Assembly: GCA_012517765.1 (NCBI GenBank)
Contig: JAAYUI010000003.1
Span: 124,001 to 188,000, forward strand
Direction of reading: 5' to 3'
DNA: 64,000 nucleotides
From: Caldisericales bacterium
GTDB lineage: Bacteria > Caldisericota > Caldisericia > JAAYUI01
In this document: positions 1-64,000 of the stretch, in pieces
Numbering within the stretch: the stretch's first letter is position 1
How the letters are laid out: every line of letters starts with the position of its first letter
The notes under the pieces: generated by a model
Told to the model about the DNA's origin: nothing
What the model saw: only the letters and a program-made list of their open reading frames with translations
The model's database searches: none
Position numbers and translations under genes: made by a program

Positions 1-420
1 GGCAAGGCAACCATCATGAAAAGGGGTTCCGATGTGACTGTTGTTGCAACTGGAACCATGGTTAACGAGGCCCTTATCGCCAGCGCTGATCTTGCAAATT
101 TTGGCGTTTCTGTTGAAGTGGTAAACCTCTCGACAATAAAGCCTCTTGATGGCGAAACCATACTCAATTCAGTTGCAAAGACAGGTTGTGCCGTAACGGC
201 AGAAGAACACCAGATCACCGGTGGGATTGGCTCGATAATAGCTGGTCTTCTTTCGCTCAATTTGCCTGTTCCTCTTGAGATGGTTGGCATGGGCGACAGA
301 TTTGGCGAATCTGGCGAACCATTTGAACTCCTCAAACATTTCCACTGCAATTCTTGCGAAATCGTCCAGGCATGCCTCAGGGCCATTTCAAGAAGGCAGA
401 CTTCAAGAGTGGTTCTGTAG
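1..420 (+). CDS. Transketolase C-terminal subunit/domain, 3' part only (gene starts before window)
   Basis: Open from base 1 (GKATIMKRGSDVTVVATGTMV...LSTIKPLDGETI...EEHQITGGIGS...FGESGEP), characteristic transketolase C-terminal domain motifs; stop TAG 418-420. Confidence 0.9.
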   Translation, partial: GKATIMKRGSDVTVVATGTMVNEALIASADLANFGVSVEVVNLSTIKPLDGETILNSVAKTGCAVTAEEHQITGGIGSIIAGLLSLNLPVPLEMVGMGDRFGESGEPFELLKHFHCNSCEIVQACLRAISRRQTSRVVL

Positions 421-437
421 TCTGCCGGGTCTTGGCA

Positions 438-818
438 TTGAAAACGTATTTCATACTTTATGTGGCAAGCCAGGAAAGAAGCACTGAGTTCTACAAAAAG
501 ATTTTTGCCAGCGAACCGGTTCTTTTCGTATCTGGGATGACAGAATTTGCGTTATCGGACAATTGCCTATTGGGCATAATGCCAGCCGTTGACATCAAGA
601 GAATATTGGGACCGTTGCTTCCTGAGCCATCCATTAAGCACCCAAGTGGTGAAATTTACATGATAGTTGATGATCCACTTGAATATCACAAAAGAGCCTT
701 GAGCGCTGGCGCAATCGAGCTTAGCCCTCTGAAAGAGCGTGGCTGGGGAGACATTGCCGCTTATAGCCTGGATCTTGATGGCAATGTTCTGGTTTTTGCA
801 AAAAAGATCACTTCCTAA
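438..818 (+). CDS. VOC (glyoxalase/bleomycin-resistance-like) family protein
   Basis: ORF 354-818; homologous part begins near TTG 438 (LKTYFILYVASQERSTEFYKKIF...DPLEYHKRALSAGA...GDIAAYSLDLDGNVLVFAKK), typical VOC fold pattern. Start codon uncertain. Confidence 0.75.
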   Translation: MKTYFILYVASQERSTEFYKKIFASEPVLFVSGMTEFALSDNCLLGIMPAVDIKRILGPLLPEPSIKHPSGEIYMIVDDPLEYHKRALSAGAIELSPLKERGWGDIAAYSLDLDGNVLVFAKKITS

Positions 819-3135
819 AAGCAAAAACCGAGTACTTTCCATCATTCACGGTGAATGTTATCGCCCCGTTTTCTGCAGTCGAGAGGACGGGGATTTTCAT
901 TTCATCAAGCACTTCTGATGTTTCCTTGTGGGTGCCATTTCCCTGGCTTGCCGAATTTGAGTTGATGGTCAGCTTTGGTGAAATTACTCCAAGCCACGAC
1001 TCAAGATTGGTGTTTTTTCCTCCATGGTGTGGCAGTTTGACGACATCAGCATCAAGCCACTGGCTGTTTTTCATTTCAAACAGCATTCCTTCTTCCTGTA
1101 GATCACCGGAAAAAAGAAATTTTACCCCATCGATATTTATTTTGAATACGATGCTTGCATTGTTTATCTGTTTCGAATCTTTGCCAAGTTTTTCATCCGG
1201 GGGGCCCAGAAAAATGACCGATGTTTTTGGGTCAATGTCAAGTTTTTGCCCGGGAAAAGGGAAGATTTTTTGTACTGCTTTTGAATTTGCCAAGTCCCAG
1301 AAGTCTTGTTCCTTGTATGTGCCGGAAGGCACTTTTGATCCGATAATATTGTCTACCCTGAACTGCTCCATCACAGGAACAAGACCACCTAGATGGTCTA
1401 TATCGTTGTGGGATGCAACAACATAATCAATCCTGTTGATTCCCAGATACCTCAAAAATGGGACCACGACCCTCTCTCCGATATCATAGGAAGAGTTACC
1501 TCCAAGTCCGCCTCCATCGACAAGTATTGTCTTTCCGGAGGATGTCCGTATCAGACAACTGTCTCCATGTCCAACATCCAGAAAAGTCACCTGGGCCTGG
1601 CCATCTTTTGCATATCCAACCAGTGACCCACCAAAGAGAACAGAACAGGCAATTGCTGTGACTGCAAAAGCTTTTTTTGCCCTCGCATCATAAAAAAAAG
1701 GCTTTGGACGGCAAACAAAAAAACAGAGGCCGGCAAATGATGCATAGTATGCAAACCAGACGAGGACATGGTAGGAACCAATGGAAACTGTTGCCCATTC
1801 CGGGGAGGCAAGGAAACCAAGAACCATGTTTTGAAGTGCCAGAATGGGCCATGCAAGGTAGCACAGTAGGATGCCGAGGGGCCTGAAAATCATCCCAAGA
1901 AAACCGGAGAGCGCGCCAAGCGGCATTATTATTTCCGAGCTTGTTATGGCTACCATGTTTGAAGCTACCGAAACTGTCGAGAATGTGTGGAAGTGGTATG
2001 CCAGCACTGGCAGTGTTGCCATCTGAACAAAAATAGTCTGGATGGCCATTATGGCAATGCCAGAATACCACCTTTTTTTTGGAATTATATTTTCAAAGGA
2101 GCTTGTCATCACAAAGAACCCAAGGCATGCAACAAAAGAAAGCTGGAACCCGGGATCGTAGATTGTTTTGGGGTCTATGGCCAGCAATAGCATTACTGCA
2201 AACGCCAACCCTGAACCAGCAGTGTATTTTCTGCCCAGCAATACCGCAGACAACGAAAGAACGGACATGGCCAGTGCCCTTGATATTGATGGCGTGAAGC
2301 CGGCGCTTGCGGCATAAAGTATGGCAACAACAATTGAAGTCACTATGGCTGTTTTTCTTGACCCTGTAATCCAAAGCAGCAGCCAGATTGATGCAAAAAC
2401 GAGTATGGTAAGATTGAATCCCGATGCGGCCAGGATGTGCGATGTTCCTGTCCTCTGGAACATGTCCAGGATGTCTTTTGGCATGTCGGATTTTCCAAAG
2501 ACCATACTGTCCATTGTCGTAGCATATCTTTTTGGCAGGGCTTCGGAGAATGTCTCAAACGCATTTGCCCTGATTTTTGCGCCGATACTGTCTAGCGACA
2601 AACTTCCCTTCCCCTCAATTTTTAGGGAAGTTTCTGTAAAAATGACGCAGAACACATCTTTTCTTAAAAGATAATTTGAGAAATCGAACTGACCAGGATT
2701 TGTTGCGTGGGCCGGGTTTGCCACGTTGCCGTTGCCGCTTATGATGTCCCCTACTTCCAGATTTTCTACAGGTGGAGAATAAATCCTTACCATTTTGCCA
2801 ATCAATATGTCATTTTCGGCTTCTTTGATCCTAGCATCGATAACTAGCCTTTTATCGGTGGATTCATCAATAGAAATGGCAACTCCCAAGAAATTTGCTT
2901 GTTTTGGAAGATTTATCTTTCCTTGTTCTTGTGGTGTTTGCCAGAGATTTGCCAGCAAAAAACCGGCTGCAAGAAAGCCAATCGCAAGCTTGTGTATCTT
3001 TTTACTGGCAGGCGCAATGATAAAAGATAGCGCTGCTGAAGCAACTGAAACGAGAATATACCATGGAAACTGGAATGAGAGCCCGAGCATTGTTCCGGCC
3101 ACAAATACAACCGAACAGATTACAATAGGTGTCAT
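808..3135 (-). CDS. comEC: ComEC/Rec2 family DNA internalization protein
   Basis: 775 aa; multi-TM competence core (GTSHILAASGFNLTIL) plus C-terminal metallo-beta-lactamase-like part (TFLDVGHGDSCLIRTSSGKTILVDGGG...VVASHNDIDHLGGL). Confidence 0.93.
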   Translation of the reverse strand: MTPIVICSVVFVAGTMLGLSFQFPWYILVSVASAALSFIIAPASKKIHKLAIGFLAAGFLLANLWQTPQEQGKINLPKQANFLGVAISIDESTDKRLVIDARIKEAENDILIGKMVRIYSPPVENLEVGDIISGNGNVANPAHATNPGQFDFSNYLLRKDVFCVIFTETSLKIEGKGSLSLDSIGAKIRANAFETFSEALPKRYATTMDSMVFGKSDMPKDILDMFQRTGTSHILAASGFNLTILVFASIWLLLWITGSRKTAIVTSIVVAILYAASAGFTPSISRALAMSVLSLSAVLLGRKYTAGSGLAFAVMLLLAIDPKTIYDPGFQLSFVACLGFFVMTSSFENIIPKKRWYSGIAIMAIQTIFVQMATLPVLAYHFHTFSTVSVASNMVAITSSEIIMPLGALSGFLGMIFRPLGILLCYLAWPILALQNMVLGFLASPEWATVSIGSYHVLVWFAYYASFAGLCFFVCRPKPFFYDARAKKAFAVTAIACSVLFGGSLVGYAKDGQAQVTFLDVGHGDSCLIRTSSGKTILVDGGGLGGNSSYDIGERVVVPFLRYLGINRIDYVVASHNDIDHLGGLVPVMEQFRVDNIIGSKVPSGTYKEQDFWDLANSKAVQKIFPFPGQKLDIDPKTSVIFLGPPDEKLGKDSKQINNASIVFKINIDGVKFLFSGDLQEEGMLFEMKNSQWLDADVVKLPHHGGKNTNLESWLGVISPKLTINSNSASQGNGTHKETSEVLDEMKIPVLSTAENGAITFTVNDGKYSVFAFRK

Positions 3136-3749
3136 TTTATATGGAAGTATTGCCTGAGCTTTTCGATTGTTTTTGGACCAACACCCTTTACCTCCCCCAA
3201 CTGGTCAAAGTTTGAAATCCTGCCCTTTGTTTTGATGAACCTTATTATTTCATTTGCAGTTTCTGCTTTAAGGTATGGGACTTTATCTAGTTTGTCAAAG
3301 GTTGCGGTGTTTATGTCGTCTGGGCCCGATCCATCCTTGTAGTTTGTATTGCTGGCTGGTTTTGGTTGAATCGAAATCATGCCGTTTTTTTGGGGTGCTG
3401 GTATGGATGGAGTTTGGATGTATGGTTTTGTCTTTTCCAGGAACTGGAATCTTTGTGCAAGAGAGGACTCAATCTTGTTCTGCAAATCGATCATGGAGTC
3501 GATCTGTATTCGTGCATCTGTTACAGCGATGACCCTTTCCATTATGGGCCATCCAATTTTTGCCGATGCGGATTTTGCAAGCTCCAGATTATCTTCGTGG
3601 TGCACAGTGTCCATTTGTGGGAGCATTATTCCGGCGATTATTCCTATAGAACAGCCTGCCAGAAAACAAGAAAGGCCCCATAAAAGGGCCTTTCTTGAAT
3701 CTCTCGCTTCCTTCCTTTTGGTTGAAGTGGCAGGATGGTTTTTTGTCAT
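3132..3749 (-). CDS. comEA: ComEA-like helix-hairpin-helix DNA-binding protein with N-terminal membrane anchor
   Basis: C-terminus DDINTATFDKLDKVPYLKAETANEIIRFIKTKGRISNFDQLGEVKGVGPKTIEKLRQYF is a ComEA HhH domain; ATGA overlap with comEC start. Confidence 0.88.
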   Translation of the reverse strand: MTKNHPATSTKRKEARDSRKALLWGLSCFLAGCSIGIIAGIMLPQMDTVHHEDNLELAKSASAKIGWPIMERVIAVTDARIQIDSMIDLQNKIESSLAQRFQFLEKTKPYIQTPSIPAPQKNGMISIQPKPASNTNYKDGSGPDDINTATFDKLDKVPYLKAETANEIIRFIKTKGRISNFDQLGEVKGVGPKTIEKLRQYFHIK

Positions 3750-6700
3750 AGTTTCGGATAGGTGAGGGTTATTTTCTTCTCGGCGGCCTCGTACTGGACG
3801 TCGGCCCCAAGAGCATCACCAACAAACCTTAATGGAAGAAGCGTTTTTCCGCCAACTATTATTGGATAGAGCTTTTTGGCTTTTGAGTCTATAAATACTT
3901 CCTTGCCGTCTACCCTTGCCGTTTTCCTGCCAATCCACAACTCTATCTTTTTTGTTCCGGTTTCGAGTTTTTGAATCAGTGTTACACGTTTTTCCTTGCC
4001 ATCCCATTGTACTTCTACGCCTAGGGCCTTTGCGACCTCCGAGATGGGCATGAACGTCGATCCAGCAAGGTCTTTCGGAAGTGGTGGTGATGATGAGGTT
4101 GGGGCAGTAAGTAAAGCTACCGGACTTCCATTTACGAACATCTGCGTTTTTCCGAGCCAGAGCTGGATGATTGTCCTCTTCTTCAAAATAACGGTGACCG
4201 TGAGTGTTGTAGCTTTGCCTGTAAGGTCCGTTGCCTTGACTGTTATTTTGTTCGGGCCCTCCTTCAACGTTACTGTTTTCTGGAATTCCCTGTATTCATT
4301 TACCTGAAGCGGCTCACCGTTCAGGGTGACAGATGCTACTTCATCGACCCAACCTTTTATTTCAAGGGCCGGATCATTTACCATCATACCGTCTTCAATC
4401 CCAACAAGGCTTATTTCTGGAGGTGTGCTATCCCTTGTGATCGTTTTTCTTATTCCTGTAGAGCCGCCTGATTCATCAGTTGCGATTATGACAAAATTGT
4501 TCTTGCCTTCCCTTAACCTTGCTTCATACTCATAAGATCCGTCAGTTTTTACAGGAACAAACCTGCCATTGATTGTAAGTGTGATTGGATATTGCGGATC
4601 GCTGCTTTTGGCGATGCCTTTTATTACATAAATCTCCTGATCGACTATCACGTCATCCTTTAGGTCGGCCGTGAGAGTTGGTGGTGGGATCTGTGATATG
4701 ATGTCCATCGTTGCGGTTGAGCAGCCAATGTTTGTCAGGACCTTGTCGCCCTTTTCGCCATACATTGTCACATCACACACTTCAATCTGTGTTCCAAGCT
4801 TTGTCTGGCCCTTCACGCCCCTGAGAACCACCGAGAAAAGCTTTTCTTCGCCCTTTTTCAGTTCTGTTGATTTTATCTGTACAGTTGCAATCCCTTCGCT
4901 AGACCTGTCTATGAAGTCGTATGTTGTGTCTTTACTGGGGAAGAAGTCGCCAAGGCTTGTGTGGCTCACTGTTAGTACTGACGCATCATATCTTACGGAG
5001 AACCTTGCTTCCTTGATGCCTATGGGAGTGCTGATACTGATGTCGACCCTTGAGCTGTGGCAGGACTGGTTTTCAGAACAGCTGATGATCTTTTTTGGGT
5101 TGGCTTCCAGCAATAATCTTGCATAGAGCACTTCAACCGGTATCTCCATCTTGTGCTGCATCTCTTGTCCGCCAGTCGGGCTGCCTGTTGCCACGATGCA
5201 CATCTTGGTTTCAGATATCTGGAGCGCAGAGCCTCCTTCAGCAACCACATGGGCCTTGAAGGGTGGAATACCAGTGTTTGGTGTTATTGTTACCTTTATT
5301 GAGGCATTATCGGTGCAATTGCTGATACTTACTGGCCCGTCAAAGTCGTTTACGGGGTCTATGTTTATGTCGAACTCTGTTTTTGCTCCAGATGTCAGCT
5401 CAACCCTTGGTACTGGTGATGTGAAAGTAAAATCTGGTGGCAATCTCGGGATTGTCTCTATATTTGTAATGTTGTTCCTGTTGTCGATTGGACTTGAGCT
5501 TGTCCTGATATCAAAGGAGGCGGTGGTTCCTGGCTGGGCACCTTCAGGTGGAAGGGCCTTTATTGACACAACAGCACTTTGCATTGGTCTTAGCGGAATC
5601 TCGAAATTCTCCGCTTTCTGTTCTTTTCCATCGACTTGGATTATGTAGTCCCATCCAGCCGCTTTGATAACAGGGGAGCAATGTATTGGAAAGGAGTGCG
5701 TGCTTGTGTTTGTGACATAATATTTGAACTCAGCTTCCTTGTCGACTTCAAGTTTTATGTTTTTTGTCTGGGCCCTTACCGTGTACTGGTTAGTGACAGG
5801 CTGTTCATACAGATTGATATTTGAACCCTGGTAGATTTCCTTTGAATTGTTGTTCTGGATCCAGACCACAATGTTTGCGTTGTCCTTGTCGACCCACTGC
5901 GGGAGATTCAAAGTCATCTTTTTGTATATTGGTTGTCCTTCGACAAGAGTTATTGGTTCTCCAAGTGCCCCAGTGTACATCTCCCTGACCACCAGGTTGT
6001 GATATGCATCGCCATTTGTGGCTTCATAGGGTATGTTATTTTCTGCAAGTATAACGTACAGAGCGATATTTTTCTGGTTTTCAAATGCCTGGAGGGTTTC
6101 AATTTCAATGCCGAGTTCAACCTTACCGTCAAGGACTTCTGCCTCGGTAAAGATGGACAGCTGTGAAGAAGTGCTCTGCCTTCTTTCAACTTCAGCCTTG
6201 TACCTTAGATATGTGAAAGTTGTCCCGGAGAATTTGTCACATGACTTTTTGTCTTTTGGAGGTTTCTGTCTTTCATCTGGCGTATCACCGCCAACGATGG
6301 AATTTACTCCATCAATGAATGTTGTTGGAAGACCCTGACCAGGGTACCATTTGTATCTTTTGTCTGCGGGTGAATAATACAAATGGGCATCGTCTTCTTT
6401 TGAATCAACATAATACATCAGCCAGACAACCCTTTTATCACCAAACTCGTGAACCAGCCTTTCACCAGCCCTGTGTGCATAAGGGCAATTTATGCACCAA
6501 ACGGCAGTGAAGGTCTCGCCGATGGATGTTCTTGGTTCGAAAGACTGGTTTCTTGAGACAATCAGGGTGATGTCAAATCTTGTTTCATACTTTATCTTCG
6601 GGCTCTGGCCCGTGATTGTTATGTTGTAAATTCCAGGAGCAATGACTGTGGTCGCCCTTATCGACATGACGGTTGAGGTTGATTTTGAAAGCGTGAGCAG

Positions 6701-8965
6701 TGGCTCGGAGAACTGGATATAGGTTCCCCTTGGGGTTCCTTTCACGTCCAGTGCTGCTGTGCCAGTGTAGCCATTCTGCGCAACCAGGTTGATTACCAGG
6801 TCTATTCTGGAACTGGACTCTTTTGTGACAAAAGTGTTGGTATCGATGAGGAAACCATAGGAATCACCTATCTGGACTTTGAAGTGGACCGTTTTTGGCT
6901 GATCTTGTCCATCCTTGTTTGTGGCTATGGTCACATCTGTTTCATATGAACCTGCTGGAACGCCGTTGGAATCAACATAAAAAATGATTGGCTCTTCATC
7001 ATTCTTGAATGTCGGATTGTGTGTTTTAAGCCACTGTGCTTCTTTTGGTATTATGACAACCCCTGTAAGCGGGCCTCCGGATATGTTTTTGATATAAACA
7101 TTCCTCTCGGCTATTGAACCAGGGGAGATGAAGCCGAAATCAACATAAGATGGGGATACAAGATAGTTTGAGTCACCAAAAATGTCCGTAAAATCAACAA
7201 ATTGTACCCTGTGATTGTATGTATCGGACACAAAGCAACCCTGATCATTGACAACTATTCCCGACGGGAAATTGAATTTTCCGTATGCCACCTTATCTGG
7301 AGGAGGATCTTCGCAGATTGCCTCGGCAACGTATGGGACATCGCCTGGTCCACCATTCCTGCCGAAATTCCAGGAAAAATTTGTTCCAGGATCAAATACG
7401 GTCAATCTGTGGTTGTATGTGTCTGCAACGTATATCTTTCCAGAATTGTCCACAGAGCAGTCCATTGGGAATAGTAGCATGTCTTTCCCTCTGCCTCTGT
7501 GACCATAAGTCCTTATTGGTTTTCCTTCACCTGAAAGCTCCTGTATCCTGCAATTGGCAGAATCTGCTACGAATATGTTGTTGCCATTTGTGCAGATGCC
7601 CATCGGGTTGTTGAACTGGCCTGGTGCCGATCCAAAGCCGCCAAACTGGTACAGAAAATCACCAGAGAGTGAAAATACCTGTACAAGATTGTTCCCTGTG
7701 TCCGTTACGAACAGCTTGTTCTGGGAATTGATGATCGCAATATCTGATGGAATGTTGAGCTTTCCGTGTCCCGAACCCGTGCCGCCAAATGATTTTTTGT
7801 AAGTTCCATCCTTGTCAAAAACCTTTATCATATCATTTGCGGTATCTGCAACGTAGTAGTTCCCTGACAAATCGACACCAACGCCACTCGGCGAGCCCAT
7901 TTTTGAGTCAGAACCATCACTTTTTGACTCCTCTGACACTTTTCCATCTTTGGAGTATGAAATAATCTTGTTTCTGGCAGTATCGGCAACGTACAGTTTT
8001 TCATTCCCAATTGCAAGACCCACTGGTCTTCCAAGTGTACCCGTTGCCTGTTCGACGGGGTGGCCAAATGTCCCAGAGTGTCTTCCGTCAGTTTCAAAGA
8101 TTTCCACCCTGTTTGTTTCGTAAGAAGAGATATATATCTTGCCATCCATGAAGGCGACACCTTTCGGCGTCTTGATGAAACCGTTTGGTTGTATTTCGCC
8201 GGTTTGTGCGCCATCAAGCCCCACCATTATCACCTTGTTGGTTGATATGTCTGTTATGAAAACCTTTCCTTCAGTTGGAAAAACTGCCCATGGCATAGGA
8301 GAAGATATTGTTGTGGAGTGGTTCCCATCCTGATCAAAAACCACCACTTTGCCTGCTTCAGGATCAGTTACAAATATTTTCCCTGACGCAATGCATATTC
8401 CCGCAGGATAGAGAAGCTCTCCCTCGCCAAGGCCCTTTTTTGATATTCTTTGCACAAATTTGCCATTGGTATCGCATACTGCTATATTTCCTTCTCCTGA
8501 GTTGGCAATGTAGAGCCTTCCCTGGTAGGCAAATATGCCTGCCGGATTCACTAGGACAGTTTTTTGGTTCTGGTCTTTTACCTTGAATTCGCCCTGGTAT
8601 TCCCCCATTTTCCCATAAACGAGAATTTTGCTTTGTGCAGTGTCTGTGATGTAGGTTATTCCCTGGTAGGTTGTAACTCCACCTGGTTTGGACATCTGGC
8701 CGGTTTTGAAACCAAAAGTTCCCATTAGATAGTCATTTTGCGGAAACAATGACTGGACCCTTATGGCAAGTTCCTCAACAACATACAGTCTTGAGCCATC
8801 TGCGTGAAGGAATGTTGGGCCAAGGAAAAGTCTTGGTGATGCTGGTCCGCCTATTATTTGGGGGGAGGATGGGTCCTGTGATGCCTGTGAGGTCATTACA
8901 GGAACAAAGGGGGCCAGTGATGCGATTATTGCTATGGTTAGTGTTGTCGCCCATATTTTTTTCAT
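3746..8965 (-). CDS. Large secreted multidomain protein: NHL-repeat propeller, Ig-like, thioredoxin-like (WCINC), cohesin-like, Ig-like and stalk (copper amine oxidase N-terminal-type) domains
   Basis: 1739 aa; signal peptide MKKIWATTLTIAIIASLAPFVPV; repeated GxLxxPxGIA...VADTxNxRIxVF NHL units; FTAVWCINCPYAHRAGERLVHEFG; C-terminal paired stalk repeats (GGKTLLPLRFVGDALGADVQYEAAEKKITLTYPK). Confidence 0.85.
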   Translation of the reverse strand: MKKIWATTLTIAIIASLAPFVPVMTSQASQDPSSPQIIGGPASPRLFLGPTFLHADGSRLYVVEELAIRVQSLFPQNDYLMGTFGFKTGQMSKPGGVTTYQGITYITDTAQSKILVYGKMGEYQGEFKVKDQNQKTVLVNPAGIFAYQGRLYIANSGEGNIAVCDTNGKFVQRISKKGLGEGELLYPAGICIASGKIFVTDPEAGKVVVFDQDGNHSTTISSPMPWAVFPTEGKVFITDISTNKVIMVGLDGAQTGEIQPNGFIKTPKGVAFMDGKIYISSYETNRVEIFETDGRHSGTFGHPVEQATGTLGRPVGLAIGNEKLYVADTARNKIISYSKDGKVSEESKSDGSDSKMGSPSGVGVDLSGNYYVADTANDMIKVFDKDGTYKKSFGGTGSGHGKLNIPSDIAIINSQNKLFVTDTGNNLVQVFSLSGDFLYQFGGFGSAPGQFNNPMGICTNGNNIFVADSANCRIQELSGEGKPIRTYGHRGRGKDMLLFPMDCSVDNSGKIYVADTYNHRLTVFDPGTNFSWNFGRNGGPGDVPYVAEAICEDPPPDKVAYGKFNFPSGIVVNDQGCFVSDTYNHRVQFVDFTDIFGDSNYLVSPSYVDFGFISPGSIAERNVYIKNISGGPLTGVVIIPKEAQWLKTHNPTFKNDEEPIIFYVDSNGVPAGSYETDVTIATNKDGQDQPKTVHFKVQIGDSYGFLIDTNTFVTKESSSRIDLVINLVAQNGYTGTAALDVKGTPRGTYIQFSEPLLTLSKSTSTVMSIRATTVIAPGIYNITITGQSPKIKYETRFDITLIVSRNQSFEPRTSIGETFTAVWCINCPYAHRAGERLVHEFGDKRVVWLMYYVDSKEDDAHLYYSPADKRYKWYPGQGLPTTFIDGVNSIVGGDTPDERQKPPKDKKSCDKFSGTTFTYLRYKAEVERRQSTSSQLSIFTEAEVLDGKVELGIEIETLQAFENQKNIALYVILAENNIPYEATNGDAYHNLVVREMYTGALGEPITLVEGQPIYKKMTLNLPQWVDKDNANIVVWIQNNNSKEIYQGSNINLYEQPVTNQYTVRAQTKNIKLEVDKEAEFKYYVTNTSTHSFPIHCSPVIKAAGWDYIIQVDGKEQKAENFEIPLRPMQSAVVSIKALPPEGAQPGTTASFDIRTSSSPIDNRNNITNIETIPRLPPDFTFTSPVPRVELTSGAKTEFDINIDPVNDFDGPVSISNCTDNASIKVTITPNTGIPPFKAHVVAEGGSALQISETKMCIVATGSPTGGQEMQHKMEIPVEVLYARLLLEANPKKIISCSENQSCHSSRVDISISTPIGIKEARFSVRYDASVLTVSHTSLGDFFPSKDTTYDFIDRSSEGIATVQIKSTELKKGEEKLFSVVLRGVKGQTKLGTQIEVCDVTMYGEKGDKVLTNIGCSTATMDIISQIPPPTLTADLKDDVIVDQEIYVIKGIAKSSDPQYPITLTINGRFVPVKTDGSYEYEARLREGKNNFVIIATDESGGSTGIRKTITRDSTPPEISLVGIEDGMMVNDPALEIKGWVDEVASVTLNGEPLQVNEYREFQKTVTLKEGPNKITVKATDLTGKATTLTVTVILKKRTIIQLWLGKTQMFVNGSPVALLTAPTSSSPPLPKDLAGSTFMPISEVAKALGVEVQWDGKEKRVTLIQKLETGTKKIELWIGRKTARVDGKEVFIDSKAKKLYPIIVGGKTLLPLRFVGDALGADVQYEAAEKKITLTYPKL

Positions 8966-9022
8966 TATCAGTTTGTTCTCCCCTCTCCCGGGTTAACCCA
9001 GGAAAAGCTAATTGTGAATTTG

Positions 9023-9050
9023 ATTCTATGGTGCCAATAACCAACGTCAA
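9023..9050 (-). promoter_or_regulatory. Predicted sigma70-type promoter for the 1739-aa gene (TTGACG-16-TAGAAT)
   Basis: Minus strand TTGACG TTGGTTATTGGCACCA TAGAAT about 60 nt upstream of the CDS. Confidence 0.6.
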
Positions 9051-9132
9051 CCAAGCACAAACCATTGCCAGACTATGGTTAAACTACGTTCTGTTAATAC
9101 ATTTAACCTAACCCAAATTTTCCTTGTGAATC

Positions 9133-9160
9133 TTGTTTTTAACTACCCCTCAATTATACT
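9133..9160 (+). promoter_or_regulatory. Predicted promoter for the SLH/pseudo-nucleotidase gene (TTGTTT-16-TATACT)
   Basis: TTGTTT TTAACTACCCCTCAAT TATACT upstream of ATG 9216; short TCCGCA/TGCGGA hairpin in the leader. Confidence 0.5.
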
Positions 9161-9215
9161 CGGTTTCGCTAATCCGCACAAATGCGGAACCCTACCTTTA
9201 AAGGAGGATAAATTA

Positions 9216-12200
9216 ATGAAAGCAAGCATCAAGAAAAGCTTGTCTGTTTTCACAATCCTCGCACTTTGTTTCGGGATTTTCTCGTTTATTCCAGTCTCGA
9301 TTGTGAATGCTGAAGCCGTAGAGTACCTTCCATTTTCCATTGTCTTTACTGCCGGAATGCATGGTAATGTAAAGCCTTTCGATTACAAAGGCCAGCCAAA
9401 CTTCGGTGGTTTTGCCAAAGCAAAGACCAAAATTGATGAAGTACGCAAACAAGTCCTTGAAGACAGGACATGGTGGCAGTATGGCGGAAACACAATGGTT
9501 CTTGATATTGGAAATACAATAATGGGTTCCCAGACCGGCTGGTTCTTTGCAAACACTAAGCTGTCGGAAAACCAGAAACACCCGACCATTGAAGCGATGA
9601 ATGCAATCAAGTATGATGCCATGAGCTATGGCGCAGGCGAATTCTCGCTCCAGCCAGCCGTGCGTGAACAGCTTCACACACAGTCCTCCTTCAAGTGGAT
9701 AAATGCAAACGTGGTCGTCGGAAAAGATCGCTCGAAACTTACCGATGAATACCAGATGATGGTCTATAAAATCCCAACTGCTGCCCACCCTCTCCGTTTT
9801 GGTCTCGTTGGTCTCACAAATCCCGCAGTATTCAATTGGGAAGACCCAAACAACCTGACTCTTGGCTCCTCGAAACTTGCCCTCGATGATTATATCGAAA
9901 AAGCAAGGGAACATGCTGAATCACTCAAGGAAACCGGTGAAAAGGCCGATTTCATTGTTGTTATGACGGATCTTGGCCTTCAGAAGAACCCTGATGGCAC
10001 ATGGAAAGACAATGAGCTTTATCAGATGATCAGGGAAGTCACCCATGTTGATTTTGTGTGCTCTTCTGCCCCTGGCCAATCGATACAGCAGGAAATCTTC
10101 ACTGTGCCAGAACCATCAGGAAAGATCCACGAGACCTTGGTTTGCCAGCTCCCAGAAGATGGCGTGACCATGGGTCGCATGGATTTTGTTTTTGAAAAGT
10201 GCACCTGCCCTGTCAAACCATTTGTTTTCCGCAAGGTCAATGGCAGGAGGGACATGAAGTCCCGCTTCATGGTTCTTGACCAGTCTGTGACTCCGGACAA
10301 GGACATCATGGACAAGTTTAGGCCGCAGGATTCACTCCTTAAGACAAAGTTTGATGTCAGGGTCGGCGAGTCAAAATGTGAGATCTCGTCAACAAATGCA
10401 AGAAGGACAGACAACCCCATAGCCGAGCTTGCCTGCAATGTAATGATGAAAGAAACTGGTGCCCAGTTTGCAATCACCGACATCTGGTCAACAACGGCAA
10501 CAATAAAGAAGGGCTCGTTCACCTTTGGAGAACTCTTCAATCTCTTCCCAAAAGACAGCAAGATATACAAGATGACCCTTACGGGCCAGCAGCTCGAAAA
10601 CGCCTTTTCGCATGCGGCAACACTTTACCATACTGAAGCCGATACAAACTTCATCATCGGCAAAGGCTTCAATTATTACCTTGATATAAGACCAGGAACA
10701 ACCGATCGTGTCGGATACATGATGATCGGGAATTCACCAATAGATCCAAAGAAGACCTACACTGTTGCCACAAACAGCTACATTGCACTTGGCCAGGGTG
10801 GATATAAATTTGAAGCAAAACTTGAACCAACAAGGAAAAAGCTCCTTGATGCAATACAGAACTACATAAAAGGTAACGATGGTCAACTCAGCTGTAATAC
10901 CACCAGAAACTGGTTTGTTGTCCCGGATTATATTGATCACTGGGCCAATGAATATATTGACATCCTCATAAGCAAGAAGATCGTGTCTGGCGATAAATAT
11001 GGCAGGTACAACCCAGACGCCAATATGACAAGGGCCGAAGCCTCCAAGATTCTCCTTTCGATTTATGACCTTTCTCCATCATCTCCAGTAAAGGGCAAGT
11101 TCAAAGATGTTCCAAAATCTCACTGGGCATACGGTTTTGTTGAAGGTGGAGTAAAAGCTGGAATGTGGGGCTGGATGGGAGATACATTCGGTCTCAACGC
11201 AAATGTCACCCGTGAAGAAGTGTTTACAAACATCATTTTCTCTGTTGGAGCAAAAGTCCAGGCCGAAGCGATTTCTGCGACCGACGTGGCACAGTTTGAG
11301 GCCAACTTTGCTGATGCCTCGACATGCTCCCCGTGGGCAAAGAAATATATTGCTTATGGAACAAAAGTTGGTATTGTTGGTGGAATTGCCAAAGATGGCA
11401 AGCTTTATGTCAACCCGAAAGCCAATATAAAGAGGGGTGAAGTTGCCACAATCATGGCAAAGGCGCGTTTCCCGATGGTTGCAGTAATGGCAACATCTGA
11501 TGTCAGGACCGAAATAGATTCCACAAGGGTTGATCCGACCAATGACCGTAAGGTTGGAGGCTGGGATGGCCTTGCGTATACGGTAGGCAACATTCGTGCC
11601 CTTTACGACAAGAACGTTCTTCTCGATGCTGGCGGAATGATCTCAGGTACTGCCTGGGCAGAGCTTGGTGGCGGCAAGATGGCAACCGGCTTCATGAATG
11701 CCCTTGGTTATGACGCAATAACTTTTGGCATCAGGGACTTCTACCTTGGTGGAGAAACCATCAAGGCAAGAGCCAAGGAAATGCCACAAAACATCGCAGT
11801 CCTTGCCGCAAATGCAGAGGGAATTGATGGAACAAAGAAGTCAGCTCTCAAAAATATCTCTGGAATAAAGGTCGGTATTGTTGGCGCAATCGACCCTGAA
11901 ACAAACACATACATTTGCGATGGAGACCTTGCGGGAATAAAAATCAACCAGGTTGCGCAATCTGTCAACGCTGAAATAAAGGCCCTCAAATCGCAGGGCG
12001 CAGAGATTGTTGTTGTGATAGCGTCAGTTTCCGGATATATTGAGCTTGGCAAGAGTGCAAAAGAAGGCTTCAAGGGCCCGGCAGCCCAGCTTGCAGGCCA
12101 GCTTTCAGGTGCAAACATCATGTTTGTCTCCGGTGCCCCGATGAGCTTTGTTGCCCCGACAAACTCCGGAATGTGGGTGATATCGTCAGGTTTTGGCGGA

Positions 12201-12980
12201 TCTTCGCTTGGTTTTGCAAAAGTCAGGTTTGATGCCAAAAATCGCTCCATCGATGCAATTGATCCATCACTCAACTATACATACAATGATTTGCTTGGCA
12301 GTGAAATCAGGCCGACAGCAACAACATTTGCAAATACCGTCAAAACTTTTGTCGAAGGTCAAAAATCAGCAATGAAGGCAGATGTTGATCGCGTCATTGG
12401 AAGAACTGAAACAGGTCTTGATTTCAATGACTCCAATGAGTCCCTTCTTGGTGATTTCATTACTGAACATGTCTCAGACAAACTCGGCGTAGATATAATC
12501 GTTTTCCCGTCTGACCATACCAAAAAAGGCATTGCCCCAGGAAGCATAACCGTAAAAGATGTTTATCAGATCGTTCCAATTGATGATACATGGGTAAAGG
12601 GCAAAGTTGCTGGCTCCAAGATAAAGGAGATTTGTGAATCATCAGTCTCTGGTGAGAGAGGTGTCCTGCAGCTGTGGGGGCTTTCATTTGTCTTTACGAG
12701 ATCGAAGGACCCGGGTAACCGTGTTTCTGAGGCCTACATTGTCAAGAATGATGAAACCATACCTGTCGATACATCCAAGACCTACACCATTGCCATGCCT
12801 TCCAGAGAATACCATACACTCCAGGGATTTGGTCACGAAGTCCTCAGGAATGTTACAACTGATGTCAATTCTTCCTGCATTTACCTCAGAAAAACAATAT
12901 TCGAGTATATCAAGAAACTCACTGAGGCTGGGCAGCCGGTCAACCAGGCAAAGAGGAAGTTCGGTTTTGTCGAACCATAA
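9216..12980 (+). CDS. SLH-domain surface protein with two degenerate 5'-nucleotidase/metallophosphatase-like halves
   Basis: ATG 9216 preceded by AAAGGAGGA; signal peptide; first half resembles cyclic-nucleotide phosphodiesterase/5'-nucleotidases (TAGMHGNVKPFDY, MVLDIGNTIMG, AMNAIKYDAMSYGAGEF); three SLH motifs in centre (DHWANEYIDILISKKIVSGDKYGRYNPDANMTRAEASKIL; SHWAYGFVEGGVKAGMW; SPWAKKYIAYGTKVGIVGG); second nucleotidase-like half follows. Confidence 0.85.
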   Translation: MKASIKKSLSVFTILALCFGIFSFIPVSIVNAEAVEYLPFSIVFTAGMHGNVKPFDYKGQPNFGGFAKAKTKIDEVRKQVLEDRTWWQYGGNTMVLDIGNTIMGSQTGWFFANTKLSENQKHPTIEAMNAIKYDAMSYGAGEFSLQPAVREQLHTQSSFKWINANVVVGKDRSKLTDEYQMMVYKIPTAAHPLRFGLVGLTNPAVFNWEDPNNLTLGSSKLALDDYIEKAREHAESLKETGEKADFIVVMTDLGLQKNPDGTWKDNELYQMIREVTHVDFVCSSAPGQSIQQEIFTVPEPSGKIHETLVCQLPEDGVTMGRMDFVFEKCTCPVKPFVFRKVNGRRDMKSRFMVLDQSVTPDKDIMDKFRPQDSLLKTKFDVRVGESKCEISSTNARRTDNPIAELACNVMMKETGAQFAITDIWSTTATIKKGSFTFGELFNLFPKDSKIYKMTLTGQQLENAFSHAATLYHTEADTNFIIGKGFNYYLDIRPGTTDRVGYMMIGNSPIDPKKTYTVATNSYIALGQGGYKFEAKLEPTRKKLLDAIQNYIKGNDGQLSCNTTRNWFVVPDYIDHWANEYIDILISKKIVSGDKYGRYNPDANMTRAEASKILLSIYDLSPSSPVKGKFKDVPKSHWAYGFVEGGVKAGMWGWMGDTFGLNANVTREEVFTNIIFSVGAKVQAEAISATDVAQFEANFADASTCSPWAKKYIAYGTKVGIVGGIAKDGKLYVNPKANIKRGEVATIMAKARFPMVAVMATSDVRTEIDSTRVDPTNDRKVGGWDGLAYTVGNIRALYDKNVLLDAGGMISGTAWAELGGGKMATGFMNALGYDAITFGIRDFYLGGETIKARAKEMPQNIAVLAANAEGIDGTKKSALKNISGIKVGIVGAIDPETNTYICDGDLAGIKINQVAQSVNAEIKALKSQGAEIVVVIASVSGYIELGKSAKEGFKGPAAQLAGQLSGANIMFVSGAPMSFVAPTNSGMWVISSGFGGSSLGFAKVRFDAKNRSIDAIDPSLNYTYNDLLGSEIRPTATTFANTVKTFVEGQKSAMKADVDRVIGRTETGLDFNDSNESLLGDFITEHVSDKLGVDIIVFPSDHTKKGIAPGSITVKDVYQIVPIDDTWVKGKVAGSKIKEICESSVSGERGVLQLWGLSFVFTRSKDPGNRVSEAYIVKNDETIPVDTSKTYTIAMPSREYHTLQGFGHEVLRNVTTDVNSSCIYLRKTIFEYIKKLTEAGQPVNQAKRKFGFVEP

Positions 12981-13005
12981 TTGTAATAGCAAGTAAAAAC
13001 GTACC

Positions 13006-13040
13006 AAAAAGGCGCCTTTGAAAAAAGGCGCCTTTTTATT
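13006..13040 (+). terminator. Rho-independent terminator after SLH/pseudo-nucleotidase gene
   Basis: AAAAAGGCGCC TTTGAAAAAA GGCGCCTTTTT-ATTTTT. Confidence 0.85.
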
Positions 13041-13126
13041 TTTATCTAAAAAATATTCCCGTTATTTTTATTTTGAAACAGACAGGTTGTCTGGAAATTT
13101 GGGGCAGGTGTTTGCAGTGCCGGTAT

Positions 13127-13837
13127 TTATTTTTCGATTTGCCGGAGCGCTTCGATTGCAGCATTTTGCTCGGCTTCCTGCTTCGAATTTCCCCAACCGG
13201 TGGCGGTTATGTTCTCTCCAACGGAGACTTTTGCCTCAAATCTCATGCAATGTGCTGGTCCATCGCTGCCGACGATATGATAATGCGGAAGTCCAAGACC
13301 TTCTTTTTGAGATAATGATTGAAGCTCACTTTTTGGATCTTCCCTGTCAGTAGCCATGGAAATGATTCCAAGACCATCAAGAAACCTGAATGTTTTTTGA
13401 AAACCTCTAGCAATGTATACAACTGCAATTACCGACTCGAAGCAATCGCAAAGAATCGAATCTCTCTCGGAACCACCGCTTGCCCTTTCGCCTTTCCCAA
13501 GAAGAAGACAATTCTGTATACCAATTTTTCTTGCTGATTTTGCAAGTGCTGGCTGTGAAACTATGGAAGCCCTTGCCCTTGTCAGCCTGTCTTCTTTCCA
13601 GTCGCCGTACCTTTCATATAAACGATGGGCAACATATGCGCCCAGAATTGCATCACCAAGATATTCCAGTCTCTGGTATGAGGACGAGCCATTTTCGCTT
13701 GAATAGGATGGGTGCGTTAAAGCCTCAAGAAACGTCCTCCTGTATTTGACATGAAGCCCCAGATGCGCAAAAAGCGCCTTTTGTTGTGGGGTTAGGCTAT
13801 CTTGCCTGAGTTGTAATTTTTGAAATAAGTTGAGCAT
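13127..13837 (-). CDS. rnc: Ribonuclease III
   Basis: RNase III signature YQRLEYLGDAILGAYVAHRLY, ALTHPSYSSEN, plus C-terminal dsRBD. Confidence 0.93.
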   Translation of the reverse strand: MLNLFQKLQLRQDSLTPQQKALFAHLGLHVKYRRTFLEALTHPSYSSENGSSSYQRLEYLGDAILGAYVAHRLYERYGDWKEDRLTRARASIVSQPALAKSARKIGIQNCLLLGKGERASGGSERDSILCDCFESVIAVVYIARGFQKTFRFLDGLGIISMATDREDPKSELQSLSQKEGLGLPHYHIVGSDGPAHCMRFEAKVSVGENITATGWGNSKQEAEQNAAIEALRQIEK

Positions 13838-14786
13838 TGCAGCAATTTACTGCCTGTCTGATTGCGGACGAGATGGCTTTGCCATTTGAACGTCCATGGC
13901 AGATTATTGACACACCATTCACACCCAAAAGGGGTGCCCCGCCATATTCGGAGTAGTCCATCAATTTCCTTATTTTGCCAATTGTCGGTAGCAGGAGCAG
14001 ACCACCCATTTTTGAGGTCAATGACGTTTTTGCGGCCTTTTTTACAAGACCCATCACATCGCTTGCAATTCCCTCTATTGCTTTTAGTATCACGTTTCCT
14101 GTGAAGCCGTCTGTGATGATGGCATCCGCATGTCCTCTCAGTACATCTTTCCCTTCTATATTGCCGATGAAATTGAGGTCTGGTTTTGATGACATAAGCT
14201 TGTTTGTGGCCTGTGTAAGTTCTGACCCTTTTTCTGGTTCTTCACCGATGTTAAGGAGTGCTATCCTTGGATTGTCTATGTTCATAACATTCTGGCAGTA
14301 GGCGGATGACATCTGTGCGAATTCTAGAAGATTGTTGGGTTTGCAGTCTGAGACGGCCCCGCCATCGCACATCATTGCAAGCTTGCCGTTAACTTGTGGG
14401 ATCGGAGTCGCAATTCCCGGTCTTTCGATGCCTTTGATTCGCCCAAGGATGAAAATTGCGGCTGCAAGCTGTGCGCCAGTGGAGCCTGCCGATACAACTG
14501 CATCGCACCTGCCTTCAGCCACTAGTCTGGTTGCCACAAAAATTGAAGCATCCTTCTTGGTCCTCAGGACCTCAGAAGGATGATCGTTCATTGCAACTAC
14601 TTCTGTTGTATGGACAACAGGAAACATAAAAGGCGATTTTTGGATTTTCAGTTCTTCCTCAATCGCCGTTTTGTCTCCAATAAGTGTAATGTCAAGCTCC
14701 ATGGAGGAGCGGGCGAGCATAGCCCCGGATATAATTTCTTTGGGGGCATGATCGCCCCCCATGGCGTCAAGCGCTATCCTTATCAA
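13797..14786 (-). CDS. plsX: Phosphate acyltransferase PlsX
   Basis: MIRIALDAMGGDHAPKEIISGA... typical PlsX N-terminus; NVILKAIEGIAS; adjacent to rpmF. Confidence 0.95.
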   Translation of the reverse strand: MIRIALDAMGGDHAPKEIISGAMLARSSMELDITLIGDKTAIEEELKIQKSPFMFPVVHTTEVVAMNDHPSEVLRTKKDASIFVATRLVAEGRCDAVVSAGSTGAQLAAAIFILGRIKGIERPGIATPIPQVNGKLAMMCDGGAVSDCKPNNLLEFAQMSSAYCQNVMNIDNPRIALLNIGEEPEKGSELTQATNKLMSSKPDLNFIGNIEGKDVLRGHADAIITDGFTGNVILKAIEGIASDVMGLVKKAAKTSLTSKMGGLLLLPTIGKIRKLMDYSEYGGAPLLGVNGVSIICHGRSNGKAISSAIRQAVNCCNAQLISKITTQAR

Positions 14787-14995
14787 TCCTGCTCTTCCTT
14801 GGTGGCTTTTGCTTTTTTCACTTTTGGTGCCACAATGAGCTCTTCATTGTAAAAACCGCAATAGGTGCATACATGATGAGCACGAGTCATCTTTCCGCAA
14901 TTTTTGCACTCGACCAGTGCCGGGACGTCAATTTTTTGATGAGCCCTGCGAAGTCTGCTTCTGCGGGGCGTTACTTTCTTTTTTGGTTCAGCCAT
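14783..14995 (-). CDS. rpmF: 50S ribosomal protein L32
   Basis: MAEPKKKVTPRRSRLRRAHQKIDVPALVECKNCGKMTRAHHVCTYCGFYN with zinc cysteines; ATG at 14995. Confidence 0.95.
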   Translation of the reverse strand: MAEPKKKVTPRRSRLRRAHQKIDVPALVECKNCGKMTRAHHVCTYCGFYNEELIVAPKVKKAKATKEEQD

Positions 14996-15033
14996 TTTTA
15001 ATCCTCCAGATATTGTTGGGTACGCAAACGGCA

Positions 15034-15061
15034 AGTATATTATCTAACCACGACATGTCAA
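15034..15061 (-). promoter_or_regulatory. Predicted promoter for rpmF-plsX-rnc (TTGACA-16-TATACT)
   Basis: Minus strand TTGACA TGTCGTGGTTAGATAA TATACT. Confidence 0.7.
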
Positions 15062-15064
15062 CCC

Positions 15065-15092
15065 TTGACAGGTGAGAACTCTTTTGTACAAT
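15065..15092 (+). promoter_or_regulatory. Predicted promoter for rpsT (TTGACA-16-TACAAT)
   Basis: TTGACA GGTGAGAACTCTTTTG TACAAT 30 nt upstream of ATG 15122. Confidence 0.7.
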
Positions 15093-15121
15093 CGCTAAGG
15101 TTTTGAAATATTGGAGGAAAC

Positions 15122-15385
15122 ATGCTGAGACACAAAGCACAACAGAAATCAGTCAGGCAATCGGCCAAAAGGCACGAAAGAAACGTAGCCCAGAAATCGA
15201 CCGCGAAAACAGCCATAAAGAAAGCACTTGCTTCACTCGGAACAGATGAAGCACAAACAAACTTCCAGATGGCAATAAAGTCTCTTGACAAGCTCGAATC
15301 CCATGGCATTCTGCACAAGAACACTGTTGCCAGGAAGAAATCAAGACTTATGGCAAGGCTCAACAAGTCCTTGCAGCAGGCCTGA
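15122..15385 (+). CDS. rpsT: 30S ribosomal protein S20
   Basis: 87-aa basic protein QKSVRQSAKRHERNVAQKSTAKTAIKKAL...KNTVARKKSRLMARLNKSL, S20 family pattern. Confidence 0.93.
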   Translation: MLRHKAQQKSVRQSAKRHERNVAQKSTAKTAIKKALASLGTDEAQTNFQMAIKSLDKLESHGILHKNTVARKKSRLMARLNKSLQQA

Positions 15386-15403
15386 GCAAAACAATTGCCA
15401 AGC

Positions 15404-15445
15404 AAAGGACCTTTCCCTGATAAAGGGAAGGTCCTTTTTTATTTT
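15404..15445 (+). terminator. Rho-independent terminator after rpsT
   Basis: AAAGGACCTTTCCCTGATAAAGGGAAGGTCCTTTTTTATTTT. Confidence 0.8.
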
Positions 15446-15457
15446 ACATGATATCAT

Positions 15458-15952
15458 TTGAACAGAACAATTGTTTTTTTTAACTACAGAGTCGCCGGAG
15501 TGTGCATTCAAGATGGTAAGGTGCTTCTGCATCGTTCGGAAGAAGACAACTTCTGGACGTTACCAGGTGGCAGGTGTGAAATTGGGGAGTTGTCCGCAGA
15601 TACCATTGTGAGGGAGATGATGGAGGAAACTGGGGCCTCCTTCAGGGTCATTAGATTACTTTTTGTTATTGAGAATATGTTTATTTATCATAAAACCCGT
15701 TGCCACGAAATCGGTTTTTATTATCTTCTGGAACCGGAAACAAGTGGGGATGCCAATAAAACCAGAGGACATTTTTTTGGTAGAGAAGGTGTAATAAAAC
15801 TTGCATTTGACTGGTTCTCTGTAGATTCTCTCACCGATATGGAGATTTATCCAGCACCCTTAAAAACCGCGCTTTTGAGTTTGTCAGATTCAATTTGCCA
15901 TTTATCCATAAAGAACAAGATTTTTGATTTTTCCACCGTTCTTTTTCATTGA
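15458..15952 (+). CDS. NUDIX hydrolase
   Basis: Complete Nudix box GRCEIGELSADTIVREMMEETG. Confidence 0.88.
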   Translation: MNRTIVFFNYRVAGVCIQDGKVLLHRSEEDNFWTLPGGRCEIGELSADTIVREMMEETGASFRVIRLLFVIENMFIYHKTRCHEIGFYYLLEPETSGDANKTRGHFFGREGVIKLAFDWFSVDSLTDMEIYPAPLKTALLSLSDSICHLSIKNKIFDFSTVLFH

Positions 15953-16031
15953 ACATTAAAAATGTTGGATGGTGTTACACTATAAAGTTTTTGCTGATCG
16001 CAAAAAAATATTTGGAAAATCGGATTTGTCG

Positions 16032-17021
16032 TTAGTTTCCTACAAGCTGGAAAAGTGCAGATTCGACTGCAGAAAGTGAATCTGCCACTCCTGTCTTTGT
16101 GACAACATCTGCATTTGCAATGGCTGAAAGGTATGAAACCAGTTCATCTTTTTTGAACTGCATTGCTGACTCCAGGGCTTTTTTTGCGGCAAACGGGTGG
16201 CATTTCAATCTCTCTGCGATCTGCTTCTCCGTAGCCCTTTGGGAAGACATTTCCTTTGCCACAAGCACTCTCATGAAGTGGTTGTAGAGCATTGCCATGA
16301 CTCTTTCGGCCGGTTCACCATTACGGACAAGTCCATGGAGTAGTTTTATCCCTTTTGAGGTCTGTTTTGCACCAAGTGCATCAAAAACTTGAAACACAAT
16401 GATCTCCGGGTTCTCAGGGACCAATTGTTCGATGTCTTTGCGCGTTGCTGTAGCACCTTCACCCAGCCATGAAGCAATCTTTTCGATTTCTCCAGAAAGC
16501 GCCACAAGGTCACCCATGGAGCGCTCCACCATCATTGATGATGCATCGTCTGCGACCTGGCAGTTTTTTTCCTGAAATTTCTTTTTTACCCATGCCGAGA
16601 GCATCTTCTCGTTCAAGCCTGATTCAGCTATTTGGACTGCTTTTGAAGCAAGGTGTTTTCCCAGTGATGTGGTTTTTGGAATGTCTGGTTCGGTAAAAAT
16701 AATTATGTTTGCAGGGTTGGCATTTGTTATTGCATCGGCGATTCTCTTTCCATCATCGCCTTTAATCTTTAATGCACCAGAAACAATTATCACCTTGCCA
16801 CCTGAAAGAAGGCTTCCAGAGGTCACCGCAAAAACAAAATCGTTTATTTCGGTTTCAGTCAGGTCAATGACAACTTTTGACATTGACCCGCTACCAACAG
16901 AAGAAGCAATGAGTTCCAGAAATTCACGTTCAAGATATGGATTGGAACAGCAAATCCAATAGAGGGGTTTTGGCTGTTCCCCTTTTCTGATCTTTCGGAG
17001 CTCGTCGGTAAAAGTGTTCAC
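16032..17021 (-). CDS. holA: DNA polymerase III subunit delta
   Basis: 329 aa; HolA-like N-terminus and C-terminal helical collar (CHPFAAKKALESAMQFKKDELVSYLSAIANADVVTKTG). Confidence 0.8.
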   Translation of the reverse strand: MNTFTDELRKIRKGEQPKPLYWICCSNPYLEREFLELIASSVGSGSMSKVVIDLTETEINDFVFAVTSGSLLSGGKVIIVSGALKIKGDDGKRIADAITNANPANIIIFTEPDIPKTTSLGKHLASKAVQIAESGLNEKMLSAWVKKKFQEKNCQVADDASSMMVERSMGDLVALSGEIEKIASWLGEGATATRKDIEQLVPENPEIIVFQVFDALGAKQTSKGIKLLHGLVRNGEPAERVMAMLYNHFMRVLVAKEMSSQRATEKQIAERLKCHPFAAKKALESAMQFKKDELVSYLSAIANADVVTKTGVADSLSAVESALFQLVGN

Positions 17022-18304
17022 GGATAATTGTGGTCAAGAAGTCTTGGGAAAGGTGATGCTTCCCTGATGTGTTGTGAACCGGCAATCCAGGAAGTTGCCC
17101 TCTCTATTCCAAGTCCGAAGCCGGAATGTGGAAAGGTGCCGTATTTTCTGAGGTCGAGATACCAGTCAAACATCTCCTGTGGGAGGCCGTGGTCTGTGAT
17201 TTTTTTTAACAGAACGTCAAGATTGTCTTCCCTTTGTGAACCACCGATTATCTCGCCAATATCCTCTGGAGCAATCATGTCGTCACAGAGAACAACTCTT
17301 GGGTCTTCAGGGTCCTGCTTCATGTAGAATGCTTTGACCTGGGCAGGATATTTTTCAATCATGACCGGCCTGTCAAATTTTGATGATACAATGCTCTCGT
17401 CTGGTGCCCCGAAGTCTCCACCCCATTCTATGCTGGAGCCCTCCTGCTGGCACATTTTTACTGCCTCCGTATAGGTTATTCTGGGGAATGGAGTGATGAC
17501 ATGTCGCAGGATAGTTGTGTTCCTTTCGAGCACTTTAAACTCTGTTTCACAATCACGAAGGGCATCCTTTACGATCTTTTCCACGAGCCTCTCCTGTATC
17601 TTCATGTTTTCTTCATGAAGTACGAATGCGGCCTCTGGTTCGACCTGCCAGAATTCGATGAGGTGTCTTCTTGTTTTGCTCTTCTCTGCCCTGAAGACTG
17701 GTCCGAAGCAATAGACTTTTCCGAGTGCTGCAGCGGCAGCTTCGTTGTAAAGCTGGCCAGACTGGCTCAAAAAGGCTGGTTTGCCAAAATAGTCTATCTC
17801 AAAGAGTGTCGTGGTTCCTTCGCATGATGATGGAGTTATGCATGGAGCATCGACATTTATAAAGCCTTCTGAGTCAAGAAAGTCTCTTATGGATTTTATG
17901 ATCCTTGCCCTGATGCGAAGTGTTGCCCATTGTTTCTGGGAGCGGAGCCACAGGTGCCTGTTTGACATGAGGAAACCTACGCCATGTTCTTTTGGGGAGA
18001 TTGGAAAATCAACAGAATCGCCATATTTCTCGATCTGCTTGACATCTATCTCGAAAACACCTTTTTGTTTTGGGTTTTCTTTAACTGTACCAACAACGAA
18101 AAATGAAGTTTCCTGGGTCAGGTCGCCAGCCAGCTTGAATTGCTCCGGCGTAAGGTTTCCCTGGAAAGCGACACACTGGCAGAAGCCAGTTCCGTCCCTT
18201 ATGACAAGAAATACCAGCTTGCCCGATGATCTCGAGTTGTGTAGCCAGCCTGAAATTTTAACTTCTTCGCCTACATGTTTTCCGAGTTCAGATATAGTAA
18301 CCAT
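17018..18304 (-). CDS. asnS: Asparaginyl-tRNA synthetase
   Basis: MVTISELGKHVGEEVKISGWLHNSRSSGKLVFLVIRDGTG...SQSGQLYNEAAAAALGKVYCFGPVFRAEKSKTRRHLIEFWQVEPE...SGFGLGIERATSWIAGSQHIREASPFPR; ATG 18304 preceded by AAGGAGG. Confidence 0.95.
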   Translation of the reverse strand: MVTISELGKHVGEEVKISGWLHNSRSSGKLVFLVIRDGTGFCQCVAFQGNLTPEQFKLAGDLTQETSFFVVGTVKENPKQKGVFEIDVKQIEKYGDSVDFPISPKEHGVGFLMSNRHLWLRSQKQWATLRIRARIIKSIRDFLDSEGFINVDAPCITPSSCEGTTTLFEIDYFGKPAFLSQSGQLYNEAAAAALGKVYCFGPVFRAEKSKTRRHLIEFWQVEPEAAFVLHEENMKIQERLVEKIVKDALRDCETEFKVLERNTTILRHVITPFPRITYTEAVKMCQQEGSSIEWGGDFGAPDESIVSSKFDRPVMIEKYPAQVKAFYMKQDPEDPRVVLCDDMIAPEDIGEIIGGSQREDNLDVLLKKITDHGLPQEMFDWYLDLRKYGTFPHSGFGLGIERATSWIAGSQHIREASPFPRLLDHNYP

Positions 18305-18381
18305 GTTCCTCCTTGAGCTATAAAAAGATACTATCTGTTGTGAAAAACGCAAGGCAATTTTAAGTTCTTAAGATTACCCCC

Positions 18382-18410
18382 TTGAAATATGCCGGCCAAA
18401 TGGATATATA
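18382..18410 (+). promoter_or_regulatory. Predicted promoter for secG/tRNA-Leu (TTGAAA-17-TATATA)
   Basis: TTGAAA TATGCCGGCCAAATGGA TATATA upstream of GTG 18445. Confidence 0.5.
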
Positions 18411-18444
18411 AACCTAAGCTTTGAGATTGACTGGAGGATGAAAC

Positions 18445-18690
18445 GTGGCGTTGTTCAGAAACATAATGATGTTGATTGCAGTACTCACCGGAATTGGAAT
18501 GGTGCTTGGATACATACTCTCATCACCAAAAGCGTCAGGTCTTGGTGCCATTGGTGGTACTGCACAGAAGTTCAAGGTGAGGAAGGCACGCGACATATTC
18601 TTGGACAAAATCATTCTTTGGTGTGCCATAGCCTTTGGCCTTTGTGCTTTCATCCTTTCCGTGGTTGACCCGTCAATCTGGACCAAATAA
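18445..18690 (+). CDS. secG: Preprotein translocase subunit SecG
   Basis: GTG start; 81 aa, two TM segments, ILSSPKASGLGAIGGTAQKFK typical SecG centre. Confidence 0.85.
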   Translation: MALFRNIMMLIAVLTGIGMVLGYILSSPKASGLGAIGGTAQKFKVRKARDIFLDKIILWCAIAFGLCAFILSVVDPSIWTK

Positions 18691-18697
18691 TTTTTTT

Positions 18698-18782
18698 GCC
18701 GAGGTGGCGGAATTGGTAGACGCGTACGTTTGAGGGGCGTATGGGGAGACCTGTGCGGGTTCAAGTCCCGCCCTCGGCACCA
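18698..18782 (+). tRNA. tRNA-Leu (anticodon GAG), CCA encoded
   Basis: Acceptor GCCGAGG/CCTCGGC, anticodon stem-loop TACGT-TTGAGGG-GCGTA, long variable arm, T-arm GCGGGTTCAAGTCCCGC. Confidence 0.95.
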
Positions 18783-18793
18783 CTTAAAAAACC

Positions 18794-18826
18794 AAAAAGC
18801 CGGCTTTTGCCGGCCTTTTTTATTTT
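18794..18826 (+). terminator. Terminator after secG-tRNA-Leu
   Basis: AAAAAGCCGGCTTTTGCCGGCCTTTTTTATTTT. Confidence 0.75.
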
Positions 18827-18923
18827 AGGTAAAAAATGGCGAGATTAATATGTACGGATATATTATGGGGAAAAACTATCAGCCTCACTATTTCGTTATT
18901 CCCTGGTAAAACGATAAATAATC

Positions 18924-18951
18924 TTGACGTAAAAGAAGTAGACGCTAGAAT
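18924..18951 (+). promoter_or_regulatory. Predicted promoter for tRNA-Val (TTGACG-16-TAGAAT)
   Basis: TTGACG TAAAAGAAGTAGACGC TAGAAT ends 11 nt before the mature tRNA 5' end. Confidence 0.7.
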
Positions 18952-18962
18952 ATTTTTGTTCC

Positions 18963-19037
18963 GGGCGGATAGTTCAGCGGTAGAACGCTTGCCTTACACG
19001 CAAGAAGTCACAGGTTCGAATCCTGTTTCGCCCACCA
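18963..19037 (+). tRNA. tRNA-Val (anticodon UAC), CCA encoded
   Basis: Acceptor GGGCGGA/TTCGCCC, anticodon stem-loop CTTGC-CTTACAC-GCAAG, T-arm ACAGGTTCGAATCCTGT. Confidence 0.95.
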
Positions 19038-19144
19038 TTCCCCTCCATTTGCTTGGTCGATAATCACTTTAATCCTCCCGATCCTTTTTTGAGGTGTCTG
19101 GCCATTCATCAACAAGCGCCTTCTAATATGTTTTTTGAGTTGAG

Positions 19145-19597
19145 ATGAGCAACCATAACAAAGTAATTGCGTACATTACAAAAGGCACGAAAATCCTCAT
19201 TTTTGACCATGTTGGTTTTCCTGAAGCCGGAACACAGGTGCCTGCAGGTACAATTAAAGATGGTGAAACGCCAACTTTTGCGGCAATGAGGGAAGCGTTT
19301 GAGGAAACTGGTTTGCACGAACTTTACTTGAAGGAATTTCTTGGCATGCAAACGATTACGCTGGAGAGGCTTGAGGGAAGAGTGATAATCAGTAGGCATT
19401 ATTACCATTTTGAGGCACCAGATGATACTCCAGATGCATGGCTCCATTATGAGATGGATCCGAGTGAAGGCCCTCCCGACCCGATACTTTTCAGTTTCAA
19501 GTGGGTGGATTTTTCAAAAAACAGTGTGGTTCTGGCAGGCAAGCAAGATTTTTTTATGTATGTCCTGGGCAAAAAATGCATAAAGAAAAACCGATAA
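19145..19597 (+). CDS. NUDIX hydrolase
   Basis: PAGTIKDGETPTFAAMREAFEETGL matches the Nudix box. Confidence 0.85.
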   Translation: MSNHNKVIAYITKGTKILIFDHVGFPEAGTQVPAGTIKDGETPTFAAMREAFEETGLHELYLKEFLGMQTITLERLEGRVIISRHYYHFEAPDDTPDAWLHYEMDPSEGPPDPILFSFKWVDFSKNSVVLAGKQDFFMYVLGKKCIKKNR

Positions 19598-19643
19598 AAT
19601 GCTGAAACAAAATTAAATTTGGCATTCAGATTGTCGTTCTTAA

Positions 19644-19673
19644 TTGACAAACCATTTGGGCCTTGCTTATAAT
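19644..19673 (+). promoter_or_regulatory. Predicted promoter for tRNA-Asp (TTGACA-18-TATAAT)
   Basis: TTGACA AACCATTTGGGCCTTGCT TATAAT ends 15 nt before the mature tRNA 5' end. Confidence 0.7.
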
Positions 19674-19688
19674 ACGTGGACGTTTCGC

Positions 19689-19764
19689 GGGGTCGTGGTG
19701 TAGCGGTCAACACGCCAGCCTGTCACGCTGGAGACCGGGGGTTCGAATCCCCTCGATCCCGCCA
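19689..19764 (+). tRNA. tRNA-Asp (anticodon GUC), CCA encoded
   Basis: Acceptor GGGGTCG/CGATCCC, anticodon stem-loop CCAGC-CTGTCAC-GCTGG, T-arm GGGGGTTCGAATCCCCT. Confidence 0.95.
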
Positions 19765-19835
19765 ACTGACAACTCAAGAAAATCAAATCTCCCAAAAATC
19801 AGATCAAATTGAACAAATGGGCCTTCCTGAATTTG

Positions 19836-19863
19836 TTGACTGGATTGCGTTTCAATCTATAAT
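19836..19863 (+). promoter_or_regulatory. Predicted promoter for the first S8 protease (TTGACT-16-TATAAT)
   Basis: TTGACT GGATTGCGTTTCAATC TATAAT 27 nt upstream of ATG 19891 (which has GGAGG). Confidence 0.65.
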
Positions 19864-19890
19864 TTCCAACCAAATGACTCTGGAGGTCCA

Positions 19891-22800
19891 ATGAGACGCC
19901 ATCTCAGCCTTTTTCTTTTAGCGACCATAATCCTAATGGCACAGCCGGTCCATGCTGCCGAGAACAGGTCCGATATCTTTATGAACATGCTTGTTGTTCT
20001 GGATGGCAACACGGCATCGGATTTCCTGCCACAAAATTATGTGCAGACAAATTCAAGATCTCTGGATGTGTCTCTTGCTCTTGCAGGGCGCGAGACCATG
20101 AAGTCGGTAGAATCGTTCATTTTTTCGAATTGCCAGGGAATTGTTGATCGGGTTTATCAAAAATACAGCATTGTAACAAAAGGTTTTGCTTGCAAGATAA
20201 AAGCACAAAACATAAAAAAACTGTCTGGTCTCCCCGGAGTCAAAAGCATCGAGAGAATTCCTGATTACAAGCTTGATCTTGATACATCAACAACAGTCAT
20301 TGGCGCAAATGATGCCTGGAAAATGCTTGACCAGAACCGTCAGCCACTCACAGGAACAGGTGTTACAATTGGTGTCATAGATACCGGCCTTGATTGGCGC
20401 CACCCCGATCTTGGATCAAAGATGGGCTCAAAGGAAAAAGTGGTAGATGGTTATGATTTTGCTGATGGTGCTGACATATCAAATGATACAGAGCAGCATG
20501 GCACACATGTGGCCGGCATCTGTGCGGCAAATGGGAAAGTCAGGGGTGTTGCCCCAGGGGCCAATCTTGCAGGATACAAGGTTTTTACCAGCGAAAAGGG
20601 GAGATCGGTCAATGTTGGTGCCAACATTAATTCTGCCCTTGAAAGGGCGATTGTTTTCAAATGCGGGGTTGTGAACCTTTCGCTTGGTTCACCAGGAGGT
20701 AATTCTGGTAGTGAAGAGGGTAATTCGATTTACCACAGGGTTGTGAAGGCCGGCGTCGTTGTTGTGGCTTCCGCAGGCAATAATGGCTCACGCTGCCTTT
20801 ACCAGCCATATGTTGTGGGAACCCCAAGTACTTATGTGCCGGTAATTTCTGTAGCCGCATCTGATGACATGAAACACCCCGAGATCTTGGTCACGAATCC
20901 GCCAGGTGAAAACATGCGCATTCTCGGAAGAGAATTTGATCTTCCTCCTAAATGGCCCGAAGGCGAATGGGAAGTTATAGATTGCGGTTACGGATACCCA
21001 AAAGATTTTGAAGGTATCGATGTCAAAGGTAAAGTAGCCCTGATACAGAGGGGCCCCATAACTGACAAGAATGCATATTTCAGGGACAAAGACCTCAATG
21101 CTGCAAGTGCAGGAGCTGCAGGATGCATTATTTACAATCACAGCCCTGGCTCTTTTGCCGGCACCATGAAAATCGAGGATTCGGACATCGAAAAGAAATT
21201 CATACCAGCACTTGCAATCACAAATGTGCAGGGAATCAAGCTGCAGTCATTGATAAAAAAAGGCCTTAAAATAAAAGTGTCTTCAGGGACACCTTTCGGC
21301 CAGATAGCTGATTTCTCTTCCTCAGGACCCTCCGCCGATTACTATTTCAAGCCAGAGGTGACGGCACCTGGTGTTGGCATAAAAAGCACTGTAACCACCA
21401 AACCAAACAGTGCTGATCCGAAAAAAAGAGACCCGCAGTGGGCATCAATGCAGGGCACTTCGATGTCAGGGCCGCATGTTGCAGGGGCCTGTGCGATATT
21501 GAGGCAGGCATATCCAAAGGCCGAGCCGAAACAGATAAAGGCGATGTTTATGGCGACATGCGACCTGCTTCGAAATAACGAAGCCGGAGAGTATGTGCCT
21601 TTGATGTCACAGGGGTCTGGCAGAATAAACATACCTGCTGCAATTGGGGCCAAAATGACATTTGATCCGCCAGCGCTTTCTCTCAGGGCGATCTCAGGGA
21701 TAGTAAAACAGGCCTCATTCAAGGTGACCAATATTACCAGAAAACCGGTCGAATTTACCCTTAGTTATCACTCACTTGGAGACAACACAAAATGCAATTT
21801 TGACAGGGATACCGAAAAACTGAAACCAGGAGAGACAAAAACAATAAAAGCATCTTTTGAGTGTGATGACGGTTCAAAGGGTTTTCTCGAGGGGGTAATC
21901 TTTGCAAGCATGGGCAATGAAAATGTTCACCTGCCATTAATAATTCTTAACGGCTCTCCTGATGTCCCACCACAGGTTTCGGAACTAAGGATAAGCAGGC
22001 CAGTCATGACGCATGGCGATGGCAGTGAGGCAGGGACCACAATCAGCTTCAGGTTTAATTATGGTACATACATGTCAGGTGCCCCGGGTCAGGAAGTTTC
22101 ATCGAACTATGGTGCAGCAAAGGTAGTTCTTTACGATAACGAAGAGAACCCTTCAGGGAACATATTTTTTGATGATACACTGGAAATAGGCTATCACAAT
22201 ATTGTATGGAAGGGGCCAGATAACCTTGGCAGGCTTTTTGTGACAGATGGGAATTATGTTGTGAATGCATTTGGACTTTCAACAAGCTCCAATGGCGCCA
22301 TAGTGGAACAGTCTCCCCACCAGAAAAAACCAATTTCAATTGTTGGTGCACCGCTAAAAGAAAAACCCTTTGTGTTTGTGAAAAGTGTTCCTGAAAAACC
22401 GCGTCCCGAAGAACCTTTCTATTTGCTTGTAAGATCAAGCCTGATACCCAGCTTGTCTTCGATTACGATGGATATCGACATCGATCCGGCTTTTTACCAG
22501 ATTGTTACAATAAAAGCTGTAGATATCGCTGGTATTACAAAAGAAAACCTTGCATTTGAAAGCTCATTTGACAATGAAAGAGGCAAAGCGAACATAAAAT
22601 GTTTTACAAAAGATGGGTCTCCAGTGGATCAAAAGGGCACCATCCTTATCCTGGAGTGCATTTCACATCAGGAAGGCAATACGAGTGTTTCCATAAAAGA
22701 ATGCACCGCCAGCTCTTCTTTTGGTCAGATAGCACCTGTGCCGGGCAAAAAGGATTTTGAGATAAAGAAAGATTACAGTTTTTATGATTTAAACAGGGAT

Positions 22801-22965
22801 GGTGTTGTTGATGAACTTGACAGTGACATCCTCAGGAGCCATCTGGAGGAATCGGAGGGTGATCCAAATTACACTGAATCAATGGATTTTAATGGAGATG
22901 GACAAATTAATATAATTGATCTTATAATGCTTGCAAAACGCTATGGGCATACAATGTACCCATAG
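19891..22965 (+). CDS. Secreted S8 subtilisin-like serine protease with I9-like propeptide, PA insert, cohesin-like and C-terminal dockerin-like domains
   Basis: Triad motifs GVIDTGLDWRHPDL, QHGTHVAGI, GTSMSGPHVAGA; oxyanion ASAGNNGS; dockerin-like DLNRDGVVDELDSDILRSHL...DFNGDGQINIIDLIMLAKRYG. Confidence 0.93.
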   Translation: MRRHLSLFLLATIILMAQPVHAAENRSDIFMNMLVVLDGNTASDFLPQNYVQTNSRSLDVSLALAGRETMKSVESFIFSNCQGIVDRVYQKYSIVTKGFACKIKAQNIKKLSGLPGVKSIERIPDYKLDLDTSTTVIGANDAWKMLDQNRQPLTGTGVTIGVIDTGLDWRHPDLGSKMGSKEKVVDGYDFADGADISNDTEQHGTHVAGICAANGKVRGVAPGANLAGYKVFTSEKGRSVNVGANINSALERAIVFKCGVVNLSLGSPGGNSGSEEGNSIYHRVVKAGVVVVASAGNNGSRCLYQPYVVGTPSTYVPVISVAASDDMKHPEILVTNPPGENMRILGREFDLPPKWPEGEWEVIDCGYGYPKDFEGIDVKGKVALIQRGPITDKNAYFRDKDLNAASAGAAGCIIYNHSPGSFAGTMKIEDSDIEKKFIPALAITNVQGIKLQSLIKKGLKIKVSSGTPFGQIADFSSSGPSADYYFKPEVTAPGVGIKSTVTTKPNSADPKKRDPQWASMQGTSMSGPHVAGACAILRQAYPKAEPKQIKAMFMATCDLLRNNEAGEYVPLMSQGSGRINIPAAIGAKMTFDPPALSLRAISGIVKQASFKVTNITRKPVEFTLSYHSLGDNTKCNFDRDTEKLKPGETKTIKASFECDDGSKGFLEGVIFASMGNENVHLPLIILNGSPDVPPQVSELRISRPVMTHGDGSEAGTTISFRFNYGTYMSGAPGQEVSSNYGAAKVVLYDNEENPSGNIFFDDTLEIGYHNIVWKGPDNLGRLFVTDGNYVVNAFGLSTSSNGAIVEQSPHQKKPISIVGAPLKEKPFVFVKSVPEKPRPEEPFYLLVRSSLIPSLSSITMDIDIDPAFYQIVTIKAVDIAGITKENLAFESSFDNERGKANIKCFTKDGSPVDQKGTILILECISHQEGNTSVSIKECTASSSFGQIAPVPGKKDFEIKKDYSFYDLNRDGVVDELDSDILRSHLEESEGDPNYTESMDFNGDGQINIIDLIMLAKRYGHTMYP

Positions 22966-23026
22966 ACTAGCATAAGCATTTCGTTTTGGTATAATTCTTA
23001 CGCGAAACCAGATTTAAGGAGCTTCA

Positions 23027-26000
23027 ATGAGAAGATACCTAGTTTGGGCTGTGATTTTTGTTCTCTCGGCAGGCCTTTTCCCGATTGGCCGTGTTTTGTC
23101 AGCTTATGACATCTACCTGATTACCGTAGAAGGCGGATCGGCTTACAAAATGGAGGCTTTGGGTTTTCCCCCGGCCCATTCTGGGCTTACATCGAAAATT
23201 CTGCTGGCCAGCGCAAAGGAAGCCATCAAAAAAAATTGCCGCTCTGCCATATTTAGGTTTGATTTTGACTACCTTTTTACTGGCATGTCTTTAGAACTTG
23301 ATGAACAAGATGCCTGCATCGCAAAAAATATGCCTTTTGTCAAATCAGTAATGAAGATTGGAAAACTCGAACCAGCAGCTGTAAGATCTGTTGCCGAGGT
23401 TGTTGGGGCGTCCCAGCTTTATGAAATCAAGGATCAGAAGGGTAATTTTGTTAACGGTAAAGACATTCTTGTTGGTGTAATTGATTCTGGAATTGACTAT
23501 AGACACCAGGACCTCGGAAATGGGATGTATGGGCCAGGTGCAAAAGTAATTGGTGGAACAAATTTTGTTGAACCAAAAGATCCGCCGCTTGATGATGAAG
23601 CAATGGGACACGGGACTTCGGTTGCCGGGATAATTGCTTCGGACAACACAAAAGCACCCGGTATCGCTTCTGGTGCAAAAATGATGTCCTACCGTGTTTT
23701 TTCAAACAAAAATCCTGAAGTAAGGGAAGATGTTGTTGTTGCAGCAATTCAGGCCGCCGCCAAGGACGGATGCAAAATAATCAACATTTCCCTTTCAAAA
23801 CCTGGAGGAAGTTCCTCCGAGCTTTCCGCCTCCGCATATGCCGCAGAACAGGCAACAAAGGCTGGTATTTCAGTTGTTGGATCAGCTGGGGATTTTGGTT
23901 CGTTTTGTGATGGCGTTGAGGGTGGTACTGTTGGTGGGCCGTCTGTTTCACCCAATTCCATATGTGTTGGCTCTTCGGACACCAGGCCTGTGTGCAAGGT
24001 AAAAATTGAAGGCTCAAGCAGAAATGTTTTTGGAATGATGTCGGTCCCCCTCATTTCTTTTTCCAATCCCCAATCCATAGAGCTGGTTGATGGCGGATAT
24101 GGGTCCGAAGAGGAGTTTTCGAAAACCAATGTTCTTGGGAAGTATGTTCTCATAAAAAGAGGCCCGGAAGTTGGTGAAGCAATACCGTTTTTCCAGAAAC
24201 TCCTGAATGCCAAAAAAAGGGGTGCCGTTGGTGCGATTGTCTGGAACCACAGTCTTGGAGAGGTTTTCCAGATGTTTGTTGGTTTCAATTCGATAACTGG
24301 CGAGCCAATAAGAAATGAAGAGCTTGTCCCATCATGTTTTATAGGGAATTCTGACGGATTGTTTCTCCAAAAGCTTGTTTCAGGACAAGAAGCAAGAGTT
24401 TCCATTGCAGAGGAAAACATAGACACCATAGCAAGAATGACGGCCATAGGACCAACATCGGACCTTATTTTCAAACCGGATGTCTGCGCTCCTGGAATTG
24501 GAGTACCGGCGCCTGTTTCCACAAACTCTGCTGATGGGAACACGTCAAAATATACGCAAAACTTCTCCGGGACTTCTGCAAGTGCAGGGATTGTTTCTGG
24601 AGCTGTTGCGCTCATAAAACAGATCAATCCTGACTGGTCACCATCTGACATCAGACTGGCGCTTATGAATACGTCAAAGCTTTTAATCAATCCCGCAACA
24701 GGCGAATATTCCAGCATGCTTTTACAGGGTGCAGGGCAGATAAATGCAAAGATGGCAGCATTTACGCCATGCGTTGTTTCGCCTGGCGGGTTAATAGTCA
24801 CAAAAGACAAATCAAAGGACATAAAACTCACATTCAGTGGCCTTGGCTCGGATGCAAGCTTTAAGGTAAGGTTTGAGGTACTAAATAAACTTGACGATTA
24901 TGTTAAGTTCACTGGACAGGATACAGTGGTCGTATCCGGAAAGAGTGAGGCAACATACACCTTCACCATTGATTATTCAGCCACTGATATACCCTGGAAT
25001 GCTGAATGCATAATATGGTTTGAGAGTGACAAAGCAAAATTGCATGTGCCCGTTATTTGCTGGAAGGGTTATTCCACAAGCGAAAAAAGAAACATAACAT
25101 CGCTCAGAGTAACGGGCAATAACATAGATTATGGCGGAAAGGGCGACAAGGTTACCATAGAGTTTGGCATGGCAATGGGCGACAGATTTACATACAAGCC
25201 ACTTTCCTACAAGACAAAAACTGATGAGGAGGCCCCTCAACCCAGAGAAACAATGATTTCTGGTGTCCAGTTTGATCTTATTGATGGCAATGGTGACACC
25301 TGGGTAACAATTAAGCGCTTCGAAAACACCCAGTATGGCTATTACAAATTTGACTGGTCTGGAGAAGACGCCGAGGGTGCCTACTCGATACCTGATGGTT
25401 CCTATGGACTGAAGATTGTTATCAGCGAAACAGTTTTGGAGCCCGGAAGCGCGAAACTTAAGACGAAAAACTCATCACAACTGGCCAGGGACACTATCAG
25501 GATAAAGGGCAGTAAAGTACAGAGTCCACCAAAATTCTTCATGGTTGCACAGCCGCACACCCCGTCTGCCAACCAGAAAGTTCTTGTTGATTGCTATGTT
25601 ACATTTGCAAAAGACATATCGTCCCTTAGCTTCAATGTGTCATACAATCCAGATGAAGTCGAGATACTTCAGGTTTGGCCAGGAAGGTTCCTCCAGTCAG
25701 ACGGCTCGCCAGTCGAATCGGATGTATACCTGGACAAGCTCAATGGTAAAATAAAGGTTATCTCCAAGAGGGCAAACCAGACAGGTATTGATGGACATGG
25801 CATTATCCTTAGGTTCCTTGCCACTTTCCCCAATCCATCAGCTCCAACCATCAAGTTTGATGATCTCAATCCTTATGATCCAAGAGGAAGATTTATCCCC
25901 CACATGGGTTTCCCGCTAGAGCTTGAGGTGACTGATGCCGAGCCTTTACTTGGTGACCTCAATTTCGATGGAATTGTAGACATTGAGGATTATTTTATTT

Positions 26001-26128
26001 TTGCGCAATCATATGGCTCAAGAAGGGATGAGTTACACTACAACCCACTTGCTGATTTTAACTCGGATGGTATTATTGATTTTGAAGATTTGAAAGTATT
26101 GCTTAACAATCTTGGCAAAAGTGAGTGA
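23027..26128 (+). CDS. Secreted S8 subtilisin-like protease (Asp at oxyanion position) with cohesin-like and dockerin-like domains
   Basis: VGVIDSGIDYRHQDL, GHGTSVAGI, FSGTSASAGIVSG; VVGSAGDFGS; C-terminal DLNFDGIVDIEDYFIFAQSYG...DFNSDGIIDFEDLKVLLNNLG. Confidence 0.9.
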   Translation: MRRYLVWAVIFVLSAGLFPIGRVLSAYDIYLITVEGGSAYKMEALGFPPAHSGLTSKILLASAKEAIKKNCRSAIFRFDFDYLFTGMSLELDEQDACIAKNMPFVKSVMKIGKLEPAAVRSVAEVVGASQLYEIKDQKGNFVNGKDILVGVIDSGIDYRHQDLGNGMYGPGAKVIGGTNFVEPKDPPLDDEAMGHGTSVAGIIASDNTKAPGIASGAKMMSYRVFSNKNPEVREDVVVAAIQAAAKDGCKIINISLSKPGGSSSELSASAYAAEQATKAGISVVGSAGDFGSFCDGVEGGTVGGPSVSPNSICVGSSDTRPVCKVKIEGSSRNVFGMMSVPLISFSNPQSIELVDGGYGSEEEFSKTNVLGKYVLIKRGPEVGEAIPFFQKLLNAKKRGAVGAIVWNHSLGEVFQMFVGFNSITGEPIRNEELVPSCFIGNSDGLFLQKLVSGQEARVSIAEENIDTIARMTAIGPTSDLIFKPDVCAPGIGVPAPVSTNSADGNTSKYTQNFSGTSASAGIVSGAVALIKQINPDWSPSDIRLALMNTSKLLINPATGEYSSMLLQGAGQINAKMAAFTPCVVSPGGLIVTKDKSKDIKLTFSGLGSDASFKVRFEVLNKLDDYVKFTGQDTVVVSGKSEATYTFTIDYSATDIPWNAECIIWFESDKAKLHVPVICWKGYSTSEKRNITSLRVTGNNIDYGGKGDKVTIEFGMAMGDRFTYKPLSYKTKTDEEAPQPRETMISGVQFDLIDGNGDTWVTIKRFENTQYGYYKFDWSGEDAEGAYSIPDGSYGLKIVISETVLEPGSAKLKTKNSSQLARDTIRIKGSKVQSPPKFFMVAQPHTPSANQKVLVDCYVTFAKDISSLSFNVSYNPDEVEILQVWPGRFLQSDGSPVESDVYLDKLNGKIKVISKRANQTGIDGHGIILRFLATFPNPSAPTIKFDDLNPYDPRGRFIPHMGFPLELEVTDAEPLLGDLNFDGIVDIEDYFIFAQSYGSRRDELHYNPLADFNSDGIIDFEDLKVLLNNLGKSE

Positions 26129-26144
26129 AGAAAGGGCAGTCTAA

Positions 26145-29100
26145 ATGAAAAAAGCGCTTGCATTGATTGTCGCAGTTGCCGTGCTGGCAGGTTTGCCAGT
26201 CATCATGGCTCGAAACACCGCCGCTTCAGATGTGAAGATCACAGTGGAGCAGATTTATGGTGTAATGCCTGAGTCCTACATCGGTTCGTTCAACCTTTCA
26301 GGCCCGAACACAGTGGAATCGGACTATTCAGTCGGCTACTATTACCCGATGTGTGCAATGAAGGTAACAAGTGGTGGCGACCTTATAGTTGCCGATACCG
26401 CCTACGGGAGAATCCATGTTCTTGATTCAGACCTTTCCCACAAGAGTGTTTTTGGATCCCTTGGGTTTGGTGATGGCAAATTCCAGTATCCTGTCGATTG
26501 CGCTGAAGATGGTGATGGCAACCTTTATTTTGTAGACATGTATAATTGCCAGGTTTCAAAATGGGACAAGTATGGCAAATTTCTCGGCGCTTTTGGCACT
26601 GAAGGCCAGGAAAACGGACAGTTTGTTGCACCAGGTGGAATAGCTGTTGACGCAGACGGCAACATTTATGTTTCTGATGGTCACACTGCCAGAATACAAA
26701 GATTTGATTCTGCATTTAAGTTCAAAAATCTTCTCAATGTTGGAACCGATACTGTTGCACTTGATTCACCAGGACCAATCAGGGTTGGCCCAAATGGGGA
26801 AGTGTTTGTTGCGGAAATGAAGAGCGGGACAATCTTCCAGTTCAAGCCATCAGGTGATTTTGTAAAGGCAGCAGTCAAATCGCCAGATGGAAAAACTCCC
26901 ATCTTCACAAAAATGGGTGCGTTTGAAGTTGACGCAAATGGAACATTCTACATTCTTGATCGTGCAAATGGCTCCAATGCAGTGAAGGTTTTTGACAAGG
27001 ATGGAAAAGAAAAAGCAACATTCCAGAACGTTGCTTCTGATGATGAATTCCTTGATGGCATTGCAATAAGCCCCAACAATGTTTACGTTCATGTTTACGG
27101 TTCAATAAATCCTGGGTCTGGCCCAATGATCGACAACCCGTTTATTGTTCCAAGCTCCCAGAGACTGATAAAATTTGACAAGGCCGGTTCTAAAAAAGGC
27201 GAGGAATCATATAACCCAATGCAGGAAGGTAGGGGGGGTAATATTACCTCGTGCGCTGTTACCTCGAATGGAACGCTCTATGCCGTTTCAAACATCAATG
27301 TTGCGCAGGGTGGCAAGTATACAAGCAAAATCCTGATCTGGGACGCAAAAGGCAGCTTCCAGAACTCAATCTCCACTGATGACCTTAGCTTGCCAAGCCA
27401 GGCACTGTTCTCTGATGTGGCAGTTGATTCTTATGATAATGTTTATGTTTCTGTCAATGAAGGTTTCAGGGGAGAAGTCCCAGGCTATATCCTAAAGATT
27501 GCAACTGGTTCTGAAATGCTTTCAACGCCAACTCCGGACTCAAAGGCTGCAATCTCCTACTCATCCGAACAGATTGGAAAGGGTGATCTTGGAACTCCGG
27601 CCGGTCTGTGTGTTGATCGCATGGACAACCTTTATGTTGCCGACAGGGCAAAACAGTCAGTAATCATTTTTACCAGCAAAGGCAGGAAAAGGGACGAACT
27701 TGGAGTCAATACCTCGCCAAGCAATGTCTCGGTTGATCCTTTCCGCAACATTGCCTGTGCAACAGACGGACAGATAGTTGTAATAGACAAAAAAGGCAGG
27801 GACGTTGCAAGCATGGGTGGTCAGGGAAGAAAACCCGGACAGCTCTATTATCCCCATGGAGTTCTTTTTGCAAACAATGGAGCAGTAATCGTTTCTGATG
27901 CAGAGAATGGAAGAATCCAGATCTTTGAACGCAAGGAAGGATCTGACTTTGCGGTGACATATACCTCACCGCGCATGTTCTATATCCCACAGGGTATGTG
28001 CTGGGGAAAAGACCAGAAGGTATATCTTGCAGACAATTTCCACAATGTAGTTTACAGGCTTAACATCAACGGCTACACACCACCAGGAATTGGTGAATCT
28101 GGCCCAGAGCCCCCCCTTCCGCCACAACCACCGGCCCCACAGAACATCCCGTCAGATGGCGAGATCTATTTCCAGCCATCAGACATAAAAATTCCTTCAG
28201 GCGGATCAACAGACGTCAATATAAGCATCAAGTATGCGTCAAATGTTTATGGTGTAGGCATGACATTGAAGTATGATCCGCAGTACCTCCAGCTCGACAA
28301 GTGTGAGCAGGGTAACTTCCTTTCCTCAGATGGAAACAAGAACCTCTTCATCTATAAAGACGAGCCAAAAGGCACTGTCAAGATTGGTGGCCCAACAAGA
28401 ACATCTGCTGTTGCCGGAATGAATGGTGAAGGAATACTAATCAAGGTCCGTTTCACAGGCGTCAAGGAAGGCGACACAAAGCTTGAAGTATCAGAAGTAT
28501 TGGTCAAGGACCCTGACCTTAACAACATCCAGGTCTCGGTTACCAATGCAAAAGTCAAGGTGATGCCAAAAGATGGCACACCACCGCCAGTGAATTTCAC
28601 AGCCCCAAAATGCTCCTGGGATGCCTCGTTTACTGGTTCGGGAACAACTGAAAAAGACGCCAAACTTACCCTCAAGACAATTGATGGAACACAAGACATC
28701 AAGGTTGGTGCAGATGGAAGCTTCAAGTTTACAATAAACCTCAAAAAAGGCGCCAACAGCTTTACGATTACTGCCACTGATCCAGCAGGCAATTCCAAAG
28801 ACTACACCTTTACAGTAAATCAGGCCACCAGGAATGTCGTTGTAATGTGGGTTGGAAAGCTTGTCTACATGGTCAACGGTTCAAACATGAACCTTAACGC
28901 CGCCCCACAACTTATTGGCGGTTCAACTTATGTTCCAATGCGTGATCTTGGAAATGCTCTCAGCTGTGTTGTTGACTGGGACGCCAAAGAGAAGAAGGCA
29001 ACATATACATACACAGATCCATGCTCCGGATCACAAACTGTTCTCGAAGCCTGGATTGACAAGACCATGGGAAGATTGAATGGCAATCCACTTGATTTTG

Positions 29101-29228
29101 GCAAGGCGCCCAAGATAATTGGTGGAAGGACACTTGTCCCGCTTCGTGCCATCTCGTCCGGTCTCGGTGCTGATGTGAAGTATGAGGCTTCAAGCAAGCA
29201 AATAACAATCACCCACCCGAAGCCCTGA
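26145..29228 (+). CDS. Secreted NHL-repeat protein with cohesin-like domain, Ig-like domain and C-terminal stalk (copper amine oxidase N-terminal-type) domain
   Basis: NHL units (GFGDGKFQYPVDCAEDGDGNLYFVDMYNCQVSKWDKYG), cohesin-like SGGSTDVNISIKYASNVYGVGMTLKYDPQYLQLDKCEQGNFL, stalk motifs IGGSTYVPMRDLGNALSCVVDWDAKEKKATY and IGGRTLVPLRAISSGLGADVKYEASSKQITITHPK. Confidence 0.9.
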   Translation: MKKALALIVAVAVLAGLPVIMARNTAASDVKITVEQIYGVMPESYIGSFNLSGPNTVESDYSVGYYYPMCAMKVTSGGDLIVADTAYGRIHVLDSDLSHKSVFGSLGFGDGKFQYPVDCAEDGDGNLYFVDMYNCQVSKWDKYGKFLGAFGTEGQENGQFVAPGGIAVDADGNIYVSDGHTARIQRFDSAFKFKNLLNVGTDTVALDSPGPIRVGPNGEVFVAEMKSGTIFQFKPSGDFVKAAVKSPDGKTPIFTKMGAFEVDANGTFYILDRANGSNAVKVFDKDGKEKATFQNVASDDEFLDGIAISPNNVYVHVYGSINPGSGPMIDNPFIVPSSQRLIKFDKAGSKKGEESYNPMQEGRGGNITSCAVTSNGTLYAVSNINVAQGGKYTSKILIWDAKGSFQNSISTDDLSLPSQALFSDVAVDSYDNVYVSVNEGFRGEVPGYILKIATGSEMLSTPTPDSKAAISYSSEQIGKGDLGTPAGLCVDRMDNLYVADRAKQSVIIFTSKGRKRDELGVNTSPSNVSVDPFRNIACATDGQIVVIDKKGRDVASMGGQGRKPGQLYYPHGVLFANNGAVIVSDAENGRIQIFERKEGSDFAVTYTSPRMFYIPQGMCWGKDQKVYLADNFHNVVYRLNINGYTPPGIGESGPEPPLPPQPPAPQNIPSDGEIYFQPSDIKIPSGGSTDVNISIKYASNVYGVGMTLKYDPQYLQLDKCEQGNFLSSDGNKNLFIYKDEPKGTVKIGGPTRTSAVAGMNGEGILIKVRFTGVKEGDTKLEVSEVLVKDPDLNNIQVSVTNAKVKVMPKDGTPPPVNFTAPKCSWDASFTGSGTTEKDAKLTLKTIDGTQDIKVGADGSFKFTINLKKGANSFTITATDPAGNSKDYTFTVNQATRNVVVMWVGKLVYMVNGSNMNLNAAPQLIGGSTYVPMRDLGNALSCVVDWDAKEKKATYTYTDPCSGSQTVLEAWIDKTMGRLNGNPLDFGKAPKIIGGRTLVPLRAISSGLGADVKYEASSKQITITHPKP

Positions 29229-29237
29229 TAGAATCTC

Positions 29238-29268
29238 AAAAGGGAGGCCCTTTGGCCTCCCTTTTTTT
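29238..29268 (+). terminator. Rho-independent terminator after the NHL/cohesin/stalk gene
   Basis: AAAAGGGAGGCC CTTT GGCCTCCCTTTTTTT. Confidence 0.85.
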
Positions 29269-29286
29269 ATACACATGGAGGGGGAT

Positions 29287-32200
29287 ATGAAAACAACACT
29301 CAAAAATACGGTTATAGGTCTAATAATTTTTTCCATACTTCTTTTTTGCGGCCCTTCCTTTGCGGCCCAAAATTATGGGTTTGCAAAAATAGATAGCGCC
29401 CTGATTGGCAAAACAGGAACTGTCAATGTTATAATAATCACCGGAGACAAAACGGTGGTTGATTATGTTGGCAATCTTTCTTACTCTAACAAATTTTTGC
29501 AGCGAACAGTTGAGTCCTGCATTAATAACTCAGTTGAGAATGCATATCTTAGGTGCAAGGCCACATTTCCCAATATCAAAAAAAGATGGGTTTTTAATAT
29601 TGTAATCAATGGTTTTTCATGTGAGATTGATGCTAGTAAACTGAGAGAGCTTGCCAGGCTGCCTTCGGTCAAAAAGATTGTGGATGCGACATTCAAATAT
29701 GAAATGCAAATAAACAAACATCTACCCTATCTTGGTGTAACAAAACTAAGGCAAACGGGAGCTCCTGATGGCAAAAAGATAACCGGCAATGGCATAAGGG
29801 TTGGTGTTATTGACAGTGGAATAAACTACAAGCATCAGGCACTTGGAGATGGCTGGAGTAAAAGGGTAAAATTTGGATACGATTTTGCTGATATGGATTC
29901 AGATCCGCTGGACTTTATGGGACATGGTTCCCATTGCGCCGGCATTATTGGCGCGAATGGGAAGTTTGCTGGAAATCCGATAACAGGTGTTGCCCCGGAT
30001 GTAAATTTTGGCGCATACAAGGTTTTTACCGTCAACGAAGGTGGAGCAAGGCCGGACAATGTAGCAGCAGCACTTGAAATGGCAGCAAAAGATAAATGCG
30101 CTGTTGCAAATATGTCTCTTGGGAGGGCTCTTTATTATGGCGGTGAGAATGAAGTTGAAGACCAGGCGATAAAAAATGCCACAAAGGCCGGGATGCTCGT
30201 TGTTGTAGCTGCTGGAAATGATGGCTACCGTTCGGACAGATTGCCATTGCCGATAGGTGTTCCTGCAGTCACCGAGGAAGCTCTCTGTGTTGCAGCAACT
30301 GACGAGCGTGGCAAATGCCTTATTGAAGTAATGACAAAAACTGGTGAAACAAAAAAGATGCTTACAAACAACCATATATGGGGTCTCCCGTCAATAAATC
30401 CGGATGATGCCCTTTACGAGGTTGTGGATGGTGGTTCAGACCCCAACAAAATCCCTGATTGTGCTGGCAAGGTGTTGGTAGTCAAATACAAGGACAATGC
30501 CAGAAGCTGGCACAGAACGGAAACCTTTGATTTCATCAGAAAACTCAAGACAATCAAGTGCAAGGCATTCATTTTCTGGTCTGATGGTTTTGATGGGACA
30601 CCGTTCACGCTGTCCTTCTTTGACAGTTTTGAAGACGCAATGACCTTTTCGGCCCCGATCTATACATTAAACAGAAGGGACGCAAAAATACTTCTTGATG
30701 CAGCAAAAGAAGGCCAGAAAATACATTTCAAAAGAATATCCTATCCTGGGGACTTTTCATCTACTGGTCCTTATCTTGGACCAAGGGGCCTTAAATTCAA
30801 ACCGGAAGTTTCTGCTCCTGGAATGTGGATTTTTTCTACAGTGTATGATGAAAAAAATCCAAAAGACGCCTGGGATTCATACTCCGGAACATCGATGGCA
30901 GCACCATTTGTGACCGGCATGGCAGCACTCGTAAAAAATTATCACCCGGACTGGCTGCCATGGCAAATCAAGGCCTCACTCATGAATACGGCCAAGTTCC
31001 AGATTAATCCCCTTAACGGTGATCCTTATCCGTTAGTGATCCAGGGGTCAGGGCTTGCAAATGTTTATGATGCCTGCACAACACCAGTGATCACGGACCC
31101 TCCAGCTTTCACTTTTCATGGTGGCAACTACAAAGAAGGCATCAAAATAAACCTTATCAATGTCGATTCAAAAAGGGCCACGGTAAAATTTACTTCCAAG
31201 GTGACATTTGTTGGAGATGTAGAAGGTGTCGACATATCAGTTACTCCATCAGGGGAAACAGTTTCACCACCTCCACAATCCTCTCCAAGGGACGCAACCG
31301 CCTCTCTTGATCTCAAGATCACCCTGGACAAACAGAAGGTTCCGAAAAACAGGGTGGTTGAGGGTTCAATTGAGATAAACATAGATGGTTCCACGCAAAT
31401 TCATGTTCCATTCATGGCGCTTTTTGGTGAAATTGAAATCTTCAACTCACTAAAATCATTCTCAAACATCCTTGTAGAGAACGACAAAATAGACATCTCG
31501 CAGGGTGAAAAACCAGGTATGGTAAAGTTCCATGTTGGTGTTGGCTCAAAATCGTTCTTCTGGGGAAACCAGTATGACAATTTTGCTTACATGATGAGAT
31601 TCTCTGTTCTGGACAAAGTTTTGGACAGGTGGAGAGACATTTATGAAGGCAACTATCTTGCCCCGGGTGATTACGAGTTTGAATGGGACGGGAAAGATCT
31701 CGACGGAGAGGCATTCTTGCCAAATGGTCCAAATGGCCTCGGAAGCTTCATGTATTACGAGGCGATTGTTGGAAGCATGCAAAACAAGCTTGTTGAAAGC
31801 TCGGTTCCAAGGGATGCCCAGGCCTGGGTGGAGGTCACTGGTTCGGACAAAATTCCACTTCCTGAACTCAACCTCAGCGTGAACCCTGAATTTGGAGCGT
31901 TGAATAAAACACTTACAGTGAAAATGTCACTTGCTCAGTCGAATCAGAACAAAGTCATAAGATTCTCCCTACTTTACGACTCAAAAATGGTAACATATAC
32001 TGGCCAATACAGAAGAGGTTCCATGACGGAGGACTCAACCAGCATCATGGTTTCAATTGAGGACAACCAGGATGGAAAGATGACTGTTGAAATTTCACCT
32101 GCTTATGCTGGCATAACAATGGATGGAACAGGCGATCTTCTCGAGATTGATTTTGTGTGCAACAGAATTGGCGGAACAGAATTTGACACCTCATTTGTGG

Positions 32201-32475
32201 AAGTACTTGACAACAACATTAAAAACATTAGATTCGTAAGACCGTTGCCAGTTGAGGTGTTGATAACCGAACGCTATCTTTTGATAGGTGATTTCAACAT
32301 AGACTGGGTGGTAGACGACAAAGATCTTGTAATTTTTGGCCAGCAGTTTGGTAAAAAAGAGGGCGATCCCGATTACAACAAGCTGTGTGACATCAACAGG
32401 GACAAAATCGTCGACGAAAAAGATTTTATATACTTCTCTAAACATTTTGGAGAAAGAAGTGAGAAGCCGAAATAA
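29287..32475 (+). CDS. Secreted S8 subtilisin-like protease with cohesin-like and degenerate dockerin-like domains
   Basis: VGVIDSGINYKHQAL, MGHGSHCAGI, SYSGTSMAAPFVTGM, VVAAGNDGY; C-terminus DFNIDWVVDDKDLVIFGQQFG...DINRDKIVDEKDFIYFSKHFG; ATG 29287 preceded by GGAGGGGG. Confidence 0.92.
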   Translation: MKTTLKNTVIGLIIFSILLFCGPSFAAQNYGFAKIDSALIGKTGTVNVIIITGDKTVVDYVGNLSYSNKFLQRTVESCINNSVENAYLRCKATFPNIKKRWVFNIVINGFSCEIDASKLRELARLPSVKKIVDATFKYEMQINKHLPYLGVTKLRQTGAPDGKKITGNGIRVGVIDSGINYKHQALGDGWSKRVKFGYDFADMDSDPLDFMGHGSHCAGIIGANGKFAGNPITGVAPDVNFGAYKVFTVNEGGARPDNVAAALEMAAKDKCAVANMSLGRALYYGGENEVEDQAIKNATKAGMLVVVAAGNDGYRSDRLPLPIGVPAVTEEALCVAATDERGKCLIEVMTKTGETKKMLTNNHIWGLPSINPDDALYEVVDGGSDPNKIPDCAGKVLVVKYKDNARSWHRTETFDFIRKLKTIKCKAFIFWSDGFDGTPFTLSFFDSFEDAMTFSAPIYTLNRRDAKILLDAAKEGQKIHFKRISYPGDFSSTGPYLGPRGLKFKPEVSAPGMWIFSTVYDEKNPKDAWDSYSGTSMAAPFVTGMAALVKNYHPDWLPWQIKASLMNTAKFQINPLNGDPYPLVIQGSGLANVYDACTTPVITDPPAFTFHGGNYKEGIKINLINVDSKRATVKFTSKVTFVGDVEGVDISVTPSGETVSPPPQSSPRDATASLDLKITLDKQKVPKNRVVEGSIEINIDGSTQIHVPFMALFGEIEIFNSLKSFSNILVENDKIDISQGEKPGMVKFHVGVGSKSFFWGNQYDNFAYMMRFSVLDKVLDRWRDIYEGNYLAPGDYEFEWDGKDLDGEAFLPNGPNGLGSFMYYEAIVGSMQNKLVESSVPRDAQAWVEVTGSDKIPLPELNLSVNPEFGALNKTLTVKMSLAQSNQNKVIRFSLLYDSKMVTYTGQYRRGSMTEDSTSIMVSIEDNQDGKMTVEISPAYAGITMDGTGDLLEIDFVCNRIGGTEFDTSFVEVLDNNIKNIRFVRPLPVEVLITERYLLIGDFNIDWVVDDKDLVIFGQQFGKKEGDPDYNKLCDINRDKIVDEKDFIYFSKHFGERSEKPK

Positions 32476-32503
32476 CAATCTTGCCAAGACAAAAAGCAGT
32501 GTG

Positions 32504-33412
32504 ATGGGAAAAAGGGCGACAAAAAAAACGCCCTTTTTTTCTAGTCCTTTCTGGAATGAAACAGTCAGGTATTCCGAACTTGTCATTGGGGCAATCATAT
32601 TCGGTTTTGGTCAGGTGGCATTTCTGGTTCCGGCACAACTTGCCCCTGGTGGCTTAAATGGTATTGGCATTGTCATCAACAATGCAACTGGTTTTCCTGT
32701 TGGTCTTGCGTATCTTTTAATGAACACCCCGGGTTTTTTGTGGGCCCTCAAGCTTCTTGGGCCAAGATACCTTTTGAGGACTGGAGTTGCCATTGCTGTA
32801 TCATCGGCTACCATGGATTTCTGCGCCGCACTTGTGGTGCCAAGGCTCAATATTTTCCCAAACAGTCCCGACTATGTGCTTGCTTCAATTTTTGGAGGCG
32901 TTTTTCTTGGCATAGGCGTTGGCCTCATTTTCAGGAGTGGTGGGAGCGCTGGTGGAACCGAAATCATTTCACAGCTTGTTTATTGGTCAACTGGCTATGA
33001 GTATGGCAAAGCGGTGCTGGTTTTTGATTCGATAATCATTGTTGGAGTTACACTGTATTTCAGGAATATCCAGCTTGCACTATATTCCATCATCGCGCTT
33101 TTTATTTATGCCAAAGTCCTGAATATGGTTGCATCAGGAATGATGGCTACAAAACTTGTCATGATAATTACTGACAGATGTGAGAGCGTCAGGACTGCAA
33201 TCATGGAAAAGCTTGGAAGGGGTGTAACAATCCTGAATGCTGAAGGTGGCTACCAGTTTGATCCAAAGAAAATGGTTGTGTGTGCCATTCCCCAGTCCCA
33301 GATTGGCAGAATGAAAGAGTTTATTAAAGAGATTGATCCAAAATCTTTTGTCATGGTCTCCGACCTCTCGGAAGTTGTTGGCAAAGGTTTTGAGAGAAAA
33401 TTGCCCAAATAA
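32504..33412 (+). CDS. YitT family multi-pass membrane protein (C-terminal DUF2179-like domain)
   Basis: VIGAIIFGFGQVAFLVPAQLAPGGLNGIGIVI...GGSAGGTEIISQLVYW...LVMIITDRCESVRTAIMEKLGRGVTILNAEGGY. Exact start uncertain. Confidence 0.85.
   Translation: MGKRATKKTPFFSSPFWNETVRYSELVIGAIIFGFGQVAFLVPAQLAPGGLNGIGIVINNATGFPVGLAYLLMNTPGFLWALKLLGPRYLLRTGVAIAVSSATMDFCAALVVPRLNIFPNSPDYVLASIFGGVFLGIGVGLIFRSGGSAGGTEIISQLVYWSTGYEYGKAVLVFDSIIIVGVTLYFRNIQLALYSIIALFIYAKVLNMVASGMMATKLVMIITDRCESVRTAIMEKLGRGVTILNAEGGYQFDPKKMVVCAIPQSQIGRMKEFIKEIDPKSFVMVSDLSEVVGKGFERKLPK
32509..32540 (+). terminator. Terminator-like hairpin after third S8 protease, overlapping the first codons of the YitT-family ORF
   Basis: AAAAAGGGCG ACAAAAAAAA CGCCCTTTTTTT: 10-bp perfect stem plus T tract. 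Confidence 0.7.
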
Positions 33413-33650
33413 CACGCATTCACAAAATCTGGTCTTATTAAAGTCTTATTTATAGAGTCTTTCTTAGGCCCATCTAAAATAACCCCATAATTTTCAATTT
33501 TCTAAAGACTTCGAAGGGTTATTGGGGGGATAACTATAAATATTTAGTTTTTTAGGTCTCCATATTTTTATTCCCATTTTAGATTATTACTAAATTAAAT
33601 TATCCTTTAATGTAATTATATCAATAACATAAATGATGTAAAATCCAATA

Positions 33651-33681
33651 AAAAAGGCCAGAGAATACTCTCTGGCCTTTG
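33651..33681 (-). terminator. Terminator of the PQQ-propeller/stalk operon
   Basis: Minus strand AAAGGCCAGAGA GTAT TCTCTGGCCTTTTTT, 12-bp perfect stem. Confidence 0.85.
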
Positions 33682-33696
33682 GATAATATTTAGCCA

Positions 33697-36465
33697 CTAT
33701 GGCCTGGTTTGTTTTATGAGGGTTATCGTTTTTGTTGTTCCATCATAAGAGACCTCTGCCCTGAATACCTCAGCTATAAATCTGAACGGTACTGTTACCC
33801 TGCCAGTTTTGTGTGTTTCCGGTGGGGGCGATACCTTTGTGCGCTTTCCGTTTACAATGGCCTCTGTTTTGTTAACGGTCATGATTATCCTGGTCTGGCC
33901 ATATTTTATTGAGATACTTTTGGTTTTTGCATCATAGTTGACCTCGGCTCCGAATGCATCTGCGATTGCCCTCAACGGGACCATTGTTGTCCCGCCTTTG
34001 ATGTAGGGTGGAGGATTAATTTGCACCTCCGTTCCATCAACCATCATAATTTGGCTTCCAACAACAAGCTCCACTTTCTTTTCGGCAATATTTATAATCA
34101 CGACATCAATTGCTGTTTTGTTGCCCGATTCATCGGTTGCCTCGACCTTGAAAACATTTTTGCTTGGAGCTGGTTTTAGTGGTACAGTGACAGCAAATGT
34201 TTTTGGATTGTCTTGTCTTCCATTTATTTCGATGCCGCCAAAGACAGCTTTGGCGGTTACAGGCTCATCGGCACTGCCCATGATCACATAGGAATCCTGA
34301 TTTATGAGGTCTCCTATTTTTTCAATTGTTATTTTTGGTGGCGTGACATCTTTTACCATTGTTACTTTTACAGGCAATTCCAGTTCGCCCTTTGGCCATT
34401 TGACCAATATGATGCCGGTGTGTGTCTTGGTTAGCGCAAGGCTGCTTGTTGATATCTCTAAATCACAGGTCGTCTCGTTGTCTGCCGGAATAGTTATTTC
34501 TTCTCCTGCAATTTTCAACCATGACGTGGCAGACTTGCAACTTATCTTGTATTCCTTTTTTGCCTGGTTGATTATCTGGAATGATTTTTTGATATTTTCA
34601 CCTTGTTTCACATCTGTCAGTTCGATTTCTTTTGGTGCAAGAAGTGGTGGAGGGTTATATGTTTTTCTGGCCTGGATTGTGATCTCGCCCTCACCGTAAT
34701 TGTATTCGAATTTTACTTTCTCGGTTACAAGCTGGTCCATTTCGAGAGTTTCTGGATTTGCCGTTGCCTTGATGGTTATTGAGCCATCCGGGTCAATTTT
34801 CCCGCTTGGAGGGTCAAACGTGATCCATTTGCTCTTTGCGGTTATCTTGAATTTTGCCTCGTATGGTTCAGGATTCTTTACCATAAATTCGATTGTAGGT
34901 GTTGTGTCCTGCTCGACTTCACCAAAATCCAGCATATCTGTGAATTTTAGTGGTTGTTTCATAAAGATTTCGACATTGGTTGATGCGGAAACCTTGCCGA
35001 TTGATGCTATGATGTTGCAATTTCCTCTTTCGGAAGGGAGAAAAACTCCAAACTGGTCAATTGTGCCAAATTTTGGTGGATCAACTTTCCAGGTTGGTTG
35101 CAAACCGATGACTTTTTTGCCGTCCTGGTCAAGAATGGTTGCTTCAAACTGAAATTTTTCATTAACAAAGGCAGTCGGGTTTTTTGGGGTTATATCAATT
35201 GAAGTTGGGATTGGCCCTGATTTTCCTTCGAAACATATTACTCTTCCATCAAGGGTTGCAACAAAGACCAGATTGTCGAGAACTGCTGGTGGCGTCGATA
35301 TTGGCCCTCCGATAGCATATTTTGTTATGACTTTACCAGAGAGCTTGTTTATGCAATAAAGATTTCCATCATAACAACCTACAAGGATGTATTTTCCAAA
35401 AATGGTTGGAGAGCCAATGATTTTTTCTCCAAGCTCAAGGCTCCATTTTTCCTTGCCAGTTTCTATGTCAAGGCCATACATTTTTGAGTCTATGCACCCA
35501 AAGAACACTGATCCTGAATCCTGGTCTACAGCAAAACCAAAAAATATGTCATCCTGGGTTTTATATTTCCAAATTGTTTTGCCTTTATCCTGGTCAACGC
35601 ATATGACAGTATTTGGTGTTGGCTTGTCTTCCTCTTCCTCGTCATTTGCAAACAGATCCTGGCTGGATGTTTTGTCTTTCAGCGAGACGATTAACTTGTC
35701 TTTGTATGAGGATATATTTGTAAAACCGGTTCCTCCGTTGCCGACAAATGACCTCCAGTTCTCCCTGCCATTTGATGGTTGCAAGCAATACAGATTGTCC
35801 ATAAGCACGAACAGCTTGTTGTTCGAGATGATTGGCGATGAATAAGATTCGATTTTGCTGTTGCTGGTGATTTTATCCAGCCATATCCTGTCTCCGGAGG
35901 AAGAGAAGCATGCCATCTTTCCCTGGCCAAAAACCGTATAGATCTTGCCATTGTAGATGGTTGGTTTTGGTGAATGGATTATCATGGAAAAGATGTCTTC
36001 CAGTTCAGCTTCATATTTCCACGAAATGCCCCCGCTTTTTGTTGAGAAACCTCGAATGCCAAGTGGATCGCCAAATATCAGCTGATCATTCAAGATTGCC
36101 ATTTGCGTAAGCAACAATGGAACTTCCAGTTGTTTTGACCATGCAACTCCACCATCGGAGGACCTCAGGCAGTGCATGTTGATCTTGCTAAATTCAAGAT
36201 CTTCAGTAATTGTAAAGACCTTGCCTTTTGAAGTCACAAGAGACTGGATGCCAATTATTTCCGACTCTGGTGGTTTGAACTCCCATTTTTTCTTGAGCAT
36301 GGATACATCATCAATGCAGTAATCCTGGGCAACCCCTGAATGCTCGGAATCCCCGCCGAACATTGTCCATGCGCAACCTTCCTGTTCATTTTCCGCTTTT
36401 ATGGCGGGTGGCATGATGGAACATAATACAAATAGCGTGATTGAAAGTGCTGTAATTTTCTTCAT
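33697..36465 (-). CDS. Secreted PQQ-type beta-propeller protein with Ig-like domains and C-terminal stalk domain
   Basis: 922 aa; repeated blades (GKIYTVFGQGKMACFSSSGDRIWLDK, DSGSVFFGCIDSKMYGLDIETGKEKWSLELG); stalk KGGTTMVPLRAIADAFGAEVNYDAKTKSISIKYG and RVTVPFRFIAEVFRAEVSYDGTTKTITL. Confidence 0.88.
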   Translation of the reverse strand: MKKITALSITLFVLCSIMPPAIKAENEQEGCAWTMFGGDSEHSGVAQDYCIDDVSMLKKKWEFKPPESEIIGIQSLVTSKGKVFTITEDLEFSKINMHCLRSSDGGVAWSKQLEVPLLLTQMAILNDQLIFGDPLGIRGFSTKSGGISWKYEAELEDIFSMIIHSPKPTIYNGKIYTVFGQGKMACFSSSGDRIWLDKITSNSKIESYSSPIISNNKLFVLMDNLYCLQPSNGRENWRSFVGNGGTGFTNISSYKDKLIVSLKDKTSSQDLFANDEEEEDKPTPNTVICVDQDKGKTIWKYKTQDDIFFGFAVDQDSGSVFFGCIDSKMYGLDIETGKEKWSLELGEKIIGSPTIFGKYILVGCYDGNLYCINKLSGKVITKYAIGGPISTPPAVLDNLVFVATLDGRVICFEGKSGPIPTSIDITPKNPTAFVNEKFQFEATILDQDGKKVIGLQPTWKVDPPKFGTIDQFGVFLPSERGNCNIIASIGKVSASTNVEIFMKQPLKFTDMLDFGEVEQDTTPTIEFMVKNPEPYEAKFKITAKSKWITFDPPSGKIDPDGSITIKATANPETLEMDQLVTEKVKFEYNYGEGEITIQARKTYNPPPLLAPKEIELTDVKQGENIKKSFQIINQAKKEYKISCKSATSWLKIAGEEITIPADNETTCDLEISTSSLALTKTHTGIILVKWPKGELELPVKVTMVKDVTPPKITIEKIGDLINQDSYVIMGSADEPVTAKAVFGGIEINGRQDNPKTFAVTVPLKPAPSKNVFKVEATDESGNKTAIDVVIINIAEKKVELVVGSQIMMVDGTEVQINPPPYIKGGTTMVPLRAIADAFGAEVNYDAKTKSISIKYGQTRIIMTVNKTEAIVNGKRTKVSPPPETHKTGRVTVPFRFIAEVFRAEVSYDGTTKTITLIKQTRP

Positions 36466-36477
36466 GATTGCTCCTCC

Positions 36478-39400
36478 CTAAGGCATTTTGTCCAGGTTCA
36501 GGGTTATTGTTTTTGTTTTTGGGTCCCACTCCACCTGGGCACCAAGCGCTTCTGCAATAAACCTGAATGGAACCATGGTTTTCCCGTTATAAATTATTGC
36601 GGGCGGTTTTATGGTTTTTGTTTCACCGTCAACAATGGCTGTTTGTGAGCCTATGAATATAATTACCTTTTTCTCGCCGAGTGTTATTGTGACTGAGTTG
36701 GTGTCTTTGTTGAATTCTGTTGTAGCGTCAAATGCGTCTGAGATTGCCCTTACAGGAACCATCGTTGCCCCACGGATTATTGTTGGTGGTGGATTGATTG
36801 CAACCGATTTTCCATTTACCGTCATCGTTGAAACACCGACTGTCATTGTGATCTTCCTTCTCTTGATATTTAAAATCAGGACTTCTTTGACGGTTTTATT
36901 ACCAGATTTGTCGGTGCTTTCGATGATTATTGTTTTTCTTGAAGGTGCCTGGACTACTTTTATTTTTGCGCTGAACTGTGTCCCTGCAAGTTTTGCCTCT
37001 ACGCTATCCACAATGACCGAGCAACCTTTCTCGGTTTCTCCAGTTATTTCAGCTTCTGTTGCGTTGTAAACAGTTATGGTATCTGAAATCTTTATTTGTG
37101 GAGGTGTTTTATCTGGCAATGCACTGGCTTTTACAGGTATCTCGACGTTCCCGAGAGGCCAGTCGAACATGATCAGTCCGGTGTAAGTTTTCCCTCCTTC
37201 GAACTCCCATGTTTCAATTGTTACTGTGACTGGTTCCTCCTTGCCCGATTTGATTGTGATGCTTTCAGGACTGTATTTTATCCAGTTGGCGCTTGAAGAT
37301 ATTGTCATCTGGACATCGCTTTTGGTTTTGTTTGATACAATGATTGTTCTGGATTGTATTTGTGAAACCTGGATGTCCCCAACATCAATCTCTGTCCTTG
37401 AGAACGATATCCCTTTTCCTACAACCTTGACCCTGATATCTTTTTTATTGTCACCCCAATCAAGGGTAAGTTTTCCTGTCAGCCAGGCCCCTTCTGGCAG
37501 TTTGTCAGGTACGGTTTTGATCTTTAATGTGTATGTCTCTCCCTTCTGGATGTGGACGCTTGGCAAGGTGCATTCAAACCATTCATCACTTTCATTGATC
37601 CTGATGTCAATTGAATTGCTGGAGAGGTTTTTTACCTTCAATTCAAGTGTTTTTCCCGTTCCGGGTTCAACCATTCCGAAATCGATCTCATCCGGACATT
37701 CAGGCGGTATTCTTCCAACTACTTCAATATCAAGGCTTGCCTCGAGTTTTTCAGTGCGACATGTTACCTTGCATTTACCGGTATTAACAGCTTTGAGGAC
37801 GCCTTTCTGGTCGATTTCAACAATTCCCTCTGGTTCTGACGACCAAATGACAGGATAACCCTTCATTTGGTTGTTTTTTGCATCAAGAACTACACCTTCC
37901 AGCTGAATTGTCTGGTCAAGTTCTATGATCTCCGCAATATTTTTGATCTCGAGTTTTGTCGGAATTGCATTTTCATCGTTGTTCAGACAGTAGACAATCC
38001 CGTTGTTGTCAACTGCATACAGGTCGCCATCTACCAGAATAACGCCGCTTGTTACAGCTGCCCTTGCCTTGAACGTCCATATTGAAGAACCGCTATTTTT
38101 ATCTACACAGAAAATCCTTGATGTCGTGTTGCCAAAGAACAGCCTTTCACCACTTAGAACTGGTGTTGCAGATATTATGCCCTCAGAATTGAATACCCAT
38201 TTTCTTGCGCCTTTTTTGACATCAAGACAGTACAGGAAGCCATCATTACAGCCAAAGTATACATATTCTCCATCGGAGACGATGTTTGAATATACCTTGC
38301 CTTCAATTTTTGTAGACCAGATACTCTTGCCTGTTGTTTTATCAAAACAATTGACAAATGATTGCTCTGGCGCGAACACGCTGTTTGCCGAGATGGTAGA
38401 AATAGCAATAAATACGTTATCATTGCTTATTGAAGGAGAGTTTGTTGGTTTACCATTCAATGATGATTCCCATATTTTCAGACCAGTACTGGATTCAACG
38501 CAATGAATTTTGCTGGAAGACACTGCAAACAGTTTTCCTTTGTCATAAGCTGGATATGCCGGCATGCTTGTTCCAAGCGGGGTTGACCATATTTTGCCTC
38601 CTGTTTCGGAAGCAACACTGTAAAGGTTTCCGTCGCCAGCTGTAAAAAAGACTCTTCCGGTCCTGCTTATTGGTTTGATGCATGCACTGCTGTCTTTGCT
38701 TGCATCTGTTTTGAAAACCCAGCGCTGTTTTCCATTTTCTGCACTCATGCATGACAATTCGCCGCTGGAACCAAAAAAGACGTTCATGCCCTCCATGGAT
38801 GCCGAACCTTCATTTGTCAGTTCTATTGACTCGTACCAAAGCTTTTCTCCGCTTAATCTTTTCAGGCAGAATAATTTCCCATAATGGTTTGCGTTTGCGA
38901 GAGCAATAAAAAGTTTTGAATGGTCGGAGAGAAGCAGGAAATTGGATACACCTGACTTTAAGTCTGTCAACCATGCGCCTTTCAGATAGTTTGATGTGGG
39001 CGCGCACTTTGGATGGCATGTAAAACTGTGTGTGGGCGTTTTACCAAAATTTTCCCATACACATGAATCAGGATCTTCCTCTGTTTTTGGTAAAATGTAT
39101 GCCATAAGATCAACGCTGGCTTGCGAAAAACTGGAACTTACCGTTATTTTGCCTTTGTAGCCGCCATTTTGGGCCATCTTTTCAGGAATAAGAGACACTT
39201 TTACCTTGCCTTCCTGGCGGCCATTCAGGGAAATTTTTGTTTTTTCGATTTTAATCCAGTCACCATCTGTTATTGCAATCTTGAATTCCTGTTGCAGTTG
39301 CTGGTTGTTCTTTATTTTTACTTCCCTGTCCATTTTTTCGTTTGGTCCAATTTCACCAAAATCTATAAAATGGGCATCCACAATTGATTCGGCATAGCAG

Positions 39401-40596
39401 TGTATATTCCCATCTGCTTCGCCGAAGACCACCATGTTGTCGGAAATCGAGAAAGAGCTTCCAGTGAAGGAATCCTGGGCAGATTGCCAGAGGGTCGCAC
39501 CTGTTTTGAGATCGAGCGCATACGCTATCCCTTTGCCAAAAGTCATGTATACGACACCATTGGAAATGGCTGGATTTGTTACGGAGCCAATATCTGCAAA
39601 TTTTTTCCAGATTATTTTCCCTGATGCGGTATCGATTCCATATATGTTGCAATCTGATGAACCCTCTTTTATGTTTTGTTCTTCAGGGTCCATTGTCCCA
39701 ATAACCAGAGTATTCCCTGATATGCCAGGAGCGCTGGAAATCATGTGGTCGAGTTCTGCCATCCAGACTTCATTTCCAGTGTTGGCATCAACACAATAAA
39801 GTTGTCCATTAGAGTTGCCAAAGTAGATCTTGCCATCTTTGAAGGCAACACTCGCCGCAAAATCCCGTTCCGTTGTTCCGTACTTCTTTTTCCAGATCAC
39901 TGATCCGGAATCCTGGCTGAGACAATAAATCATTCCATCCAGTGATCCAGTGTAAACCTTTCCGTTCGAGCATACCGGAGAACACCCAAAAATGTAGGAG
40001 CTAAGCTTGGTTTTCCACCGCAAGGCACCAGTTGCTGTGTCAAGGCAGTGAATATAACTGTCTTCAAATAATGAACCAAAGATGACTTTTGAGTCAGAAA
40101 CGACTGGCGAAGTAAAAACTGGAGACCCTACATTGTATTTCCAGATCTCTTTGCCGTCAATTGCATTGAAACAGTAAAACTTGCACCCCTTGAACAGCTC
40201 TTCTGTGGGGCGCTCTCCTGGCCAGCAACCGGAAAAGACTTTTCCTCCATAGACAGCCGGGGCGAAAAGAGAACCATAACCGTTCATTCTTGCCTTCCAG
40301 ACTTCCTTGCCTGTTGAAAGGTCAAGGCAATAGAGGCTTGCATTCGGTGACCTGCTCGCATTATCGCAGAAGTAAACTTTGCCATTTGAAATGACTGCTG
40401 GGGAATCAACCCTGGCGTTTGCATCATAAGTCCATAATTCCATAAGTTCTGCGGAACCTGGACCGCATGATGAATAACCTTGTGATTCTGCTGTGCCATG
40501 GAAAAAATTCCAATCACAATTTTCACTTGCAATGGCTGTGGTCAGTGCTGTTATTAGAAAAATAGTTATTATTGCCAAAAACATTGTCCTCTTCAT
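36478..40596 (-). CDS. Secreted protein with two PQQ-type beta-propellers, Ig-like (Big2-like) domains and C-terminal stalk domain
   Basis: 1372 aa; many blade motifs (GKVYFCDNASRSPNASLYCLDLSTGKEVWKA...); IPTKLEIKNIAEIIELDQTIQLEGVVLDAKNN Big2-like; stalk RGATMVPVRAISDAFDATTEFNKDTNSVTITLG and NGKTMVPFRFIAEALGAQVEWDPKTKTITL. Confidence 0.88.
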   Translation of the reverse strand: MKRTMFLAIITIFLITALTTAIASENCDWNFFHGTAESQGYSSCGPGSAELMELWTYDANARVDSPAVISNGKVYFCDNASRSPNASLYCLDLSTGKEVWKARMNGYGSLFAPAVYGGKVFSGCWPGERPTEELFKGCKFYCFNAIDGKEIWKYNVGSPVFTSPVVSDSKVIFGSLFEDSYIHCLDTATGALRWKTKLSSYIFGCSPVCSNGKVYTGSLDGMIYCLSQDSGSVIWKKKYGTTERDFAASVAFKDGKIYFGNSNGQLYCVDANTGNEVWMAELDHMISSAPGISGNTLVIGTMDPEEQNIKEGSSDCNIYGIDTASGKIIWKKFADIGSVTNPAISNGVVYMTFGKGIAYALDLKTGATLWQSAQDSFTGSSFSISDNMVVFGEADGNIHCYAESIVDAHFIDFGEIGPNEKMDREVKIKNNQQLQQEFKIAITDGDWIKIEKTKISLNGRQEGKVKVSLIPEKMAQNGGYKGKITVSSSFSQASVDLMAYILPKTEEDPDSCVWENFGKTPTHSFTCHPKCAPTSNYLKGAWLTDLKSGVSNFLLLSDHSKLFIALANANHYGKLFCLKRLSGEKLWYESIELTNEGSASMEGMNVFFGSSGELSCMSAENGKQRWVFKTDASKDSSACIKPISRTGRVFFTAGDGNLYSVASETGGKIWSTPLGTSMPAYPAYDKGKLFAVSSSKIHCVESSTGLKIWESSLNGKPTNSPSISNDNVFIAISTISANSVFAPEQSFVNCFDKTTGKSIWSTKIEGKVYSNIVSDGEYVYFGCNDGFLYCLDVKKGARKWVFNSEGIISATPVLSGERLFFGNTTSRIFCVDKNSGSSIWTFKARAAVTSGVILVDGDLYAVDNNGIVYCLNNDENAIPTKLEIKNIAEIIELDQTIQLEGVVLDAKNNQMKGYPVIWSSEPEGIVEIDQKGVLKAVNTGKCKVTCRTEKLEASLDIEVVGRIPPECPDEIDFGMVEPGTGKTLELKVKNLSSNSIDIRINESDEWFECTLPSVHIQKGETYTLKIKTVPDKLPEGAWLTGKLTLDWGDNKKDIRVKVVGKGISFSRTEIDVGDIQVSQIQSRTIIVSNKTKSDVQMTISSSANWIKYSPESITIKSGKEEPVTVTIETWEFEGGKTYTGLIMFDWPLGNVEIPVKASALPDKTPPQIKISDTITVYNATEAEITGETEKGCSVIVDSVEAKLAGTQFSAKIKVVQAPSRKTIIIESTDKSGNKTVKEVLILNIKRRKITMTVGVSTMTVNGKSVAINPPPTIIRGATMVPVRAISDAFDATTEFNKDTNSVTITLGEKKVIIFIGSQTAIVDGETKTIKPPAIIYNGKTMVPFRFIAEALGAQVEWDPKTKTITLNLDKMP

Positions 40597-40621
40597 GTTT
40601 ATCCCTCCTGTGGCAACAGTT

Positions 40622-40649
40622 ATTCTAGATAATAAAATTTAAATTTCAA
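40622..40649 (-). promoter_or_regulatory. Predicted promoter of the PQQ-propeller/stalk operon (TTGAAA-16-TAGAAT)
   Basis: Minus strand TTGAAA TTTAAATTTTATTATC TAGAAT about 26 nt upstream of ATG 40596. Confidence 0.6.
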
Positions 40650-40683
40650 CAACCCAACTTGAACCATTATAGGCAATAAAATA

Positions 40684-40713
40684 AAAAAGGCGACCCGTAC
40701 GGGTCGCCTTTTT
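40684..40713 (-). terminator. Terminator downstream of rpoC (near-symmetric, possibly bidirectional)
   Basis: AAAAAGGCGACCCGTACGGGTCGCCTTTTT perfect 30-nt inverted repeat. Confidence 0.85.
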
Positions 40714-40734
40714 GTAAACTTTTGTTTACGAAAG

Positions 40735-43700
40735 TTAATCCTGCTGTTTGGTTGTAGTCTCCTGGTCAGTGAATGGTGTTTCTTCCTTTGTTTCAACAAC
40801 CATGCCCAGATAGCAAGGAGTTCCTGTACCTGCAGGTATCAGTTGCCCTACGATGACCGCTTCTTTGAGGCCGTGTATCGGGTCTATCTTGCCTTTTACA
40901 GCTGCTTCTGCAAGGACCCTTGGTGTTTCCTGGAACGAGGCGGCAGAGAGGAACGATTCTGAAGTGATGGCAGATTTTGTGACCCTCTGGAGTATTGGCT
41001 CAAATGTTGCTGGTTTTTTGTTTTGTGCGATCAGATACCTGTTTTCTTCCTCTATTTCCTGCTTGTCGGCAGTTTCGCCTGGCAGGAACCTTGAATCTCC
41101 AGAGTCCTTGATCTTTATCCTGCGAAGGAGCTGTCTGATGATTATTTCAACGTGCTTGTCGTTTATGTCTACGCCCTGCGACTTGTAAACCTTCTGGATC
41201 GCCTCGATCAGATAGGACTGGGTGGCCATTACACCTTTGATTCTCAACAGTTCATGCGGGTTGAGGGAACCTTCGGTTATTGGTGTTCCTGCCTCGACTT
41301 CCTCATTGTTCTGGACGAGGAGCTGGCTTGTGTATGGCACTTCATATGTTTTCTGGGCACCGTCTTTGGAGGTCACAATAACATTAAGCATGTCTTTGCC
41401 CTGATCAATGGATATCTTACCGGATATTTCAGTTACAGGAGCCTCTCCTTTTGGCTTTCTTGCCTCAAAAAGCTCCTCGACCCTTGGAAGACCGGTCGTA
41501 ATGTCAGCTGAAGCGACACCTCCAGTGTGGAATGTTTGGAGAGTGAGCTGTGTGCCTGGTTCTCCGATTGACTGGGCGGCAACGATTCCAACTGCTTCAC
41601 CAACGTTCACGAGGTTTCCAGAAGAAAGGTCTCTGCCATAGCAAAGTGCACATACACCTTCGGTGCTTTGGCAGGTAAGTGGTGAACGCATCCTGACCTG
41701 GAATATCCCAGACTCGTTAATTTCTTCTACGGCCCTTTCATCGACCATCTGTCCTGCCTTGACGATTACCCTGGGCTCTCCGGTTGCAATGGCAAGTTTG
41801 TCCAGTCCAATGGTCTTTGCCGTTTTAACCGTTTGCTTGGTTATTTTGTTGCCTCTTTCATAGAGGACCTTGCCGCGTCTTACAATATCATGGGCCAGAA
41901 TTTCACCGACAGCCGACTCGTCATCAACTGATACCATTTTGGAAGGGTAGGCAAGTATGTCTTCAATCGCTATTCTGCCGATTATTCTGTCCCCAAGCTG
42001 CTCGACAATTGTTTTGTCGTCATAGAGGGCGGTGTATACAACGCCATCGATGGATGTCTTGACCCTTGCAATCTTGATGTTTGCTTCATCCATCATCTGG
42101 GCTTTTTTCCATGTTATTGTCTGTCCTGCACCGATAATCACTTCTCCAGTTTCAGGATTGACAATGTCTTCTATGGCGATTTTCCCAACAGCCTGCTTTG
42201 AAATGGGCTTTACGACCTTGTTGGCGATTACTATTGGGTAGATTTCAGTTTGAGAACAGTCGTATTCCCTGACTATGATGTCATGGGAAACATCTACCAG
42301 ACGCCTTGTAAGATAGCCTGAGTCTGATGTCCTGAGGGCGGTATCAGCAAGACCTTTTCTTGATCCGTGAGTTGACATGAAGTACTCAAGGACTGTCAGA
42401 CCTTCCCTGAGATTTGATTTGATCGGGAACTCGATGATTTTGTTTGTAGGGTCGGTCATAAGTCCCCTCATTCCGACCATCTGGTTGATCTGTTTTGCAG
42501 ATCCCCTTGCTCCCGAGTTTGCCATCATGTGGACCGAGTCAAACTTGCCGAAGTTGGCGAAAACGGCTCCTTTAATGTCGTCAGTTGCACCAGTCCAGAG
42601 CGTTACTATTGCCTGGTACCTCTCGTCATCGGAAATAAGTCCGCTGTCAAAATATTCTGTTATTTTGTCTACTTCTTTTTCGGCTTTTTTGATTATTTCA
42701 TTTCTCTGTGGCGGAATCTTCATGTCAGAGAGTGCGATTGTGACGCCGGCCTGGGTTGACATCTCGTAGCCGATTTCCTTTATGATGTCAAGCAGTTCCG
42801 CCGTGATCGCAGGTCCATTGAGCCTGAAGCACTCCGAGATGTGCTTCTGGATCATCTTGACGGCCATCAACTCATTGAAGAATGGAAGGTTCCATTTTGT
42901 GGGGGCCTTGTCATCGCCGGCTATTCTGGCGACCTCTGCCCTGTGGGTGATGCTTTTTTCGAGGGCTTCCCTTATCCTGCCGTTATAAACAACCCTGCCG
43001 ACAGATGTCTTGATTTCAAGCCCTTTAAGATCATCAACATATACAGTTTTCCCTTTCTGAAAAAGGCCTTCACCTTTCGGGATCCTGAAATTTATTCTGT
43101 CGTGGAGGTTTACGAGGCCAGCATTCAGGGCGGCATTAACCTCATAATAGCTGTCATAAATCTTCTTTTCATGGTAGGTGTCATTTTCCAGGGATATGTA
43201 ATAGCAACCTAAAACGATGTCCTGGATTGGCTTGATGATTGGCTGTCCGGAGGCTGGAGAAAGAATCGAGCGCGATGAAAGCATAAGGAGCCTTGATTCC
43301 ATCTGCGCAGCAACAGTCAGTGGGACATGGACTGCCATCTGGTCGCCATCGAAATCGGCGTTGAATGGCGGACAGACAAGAGGTGGTATCTGGAGGGCCT
43401 TGCCTTCGACAAGGATCGGATCAAATGCTTCAATACCCAGCCTGTGGAGCGTAGGGGCGCGGTTTAGAAGCACCGGGTGGCCTTTTACAACCTCAGAGAG
43501 GATCCTGTAGACTTCCGGATGTTGCTGTTCAATAAGGGACCTTGCCTGTCTGAGACTCTGTGTGAAGCCTGTTCTGACGAGACCTTCCATTACGAACGGC
43601 TTGAAAAGCTCGAGGGCCATTTCTTTTGGAAGCCCGCACTGGTCAATCTTGAGGTTCGGGTTGACAACGATTACTGAACGACCAGAATAATCGACACGTT

Positions 43701-44685
43701 TTCCAAGCAGATTCTGCCTGAACCTTCCCTCTTTGCCCTTGAGTATGTCTGACAATGACTTGAGCGGCCTGTTGGCAGTTCCGAGTATCGGGCGGTCTCT
43801 TTTCGAATTGTCAAACAAGGCGTCAACAGACTCCTGGAGCATTCTTTTCTCGTTCTGGATCATGATGTCGGGGGCCTTGACTTCCATGAGCTTCTTGAGC
43901 CTGGTGTTACGGTTGATGACGCGCTGGTAGAGGTCATTCAAATCGGACGTGGCGAACCTTCCACCATCGAGCTGGAGCAAAGGACGGAGGTCTGGCGGGA
44001 TGACCGGAATCACTTCCAGTATCATGTTGATTGGTGACCTGCTAGTTTCATTGAAAGCCTGGACAACATCCAGTCTCTTAATGGCTTTTGCCTTGCGTTG
44101 TGCAGAGCCTGAAGCAAGTTCTTCATAAAGCTCGGTATTGAGTTTCTCGAGGTTGATTTCGCCAATGAGATCCAGAATTGCCTCAGCACCTTTTTTCGCC
44201 TTGAAAGAGTACTTCCTTCTAAGCTCCCTGTACTCTTCATCAGTGAGGAGCTGCATTTTCTGGACGTTTGGTGCGTTCCCAGGATCAACGACAACATAGT
44301 TGATGAAGTAAGTAATTTTTTCAAGAACCTTGCCGGTGACTTTGAGCAAGAGAGCAATATATGGCATGGTTTTAAGATACCAGGTGTGAACTACTGGTGC
44401 GGCCAGTTCTATATGACCAAAGCGTTCACGCCTTACCTTGTTGATTGTTACCTCAACGCCACATCTGTCACAGATTACACCCTTGTACCTTGCGCCCTTG
44501 AATTTGCCGCAGCGGCACTCGTAATCTTTAACCGGTCCGAATATCTTCTCGCAAAAAAGCCCGTCTGGTTCGGGCTTGAAGTTGCGATATGAGATGGTTT
44601 CGGATTTTTTGACTTCGCCATGGCTCCATGAACGGATTTCCTCGGCTGAAGACAGTATTATCTGAACGGCGGAGTTTTTGTCCAC
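40735..44685 (-). CDS. rpoC: DNA-directed RNA polymerase subunit beta'
   Basis: NADFDGDQMAVHVPL catalytic motif, zinc site CRCGKFKGARYKGVICDRCG; GTG start with AAGGAGG. Confidence 0.98.
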   Translation of the reverse strand: MDKNSAVQIILSSAEEIRSWSHGEVKKSETISYRNFKPEPDGLFCEKIFGPVKDYECRCGKFKGARYKGVICDRCGVEVTINKVRRERFGHIELAAPVVHTWYLKTMPYIALLLKVTGKVLEKITYFINYVVVDPGNAPNVQKMQLLTDEEYRELRRKYSFKAKKGAEAILDLIGEINLEKLNTELYEELASGSAQRKAKAIKRLDVVQAFNETSRSPINMILEVIPVIPPDLRPLLQLDGGRFATSDLNDLYQRVINRNTRLKKLMEVKAPDIMIQNEKRMLQESVDALFDNSKRDRPILGTANRPLKSLSDILKGKEGRFRQNLLGKRVDYSGRSVIVVNPNLKIDQCGLPKEMALELFKPFVMEGLVRTGFTQSLRQARSLIEQQHPEVYRILSEVVKGHPVLLNRAPTLHRLGIEAFDPILVEGKALQIPPLVCPPFNADFDGDQMAVHVPLTVAAQMESRLLMLSSRSILSPASGQPIIKPIQDIVLGCYYISLENDTYHEKKIYDSYYEVNAALNAGLVNLHDRINFRIPKGEGLFQKGKTVYVDDLKGLEIKTSVGRVVYNGRIREALEKSITHRAEVARIAGDDKAPTKWNLPFFNELMAVKMIQKHISECFRLNGPAITAELLDIIKEIGYEMSTQAGVTIALSDMKIPPQRNEIIKKAEKEVDKITEYFDSGLISDDERYQAIVTLWTGATDDIKGAVFANFGKFDSVHMMANSGARGSAKQINQMVGMRGLMTDPTNKIIEFPIKSNLREGLTVLEYFMSTHGSRKGLADTALRTSDSGYLTRRLVDVSHDIIVREYDCSQTEIYPIVIANKVVKPISKQAVGKIAIEDIVNPETGEVIIGAGQTITWKKAQMMDEANIKIARVKTSIDGVVYTALYDDKTIVEQLGDRIIGRIAIEDILAYPSKMVSVDDESAVGEILAHDIVRRGKVLYERGNKITKQTVKTAKTIGLDKLAIATGEPRVIVKAGQMVDERAVEEINESGIFQVRMRSPLTCQSTEGVCALCYGRDLSSGNLVNVGEAVGIVAAQSIGEPGTQLTLQTFHTGGVASADITTGLPRVEELFEARKPKGEAPVTEISGKISIDQGKDMLNVIVTSKDGAQKTYEVPYTSQLLVQNNEEVEAGTPITEGSLNPHELLRIKGVMATQSYLIEAIQKVYKSQGVDINDKHVEIIIRQLLRRIKIKDSGDSRFLPGETADKQEIEEENRYLIAQNKKPATFEPILQRVTKSAITSESFLSAASFQETPRVLAEAAVKGKIDPIHGLKEAVIVGQLIPAGTGTPCYLGMVVETKEETPFTDQETTTKQQD

Positions 44686-44694
44686 AGTTCCTCC

Positions 44695-46779
44695 TTATTG
44701 TTCGGCCTGCTCGGCTTTCGCCTTTGCAACGACCTCCTCAACAACTCTTGGTGGTGCTTCTTCGTAATGGTCAAATTCCATGCTGAAAGATCCCCTGCCT
44801 CCCGTTATGGAGCCGAGATCAATTGCATACCTCTGGACTTCGATAAGCGGGGCGGTTGCCTTTATGACCTGGATCTTTCCATGGGCCTCGCTGCCGATTA
44901 TCTTTCCTCTTCTGGAGCTGATGTCGCCCATAATGTCACCCATGTACTGGTCAGGTACACTTATCGTGAGTATGTAGATTGGTTCAAGAAGAACGGCGCC
45001 GCCATCCTCAAATGCTTTTTTGTATGCAAGGTTTGCAGCCAGCTTGAATGCCATTTCGGATGAGTCAACTGGATGGTAGGAGCCATCGTAAACGTTTACT
45101 GAAATATCTATGACGGGATAACCTGCCAGAGTTCCAACCTGGATGGATTCTCTGAATCCCTTTTCGATTGCAGGGATAAAATTCTTTGGGATGGAGCCAC
45201 CGAACACAGACTCTTCAAAAACAAATCCTGAGCCCCTTGGAAGTGGCTTGACTTCGACCCAGCAATCACCAAACTGTCCATGACCACCTGTCTGTTTCTT
45301 GTGGCGTCCTTGCACTTTCACGGTTTTTCTGATGGTTTCACGATATGGGATTTTTGGAATTGAAAGCGTTGTTGCAACGCCAAATTTCCTGGACAGCTTT
45401 TCAGCTGCAGCCTGCAAATGGGCCTCTCCAAGTCCACCAAGGATGATCTCTCTGGTCTCTTCGTTGCGCGTGTATTCAAGAGTGGAATCTTCTTCAAGGA
45501 GTCTTGGAACTGCAACACCTATTTTGTCTTCATCGGCTTTTGATTTTGCCTTGAGAGCCATCCTGAGGACAGGTTTTGGGAAATCAATGCCCTTTATAAT
45601 GATTGGTTTTGCTGGATCGGCAAGGGTTTCACCTGTAAGTGTCTTGTTGAGCTTCGTGAGAATGCCGATATCACCAGCCTTAAGCTCTGAAACATTGTCC
45701 TGTTTCTTGCCAACCGGCACCGAGACGACGCTTATGCGTTCTTCTTCATCTTTGTTGATGTTTTCAAGTTTTGTGTCTGGCGTAAGCGAGCCTGTGATAA
45801 CTTTGAAATATGTGATCCTTCCAACAAATGGATCAGCGGTTGTCTTAAATACAAGTGCCGAGAATGGTTGTGAAGGGTCGATTTTGACTTTTATTTCCTG
45901 CTCTGTTTTTGCATCTTTCGCTGTTTCTGGCTGTGCGTGATCGGGGGATGGGAAAAAGTCGACTATTGCATCAAGAACATTCTGCGTTCCGATATTGGAA
46001 AGCGACGACGTGGCCATTACCGGATACACTTTGCCATTTTTTACCGATTCATGGAGGGCCTTGTTGATCTGCTCCGGTGTTGGTATTTTTCCTTCAAGAT
46101 ATGCCTCTAGCAGTTCATCGTCAGACTCCGAAACAACCTCTACCAGCTTGTTGTAATAGGCTTCCTGTTTTGATTTCAGGTCTGCCGGAATTTCACCCTC
46201 AACAACTTTTTTGCCACCATCGGCGAAAGTGTAGGATTTTCCTTTCACTATGTCGACAACCCCTTTGATTTGCGGGCCTTCGCCCATCGGGAATGTGAGC
46301 ACAAGGTAGTTTTTGGTGAGGTTCTCTTCAATCTGGGTAAGGGTGTTGTCAAAGTTTGCATGTTCCCTGTCCATCTTGTTTATTACTATTATTCTTGGAA
46401 GCATCCTGTCTTCACAGTACTGCCAGACTTTTTCGGTTCCAACCTGGACACCGCCACCGACATCAACAAAAACGAGTGCGCCTTCAGCGGCACGAATGCC
46501 TTCGAGTGTTTCGCCGACAAAGTCGAAGAAACCTGGAGTGTCAAGAAGATTTATTTTTATGTTTTGGTGAACAATCGGAACAACAGAAAGGTTTATTGAA
46601 ATTTGCCTTTTTGCTTCATCCGGATCAAAATCTGATACTGTGGTTCCGGCGGTTACATTGCCCATTCTTTCGATGAGCCCTGTGTTAAAAGCAGCGGCCT
46701 CTACCCATGAGGTTTTACCGGCTCCGCCGTGGGAGCATAGGGCCACATTCCTGATTGATGGGGTGTCAAAAGTCTTCAT
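44695..46779 (-). CDS. Elongation factor G-like GTPase (EF-G2-type paralogue)
   Basis: SHGGAGKTSWVEAA P-loop, TVSDFDPDEAKRQISINLSV switch region (not the canonical ERERGITI), DTPGFFDF, NKMD, domain IV GGHGQFGDCWVEVKPLPRGSGFVFEESVFGG. Confidence 0.93.
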   Translation of the reverse strand: MKTFDTPSIRNVALCSHGGAGKTSWVEAAAFNTGLIERMGNVTAGTTVSDFDPDEAKRQISINLSVVPIVHQNIKINLLDTPGFFDFVGETLEGIRAAEGALVFVDVGGGVQVGTEKVWQYCEDRMLPRIIVINKMDREHANFDNTLTQIEENLTKNYLVLTFPMGEGPQIKGVVDIVKGKSYTFADGGKKVVEGEIPADLKSKQEAYYNKLVEVVSESDDELLEAYLEGKIPTPEQINKALHESVKNGKVYPVMATSSLSNIGTQNVLDAIVDFFPSPDHAQPETAKDAKTEQEIKVKIDPSQPFSALVFKTTADPFVGRITYFKVITGSLTPDTKLENINKDEEERISVVSVPVGKKQDNVSELKAGDIGILTKLNKTLTGETLADPAKPIIIKGIDFPKPVLRMALKAKSKADEDKIGVAVPRLLEEDSTLEYTRNEETREIILGGLGEAHLQAAAEKLSRKFGVATTLSIPKIPYRETIRKTVKVQGRHKKQTGGHGQFGDCWVEVKPLPRGSGFVFEESVFGGSIPKNFIPAIEKGFRESIQVGTLAGYPVIDISVNVYDGSYHPVDSSEMAFKLAANLAYKKAFEDGGAVLLEPIYILTISVPDQYMGDIMGDISSRRGKIIGSEAHGKIQVIKATAPLIEVQRYAIDLGSITGGRGSFSMEFDHYEEAPPRVVEEVVAKAKAEQAEQ

Positions 46780-46791
46780 TGGTCCTCCAGT

Positions 46792-49700
46792 CTATTCTTC
46801 GTCTAGTTCTATTTCGTCGCTGATACTGAAGGTTTCTGGAACAATAACCTTCATCTGGTCAGCATCCATTGATTCCTGTATAGCCGCGTCAACCTTCATG
46901 TTGAAAAGGCCTTTGTCGGATTTTGATTTATCCTCTTTTTCGCCAATAATCTGGAGGTCGATGCAAAGCCCCCTGAGCTCCCTCTGAATGACCTTGAATG
47001 ATTCCGGTGTCCCTGACTCAGGGATCGGTTTCCCCCTGCAGATTGCTTCGTAGGCCTTTATTCTTCCCTCTGTGTCATCTGACTTGAGGGTGAGCATTTC
47101 TCTGAGTGTGTGTGCGGCACCATATGCTTCGAGCGCCCAGACTTCCATTTCTCCGAGTCTCTGGCCTCCAAACTGTGCTTTTCCGCCCAGTGGCTGCTGG
47201 GTTATAAGGGCATATGGTCCTGTCGAACGGGCGTGTATCTTGTCTTCAACAAGATGATTGAGTTTTAGCATGTAAGCTATACCGATAGTTACCTTGTTTT
47301 CGAACTTTTCCCCGGTGTATCCATCATAAAGGTTCATTTTGCCGTCTTTTGGAAGGCTTGCTTTTTCAAGTGCATCAAGAACATCTTTTTCAGTTGCACC
47401 CGAGAAGATCGGTGTGGCAAAATAGACTCCAAGCTGTCTGGCGGCATAGCCGAGGTTACATTCAAGTATCTGGCCTATGTTCATGCGCGAAGGGACGCCG
47501 AGTGGTGAAAGAATTATGTCTACCGGTGTTCCATCCTCAAGGAAAGGCATGTCGTAAGTTGGGAGGATTTTTGAGATTACACCCTTGTTTCCATGTCTTC
47601 CGGACATCTTGTCGCCAACCTGGATCTTGCGTTTTTCGGCAACATAGACTTTTGCAAGCATGTTCAGTCCGACCTGAAGCTCGTCCGACTTGTCTCTCTT
47701 GAAAAGCTGGGTCCCGATTACAACACCCTTTTCTCCGGGGCTTACCCTGAGCGATGAATCGCGGACATCCTGGCCTTTACGGTCAAACATGGCCCTCCAG
47801 AGCTTCATTTCCGGGGTAAATTCCGATTCAGCTTTTGGAGTGACCTTTCCGACGAGGATATCTCCGGACTTGACTTCAGTTCCAACCCTTACAATCCCGT
47901 TTTCATCAAGATTGCGAAGCATCTCTTCAGAGACGTTCGGTATTTCCCTTGTCAGCTCTTCTGGACCAACCTTGGTGTCCCTCACGGCAAGCTTGTATTC
48001 CTTTATGTGGATTGAGGTGTAGACATCGTCATAAACGAGGCGCTCTGAAACAATAATGGCGTCTTGGTAGTTGTACCCTCTCCATGGAAGATATGAAACA
48101 AGGACGTTCTGACCAAGTGCAAGATCACCCCTGTCGCAGGCCTCTCCATCAATAATGACATCACCAGCCGAAACGAAATCACCCTTGCGGACAAGTGCCC
48201 TCTGGTTGATGCAAATGTCCTGGTTTGACCTGAAGAATTTCTGGAGCTTGTAGGTGGTCTCATAGGAAACATGTATTTCATCAACACCTATTGAGGCAAG
48301 GCGCTTCAAAAGATCGACTGTAAGGTATGAACCTTTGTATGCGACAACTTCTTTGGATTCGTAGATATCTTCGGCGAGAATCCTTGAGGAATTGAGCATG
48401 TCCTGGTTGAACGAATAAACTTCTTCCTCGTGAAGGGCCATGATGTCAACCACCCTTATCTCGGTTGCGCCGAGTTGCAATAGCTGACGGAGCACGTCTT
48501 CAGTTACAAAAGAAGAGTCGATATTGTCAAATATTTCCTGCTCTTTTGGTCCCCTGAGCAAAATCTTCCCAAGGAAACTGTTTCTTGAGGCTGCGACTTT
48601 GAGAATCGCAACAGGAAGGTTTTCAGGTGAACCTTCAACCTCGACAATTACATCCCTTATGCCTGATTTGTAGAGCTTCTCAAGGCCTGTTTCGGTTATC
48701 TTTTTGCCTGCGGCAATAAGGGTCTTTCCCTCGGAGTCAAGTGCTGGCTCGACGAGGATCTTGCCTATCAGTTCGTCATTTCTTTCAACCTTTACAAACT
48801 CGCCGAGGTTTATTGTTTCTACTTCGTCCCTGCTTATGGTCCTTACCTTGAAGAAATTGTTCTGGATGAGCTTCCTGGCCACTGTTCCATCGATAAGATC
48901 GCCTATCCTGCCGACATTTGCTATATCTTCGCCAAGAAATCTGTAAAGTGCTTCAGAGTTGATATTTCCGAGTTTGAATTTGACCGGCTGTGCGTCCAGG
49001 GACGCAATCTTTATTGTTCCAGCGTCAACATAGGATACAACACCAGACTCTTTTGCCAGAACAACAGAGCAATTGTCAACGACAATCTGGTGTTCCATGC
49101 CTGTGCCAACCCTTGGTGCTTCTGGCTGGATGAGCGGAACGGCCTGGTGTTGCATGTTGCAGCCCATAAGAGCGCGGTTTGCCTCGTCGTGCTCAAGGAA
49201 TGGAATGATTGTTGCCGAGGCTGAGAAGACCTGGTTTGGTGAGATGTCTATCAGATCAACATCAAGTGGCTCAACTTCTATAATTTCACCACCCTTGTGC
49301 CTGCAAATGGCCGTACCCTTGATTATTCCTTTGCGGTCAGTTTCTGTGTTCGCCTGGGCTATTTTGTAATTTTCCTCGTCATCGGCGGTCAGGTAAATAA
49401 CCTCGTCTGTGACCCTTCCTTCGATGACTTTGAAGTATGGAGCCCTCACAAAACCAAACTCGTCAACGATTGAGTGAGATGTCAGCGAGTTGATAAGGCC
49501 GATGTTTCCACCTTCAGGCGTTTCAATGGGGCATATTCTCGAGTAATGGCTGTGGTGGACATCGCGCACGTCTGCGCCTGCACGGTCCCTGTTGAGACCC
49601 CCTGGCCCAAGGGACGAGAGCTTGCGCTTGTGGGTGAGTGCAGCGACAGGATTTGTCTGGTCCATAAACTGGGAGAGCTGGCCAAGGCCAAAAAATTCTC

Positions 49701-50991
49701 TCATTGCAGCTATTATCGGTCTTACATTGATAATGTTCTGGACAGTAAGTTCTTCATCCGGAAGTGTAATGATTTTCTCCCTTACAATCTTGAGCATCCT
49801 GAGAAAACCAACCCTGAGCTGATTTTCAAGCAATTCTCCAACTGCCCTTATGCGCTTGTTTGCAAGGTGGTCCTTGTTGTCAGGGGGAACATTGCCGAGT
49901 TTTAGCTGGAACAGGAATTTCAGGATTGCCCTGACATCTTCAAGTGTTACAAGATTGGAATCAAGATTGAGCACCAGTTTCTTGTTGATCTTGTATCTGC
50001 CCACAACCGAAAGGTTGTTCCTTCTTGGGTCTCTGAGCAGGTTATGTATCAGGTTTTCGGCATTCTCGATCGTTGGACGCTCGCCTGGCCTGATGTGCTT
50101 GAACATGTCGACAAGGGCCTCTTCCCTCGTTTTGGTCTGGTCCTTTTCAAGGGTGGCCACAATAAAGCTTGCTATGTCCTTGTCAAAATGTTTTACTTTT
50201 TTGATGCCAAGGCGTTTTATTTCATCGAGGATGATGTTTGTGAGTGTTGTGCCAGGCTGGTAGAGGTCATCACCGGTTGTCGGGTGATAAATGGTATCAG
50301 CAAGCGACTTCCCTTTCGCCCTCTCGAGGTCGGCCTTATTGTCGGACCTTGCCTCGGAGATTTTGTCCTGATTGAAGAGATTGCGGATTTCATCATCCGT
50401 ATAGTCTCCCATCACTCTCAGTAATTCTGTGACGGGGAATTTTTTGGATTTTTTATCTATCTTGACATAACAGATGTCATCGTCTCCCATTTCGAACTCG
50501 AGCCACGAACCTCTGTCCGGTATCACAGTTGCCATTGCCCTGTTTCTGTTCGAATTGGGGAGTTGCTCAAATTCAAAGTATACACCAGGGGAACGTACAA
50601 GCTGGGAAACAACGACGCGTTCGACGCCATTGATTATGAATGTTCCGGCGTCAGTCATCTGTGGAAGCTCTCCGGCAAAAAGCTCCTGCTCCTTTATTTC
50701 ACCGGTCTCCTTGTTTATCAGTCTGACAGTGAGCTTCAGCGGTATTGTAAATGTTAAGCTGCGCTGCTTGCATTCAAGCGGGTCATAGGGCGGATCACCA
50801 AGCGTATAATCGACAAATTCGACTTCAACTTTTCCAGATTCGCGGAGGGAGCGATCTTCATTCAATGAGGCAATGAGGTTTTTGAGGTCTTCAGTCAAAA
50901 ACCTTTTGTAGGAATCGGTCTGAACCCTTATCAAGTCTGGTGGATTGACCTCGGTTCTTCTTTTGCCAAACCAAACCCGTTCAATTCTCAT
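46792..50991 (-). CDS. rpoB: DNA-directed RNA polymerase subunit beta (with large insertion)
   Basis: FGLGQLSQFMDQTNPVAALTHKRKLSSLGPGGLNRDRAG, SRICPIETPEGGNIGLINSL, GDKMSGRHGNKGVIS, GKAQFGGQRLGEMEVWALEAYGA. Confidence 0.98.
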   Translation of the reverse strand: MRIERVWFGKRRTEVNPPDLIRVQTDSYKRFLTEDLKNLIASLNEDRSLRESGKVEVEFVDYTLGDPPYDPLECKQRSLTFTIPLKLTVRLINKETGEIKEQELFAGELPQMTDAGTFIINGVERVVVSQLVRSPGVYFEFEQLPNSNRNRAMATVIPDRGSWLEFEMGDDDICYVKIDKKSKKFPVTELLRVMGDYTDDEIRNLFNQDKISEARSDNKADLERAKGKSLADTIYHPTTGDDLYQPGTTLTNIILDEIKRLGIKKVKHFDKDIASFIVATLEKDQTKTREEALVDMFKHIRPGERPTIENAENLIHNLLRDPRRNNLSVVGRYKINKKLVLNLDSNLVTLEDVRAILKFLFQLKLGNVPPDNKDHLANKRIRAVGELLENQLRVGFLRMLKIVREKIITLPDEELTVQNIINVRPIIAAMREFFGLGQLSQFMDQTNPVAALTHKRKLSSLGPGGLNRDRAGADVRDVHHSHYSRICPIETPEGGNIGLINSLTSHSIVDEFGFVRAPYFKVIEGRVTDEVIYLTADDEENYKIAQANTETDRKGIIKGTAICRHKGGEIIEVEPLDVDLIDISPNQVFSASATIIPFLEHDEANRALMGCNMQHQAVPLIQPEAPRVGTGMEHQIVVDNCSVVLAKESGVVSYVDAGTIKIASLDAQPVKFKLGNINSEALYRFLGEDIANVGRIGDLIDGTVARKLIQNNFFKVRTISRDEVETINLGEFVKVERNDELIGKILVEPALDSEGKTLIAAGKKITETGLEKLYKSGIRDVIVEVEGSPENLPVAILKVAASRNSFLGKILLRGPKEQEIFDNIDSSFVTEDVLRQLLQLGATEIRVVDIMALHEEEVYSFNQDMLNSSRILAEDIYESKEVVAYKGSYLTVDLLKRLASIGVDEIHVSYETTYKLQKFFRSNQDICINQRALVRKGDFVSAGDVIIDGEACDRGDLALGQNVLVSYLPWRGYNYQDAIIVSERLVYDDVYTSIHIKEYKLAVRDTKVGPEELTREIPNVSEEMLRNLDENGIVRVGTEVKSGDILVGKVTPKAESEFTPEMKLWRAMFDRKGQDVRDSSLRVSPGEKGVVIGTQLFKRDKSDELQVGLNMLAKVYVAEKRKIQVGDKMSGRHGNKGVISKILPTYDMPFLEDGTPVDIILSPLGVPSRMNIGQILECNLGYAARQLGVYFATPIFSGATEKDVLDALEKASLPKDGKMNLYDGYTGEKFENKVTIGIAYMLKLNHLVEDKIHARSTGPYALITQQPLGGKAQFGGQRLGEMEVWALEAYGAAHTLREMLTLKSDDTEGRIKAYEAICRGKPIPESGTPESFKVIQRELRGLCIDLQIIGEKEDKSKSDKGLFNMKVDAAIQESMDADQMKVIVPETFSISDEIELDEE

Positions 50992-51056
50992 GTGGCTTCC
51001 TTCCTACCCCACCCATCAGGGCATACGAATTGTTAGGGGCATATTCACAAAAGAAT

Positions 51057-51085
51057 ATCCTAACTTATGGCCCTTTCAATGTCAA
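51057..51085 (-). promoter_or_regulatory. Predicted promoter for rpoB/EF-G-like/rpoC operon (TTGACA-17-TAGGAT)
   Basis: Minus strand TTGACA TTGAAAGGGCCATAAGT TAGGAT in the 104-bp gap upstream of rpoB. Confidence 0.7.
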
Positions 51086-51095
51086 TGAACAATGG

Positions 51096-54000
51096 TTAAG
51101 GTAACCACACCCTTTCAATTACCATAAAACCTTTGAGCAGGTCTGTATTTAGTGTGCAATCAAGCACAGATTTGAGGATTTCTTGCGTCAGATAGAATGA
51201 ACCATCCACAAGTGACGGTGAATTCGGCAATTGTATCTGGGTTCCTCCAGAAAGAGCAACAGCTGAGCCTGATTCAAAGATTATTGATTTGCCAAAAATA
51301 TCAAGCTTGCAGGTACTTGCTTCCTGGGAGACTTGGAATGAGGCACCGAAAATTACCCGTAAAGCGTCTACTGGTATCAACCCGTCTTTTGTAAGGGCAG
51401 ACTGCATTACTCCAATCACATCACCCTTTTGGTCAAAAACTTCTTTCTGGCCAACAACCAACCGGCCCCAGCCTTGCGCATACACCGGTATTTCCACTGT
51501 CTCTGTGGCAATATTCCCTGCCTGGTCGATGGCCTCTATCTTGACCTGGTTTTTGCCAGGAACGAGAGAAATGCTGGCCTGGTATATGTCATAAATTACA
51601 GTTGCATCTTTGCCGTTTATCCTGACTGATGCTCCAGGCTCTACTCTTCCCTTTATTACGAAATCCTGGGCGCCAATGAGCTCGGGGAATTTTGGGACCA
51701 GCAATTCAGGTTTTATTGTGTCAAGGGTTATTGAGAGCTGTAGTGTTTTTGACGGTCCCTTGGACAACTGGGAAACAATGACTATAAAGTTCGGTCCCTC
51801 AACAAGGGAAACTCTGATATTAAAAGAACCATCCTGGGAAACCTGGGCCGGTTTTCCATTGGCTACCAGTGTCGCTCCCGGGGATGTTTTGCCTTTCAGC
51901 GAAAGAGATTGTTTGTTGGTCAATGGAGGATATTGGTCAACTTCCAGGATTGGGGGTTCTGTCTGGTCGCCTGTATATTCGATAATTTCTCCGGACACAA
52001 ATCCTTTGGCCGTTGCCAATATGACAATCTTCATGACAGATTTTGGTTCGATCTCCAGGATTGCCTTGCCGTTTGCATCAGTCTGTGACTCCACATCAAT
52101 ATCTTCACCCCTGACTCTTATGGTGGCATCTGGTATTGTTGCTTTTGTTGCCCTGTCCGTGACTTGTACAGTCAATATGTTCTTGACGCCATTTACAATC
52201 TTGGCTGGCGACAGAAGCACCGGTACAATGCCAGGAGAACTGTCAAGTGCCGCAACAGGGTAGATCGAGAAGTATTCAGGGGCATCCCTCAGCGAGAATT
52301 CGTATGGCTGTTTGTCTAGGAGGGTGTTTTTGCATGTATATCCAAGTTGGATGACGGATTTGCCCTGGCCCGTAGGATTGAGAGTGAGATATGTGTAAGG
52401 AACAGTTCCAGGTTCGAATGCGTAGAAACCTCCCTGTGAAAGGAGACTGTCATTTGCCCCGGCCGCCATTATGTAGCCGCCACCTGTTATTGGAAGGTCT
52501 CTGTCATCAGCCGGCCTTATTTCTACAAGTATGTTGTTATTTGTAGCGTAAGCCAGATCAAAGTTGTTCTGGTCCAGCAACCCTGTCGAGAGCGGCATCC
52601 TGCTCTCGGCTGACTTGAAGGCCATTTTTGGTGTTTCAAGCGAAAGCATGGTCTCCGGGAAAGCGTCCCAGTCGAGAGCAAATGTTGCGTCCCTCGATCC
52701 CATTGTTGAGCCTTCCAGCGGGCCAGGATTTGTCTTGTACCTGAATCTTGTGTAATGAAAGCCTGGATCGGTGTAATACGGGAAGGGTGCTCCTGCAACA
52801 TCAGCATAGAAATCATCAGTGGAGTATGGATTAAGGCCCACCAAACCACCCACTTTGCACACGTCTTCAGCAAAAACATAGAACTTGCAAGAACCAAGTT
52901 CATCAAGGGGAAGAGTGTCTTTTATGTCCAGAATTCCATCTCTTTCTCTATCTGCAAAAAGATATGTTCCCTCATAGGGTTTGTTGTATATGCAACCAAG
53001 GCCCCACGCATAAGGTACTGGCCTATATTCAGGCTGAACAAGCATGCTAGGTTTGTCGGAAAAGGTGTCATTGCTGTAGTGTATGTTTGTCGTATTGTAG
53101 AAGACTGGTTCGTTGCGCCTCAGGATTGTCACTGCCCTTAGTTGTTCGTCCCATGTGAAAAACTCTCTCTTCGTGAGTAATGAGCCAAAGGAAAGAATCT
53201 CACCATTTGACCTCTGGAGTAGTCTGTCTCCGTTCCAGTCCAGTCCAAGATGGACCGTGTAATTTGTCTTGCACCTCTCGCAAGGGAAGAAACTCTTCGG
53301 GCGCCAGTTGGCCGGAACGTTTACAAATGGGGTGAAATGTGCAGGGTAAGTTATTTTGTCTCCGCAAACCCTTACCTCTCTTGGGGGTTGCTTGAGAATG
53401 AAACCTTGTCTGTTCTTGCACACCGCCGTTATTTCATAGACCCTGTTTGATCCTGCAGTCAGCAAGAAATCTGGTTCGCCAGGACTCGTGAAAACCTTTC
53501 TTTCCGGATCGTCCATATTGACAACATTGTACTCGACGATTGGAAGCCCAACCTTGATTTTGGTTGTCCCAAAATGTTTTCTGTCTGGCGTGTAGACCGT
53601 GAGGGAAAATTCTCCTGAATCGTTGGCACAGAAACCCTTGAACTGGTATATTCCGTCTTTTGAACGCGAGAAATCAATCTGTATTGGCTGAAAGGACCTC
53701 TTGTTGGCGTCTTCCCAGTCAGAATACAGGTAGATGTTGGCATAGTAATTGTAAGAGGTGTTATGCAGGTCTGTTCTGACCCAGTAATACTGTGGGAGTC
53801 TGGCATCAGGGCCGAAAAATGACTGGTCATCGGGGAACCAGTCCCTGAAACAGTGCAACCATGCCCTGTCTGGTGGGACTTCCCTGTCACCTATCACATC
53901 CCTTACGCCCTCAAGGAGGTTGACAGGTGTACCTGTTGCGTCAGTAATCCTCATTGTGAGTGGTTTTGACGGATCGGCCATTTCATTGACCACACCTGCC

Positions 54001-57000
54001 GTGAGTGGTTGTGGTGAAACCTCTATGGTGAGATCATCTTTTGGACCTATGTTTGCTTTTGCCTCGCCGGCCAGATACACCTCATGGGTGTAGCTTATGT
54101 CAAACCACTCGTGGTAGAAGTAAGGAGCATATGATCTGTCATTGTTGTCATCGCCATATTTGAAAGCAGTGACATAAACACTGGCCTCTTCATGCTCTGA
54201 TATGACATGGTCGGCAGGCGTTATCATTCTTTTTATGAATTCAATATTGACTCCACCAATGTCCATTCCGACATCAGTTATTTGGCAACCAGTTTCTTTT
54301 GTGAGGTCAAGCTCGTAAATCCCATCGTTCCTGTTGAACGTTCTGGCATCGACCATGCCACCATTCCAGAGGTTTGTTGCAAGATCATAGGTGCCGATTA
54401 TTTCAGTCTCGTAATCTGCAAAACTTATTTTGCCGTTTTCATTGAAGTCCCACCAGTCGGCAAACATTCTTCCGCCAGTCCGGGAGTTGTTTCTCATCGG
54501 CATTGGCGTCCCTATTGTCCTTCCATCACCCATTCCAATATGGAGCGCTTCGTCCATGCCTTCAATCTTGAAGGCGATTCCTCTGTCTTGCCAGATATAG
54601 ACGAAAGCATTGTTGCACGCTTCCTCTATCTGCATGTCTTCCTGTTCGGTAATTTTTACCCTGAAATGATGGTCCTGATCAACGGGTATTGTGTCCGGGA
54701 GACCTGTAATTGTTAGTCCATGGACTTTTATTCCAAATTCATTTTTGTCGTTGCAGCAGTCCTGGAATCTCTTCACGGTGCCATCGAAAAGCTCAACTTC
54801 GATTTCTATCTTTCCTGAGCCAACGGGAGTCAGCTCATCAATCTTTATAACATTTGAAACGCCGGTGTAATCTAGCCTTTTGTTCCATATCAGGAACTTG
54901 TTGAACTCGTCTGGCATGAATGTTATTTTGTCTGGACCAAAGCCGATTTCTCCAATCCAGTTTTTTCCATCAAACTCGTACCATTGATAATTGGTATTGT
55001 CTACCACAACTTTTCCTGTGAAATCATAGATTATGGGGAGCCTGATCATCCCTTCGAATGCAAAGTCGGTTGTGACCCTTCCAGTAAGCGGATCCATAAT
55101 TTTGGGCCTCTTGAAGGGGCCCGTTACGGTGAGTTTTTTTATCAACCTCTTGAACGGCGTCGGATTTGACGAAGTCCCGGGGTTGAATGTCAGATGGGTT
55201 CCATTCGAATCTTTTAGCACGAAATAGATTCCATAATCGGTGAGTGGGAAAAATTCGGTCCCTAGCTTGTTGAAATTTACTTTCCTCTTCCTCTTGTCCT
55301 CATCCGGGTCCCTGCCGAGGGCCTCCTTGTTTGCGTTGAGCCTTTGTCCCCACTCGGACCATATTGCAGGGTATGAATTGTAGCCACAAATCTGGGCCCT
55401 GGCAAAAGGAATGTTTATGATCCTGCTCAAATGGGCCTGGCCACCCGGATAGACCCTGAAATCATCCTGGAGGTTCCTCAATATTGGATTGTATGGGTGC
55501 TGGATTTGTGGTGCTGGTGGAGGTATCTGGTTTATGGAGTTCTTGCCTGCCGTATAGTCCAGCTGCGAGAACTGCAGACCATGATCGATGACCTGCAGTT
55601 CTGAGAAATTTAACGTCGGATCAACGCTGAGCACCTTGGCTGTAGCATAGCCGCTGTAATCAAGCGCAAGATGGTCGTCAAGCAGGAAGTGTGAAGGATG
55701 GACCGGCAGTTTGCTGTTGTAATCAAACATGATGTTGAAGCTGCTCAGTCTCAATCTTATCTGGGTGCTCTCTTTTGGCTTCACAAGGCCAAGGGCCCAT
55801 CCGCCGGTATCTGTGTCGGTGAATGTCGCAGCACTGGTTATATATGTAGGCACCCCGTAAGTTTCTATCCTTCCAAATTTGACACCAGTTTTTGGGTCTG
55901 TTGTGATACCGTCGAACAATCCGAGTTCGTCACCCCTTGTGACCACTCCCCATGCAAGAAAGCCGTCATCATCGCCCCATGTCTGGGCCATCTTTGAGGA
56001 GTTGTCCACATCAACCAGTGATGCTTGTGATGAAACTTCTATCGGTCTGGATGTTCCGATAAATAGAGGTGGCATAAAGTTTGGATCGTCACCAACGTAA
56101 TCACCAGGATCAAGTGCTCCTGGGACATAGCCTATGTCGTTCCAGTACCAGAAATAGTATGTCTTGTCTATGTTGTACTGGATTATGTATCGCTGGCCGT
56201 GTTCTCCAATGGCGGTTGCCATCCAGTTCACTCCACCACCTGTTGCATTGTAAAGAACGATTGTCTGCTGGTCTTTGTTGAGTGCAAACGGGATGCAGCA
56301 AGGATCGTTTATGTCCAGCATGTTATCTGCGTCGTATGTTTCAAGTGAAATGTTCGGATACCTTTCTTCGAGGATGTCCAGGCATTTTCTGGTGGAGTTT
56401 ATTTCAAGCCTTTCGCTCCTTACTTTAAGGTAGCTTTTTTCCCAGGCATCATAATTGTTTGCGAGAGAGATGGGGACAGTTGGCTGTGGCCATGGAGCTG
56501 GAACAATAGTCAAGGTGTTTTTATTGTCCTGGATGTTGTCGTTGGGCATGTATTTTGCGAGATAAAACATGTCCTGGTATGGCCCATCGGGAGGAGCTGT
56601 TCTTGCCGGGCCGCCAAGATCTGCGAACGCTGTTACCACAATAGGGTCATATTTTCCATTGGAGAAAAGGGAACCCTGATAGGGTGTTATTTCAAAAAAT
56701 ACTTCCCTGTCCGTGTCAGTTATCGTTCTTGTTTGTTCCCACGGTATTTTCCCATAAGTAAAAGGTGACCTGACTGTAACATATATCTTCTGTTTTTTAT
56801 CCAGCAGGACAGGAGTTTTGATACGAAGTTTTGATGTCTGTTCAACGCGAAGTTCCCTGTCAACATACGCATCAAGACCTACTTTTCCAGGTAGCGTTGG
56901 AATGTCAATTGCTGTCGGGTGGCCACATTTCCCCATTGAGAAGCCGTGTGCCTTGTATTCGTGAACAAAACAACCCCATTCGTCAACAATATCGCCGCAA

Positions 57001-59219
57001 GGGTATGAGTAGTAACCAATCCTTATCTGGCTCATCCTCACATCGCCATAGTCGACAATAAAGTTGTTGTTGAGGTCGTTGTATATGTCTTCGCCAACGT
57101 CATACTCGCCATTTGGCTGGCTTTCTCCATGAGCAACATCATAAAAGCGGAGAGTTGCTGGCAAACCCAGGAGAGGTGCACCAAAATCAAGGTCGCCTGC
57201 CGCTACATTGGTGCCAGCCTTGTATGTGACAGTATTGTTGCCTTTGGTGATTGTGACCTCTGTCATTCTTATGTCGGCTGTCTCTACCAGATTGTTGTTG
57301 CTTCTGTATTTTCTGTATATTGACCTCTGGCAGCCAAAAGTGCCGGTTCCAATATCTGTGCACTTGTATGCTGACGAGAATCCCACAAGACCCTCGCCAC
57401 CCCAAGGGGGGGGTGAAGTTCTTCCGGCATCTGGTGACTGGAGACCTTCTTCGGCTCCTAAATAGCTTTCTGAGTGTTTTCCGGCAAGGAAATCTGAGCT
57501 GACATCGTTCGGGAACACCTCCGGGCTTGGCCCCAGAAGATTGTCCACCCCATTGTCAAGGAATATTGACAAGCCAAAGTATGATCTGAAATCGGCCTTT
57601 ACATTGAAGAATGTTGTTGATGGTATGGCAAAATCTTCTGCGGAATTGTCCAGTGAAGTTGATTTGTTGATGTTTTGCGAGCCCGTGAGCAGTTTGCCGT
57701 ATGGATCGAACATTGAAGCTGCAGAACTCGAAGGAGTTTCGCCCATCCAGACATCAGTCTGTACAATTGTATCATATGATGGAGCAAATGGCCCGGATTG
57801 AAGCAATTCTTCAACTACAAGGAGATCACCAGCCACAAGGCCGCCCAGGACACAATTTCCCTCAGCATTTGGATTCTCAAACCTGTGTGAATTTGTGTTT
57901 ACATCAGTGAGCGCGATGTCTCTTTCAGTAACTGTTGCTTCGGCGTCACTTTTTCTGTAGATGAATTCGCGTGGATCGTAAACCAGATTTTTGTTTACGT
58001 TTTCGGTGTGGAGTTCGTCGCCCGGTGTCACCGTTCCGGAGTGGATAAACTGGACGAGTGTTCTGCCTACGTCAAGATCGTCTCCCGGATCGAGTACGCC
58101 AATTGGAGGGGCATCAAATACAGAAGACCCTGCCAGATACGTTCTTGGTTCGCCATTGGCAGACATGACGATTACATTTGTGAGTCTTGTATCACCTGAC
58201 GAAACCACCGGTGCCGTTGTCAGATTTGTGGTTCTTCTGTATATCCACTCTGCCGGCGTGTATCTCCCGTCAGTGTTTATGTTCTCGGCGTGCCATTCTT
58301 CGCCCTGTTCAAAATCTGCATCAAAATCATTTACAAAAGGTACATAGTGAAGGCCGATGTCCCATCTCTCGATTGCAGAATTTGAAACGGGCCTTGGTTT
58401 TAGCGTAGTTCCTATGGACGGTATGATTGGAAAATCGGTGCTTGGGCTGATGTCCTGGATAAGCGGAAAATCTGGCATGTCGACCCAGCCAATCTGGAAA
58501 AGCCTTGTCCTAATAGGAGGTTTCTGGTTGAATGGGTCTGGCTGGAAGCCTTCCCAAATCTCTTTGTCAATCCTGAGATAAACCTCAGAACCTGGCCTGT
58601 AGTATGGCTGGATCGAACCATCAACCTTTGTTGGAACGATAAAATATGGCCCCTGGGTGTTATTGCAGTTTATGGGGTCAACATAGCAGCACGGATTCAG
58701 TTTTATATTGTCCCATTCGTATGATGGGTCAGGGTCTCTGCCATAGTTCGGATCATCCGGATTTGCATAACCATAGTACCTGCAGTCTTCAAATGCCCCT
58801 GTTTTTGAGAACCAGAGTTGTCCGGCTGAGTCAAGCACAGCTATCATTTTTTCCGCAAGGTTTGTTGCCTTGCCAGAATCAGATTTGTTTAGGTAAAAAA
58901 TGGTGTAATAAAGTGGCTTCGTCATTGTGGCCTGGGTGGCCCTTATGTTGTATCCACCAGAAACAGCCAGTGATGCGTCTGGCATCGGGAACCCTGTTCT
59001 GCCCCACGATGTCACGCCCTTGCCGTCAAAGGCGTATTTTTGTGCCGGAACAAGCTGGTTTCCGCTCCATGCAAACCCTACAGGTGCCCATCTTGTTGCA
59101 ACGAATATTGCTATTTGCCTGTTTGACTGTTCGGCGTTGGCAAGCGATGAAAATGGCAATCCATTAATAAGAATCAAAAGAGCCAAAATTAATCCGTAAC
59201 TTTTTTTCATTTTCCTCAT
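51096..59219 (-). CDS. Giant (2707 aa) secreted protein of unknown function; C-terminal Ig-like domains and degenerate stalk-like domain
   Basis: Signal peptide KKSYGLILALLILINGLPFSSLANA; carboxypeptidase-regulatory-like segment (VTDRATKATIPDATIRVRGEDIDVESQTDANGKAILEI); two Ig-like modules (SLSLKGKTSPGATLVANGKPAQVSQDGSFNIRVSLVEGPNFI; FVIKGRVEPGASVRINGKDA...GKNQVKIEAIDQAGN). Confidence 0.85.
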   Translation of the reverse strand: MRKMKKSYGLILALLILINGLPFSSLANAEQSNRQIAIFVATRWAPVGFAWSGNQLVPAQKYAFDGKGVTSWGRTGFPMPDASLAVSGGYNIRATQATMTKPLYYTIFYLNKSDSGKATNLAEKMIAVLDSAGQLWFSKTGAFEDCRYYGYANPDDPNYGRDPDPSYEWDNIKLNPCCYVDPINCNNTQGPYFIVPTKVDGSIQPYYRPGSEVYLRIDKEIWEGFQPDPFNQKPPIRTRLFQIGWVDMPDFPLIQDISPSTDFPIIPSIGTTLKPRPVSNSAIERWDIGLHYVPFVNDFDADFEQGEEWHAENINTDGRYTPAEWIYRRTTNLTTAPVVSSGDTRLTNVIVMSANGEPRTYLAGSSVFDAPPIGVLDPGDDLDVGRTLVQFIHSGTVTPGDELHTENVNKNLVYDPREFIYRKSDAEATVTERDIALTDVNTNSHRFENPNAEGNCVLGGLVAGDLLVVEELLQSGPFAPSYDTIVQTDVWMGETPSSSAASMFDPYGKLLTGSQNINKSTSLDNSAEDFAIPSTTFFNVKADFRSYFGLSIFLDNGVDNLLGPSPEVFPNDVSSDFLAGKHSESYLGAEEGLQSPDAGRTSPPPWGGEGLVGFSSAYKCTDIGTGTFGCQRSIYRKYRSNNNLVETADIRMTEVTITKGNNTVTYKAGTNVAAGDLDFGAPLLGLPATLRFYDVAHGESQPNGEYDVGEDIYNDLNNNFIVDYGDVRMSQIRIGYYSYPCGDIVDEWGCFVHEYKAHGFSMGKCGHPTAIDIPTLPGKVGLDAYVDRELRVEQTSKLRIKTPVLLDKKQKIYVTVRSPFTYGKIPWEQTRTITDTDREVFFEITPYQGSLFSNGKYDPIVVTAFADLGGPARTAPPDGPYQDMFYLAKYMPNDNIQDNKNTLTIVPAPWPQPTVPISLANNYDAWEKSYLKVRSERLEINSTRKCLDILEERYPNISLETYDADNMLDINDPCCIPFALNKDQQTIVLYNATGGGVNWMATAIGEHGQRYIIQYNIDKTYYFWYWNDIGYVPGALDPGDYVGDDPNFMPPLFIGTSRPIEVSSQASLVDVDNSSKMAQTWGDDDGFLAWGVVTRGDELGLFDGITTDPKTGVKFGRIETYGVPTYITSAATFTDTDTGGWALGLVKPKESTQIRLRLSSFNIMFDYNSKLPVHPSHFLLDDHLALDYSGYATAKVLSVDPTLNFSELQVIDHGLQFSQLDYTAGKNSINQIPPPAPQIQHPYNPILRNLQDDFRVYPGGQAHLSRIINIPFARAQICGYNSYPAIWSEWGQRLNANKEALGRDPDEDKRKRKVNFNKLGTEFFPLTDYGIYFVLKDSNGTHLTFNPGTSSNPTPFKRLIKKLTVTGPFKRPKIMDPLTGRVTTDFAFEGMIRLPIIYDFTGKVVVDNTNYQWYEFDGKNWIGEIGFGPDKITFMPDEFNKFLIWNKRLDYTGVSNVIKIDELTPVGSGKIEIEVELFDGTVKRFQDCCNDKNEFGIKVHGLTITGLPDTIPVDQDHHFRVKITEQEDMQIEEACNNAFVYIWQDRGIAFKIEGMDEALHIGMGDGRTIGTPMPMRNNSRTGGRMFADWWDFNENGKISFADYETEIIGTYDLATNLWNGGMVDARTFNRNDGIYELDLTKETGCQITDVGMDIGGVNIEFIKRMITPADHVISEHEEASVYVTAFKYGDDNNDRSYAPYFYHEWFDISYTHEVYLAGEAKANIGPKDDLTIEVSPQPLTAGVVNEMADPSKPLTMRITDATGTPVNLLEGVRDVIGDREVPPDRAWLHCFRDWFPDDQSFFGPDARLPQYYWVRTDLHNTSYNYYANIYLYSDWEDANKRSFQPIQIDFSRSKDGIYQFKGFCANDSGEFSLTVYTPDRKHFGTTKIKVGLPIVEYNVVNMDDPERKVFTSPGEPDFLLTAGSNRVYEITAVCKNRQGFILKQPPREVRVCGDKITYPAHFTPFVNVPANWRPKSFFPCERCKTNYTVHLGLDWNGDRLLQRSNGEILSFGSLLTKREFFTWDEQLRAVTILRRNEPVFYNTTNIHYSNDTFSDKPSMLVQPEYRPVPYAWGLGCIYNKPYEGTYLFADRERDGILDIKDTLPLDELGSCKFYVFAEDVCKVGGLVGLNPYSTDDFYADVAGAPFPYYTDPGFHYTRFRYKTNPGPLEGSTMGSRDATFALDWDAFPETMLSLETPKMAFKSAESRMPLSTGLLDQNNFDLAYATNNNILVEIRPADDRDLPITGGGYIMAAGANDSLLSQGGFYAFEPGTVPYTYLTLNPTGQGKSVIQLGYTCKNTLLDKQPYEFSLRDAPEYFSIYPVAALDSSPGIVPVLLSPAKIVNGVKNILTVQVTDRATKATIPDATIRVRGEDIDVESQTDANGKAILEIEPKSVMKIVILATAKGFVSGEIIEYTGDQTEPPILEVDQYPPLTNKQSLSLKGKTSPGATLVANGKPAQVSQDGSFNIRVSLVEGPNFIVIVSQLSKGPSKTLQLSITLDTIKPELLVPKFPELIGAQDFVIKGRVEPGASVRINGKDATVIYDIYQASISLVPGKNQVKIEAIDQAGNIATETVEIPVYAQGWGRLVVGQKEVFDQKGDVIGVMQSALTKDGLIPVDALRVIFGASFQVSQEASTCKLDIFGKSIIFESGSAVALSGGTQIQLPNSPSLVDGSFYLTQEILKSVLDCTLNTDLLKGFMVIERVWLP

Positions 59220-59294
59220 CTCACTATATATACGCTACAATTCCAGTTTCTGTTTACAAAAATATATACACTCAAATACAAAGCGTGTTTATCG

Positions 59295-59323
59295 ATTTTA
59301 TTATTGTAGTATTCTTGTGTCAA
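59295..59323 (-). promoter_or_regulatory. Predicted promoter for the 2707-aa gene (TTGACA-17-TAAAAT)
   Basis: Minus strand TTGACA CAAGAATACTACAATAA TAAAAT about 75 nt upstream of the CDS. Confidence 0.65.
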
Positions 59324-59341
59324 GCGTATTTTTTCCATTAC

Positions 59342-59369
59342 TTGAGTTAAAAAGCGTCCATGCTAGAAT
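59342..59369 (+). promoter_or_regulatory. Predicted promoter for the C25 protease (TTGAGT-16-TAGAAT)
   Basis: TTGAGT TAAAAAGCGTCCATGC TAGAAT, -10 ends 8 nt before ATG 59378. Confidence 0.5.
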
Positions 59370-59377
59370 TGTCTCAA

Positions 59378-61546
59378 ATGAAAAAGGCGATAAATTTTGT
59401 TGTTTTTATTATCTTTATATTGACCACAATACCAGCAAACAAAGTATTTTCTGAAGAACAGAAACCATGTTTCCTCATTATTTCAAAACAACCACTGTCG
59501 CTTTTGGGCGAATTGACAAAATCGAAGGAATCGGCGGGGTTGCAGGTAAGGTATGTTAATACTGATGACATACCTTCCGAAGACAGACTTGGGCCGAAAG
59601 ATATCAGAATATTTTTGAAAAAAAACAAGGACGCCTGGAACATAAAATATTTGCTCATAGTCGGGTCTGAGGACACCGTGCCGATGATGTACTGTTCCCC
59701 TGCCTCAGAGGGTGTTGCATCAAGAGATCTTGTCGATACACCGACAGATTTCTATTACTCATCGATTTATGATGAGTGGGACAGGGATGGCGATGGAAGG
59801 GTCGGGGAGTACCCGGATGATGGTGTAGCAGAGCACAAAGCCGATATTTTTGTTGGCAGGATACCTTTTGATGAACCGAAAACAATTTCCGAGATTTCGA
59901 AATCGATAGCTGAATTTGATAATCTGGCTGATTTTCAGAAGGCAAAACTGCTTTTTGGTGGCGCAATGCTTGGTTTCCAGGGTGAGGTCTGGGACGACAA
60001 GGTAATGGAAAGAACAGACGGCGGGGAATATTGCGAGAAGATATATTCGGAAATTTTTAGTGGCAAGGGATTTTCCAGATACAGACTCTATGAAAAAGAT
60101 GGTTTTCTTCCATCTCCATTCCAATGTGAAGAGCCGCTCAACGCAGAGACTTTCGGCTACCAGATACCAAACAGGTATGGGCTTGTCTTGTGGACTGCCC
60201 ATGGCTCGCCTGAACATATAGTTAGGACAGTCTGGAACTCGGGTAGTGCCCAAAAATCCTCTCCTTCCAAGGCCGATCTTTCACAACCAAGACTCCTGAA
60301 CTCAACTCAGATGACAGGTGCCAAGACCAGGTGGGGGATTGTTGTTTCGGCATCTTGCTCAACATCGAACCCTTCCGCAGGAACGGGTCTGGGTGCTTCG
60401 GTAATCAAGGCTGGTGCTTCAGCTTATGTTGGTTCAACCAGGGTTGCCTGGTCACCATCATACTGGAGGAAACTCGAAGATGGCGGAATGGACACTATTT
60501 TGTACCTCTTTTGCAGGTACCTTTCCGTTCCAGGCACATCCGTAGGGCAGGCAATCGCACAGGCAAGAGTGGAATTTGCCAAAAAATATTTCTTTGGTGA
60601 CATCGAGGACCCAATCGAGTCAGCCCAGATGAACATTTACAACTTCAATCTCTATGGCGATCCATCGGTTTGCCTGATAAAGGGTGATATTGGAGGAAGC
60701 GTCGAAATACTTGAACCAAGCATCAGCGCCTCTCCTGGAGAAGTGGCAAAATGGGAGGCAAATATCTCCGGCAGCGATTTGACTGGCAATATCTTTCAGG
60801 TGATCCCGGACAAGCAGGACATGAGCTGGGCCGTCCCGGAAGTCGTGATTGCTGGAAACAAGCTTGTTTTGACAGCAGAAATTCCATCATCAGTTCCTAA
60901 CGGCAAGAGATTTTGGATACTCCACCAGAAGAGGGGCGACCTGTCGTCGCAAATACTGATAGTTCTCAATATTGTGCCAAAACCGGAGGCCAGCTTTGGA
61001 TTTTCATCAGGGGATGGCGTGATAATCCCGTTTTCAAGGGTCAAGTCCAGCCTTAATTTGACACAGAAAACAAAATATCTTGAGGTCACACTGAAATATG
61101 ATCCTGACAAAATCAAGTTTGTTTCCATAGGTCAGCCATCAAAAAAATCAGATGTTTTCTCGTTTTTTGATAACCATTTTGGTCTTGCATACATCAGGAT
61201 TTCAGGAGCTTCCGAGGTACTGCCGCTGATAAGCTTCAGGGTGATGAAATTTGTAGGAAAAACATCAATCGATGTATCAAAAATTGTTGCAATGACAGAC
61301 AGACCGGAGGCTTTAGCCATCCAGTCCAAATCGTTTGAAATAGCAATTGGGGAGAAAGAACTCTGGATTTCGAGGGCCGATTTTGATAGATCTGGTAAAG
61401 TGGATTCTTTTGACCTAGCGCTTCTTCTGTCGCGAATCGGGTGCACAAAACAGGACCCAAAATATGATCCAGTTTATGATCTGGATGATAACGGCCTGAT
61501 AGATTTTATTGATTACAGCCTTGCTTTCAAAAGAATCAGTGGTTGA
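59378..61546 (+). CDS. Secreted C25 (gingipain-like) cysteine protease with cohesin-like and dockerin-like C-terminal domains
   Basis: LLIVGSEDTVPMMY, ADIFVGRIPF, LVLWTAHGSPEHIV (His), IVVSASCSTSNPSAG (Cys); C-terminus DFDRSGKVDSFDLALLLSRIG...DLDDNGLIDFIDYSLAFKRISG. Upstream in-frame ATG at 59360 also possible. Confidence 0.88.
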   Translation: MKKAINFVVFIIFILTTIPANKVFSEEQKPCFLIISKQPLSLLGELTKSKESAGLQVRYVNTDDIPSEDRLGPKDIRIFLKKNKDAWNIKYLLIVGSEDTVPMMYCSPASEGVASRDLVDTPTDFYYSSIYDEWDRDGDGRVGEYPDDGVAEHKADIFVGRIPFDEPKTISEISKSIAEFDNLADFQKAKLLFGGAMLGFQGEVWDDKVMERTDGGEYCEKIYSEIFSGKGFSRYRLYEKDGFLPSPFQCEEPLNAETFGYQIPNRYGLVLWTAHGSPEHIVRTVWNSGSAQKSSPSKADLSQPRLLNSTQMTGAKTRWGIVVSASCSTSNPSAGTGLGASVIKAGASAYVGSTRVAWSPSYWRKLEDGGMDTILYLFCRYLSVPGTSVGQAIAQARVEFAKKYFFGDIEDPIESAQMNIYNFNLYGDPSVCLIKGDIGGSVEILEPSISASPGEVAKWEANISGSDLTGNIFQVIPDKQDMSWAVPEVVIAGNKLVLTAEIPSSVPNGKRFWILHQKRGDLSSQILIVLNIVPKPEASFGFSSGDGVIIPFSRVKSSLNLTQKTKYLEVTLKYDPDKIKFVSIGQPSKKSDVFSFFDNHFGLAYIRISGASEVLPLISFRVMKFVGKTSIDVSKIVAMTDRPEALAIQSKSFEIAIGEKELWISRADFDRSGKVDSFDLALLLSRIGCTKQDPKYDPVYDLDDNGLIDFIDYSLAFKRISG

Positions 61547-63044
61547 AGTGTCTCTGTCCTGAGAAAACCAGACCAATCCCAAGTTTGTTTGCTGCAGCAA
61601 TTACTTCGTCATCTCTGATGGAACCACCTGGTTCAATGATTGCTTTTACCCCAAAGCTTGCCGCGTGTTCGATAGAATCTGCAAACGGGAAGTATGCGTC
61701 AGAGGCAAGATAGGAGCCCTTGGCTTTTTCGCCGGCCTGTGATGAGGCGATTTTCACGGAACCAACCCTGTTTGGTTGACCGGCACCAACACCTACTGTT
61801 GCAAAATCTTTTGCCAGAACTATTGCATTGGATTTTACATGCTTGGCCACCGCCATGGCAAAAGTGAGCTGTTCGAGATCGTGCTCGGATACTGGAGTTT
61901 CGCCAGCAATTTTGAATGAGTCAGCCAGGCTGAGATCGGGTTGCTGGAAAAGAGTTCCAAACATTGTTGATCTGATGGCAAATTTTGCCCTGGGAAGGTC
62001 TTTATTGTATGTCACCAGTCTTGTATTTTTTTTCTTCGCAAAAATAGAGAGTGCCTCTTTGCTGAAATCTTTTGCGATAATCACTTCGACAAATAGTTTT
62101 CCAACCTCGATTGCTGCTTCCTCGTCAATCGTGTCATTTATAGCAACGATACCGCCATACGCGGAAACTGGGTCGCATTCCAGTGCCCTAAGGTAGGCCT
62201 CTTTCATGCTTGTGCCTATCGCCACCCCGCATGGAGTGAGGTGTTTGACAATTACAGCACATGTTGGATCAAACTCCAGCAGTGTCGAGAGCGCGGCATC
62301 AATGTCGAGAATGTTGTTATAGGAGAGCTCTTTGCCTTGCAGTGATGTAATTGGCCATTCGTTGTTGCCGACAGAATAAAGCCCGGCCTGCTGGTGCGGG
62401 TTTTCACCGTATCTGAGCGGCATCACCTGCATTGTGTGGATTGTTTCGGGAACACCAAGCTGGTCTTTTGTAGAGCCTTCAAGATATGCGGATATTGTGC
62501 CATCGTAGGCATTTGTTGTCCTGAAAGCTTTGATCGCAAGCGATTTCTTGTACTCAATGTCAAACTTGCCAAGCGAAAGCCTTTCGATGAACTCGTTGTA
62601 CTGTGAAGGGTCGCTAAGAATTGTGACGTGCTGGAAATTTTTTGCGCTTGCGCGGAGGAGCGTTACACCGCCGATGTCTATCTCTTCGATGGCCTTCTCG
62701 AGGGTGCAGTCCTGTGATGCGATGGTTTTTTCAAAAGGATAGAGATTACAGATCACGATATCTATCGACTCGGCAGTCATTTTGCCAAGCTCTTCCATGT
62801 CTTTGGGGTTGTCTCTCCTGCAGAGTATTCCGGCGTGGATTTTGGGATGGAGCGTCTTGACCCTGCCGCCAAGGACCTCAGGTGAGCCCGTATAGCTGGC
62901 AACTTCAGTAATCTGGAAGCCTAGTTTTCTAAGGTGGTCTGCTGTCCCGCCTGTCGAAAGGATTTTATAGCCTGTCTGTGTGATTGCCCTGGCGAGTGGC
63001 TCAAGCCCTGTTTTATCATGCACTGATATGAGAACGTAGCTCAT
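61536..63044 (-). CDS. purH: Bifunctional AICAR transformylase/IMP cyclohydrolase
   Basis: VLISVHDKTGLEPLARAITQTGYKILSTGGTADHLRKLG...EVLGGRVKTLHPKIHAGIL...LRYGENPHQQAGLY. Confidence 0.97.
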   Translation of the reverse strand: MSYVLISVHDKTGLEPLARAITQTGYKILSTGGTADHLRKLGFQITEVASYTGSPEVLGGRVKTLHPKIHAGILCRRDNPKDMEELGKMTAESIDIVICNLYPFEKTIASQDCTLEKAIEEIDIGGVTLLRASAKNFQHVTILSDPSQYNEFIERLSLGKFDIEYKKSLAIKAFRTTNAYDGTISAYLEGSTKDQLGVPETIHTMQVMPLRYGENPHQQAGLYSVGNNEWPITSLQGKELSYNNILDIDAALSTLLEFDPTCAVIVKHLTPCGVAIGTSMKEAYLRALECDPVSAYGGIVAINDTIDEEAAIEVGKLFVEVIIAKDFSKEALSIFAKKKNTRLVTYNKDLPRAKFAIRSTMFGTLFQQPDLSLADSFKIAGETPVSEHDLEQLTFAMAVAKHVKSNAIVLAKDFATVGVGAGQPNRVGSVKIASSQAGEKAKGSYLASDAYFPFADSIEHAASFGVKAIIEPGGSIRDDEVIAAANKLGIGLVFSGQRHFNH

Positions 63045-63652
63045 TGATCCTCCTTTATTAGTGTCTTTCTTCCAGAAACGTTTACTCTTCCATCAAGCAT
63101 AATTTTGCATGCCCTCCAGAGCGTGTCGTGCTCTACTGCAAGTATTCTATCGGCAAGCGTTTCGTTGGTGTCTGTCTCAAGAACTTCTACGGCCCTCTGG
63201 ATTATTATGGGGCCTGTGTCGCAACCCTCATCAACTATGAATACCGTGCACCCGGAGACCTTTACCCCGTAATCAAATGCCTGTTGTTGTGCATCAAGGC
63301 CCGGGAAGGACGGCAGAAGCGAAGGATGGATATTGATAACCCTGTTTTTGAAACGCCGGATGAAATTGGGTGTTACAAGCATCATAAATCCGGCGAGTAC
63401 TACCAGGTCCGCATTGGATGAGGCGAGGATGCCTGCCAGATGATCAAAAAAGGCTTCCCTTGACTCAAAATCTTTCAGCTTGCAAACCTGATAGGGGATA
63501 TTCTTGTCCCTGCAAAATTCAAGCGCAGGTGCTTTTGATTTGTTTGAAATTACAATGCAGATTTCTGCACCCAGTTTGCCCTGTTCTATTGCGCCGTAGA
63601 GCGCCCTGAGATTGGAGCCTCTGCCAGATACCAGAACTGCAATCTTTTTCAT
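63041..63652 (-). CDS. purN: Phosphoribosylglycinamide formyltransferase
   Basis: MKKIAVLVSGRGSNLRALYGAIEQG...DLVVLAGFMMLVTPNFIRRFKNRVINIHPSLLPSFPG...GCTVFIVDEGCDTGPIIIQRAV. Confidence 0.97.
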   Translation of the reverse strand: MKKIAVLVSGRGSNLRALYGAIEQGKLGAEICIVISNKSKAPALEFCRDKNIPYQVCKLKDFESREAFFDHLAGILASSNADLVVLAGFMMLVTPNFIRRFKNRVINIHPSLLPSFPGLDAQQQAFDYGVKVSGCTVFIVDEGCDTGPIIIQRAVEVLETDTNETLADRILAVEHDTLWRACKIMLDGRVNVSGRKTLIKEDQ

Positions 63653-64000
63653 CAGACAAGCCCGAAGGAAGGCTCTCCGTCACCCTCGACTGTCCCTATG
63701 ACTACGGAACCAGGATAAAGAGACATTGTTTTTGAGGCTTCTTTTTCGGGCACAAACAGTGCCATGCCGATTCCCATATTGAAGGTCTTGAATGCGTCTT
63801 CATCTGAAAGCTTGGCCTCTTTGACAAGGAACTCGATTATCGGGATTTTTGGGAGGCTGTTTCTTTTTACGGCCGCTTTTCCAGAACCCATGATTCTTGG
63901 AAGATTATCGGCAAGACCGCCACCTGTTATATGTGTAATACCGTGGAGTTCAACAGCCTGCGCTATTTTGACGATAAATTGGGCATATATTTTTGTTGGC
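63652..64000 (-). CDS. purM: Phosphoribosylformylglycinamidine cyclo-ligase, C-terminal part (gene runs out of window)
   Basis: Frame continues upstream of the listed ORF: HGITHITGGGLADNLPRIMGSGKAAV...FKTFNMGIGMALFVPE; followed by purN-purH. Confidence 0.92.
   Translation of the reverse strand, partial: PTKIYAQFIVKIAQAVELHGITHITGGGLADNLPRIMGSGKAAVKRNSLPKIPIIEFLVKEAKLSDEDAFKTFNMGIGMALFVPEKEASKTMSLYPGSVVIGTVEGDGEPSFGLV

Follow-up and report, generated by a model that had tools for sequence, protein, structure and literature searches.

Since 1999, cohesins and dockerins have been known to occur outside cellulosomes as well, but what they do there has mostly been unclear. Relatives of each single part of the arrangement described here are already on record, namely surface proteins of the OlpC/ScaG type, the ScaO/ScaP proteins, dockerin-bearing proteases and archaeal cohesin-dockerin pairs. 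OlpC (Cthe_0452) of C. thermocellum and ScaG of A. cellulolyticus likewise combine a single cohesin with PF07833 on a surface protein (PMC3413522), an architecture that we observe by Pfam in the window protein P0003 and on contig C138, and by profile in others. Compared to OlpC/ScaG, however, the Caldisericia anchors often carry NHL or PQQ propellers, their PF07833 domain is mostly C-terminal, and their clients are proteases, with no Pfam-recognised glycoside hydrolase among the examined dockerin proteins of the genome. ScaO/ScaP of A. cellulolyticus, C. alkalicellulosi and P. cellulosolvens likewise have a peptidase, a cohesin and a dockerin on one chain, the core of ScaO2 being Peptidase-Coh2-Doc1 (PMC6780208), but they occur as rare additions to large cellulosomes with GalOx, Rhs or PPC modules, whereas this is the main architecture in Caldisericia.

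Dockerin-borne proteases also include dDoc_0689, an S8 protease of C. thermocellum with a double dockerin, and the X-dockerin cysteine peptidase of R. flavefaciens, which prefer cell-surface cohesins (PMC12484212, PMC5590126); unlike the Caldisericia enzymes, these are part of a cellulosome, and no cis cohesin (on the same chain as the dockerin) is described for them. In the cellulosome-like system of Ca. Stygibacter (Cloacimonadota), dockerins are likewise found on S8 and C25 proteases (PMC8542988), but there they accompany glycosidases and a single scaffoldin of 3755 aa that has CBMs and cohesins in tandem, whereas Caldisericia have single-cohesin anchors. The cohesins and dockerins of Archaeoglobus fulgidus and ANME archaea are likewise put to non-cellulosic use, and the archaea surveyed earlier are without many-cohesin scaffoldins (PMC9012536); unlike in Caldisericia, no conserved protease-anchor pair is described for them. 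Finally, the mucinolysome of Limousia applies the cellulosome principle to another substrate and has dockerin peptidases (PMC12997984), but it is built on classical multi-cohesin scaffoldins with mainly glycosidases, unlike the Caldisericia system. In the open papers searched, we found neither a description of a protease-centred system with one-cohesin anchors and a class-conserved gene pair nor a text naming Caldisericum and dockerin together.

The locus lies in a stretch of 64,000 nucleotides (the window; positions 124001-188000 of contig C35) within an assembly of 2.79 Mb in 236 contigs. The source organism is a Caldisericia bacterium, the closest public relatives being MAGs labelled "Caldisericia bacterium" and "Caldisericales bacterium" (84% identity for P0001). 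All ORFs sit where a preliminary description of the window had placed them, 3746-8965 being on the minus strand, although P0004 may begin at 29275 instead of 29287 (Table 1). The S8, PA, C25, NHL, PF07833 and dockerin domains of the window's proteins are all matched by Pfam, and the D, H and S catalytic motifs, read directly in the sequences, are kept in the S8 domains of P0001, P0002 and P0004. The promoter-like sites upstream of the cluster match 12/12 (19644-19673) and 11/12 (19836-19863), with total scan matches near chance. P0006 has a paralogue of 1863 aa on contig C212 of the same genome.

Table 1. Features of the protease-anchor cluster and of related proteins in the window.
Feature	Position	Strand	Domains	Basis
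P0001, S8 protease 1	19891..22965	+	Signal peptide; S8 ~20353-21573 with PA insert; C-terminal cohesin 22408-22716, dockerin 22783-22947	Domain searches; catalytic motifs read directly
P0002, S8 protease 2	23027..26128	+	S8 ~23456-24676; cohesin 25571-25882; dockerin 25952-26116	Domain searches; cohesin fold modelled
P0003, anchor protein	26145..29228	+	NHL propeller 26265-28124; one cohesin 28200-28514; Ig-like domain; PF07833 stalk (cell-surface-binding-type domain) 28836-29216; no dockerin	Domain searches; cohesin fold modelled
P0004, S8 protease 3	29275..32475	+	S8 ~29767-31107; cohesin 31903-32217; dockerin 32287-32451	Domain searches
P0005, C25 protease	59360..61546	+	C25 ~59438-60697; degenerate cohesin-like domain ~61049-61288 (marginal); dockerin 61376-61531	Domain searches
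P0006, second anchor-type protein (1739 aa)	3746..8965	-	NHL propeller; Omp28-like domain; cohesin 4754-5050; PF07833 stalk 3758-4075; no dockerin	Domain searches
Two promoter-like sites upstream of the four-gene cluster	19644..19863	+		Consensus match only

The preliminary description had read cohesin-like and dockerin-like domains in three S8 proteases and in the C25 protease, and a cohesin-like domain with a stalk in the NHL protein and the 1739-aa protein. For the dockerins, whole-protein scans with Pfam Dockerin_1 (PF00404) return all four proteases, with E = 6.8e-11 for P0001 and E~0.003 for P0002, P0004 and P0005, while a class-built profile gives the latter three values of 1e-14 to 1e-22. 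Both calcium-loop repeats are present in the dockerins of the S8 proteases and, as judged by eye, in that of the C25 protease. Within these repeats (DxNxDGxxDxxD), positions 1 and 12 are invariant in both copies (30/30), positions 3 and 5 are nearly so, and the helices appear in the AF2 model of a P0002 fragment, giving the two calcium-binding repeats plus helices of a type I dockerin. The repeats agree at positions 10, 14, 17, 18, 19 and 22 in just 1-5 of the 30 sequences and hence do not show the symmetric recognition residues of a dual binding mode, which is no general requirement for dockerins. This asymmetry suggests that a single binding mode is the likelier one.

The cohesin of P0003 scores above the Pfam PF00963 cut-off (29.6 vs 24.1 bits, E = 9e-7), which is passed at five places in the window's genome. 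The cis cohesins of the S8 proteases fall below it: that of P0002 reaches E = 0.002, and those of P0001 and P0004 have no Pfam match in whole-protein scans and are matched by class-specific profiles only. A class-specific profile detects the cohesins of P0001-P0004 at 3e-17 to 7e-30 and that of P0006 at 4e-14, but as it was seeded from four of these window domains and then iterated, the independent support comes from Pfam, the PDB and the fold. In PDB profile searches, profiles of both cohesin groups match solved cohesins, and solved dockerins are also returned. For the beta domain of P0002 (AF2 model of the cohesin-dockerin part, 7-row alignment, mean pLDDT 74), the top Foldseek matches are all cohesins (E = 8.6e-7, TM by target ~0.6), the best being 2xdh of A. 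fulgidus and the second the OlpC cohesin 4dh2, while the modelled P0003 cohesin has solved cohesins as its top Foldseek matches with a TM of ~0.76. Both domains are thus predicted to adopt the cohesin jelly-roll. These PDB and fold matches led us to reject the possibility that the beta domains are something other than cohesins; in every S8 protease of the cluster, the domain ahead of the dockerin is a genuine cohesin that has diverged. For P0005, the earlier reading holds for the dockerin, which is sound, while the cohesin-like domain is only marginal (13 bits, with E = 1.9e-16 only when spanned jointly with its dockerin). Since other C25 proteins also mostly have no recognisable cohesin at this place, we do not count P0005 as a full cohesin-dockerin enzyme.

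The cohesin proteins fall into two near-exclusive classes, enzymes with a cohesin and a dockerin and anchors with a cohesin and a stalk. Among 106 cohesins in the fetched loci, 59 occur with a dockerin and no stalk and 45 with a stalk and no dockerin, while of the remaining two, one belongs to a C25 protein that has both and the other to a truncated frame that has neither; because loci were picked from cohesin or dockerin matches, these class frequencies, like those of the gene pair below, are no unbiased estimate. The 59 enzyme-type proteins come from all six families (f1-f6) and keep the order cohesin-dockerin with a spacing of 21-39 aa. For 33 of 44 anchors, a dockerin gene lies on the same strand at a gap of <=25 bp, with examples in each of families f1-f6, the commonest order being an S8-cohesin-dockerin gene followed by an NHL-cohesin-stalk gene. 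The pairing is simplest in f4, where most genomes have a single dockerin protein, an S8 protease adjoining the anchor (G036 is the exception), and two cohesins, one in the protease and one in the neighbouring anchor. The cohesin tree separates enzymes from anchors (6 changes vs 31.9 in shuffles, a contrast inflated by near-copies), and the two paralogous enzyme-anchor pairs of f3 each stay together in it. Dockerins without a detected cis cohesin also exist on HEXXH, C25 and f6 S8 proteins, meaning that a dockerin can do without a cis cohesin. A reversed gene order with another client is seen at four f2/f5 loci (L039, L041, L043 and L070), where the cohesin-stalk gene comes first (~480 aa; the L070 copy is annotated shorter) and is followed by a cohesin-dockerin gene of ~1030 aa whose product has no S8 match.

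A genome-wide count had been suggested in the preliminary description. With class profiles, we obtain twelve dockerin places and eight proteins with a cohesin and a PF07833-type stalk but without a dockerin, in an assembly marked as 5% contaminated, in which individual contigs, C21 for instance, could be of foreign origin. The dockerins belong to four S8, one C25 and two HEXXH proteins (the motifs of the latter, on C96, were read directly), three alpha/beta hydrolases of the BD-FAE type (two by Pfam and one, on C110, by eye) and two PQQ-propeller proteins. Among the eight proteins without a dockerin is a C25 protease on contig C82 (L073:1421-4099) with a cohesin and a stalk, which would be a surface-fixed enzyme that offers a socket. 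Across the class, Pfam dockerins are found in 46/49 Caldisericia genomes, including 23/23 high-quality ones, and Pfam cohesins in 40/49. In some of the nine genomes where Pfam finds no cohesin, G006 and G017 among them, the class profile does detect one, and the three without a dockerin, all of them incomplete, are also without a cohesin. Outside the class, the cohesin-dockerin profile has zero matches in 5 genomes belonging to a different class of this phylum. The arrangement is a class-wide system.

The earlier proposal that the proteases dock onto surface anchors fits the near-exclusive architectures, the conservation of the gene pair and the genomes with only one dockerin. We infer binding, a surface location and a peptide-feeding role, and we favour surface-tethered extracellular proteolysis as the probable function. 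Secreted S8, C25 and HEXXH metalloproteases would end in a calcium-dependent dockerin that plugs into the single cohesin of a propeller-bearing surface protein. The C-terminal PF07833 stalk, which together with signal peptides read by eye points to a surface location, would keep this anchor at the cell envelope, and a protease held there would free peptides beside the cell. The cis cohesin would be a diverged module ahead of the dockerin whose most likely role is that of a spacer or support; in some lineages it may also bind another dockerin. A wider version, in which an ancestral class-wide system for protein digestion combined one-socket anchors and cohesin-dockerin proteases, with separate jobs for the two cohesin types and, in some lineages, protease chains without a multi-cohesin scaffoldin, is put forward only tentatively.

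The same docking could also serve another purpose, with the protease acting in envelope processing or quality control and maturing or shedding the cell's own surface propeller proteins instead of feeding the cell. That almost all genomes of the class have kept one pair, which f4 has as a single copy, is consistent with such a task, and the S8 double-dockerin protease of C. thermocellum has been proposed to act in the turnover and maturation of cellulosome parts (PMC12484212). However, the expansion in f1 to several S8, C25, metalloprotease and esterase-like enzymes and the S8 expansion in f6 look degradative, and we regard this purpose as possible but somewhat doubtful; as it concerns purpose, its likelihood overlaps with that of the docking mechanism itself.

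A different use of the modules was suggested in the preliminary description, in which each protease binds, through its dockerin, to the cis cohesin of its neighbour, giving linear polymers that end on an anchor. Both modules are indeed present on the 59 enzyme-type proteins of all six families, the cis cohesins keep a predicted cohesin fold, and clostridial peptidase-cohesin-dockerin scaffoldins bind other dockerins, the ScaP cohesin binding Xyn10 (PMC4217186). Some cis cohesins, however, lie below Pfam detection, and the two cohesin types differ in where they are conserved. In 18 operon pairs, for which anchor and cis cohesins were sampled from the same genomes, the positions that correspond to dockerin contacts exceed the remainder of the domain in conservation in anchor cohesins (0.403 vs 0.350) but fall below it in cis cohesins (0.296 vs 0.329), a difference matched by 105/20000 random column sets. 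The reference is what we take to be the dockerin-contact positions of CipA cohesin 2 in the 1OHZ structure, a background list whose numbering mapped consistently on the reference. The inward-facing residues of the same strands also differ between anchor and cis cohesins, while strand 7 hardly does. Thus, the predicted binding sheet appears to be conserved in anchors and not in cis cohesins, which counts against protease chains without refuting them, and we consider them unlikely. Mirror-tree comparisons of the dockerin with the anchor and cis cohesins (partial r of 0.20 and 0.16) do not separate the two.

It is less probable still that the cohesin and dockerin of one chain bind each other, so that the C-terminal module is closed and has no trans partner: their strict adjacency and short spacing would suit such a pair, but dockerins without a cis cohesin and cohesins without a dockerin occur throughout the class, and the pairing in operons is with an anchor. 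An ordinary cellulosome, with a multi-cohesin scaffoldin, a carbohydrate-binding module and cellulase clients, is rejected, as the fetched anchors each have one cohesin, no multi-cohesin scaffoldin is found among the fetched proteins, and the 12 dockerin proteins of the window's genome look like proteases, alpha/beta hydrolases or propellers. The term "cellulosome-like" used earlier therefore applies in principle only, there being neither such a scaffoldin nor a carbohydrate-binding module among the examined proteins.

For docking on surface anchors, each module can be assigned, from the layout of the genome, a partner that is open to testing. The simplest natural case in this analysis is that of the f4 genomes, which have one dockerin and one anchor, and as the class has a cultivated member, Caldisericum exile, the pairing and its use are directly testable. 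If true, a whole class would be using the plug-and-socket principle to digest protein, and protein engineering would gain a supply of small pairs that may be heat-stable.

Elsewhere in the window, two large PQQ-propeller proteins with PF07833 stalks (33697-40596) follow rpoC on the same strand, and a protein of 2707 aa (51096-59219), assigned only in its Glucodextran_B domain and the PF07833 stalk at its C-terminus, lies upstream of rpoB. The order of the genes between them is unusual, with the elongation factor G gene (44695-46779) placed between rpoB (46792-50991) and rpoC (40735-44685) on the minus strand. At 9075-12980, the window encodes a 1301-aa protein with 5'-nucleotidase C-terminal and SLH domains, the latter being a different surface-anchoring module in the same genome as the PF07833 anchors.
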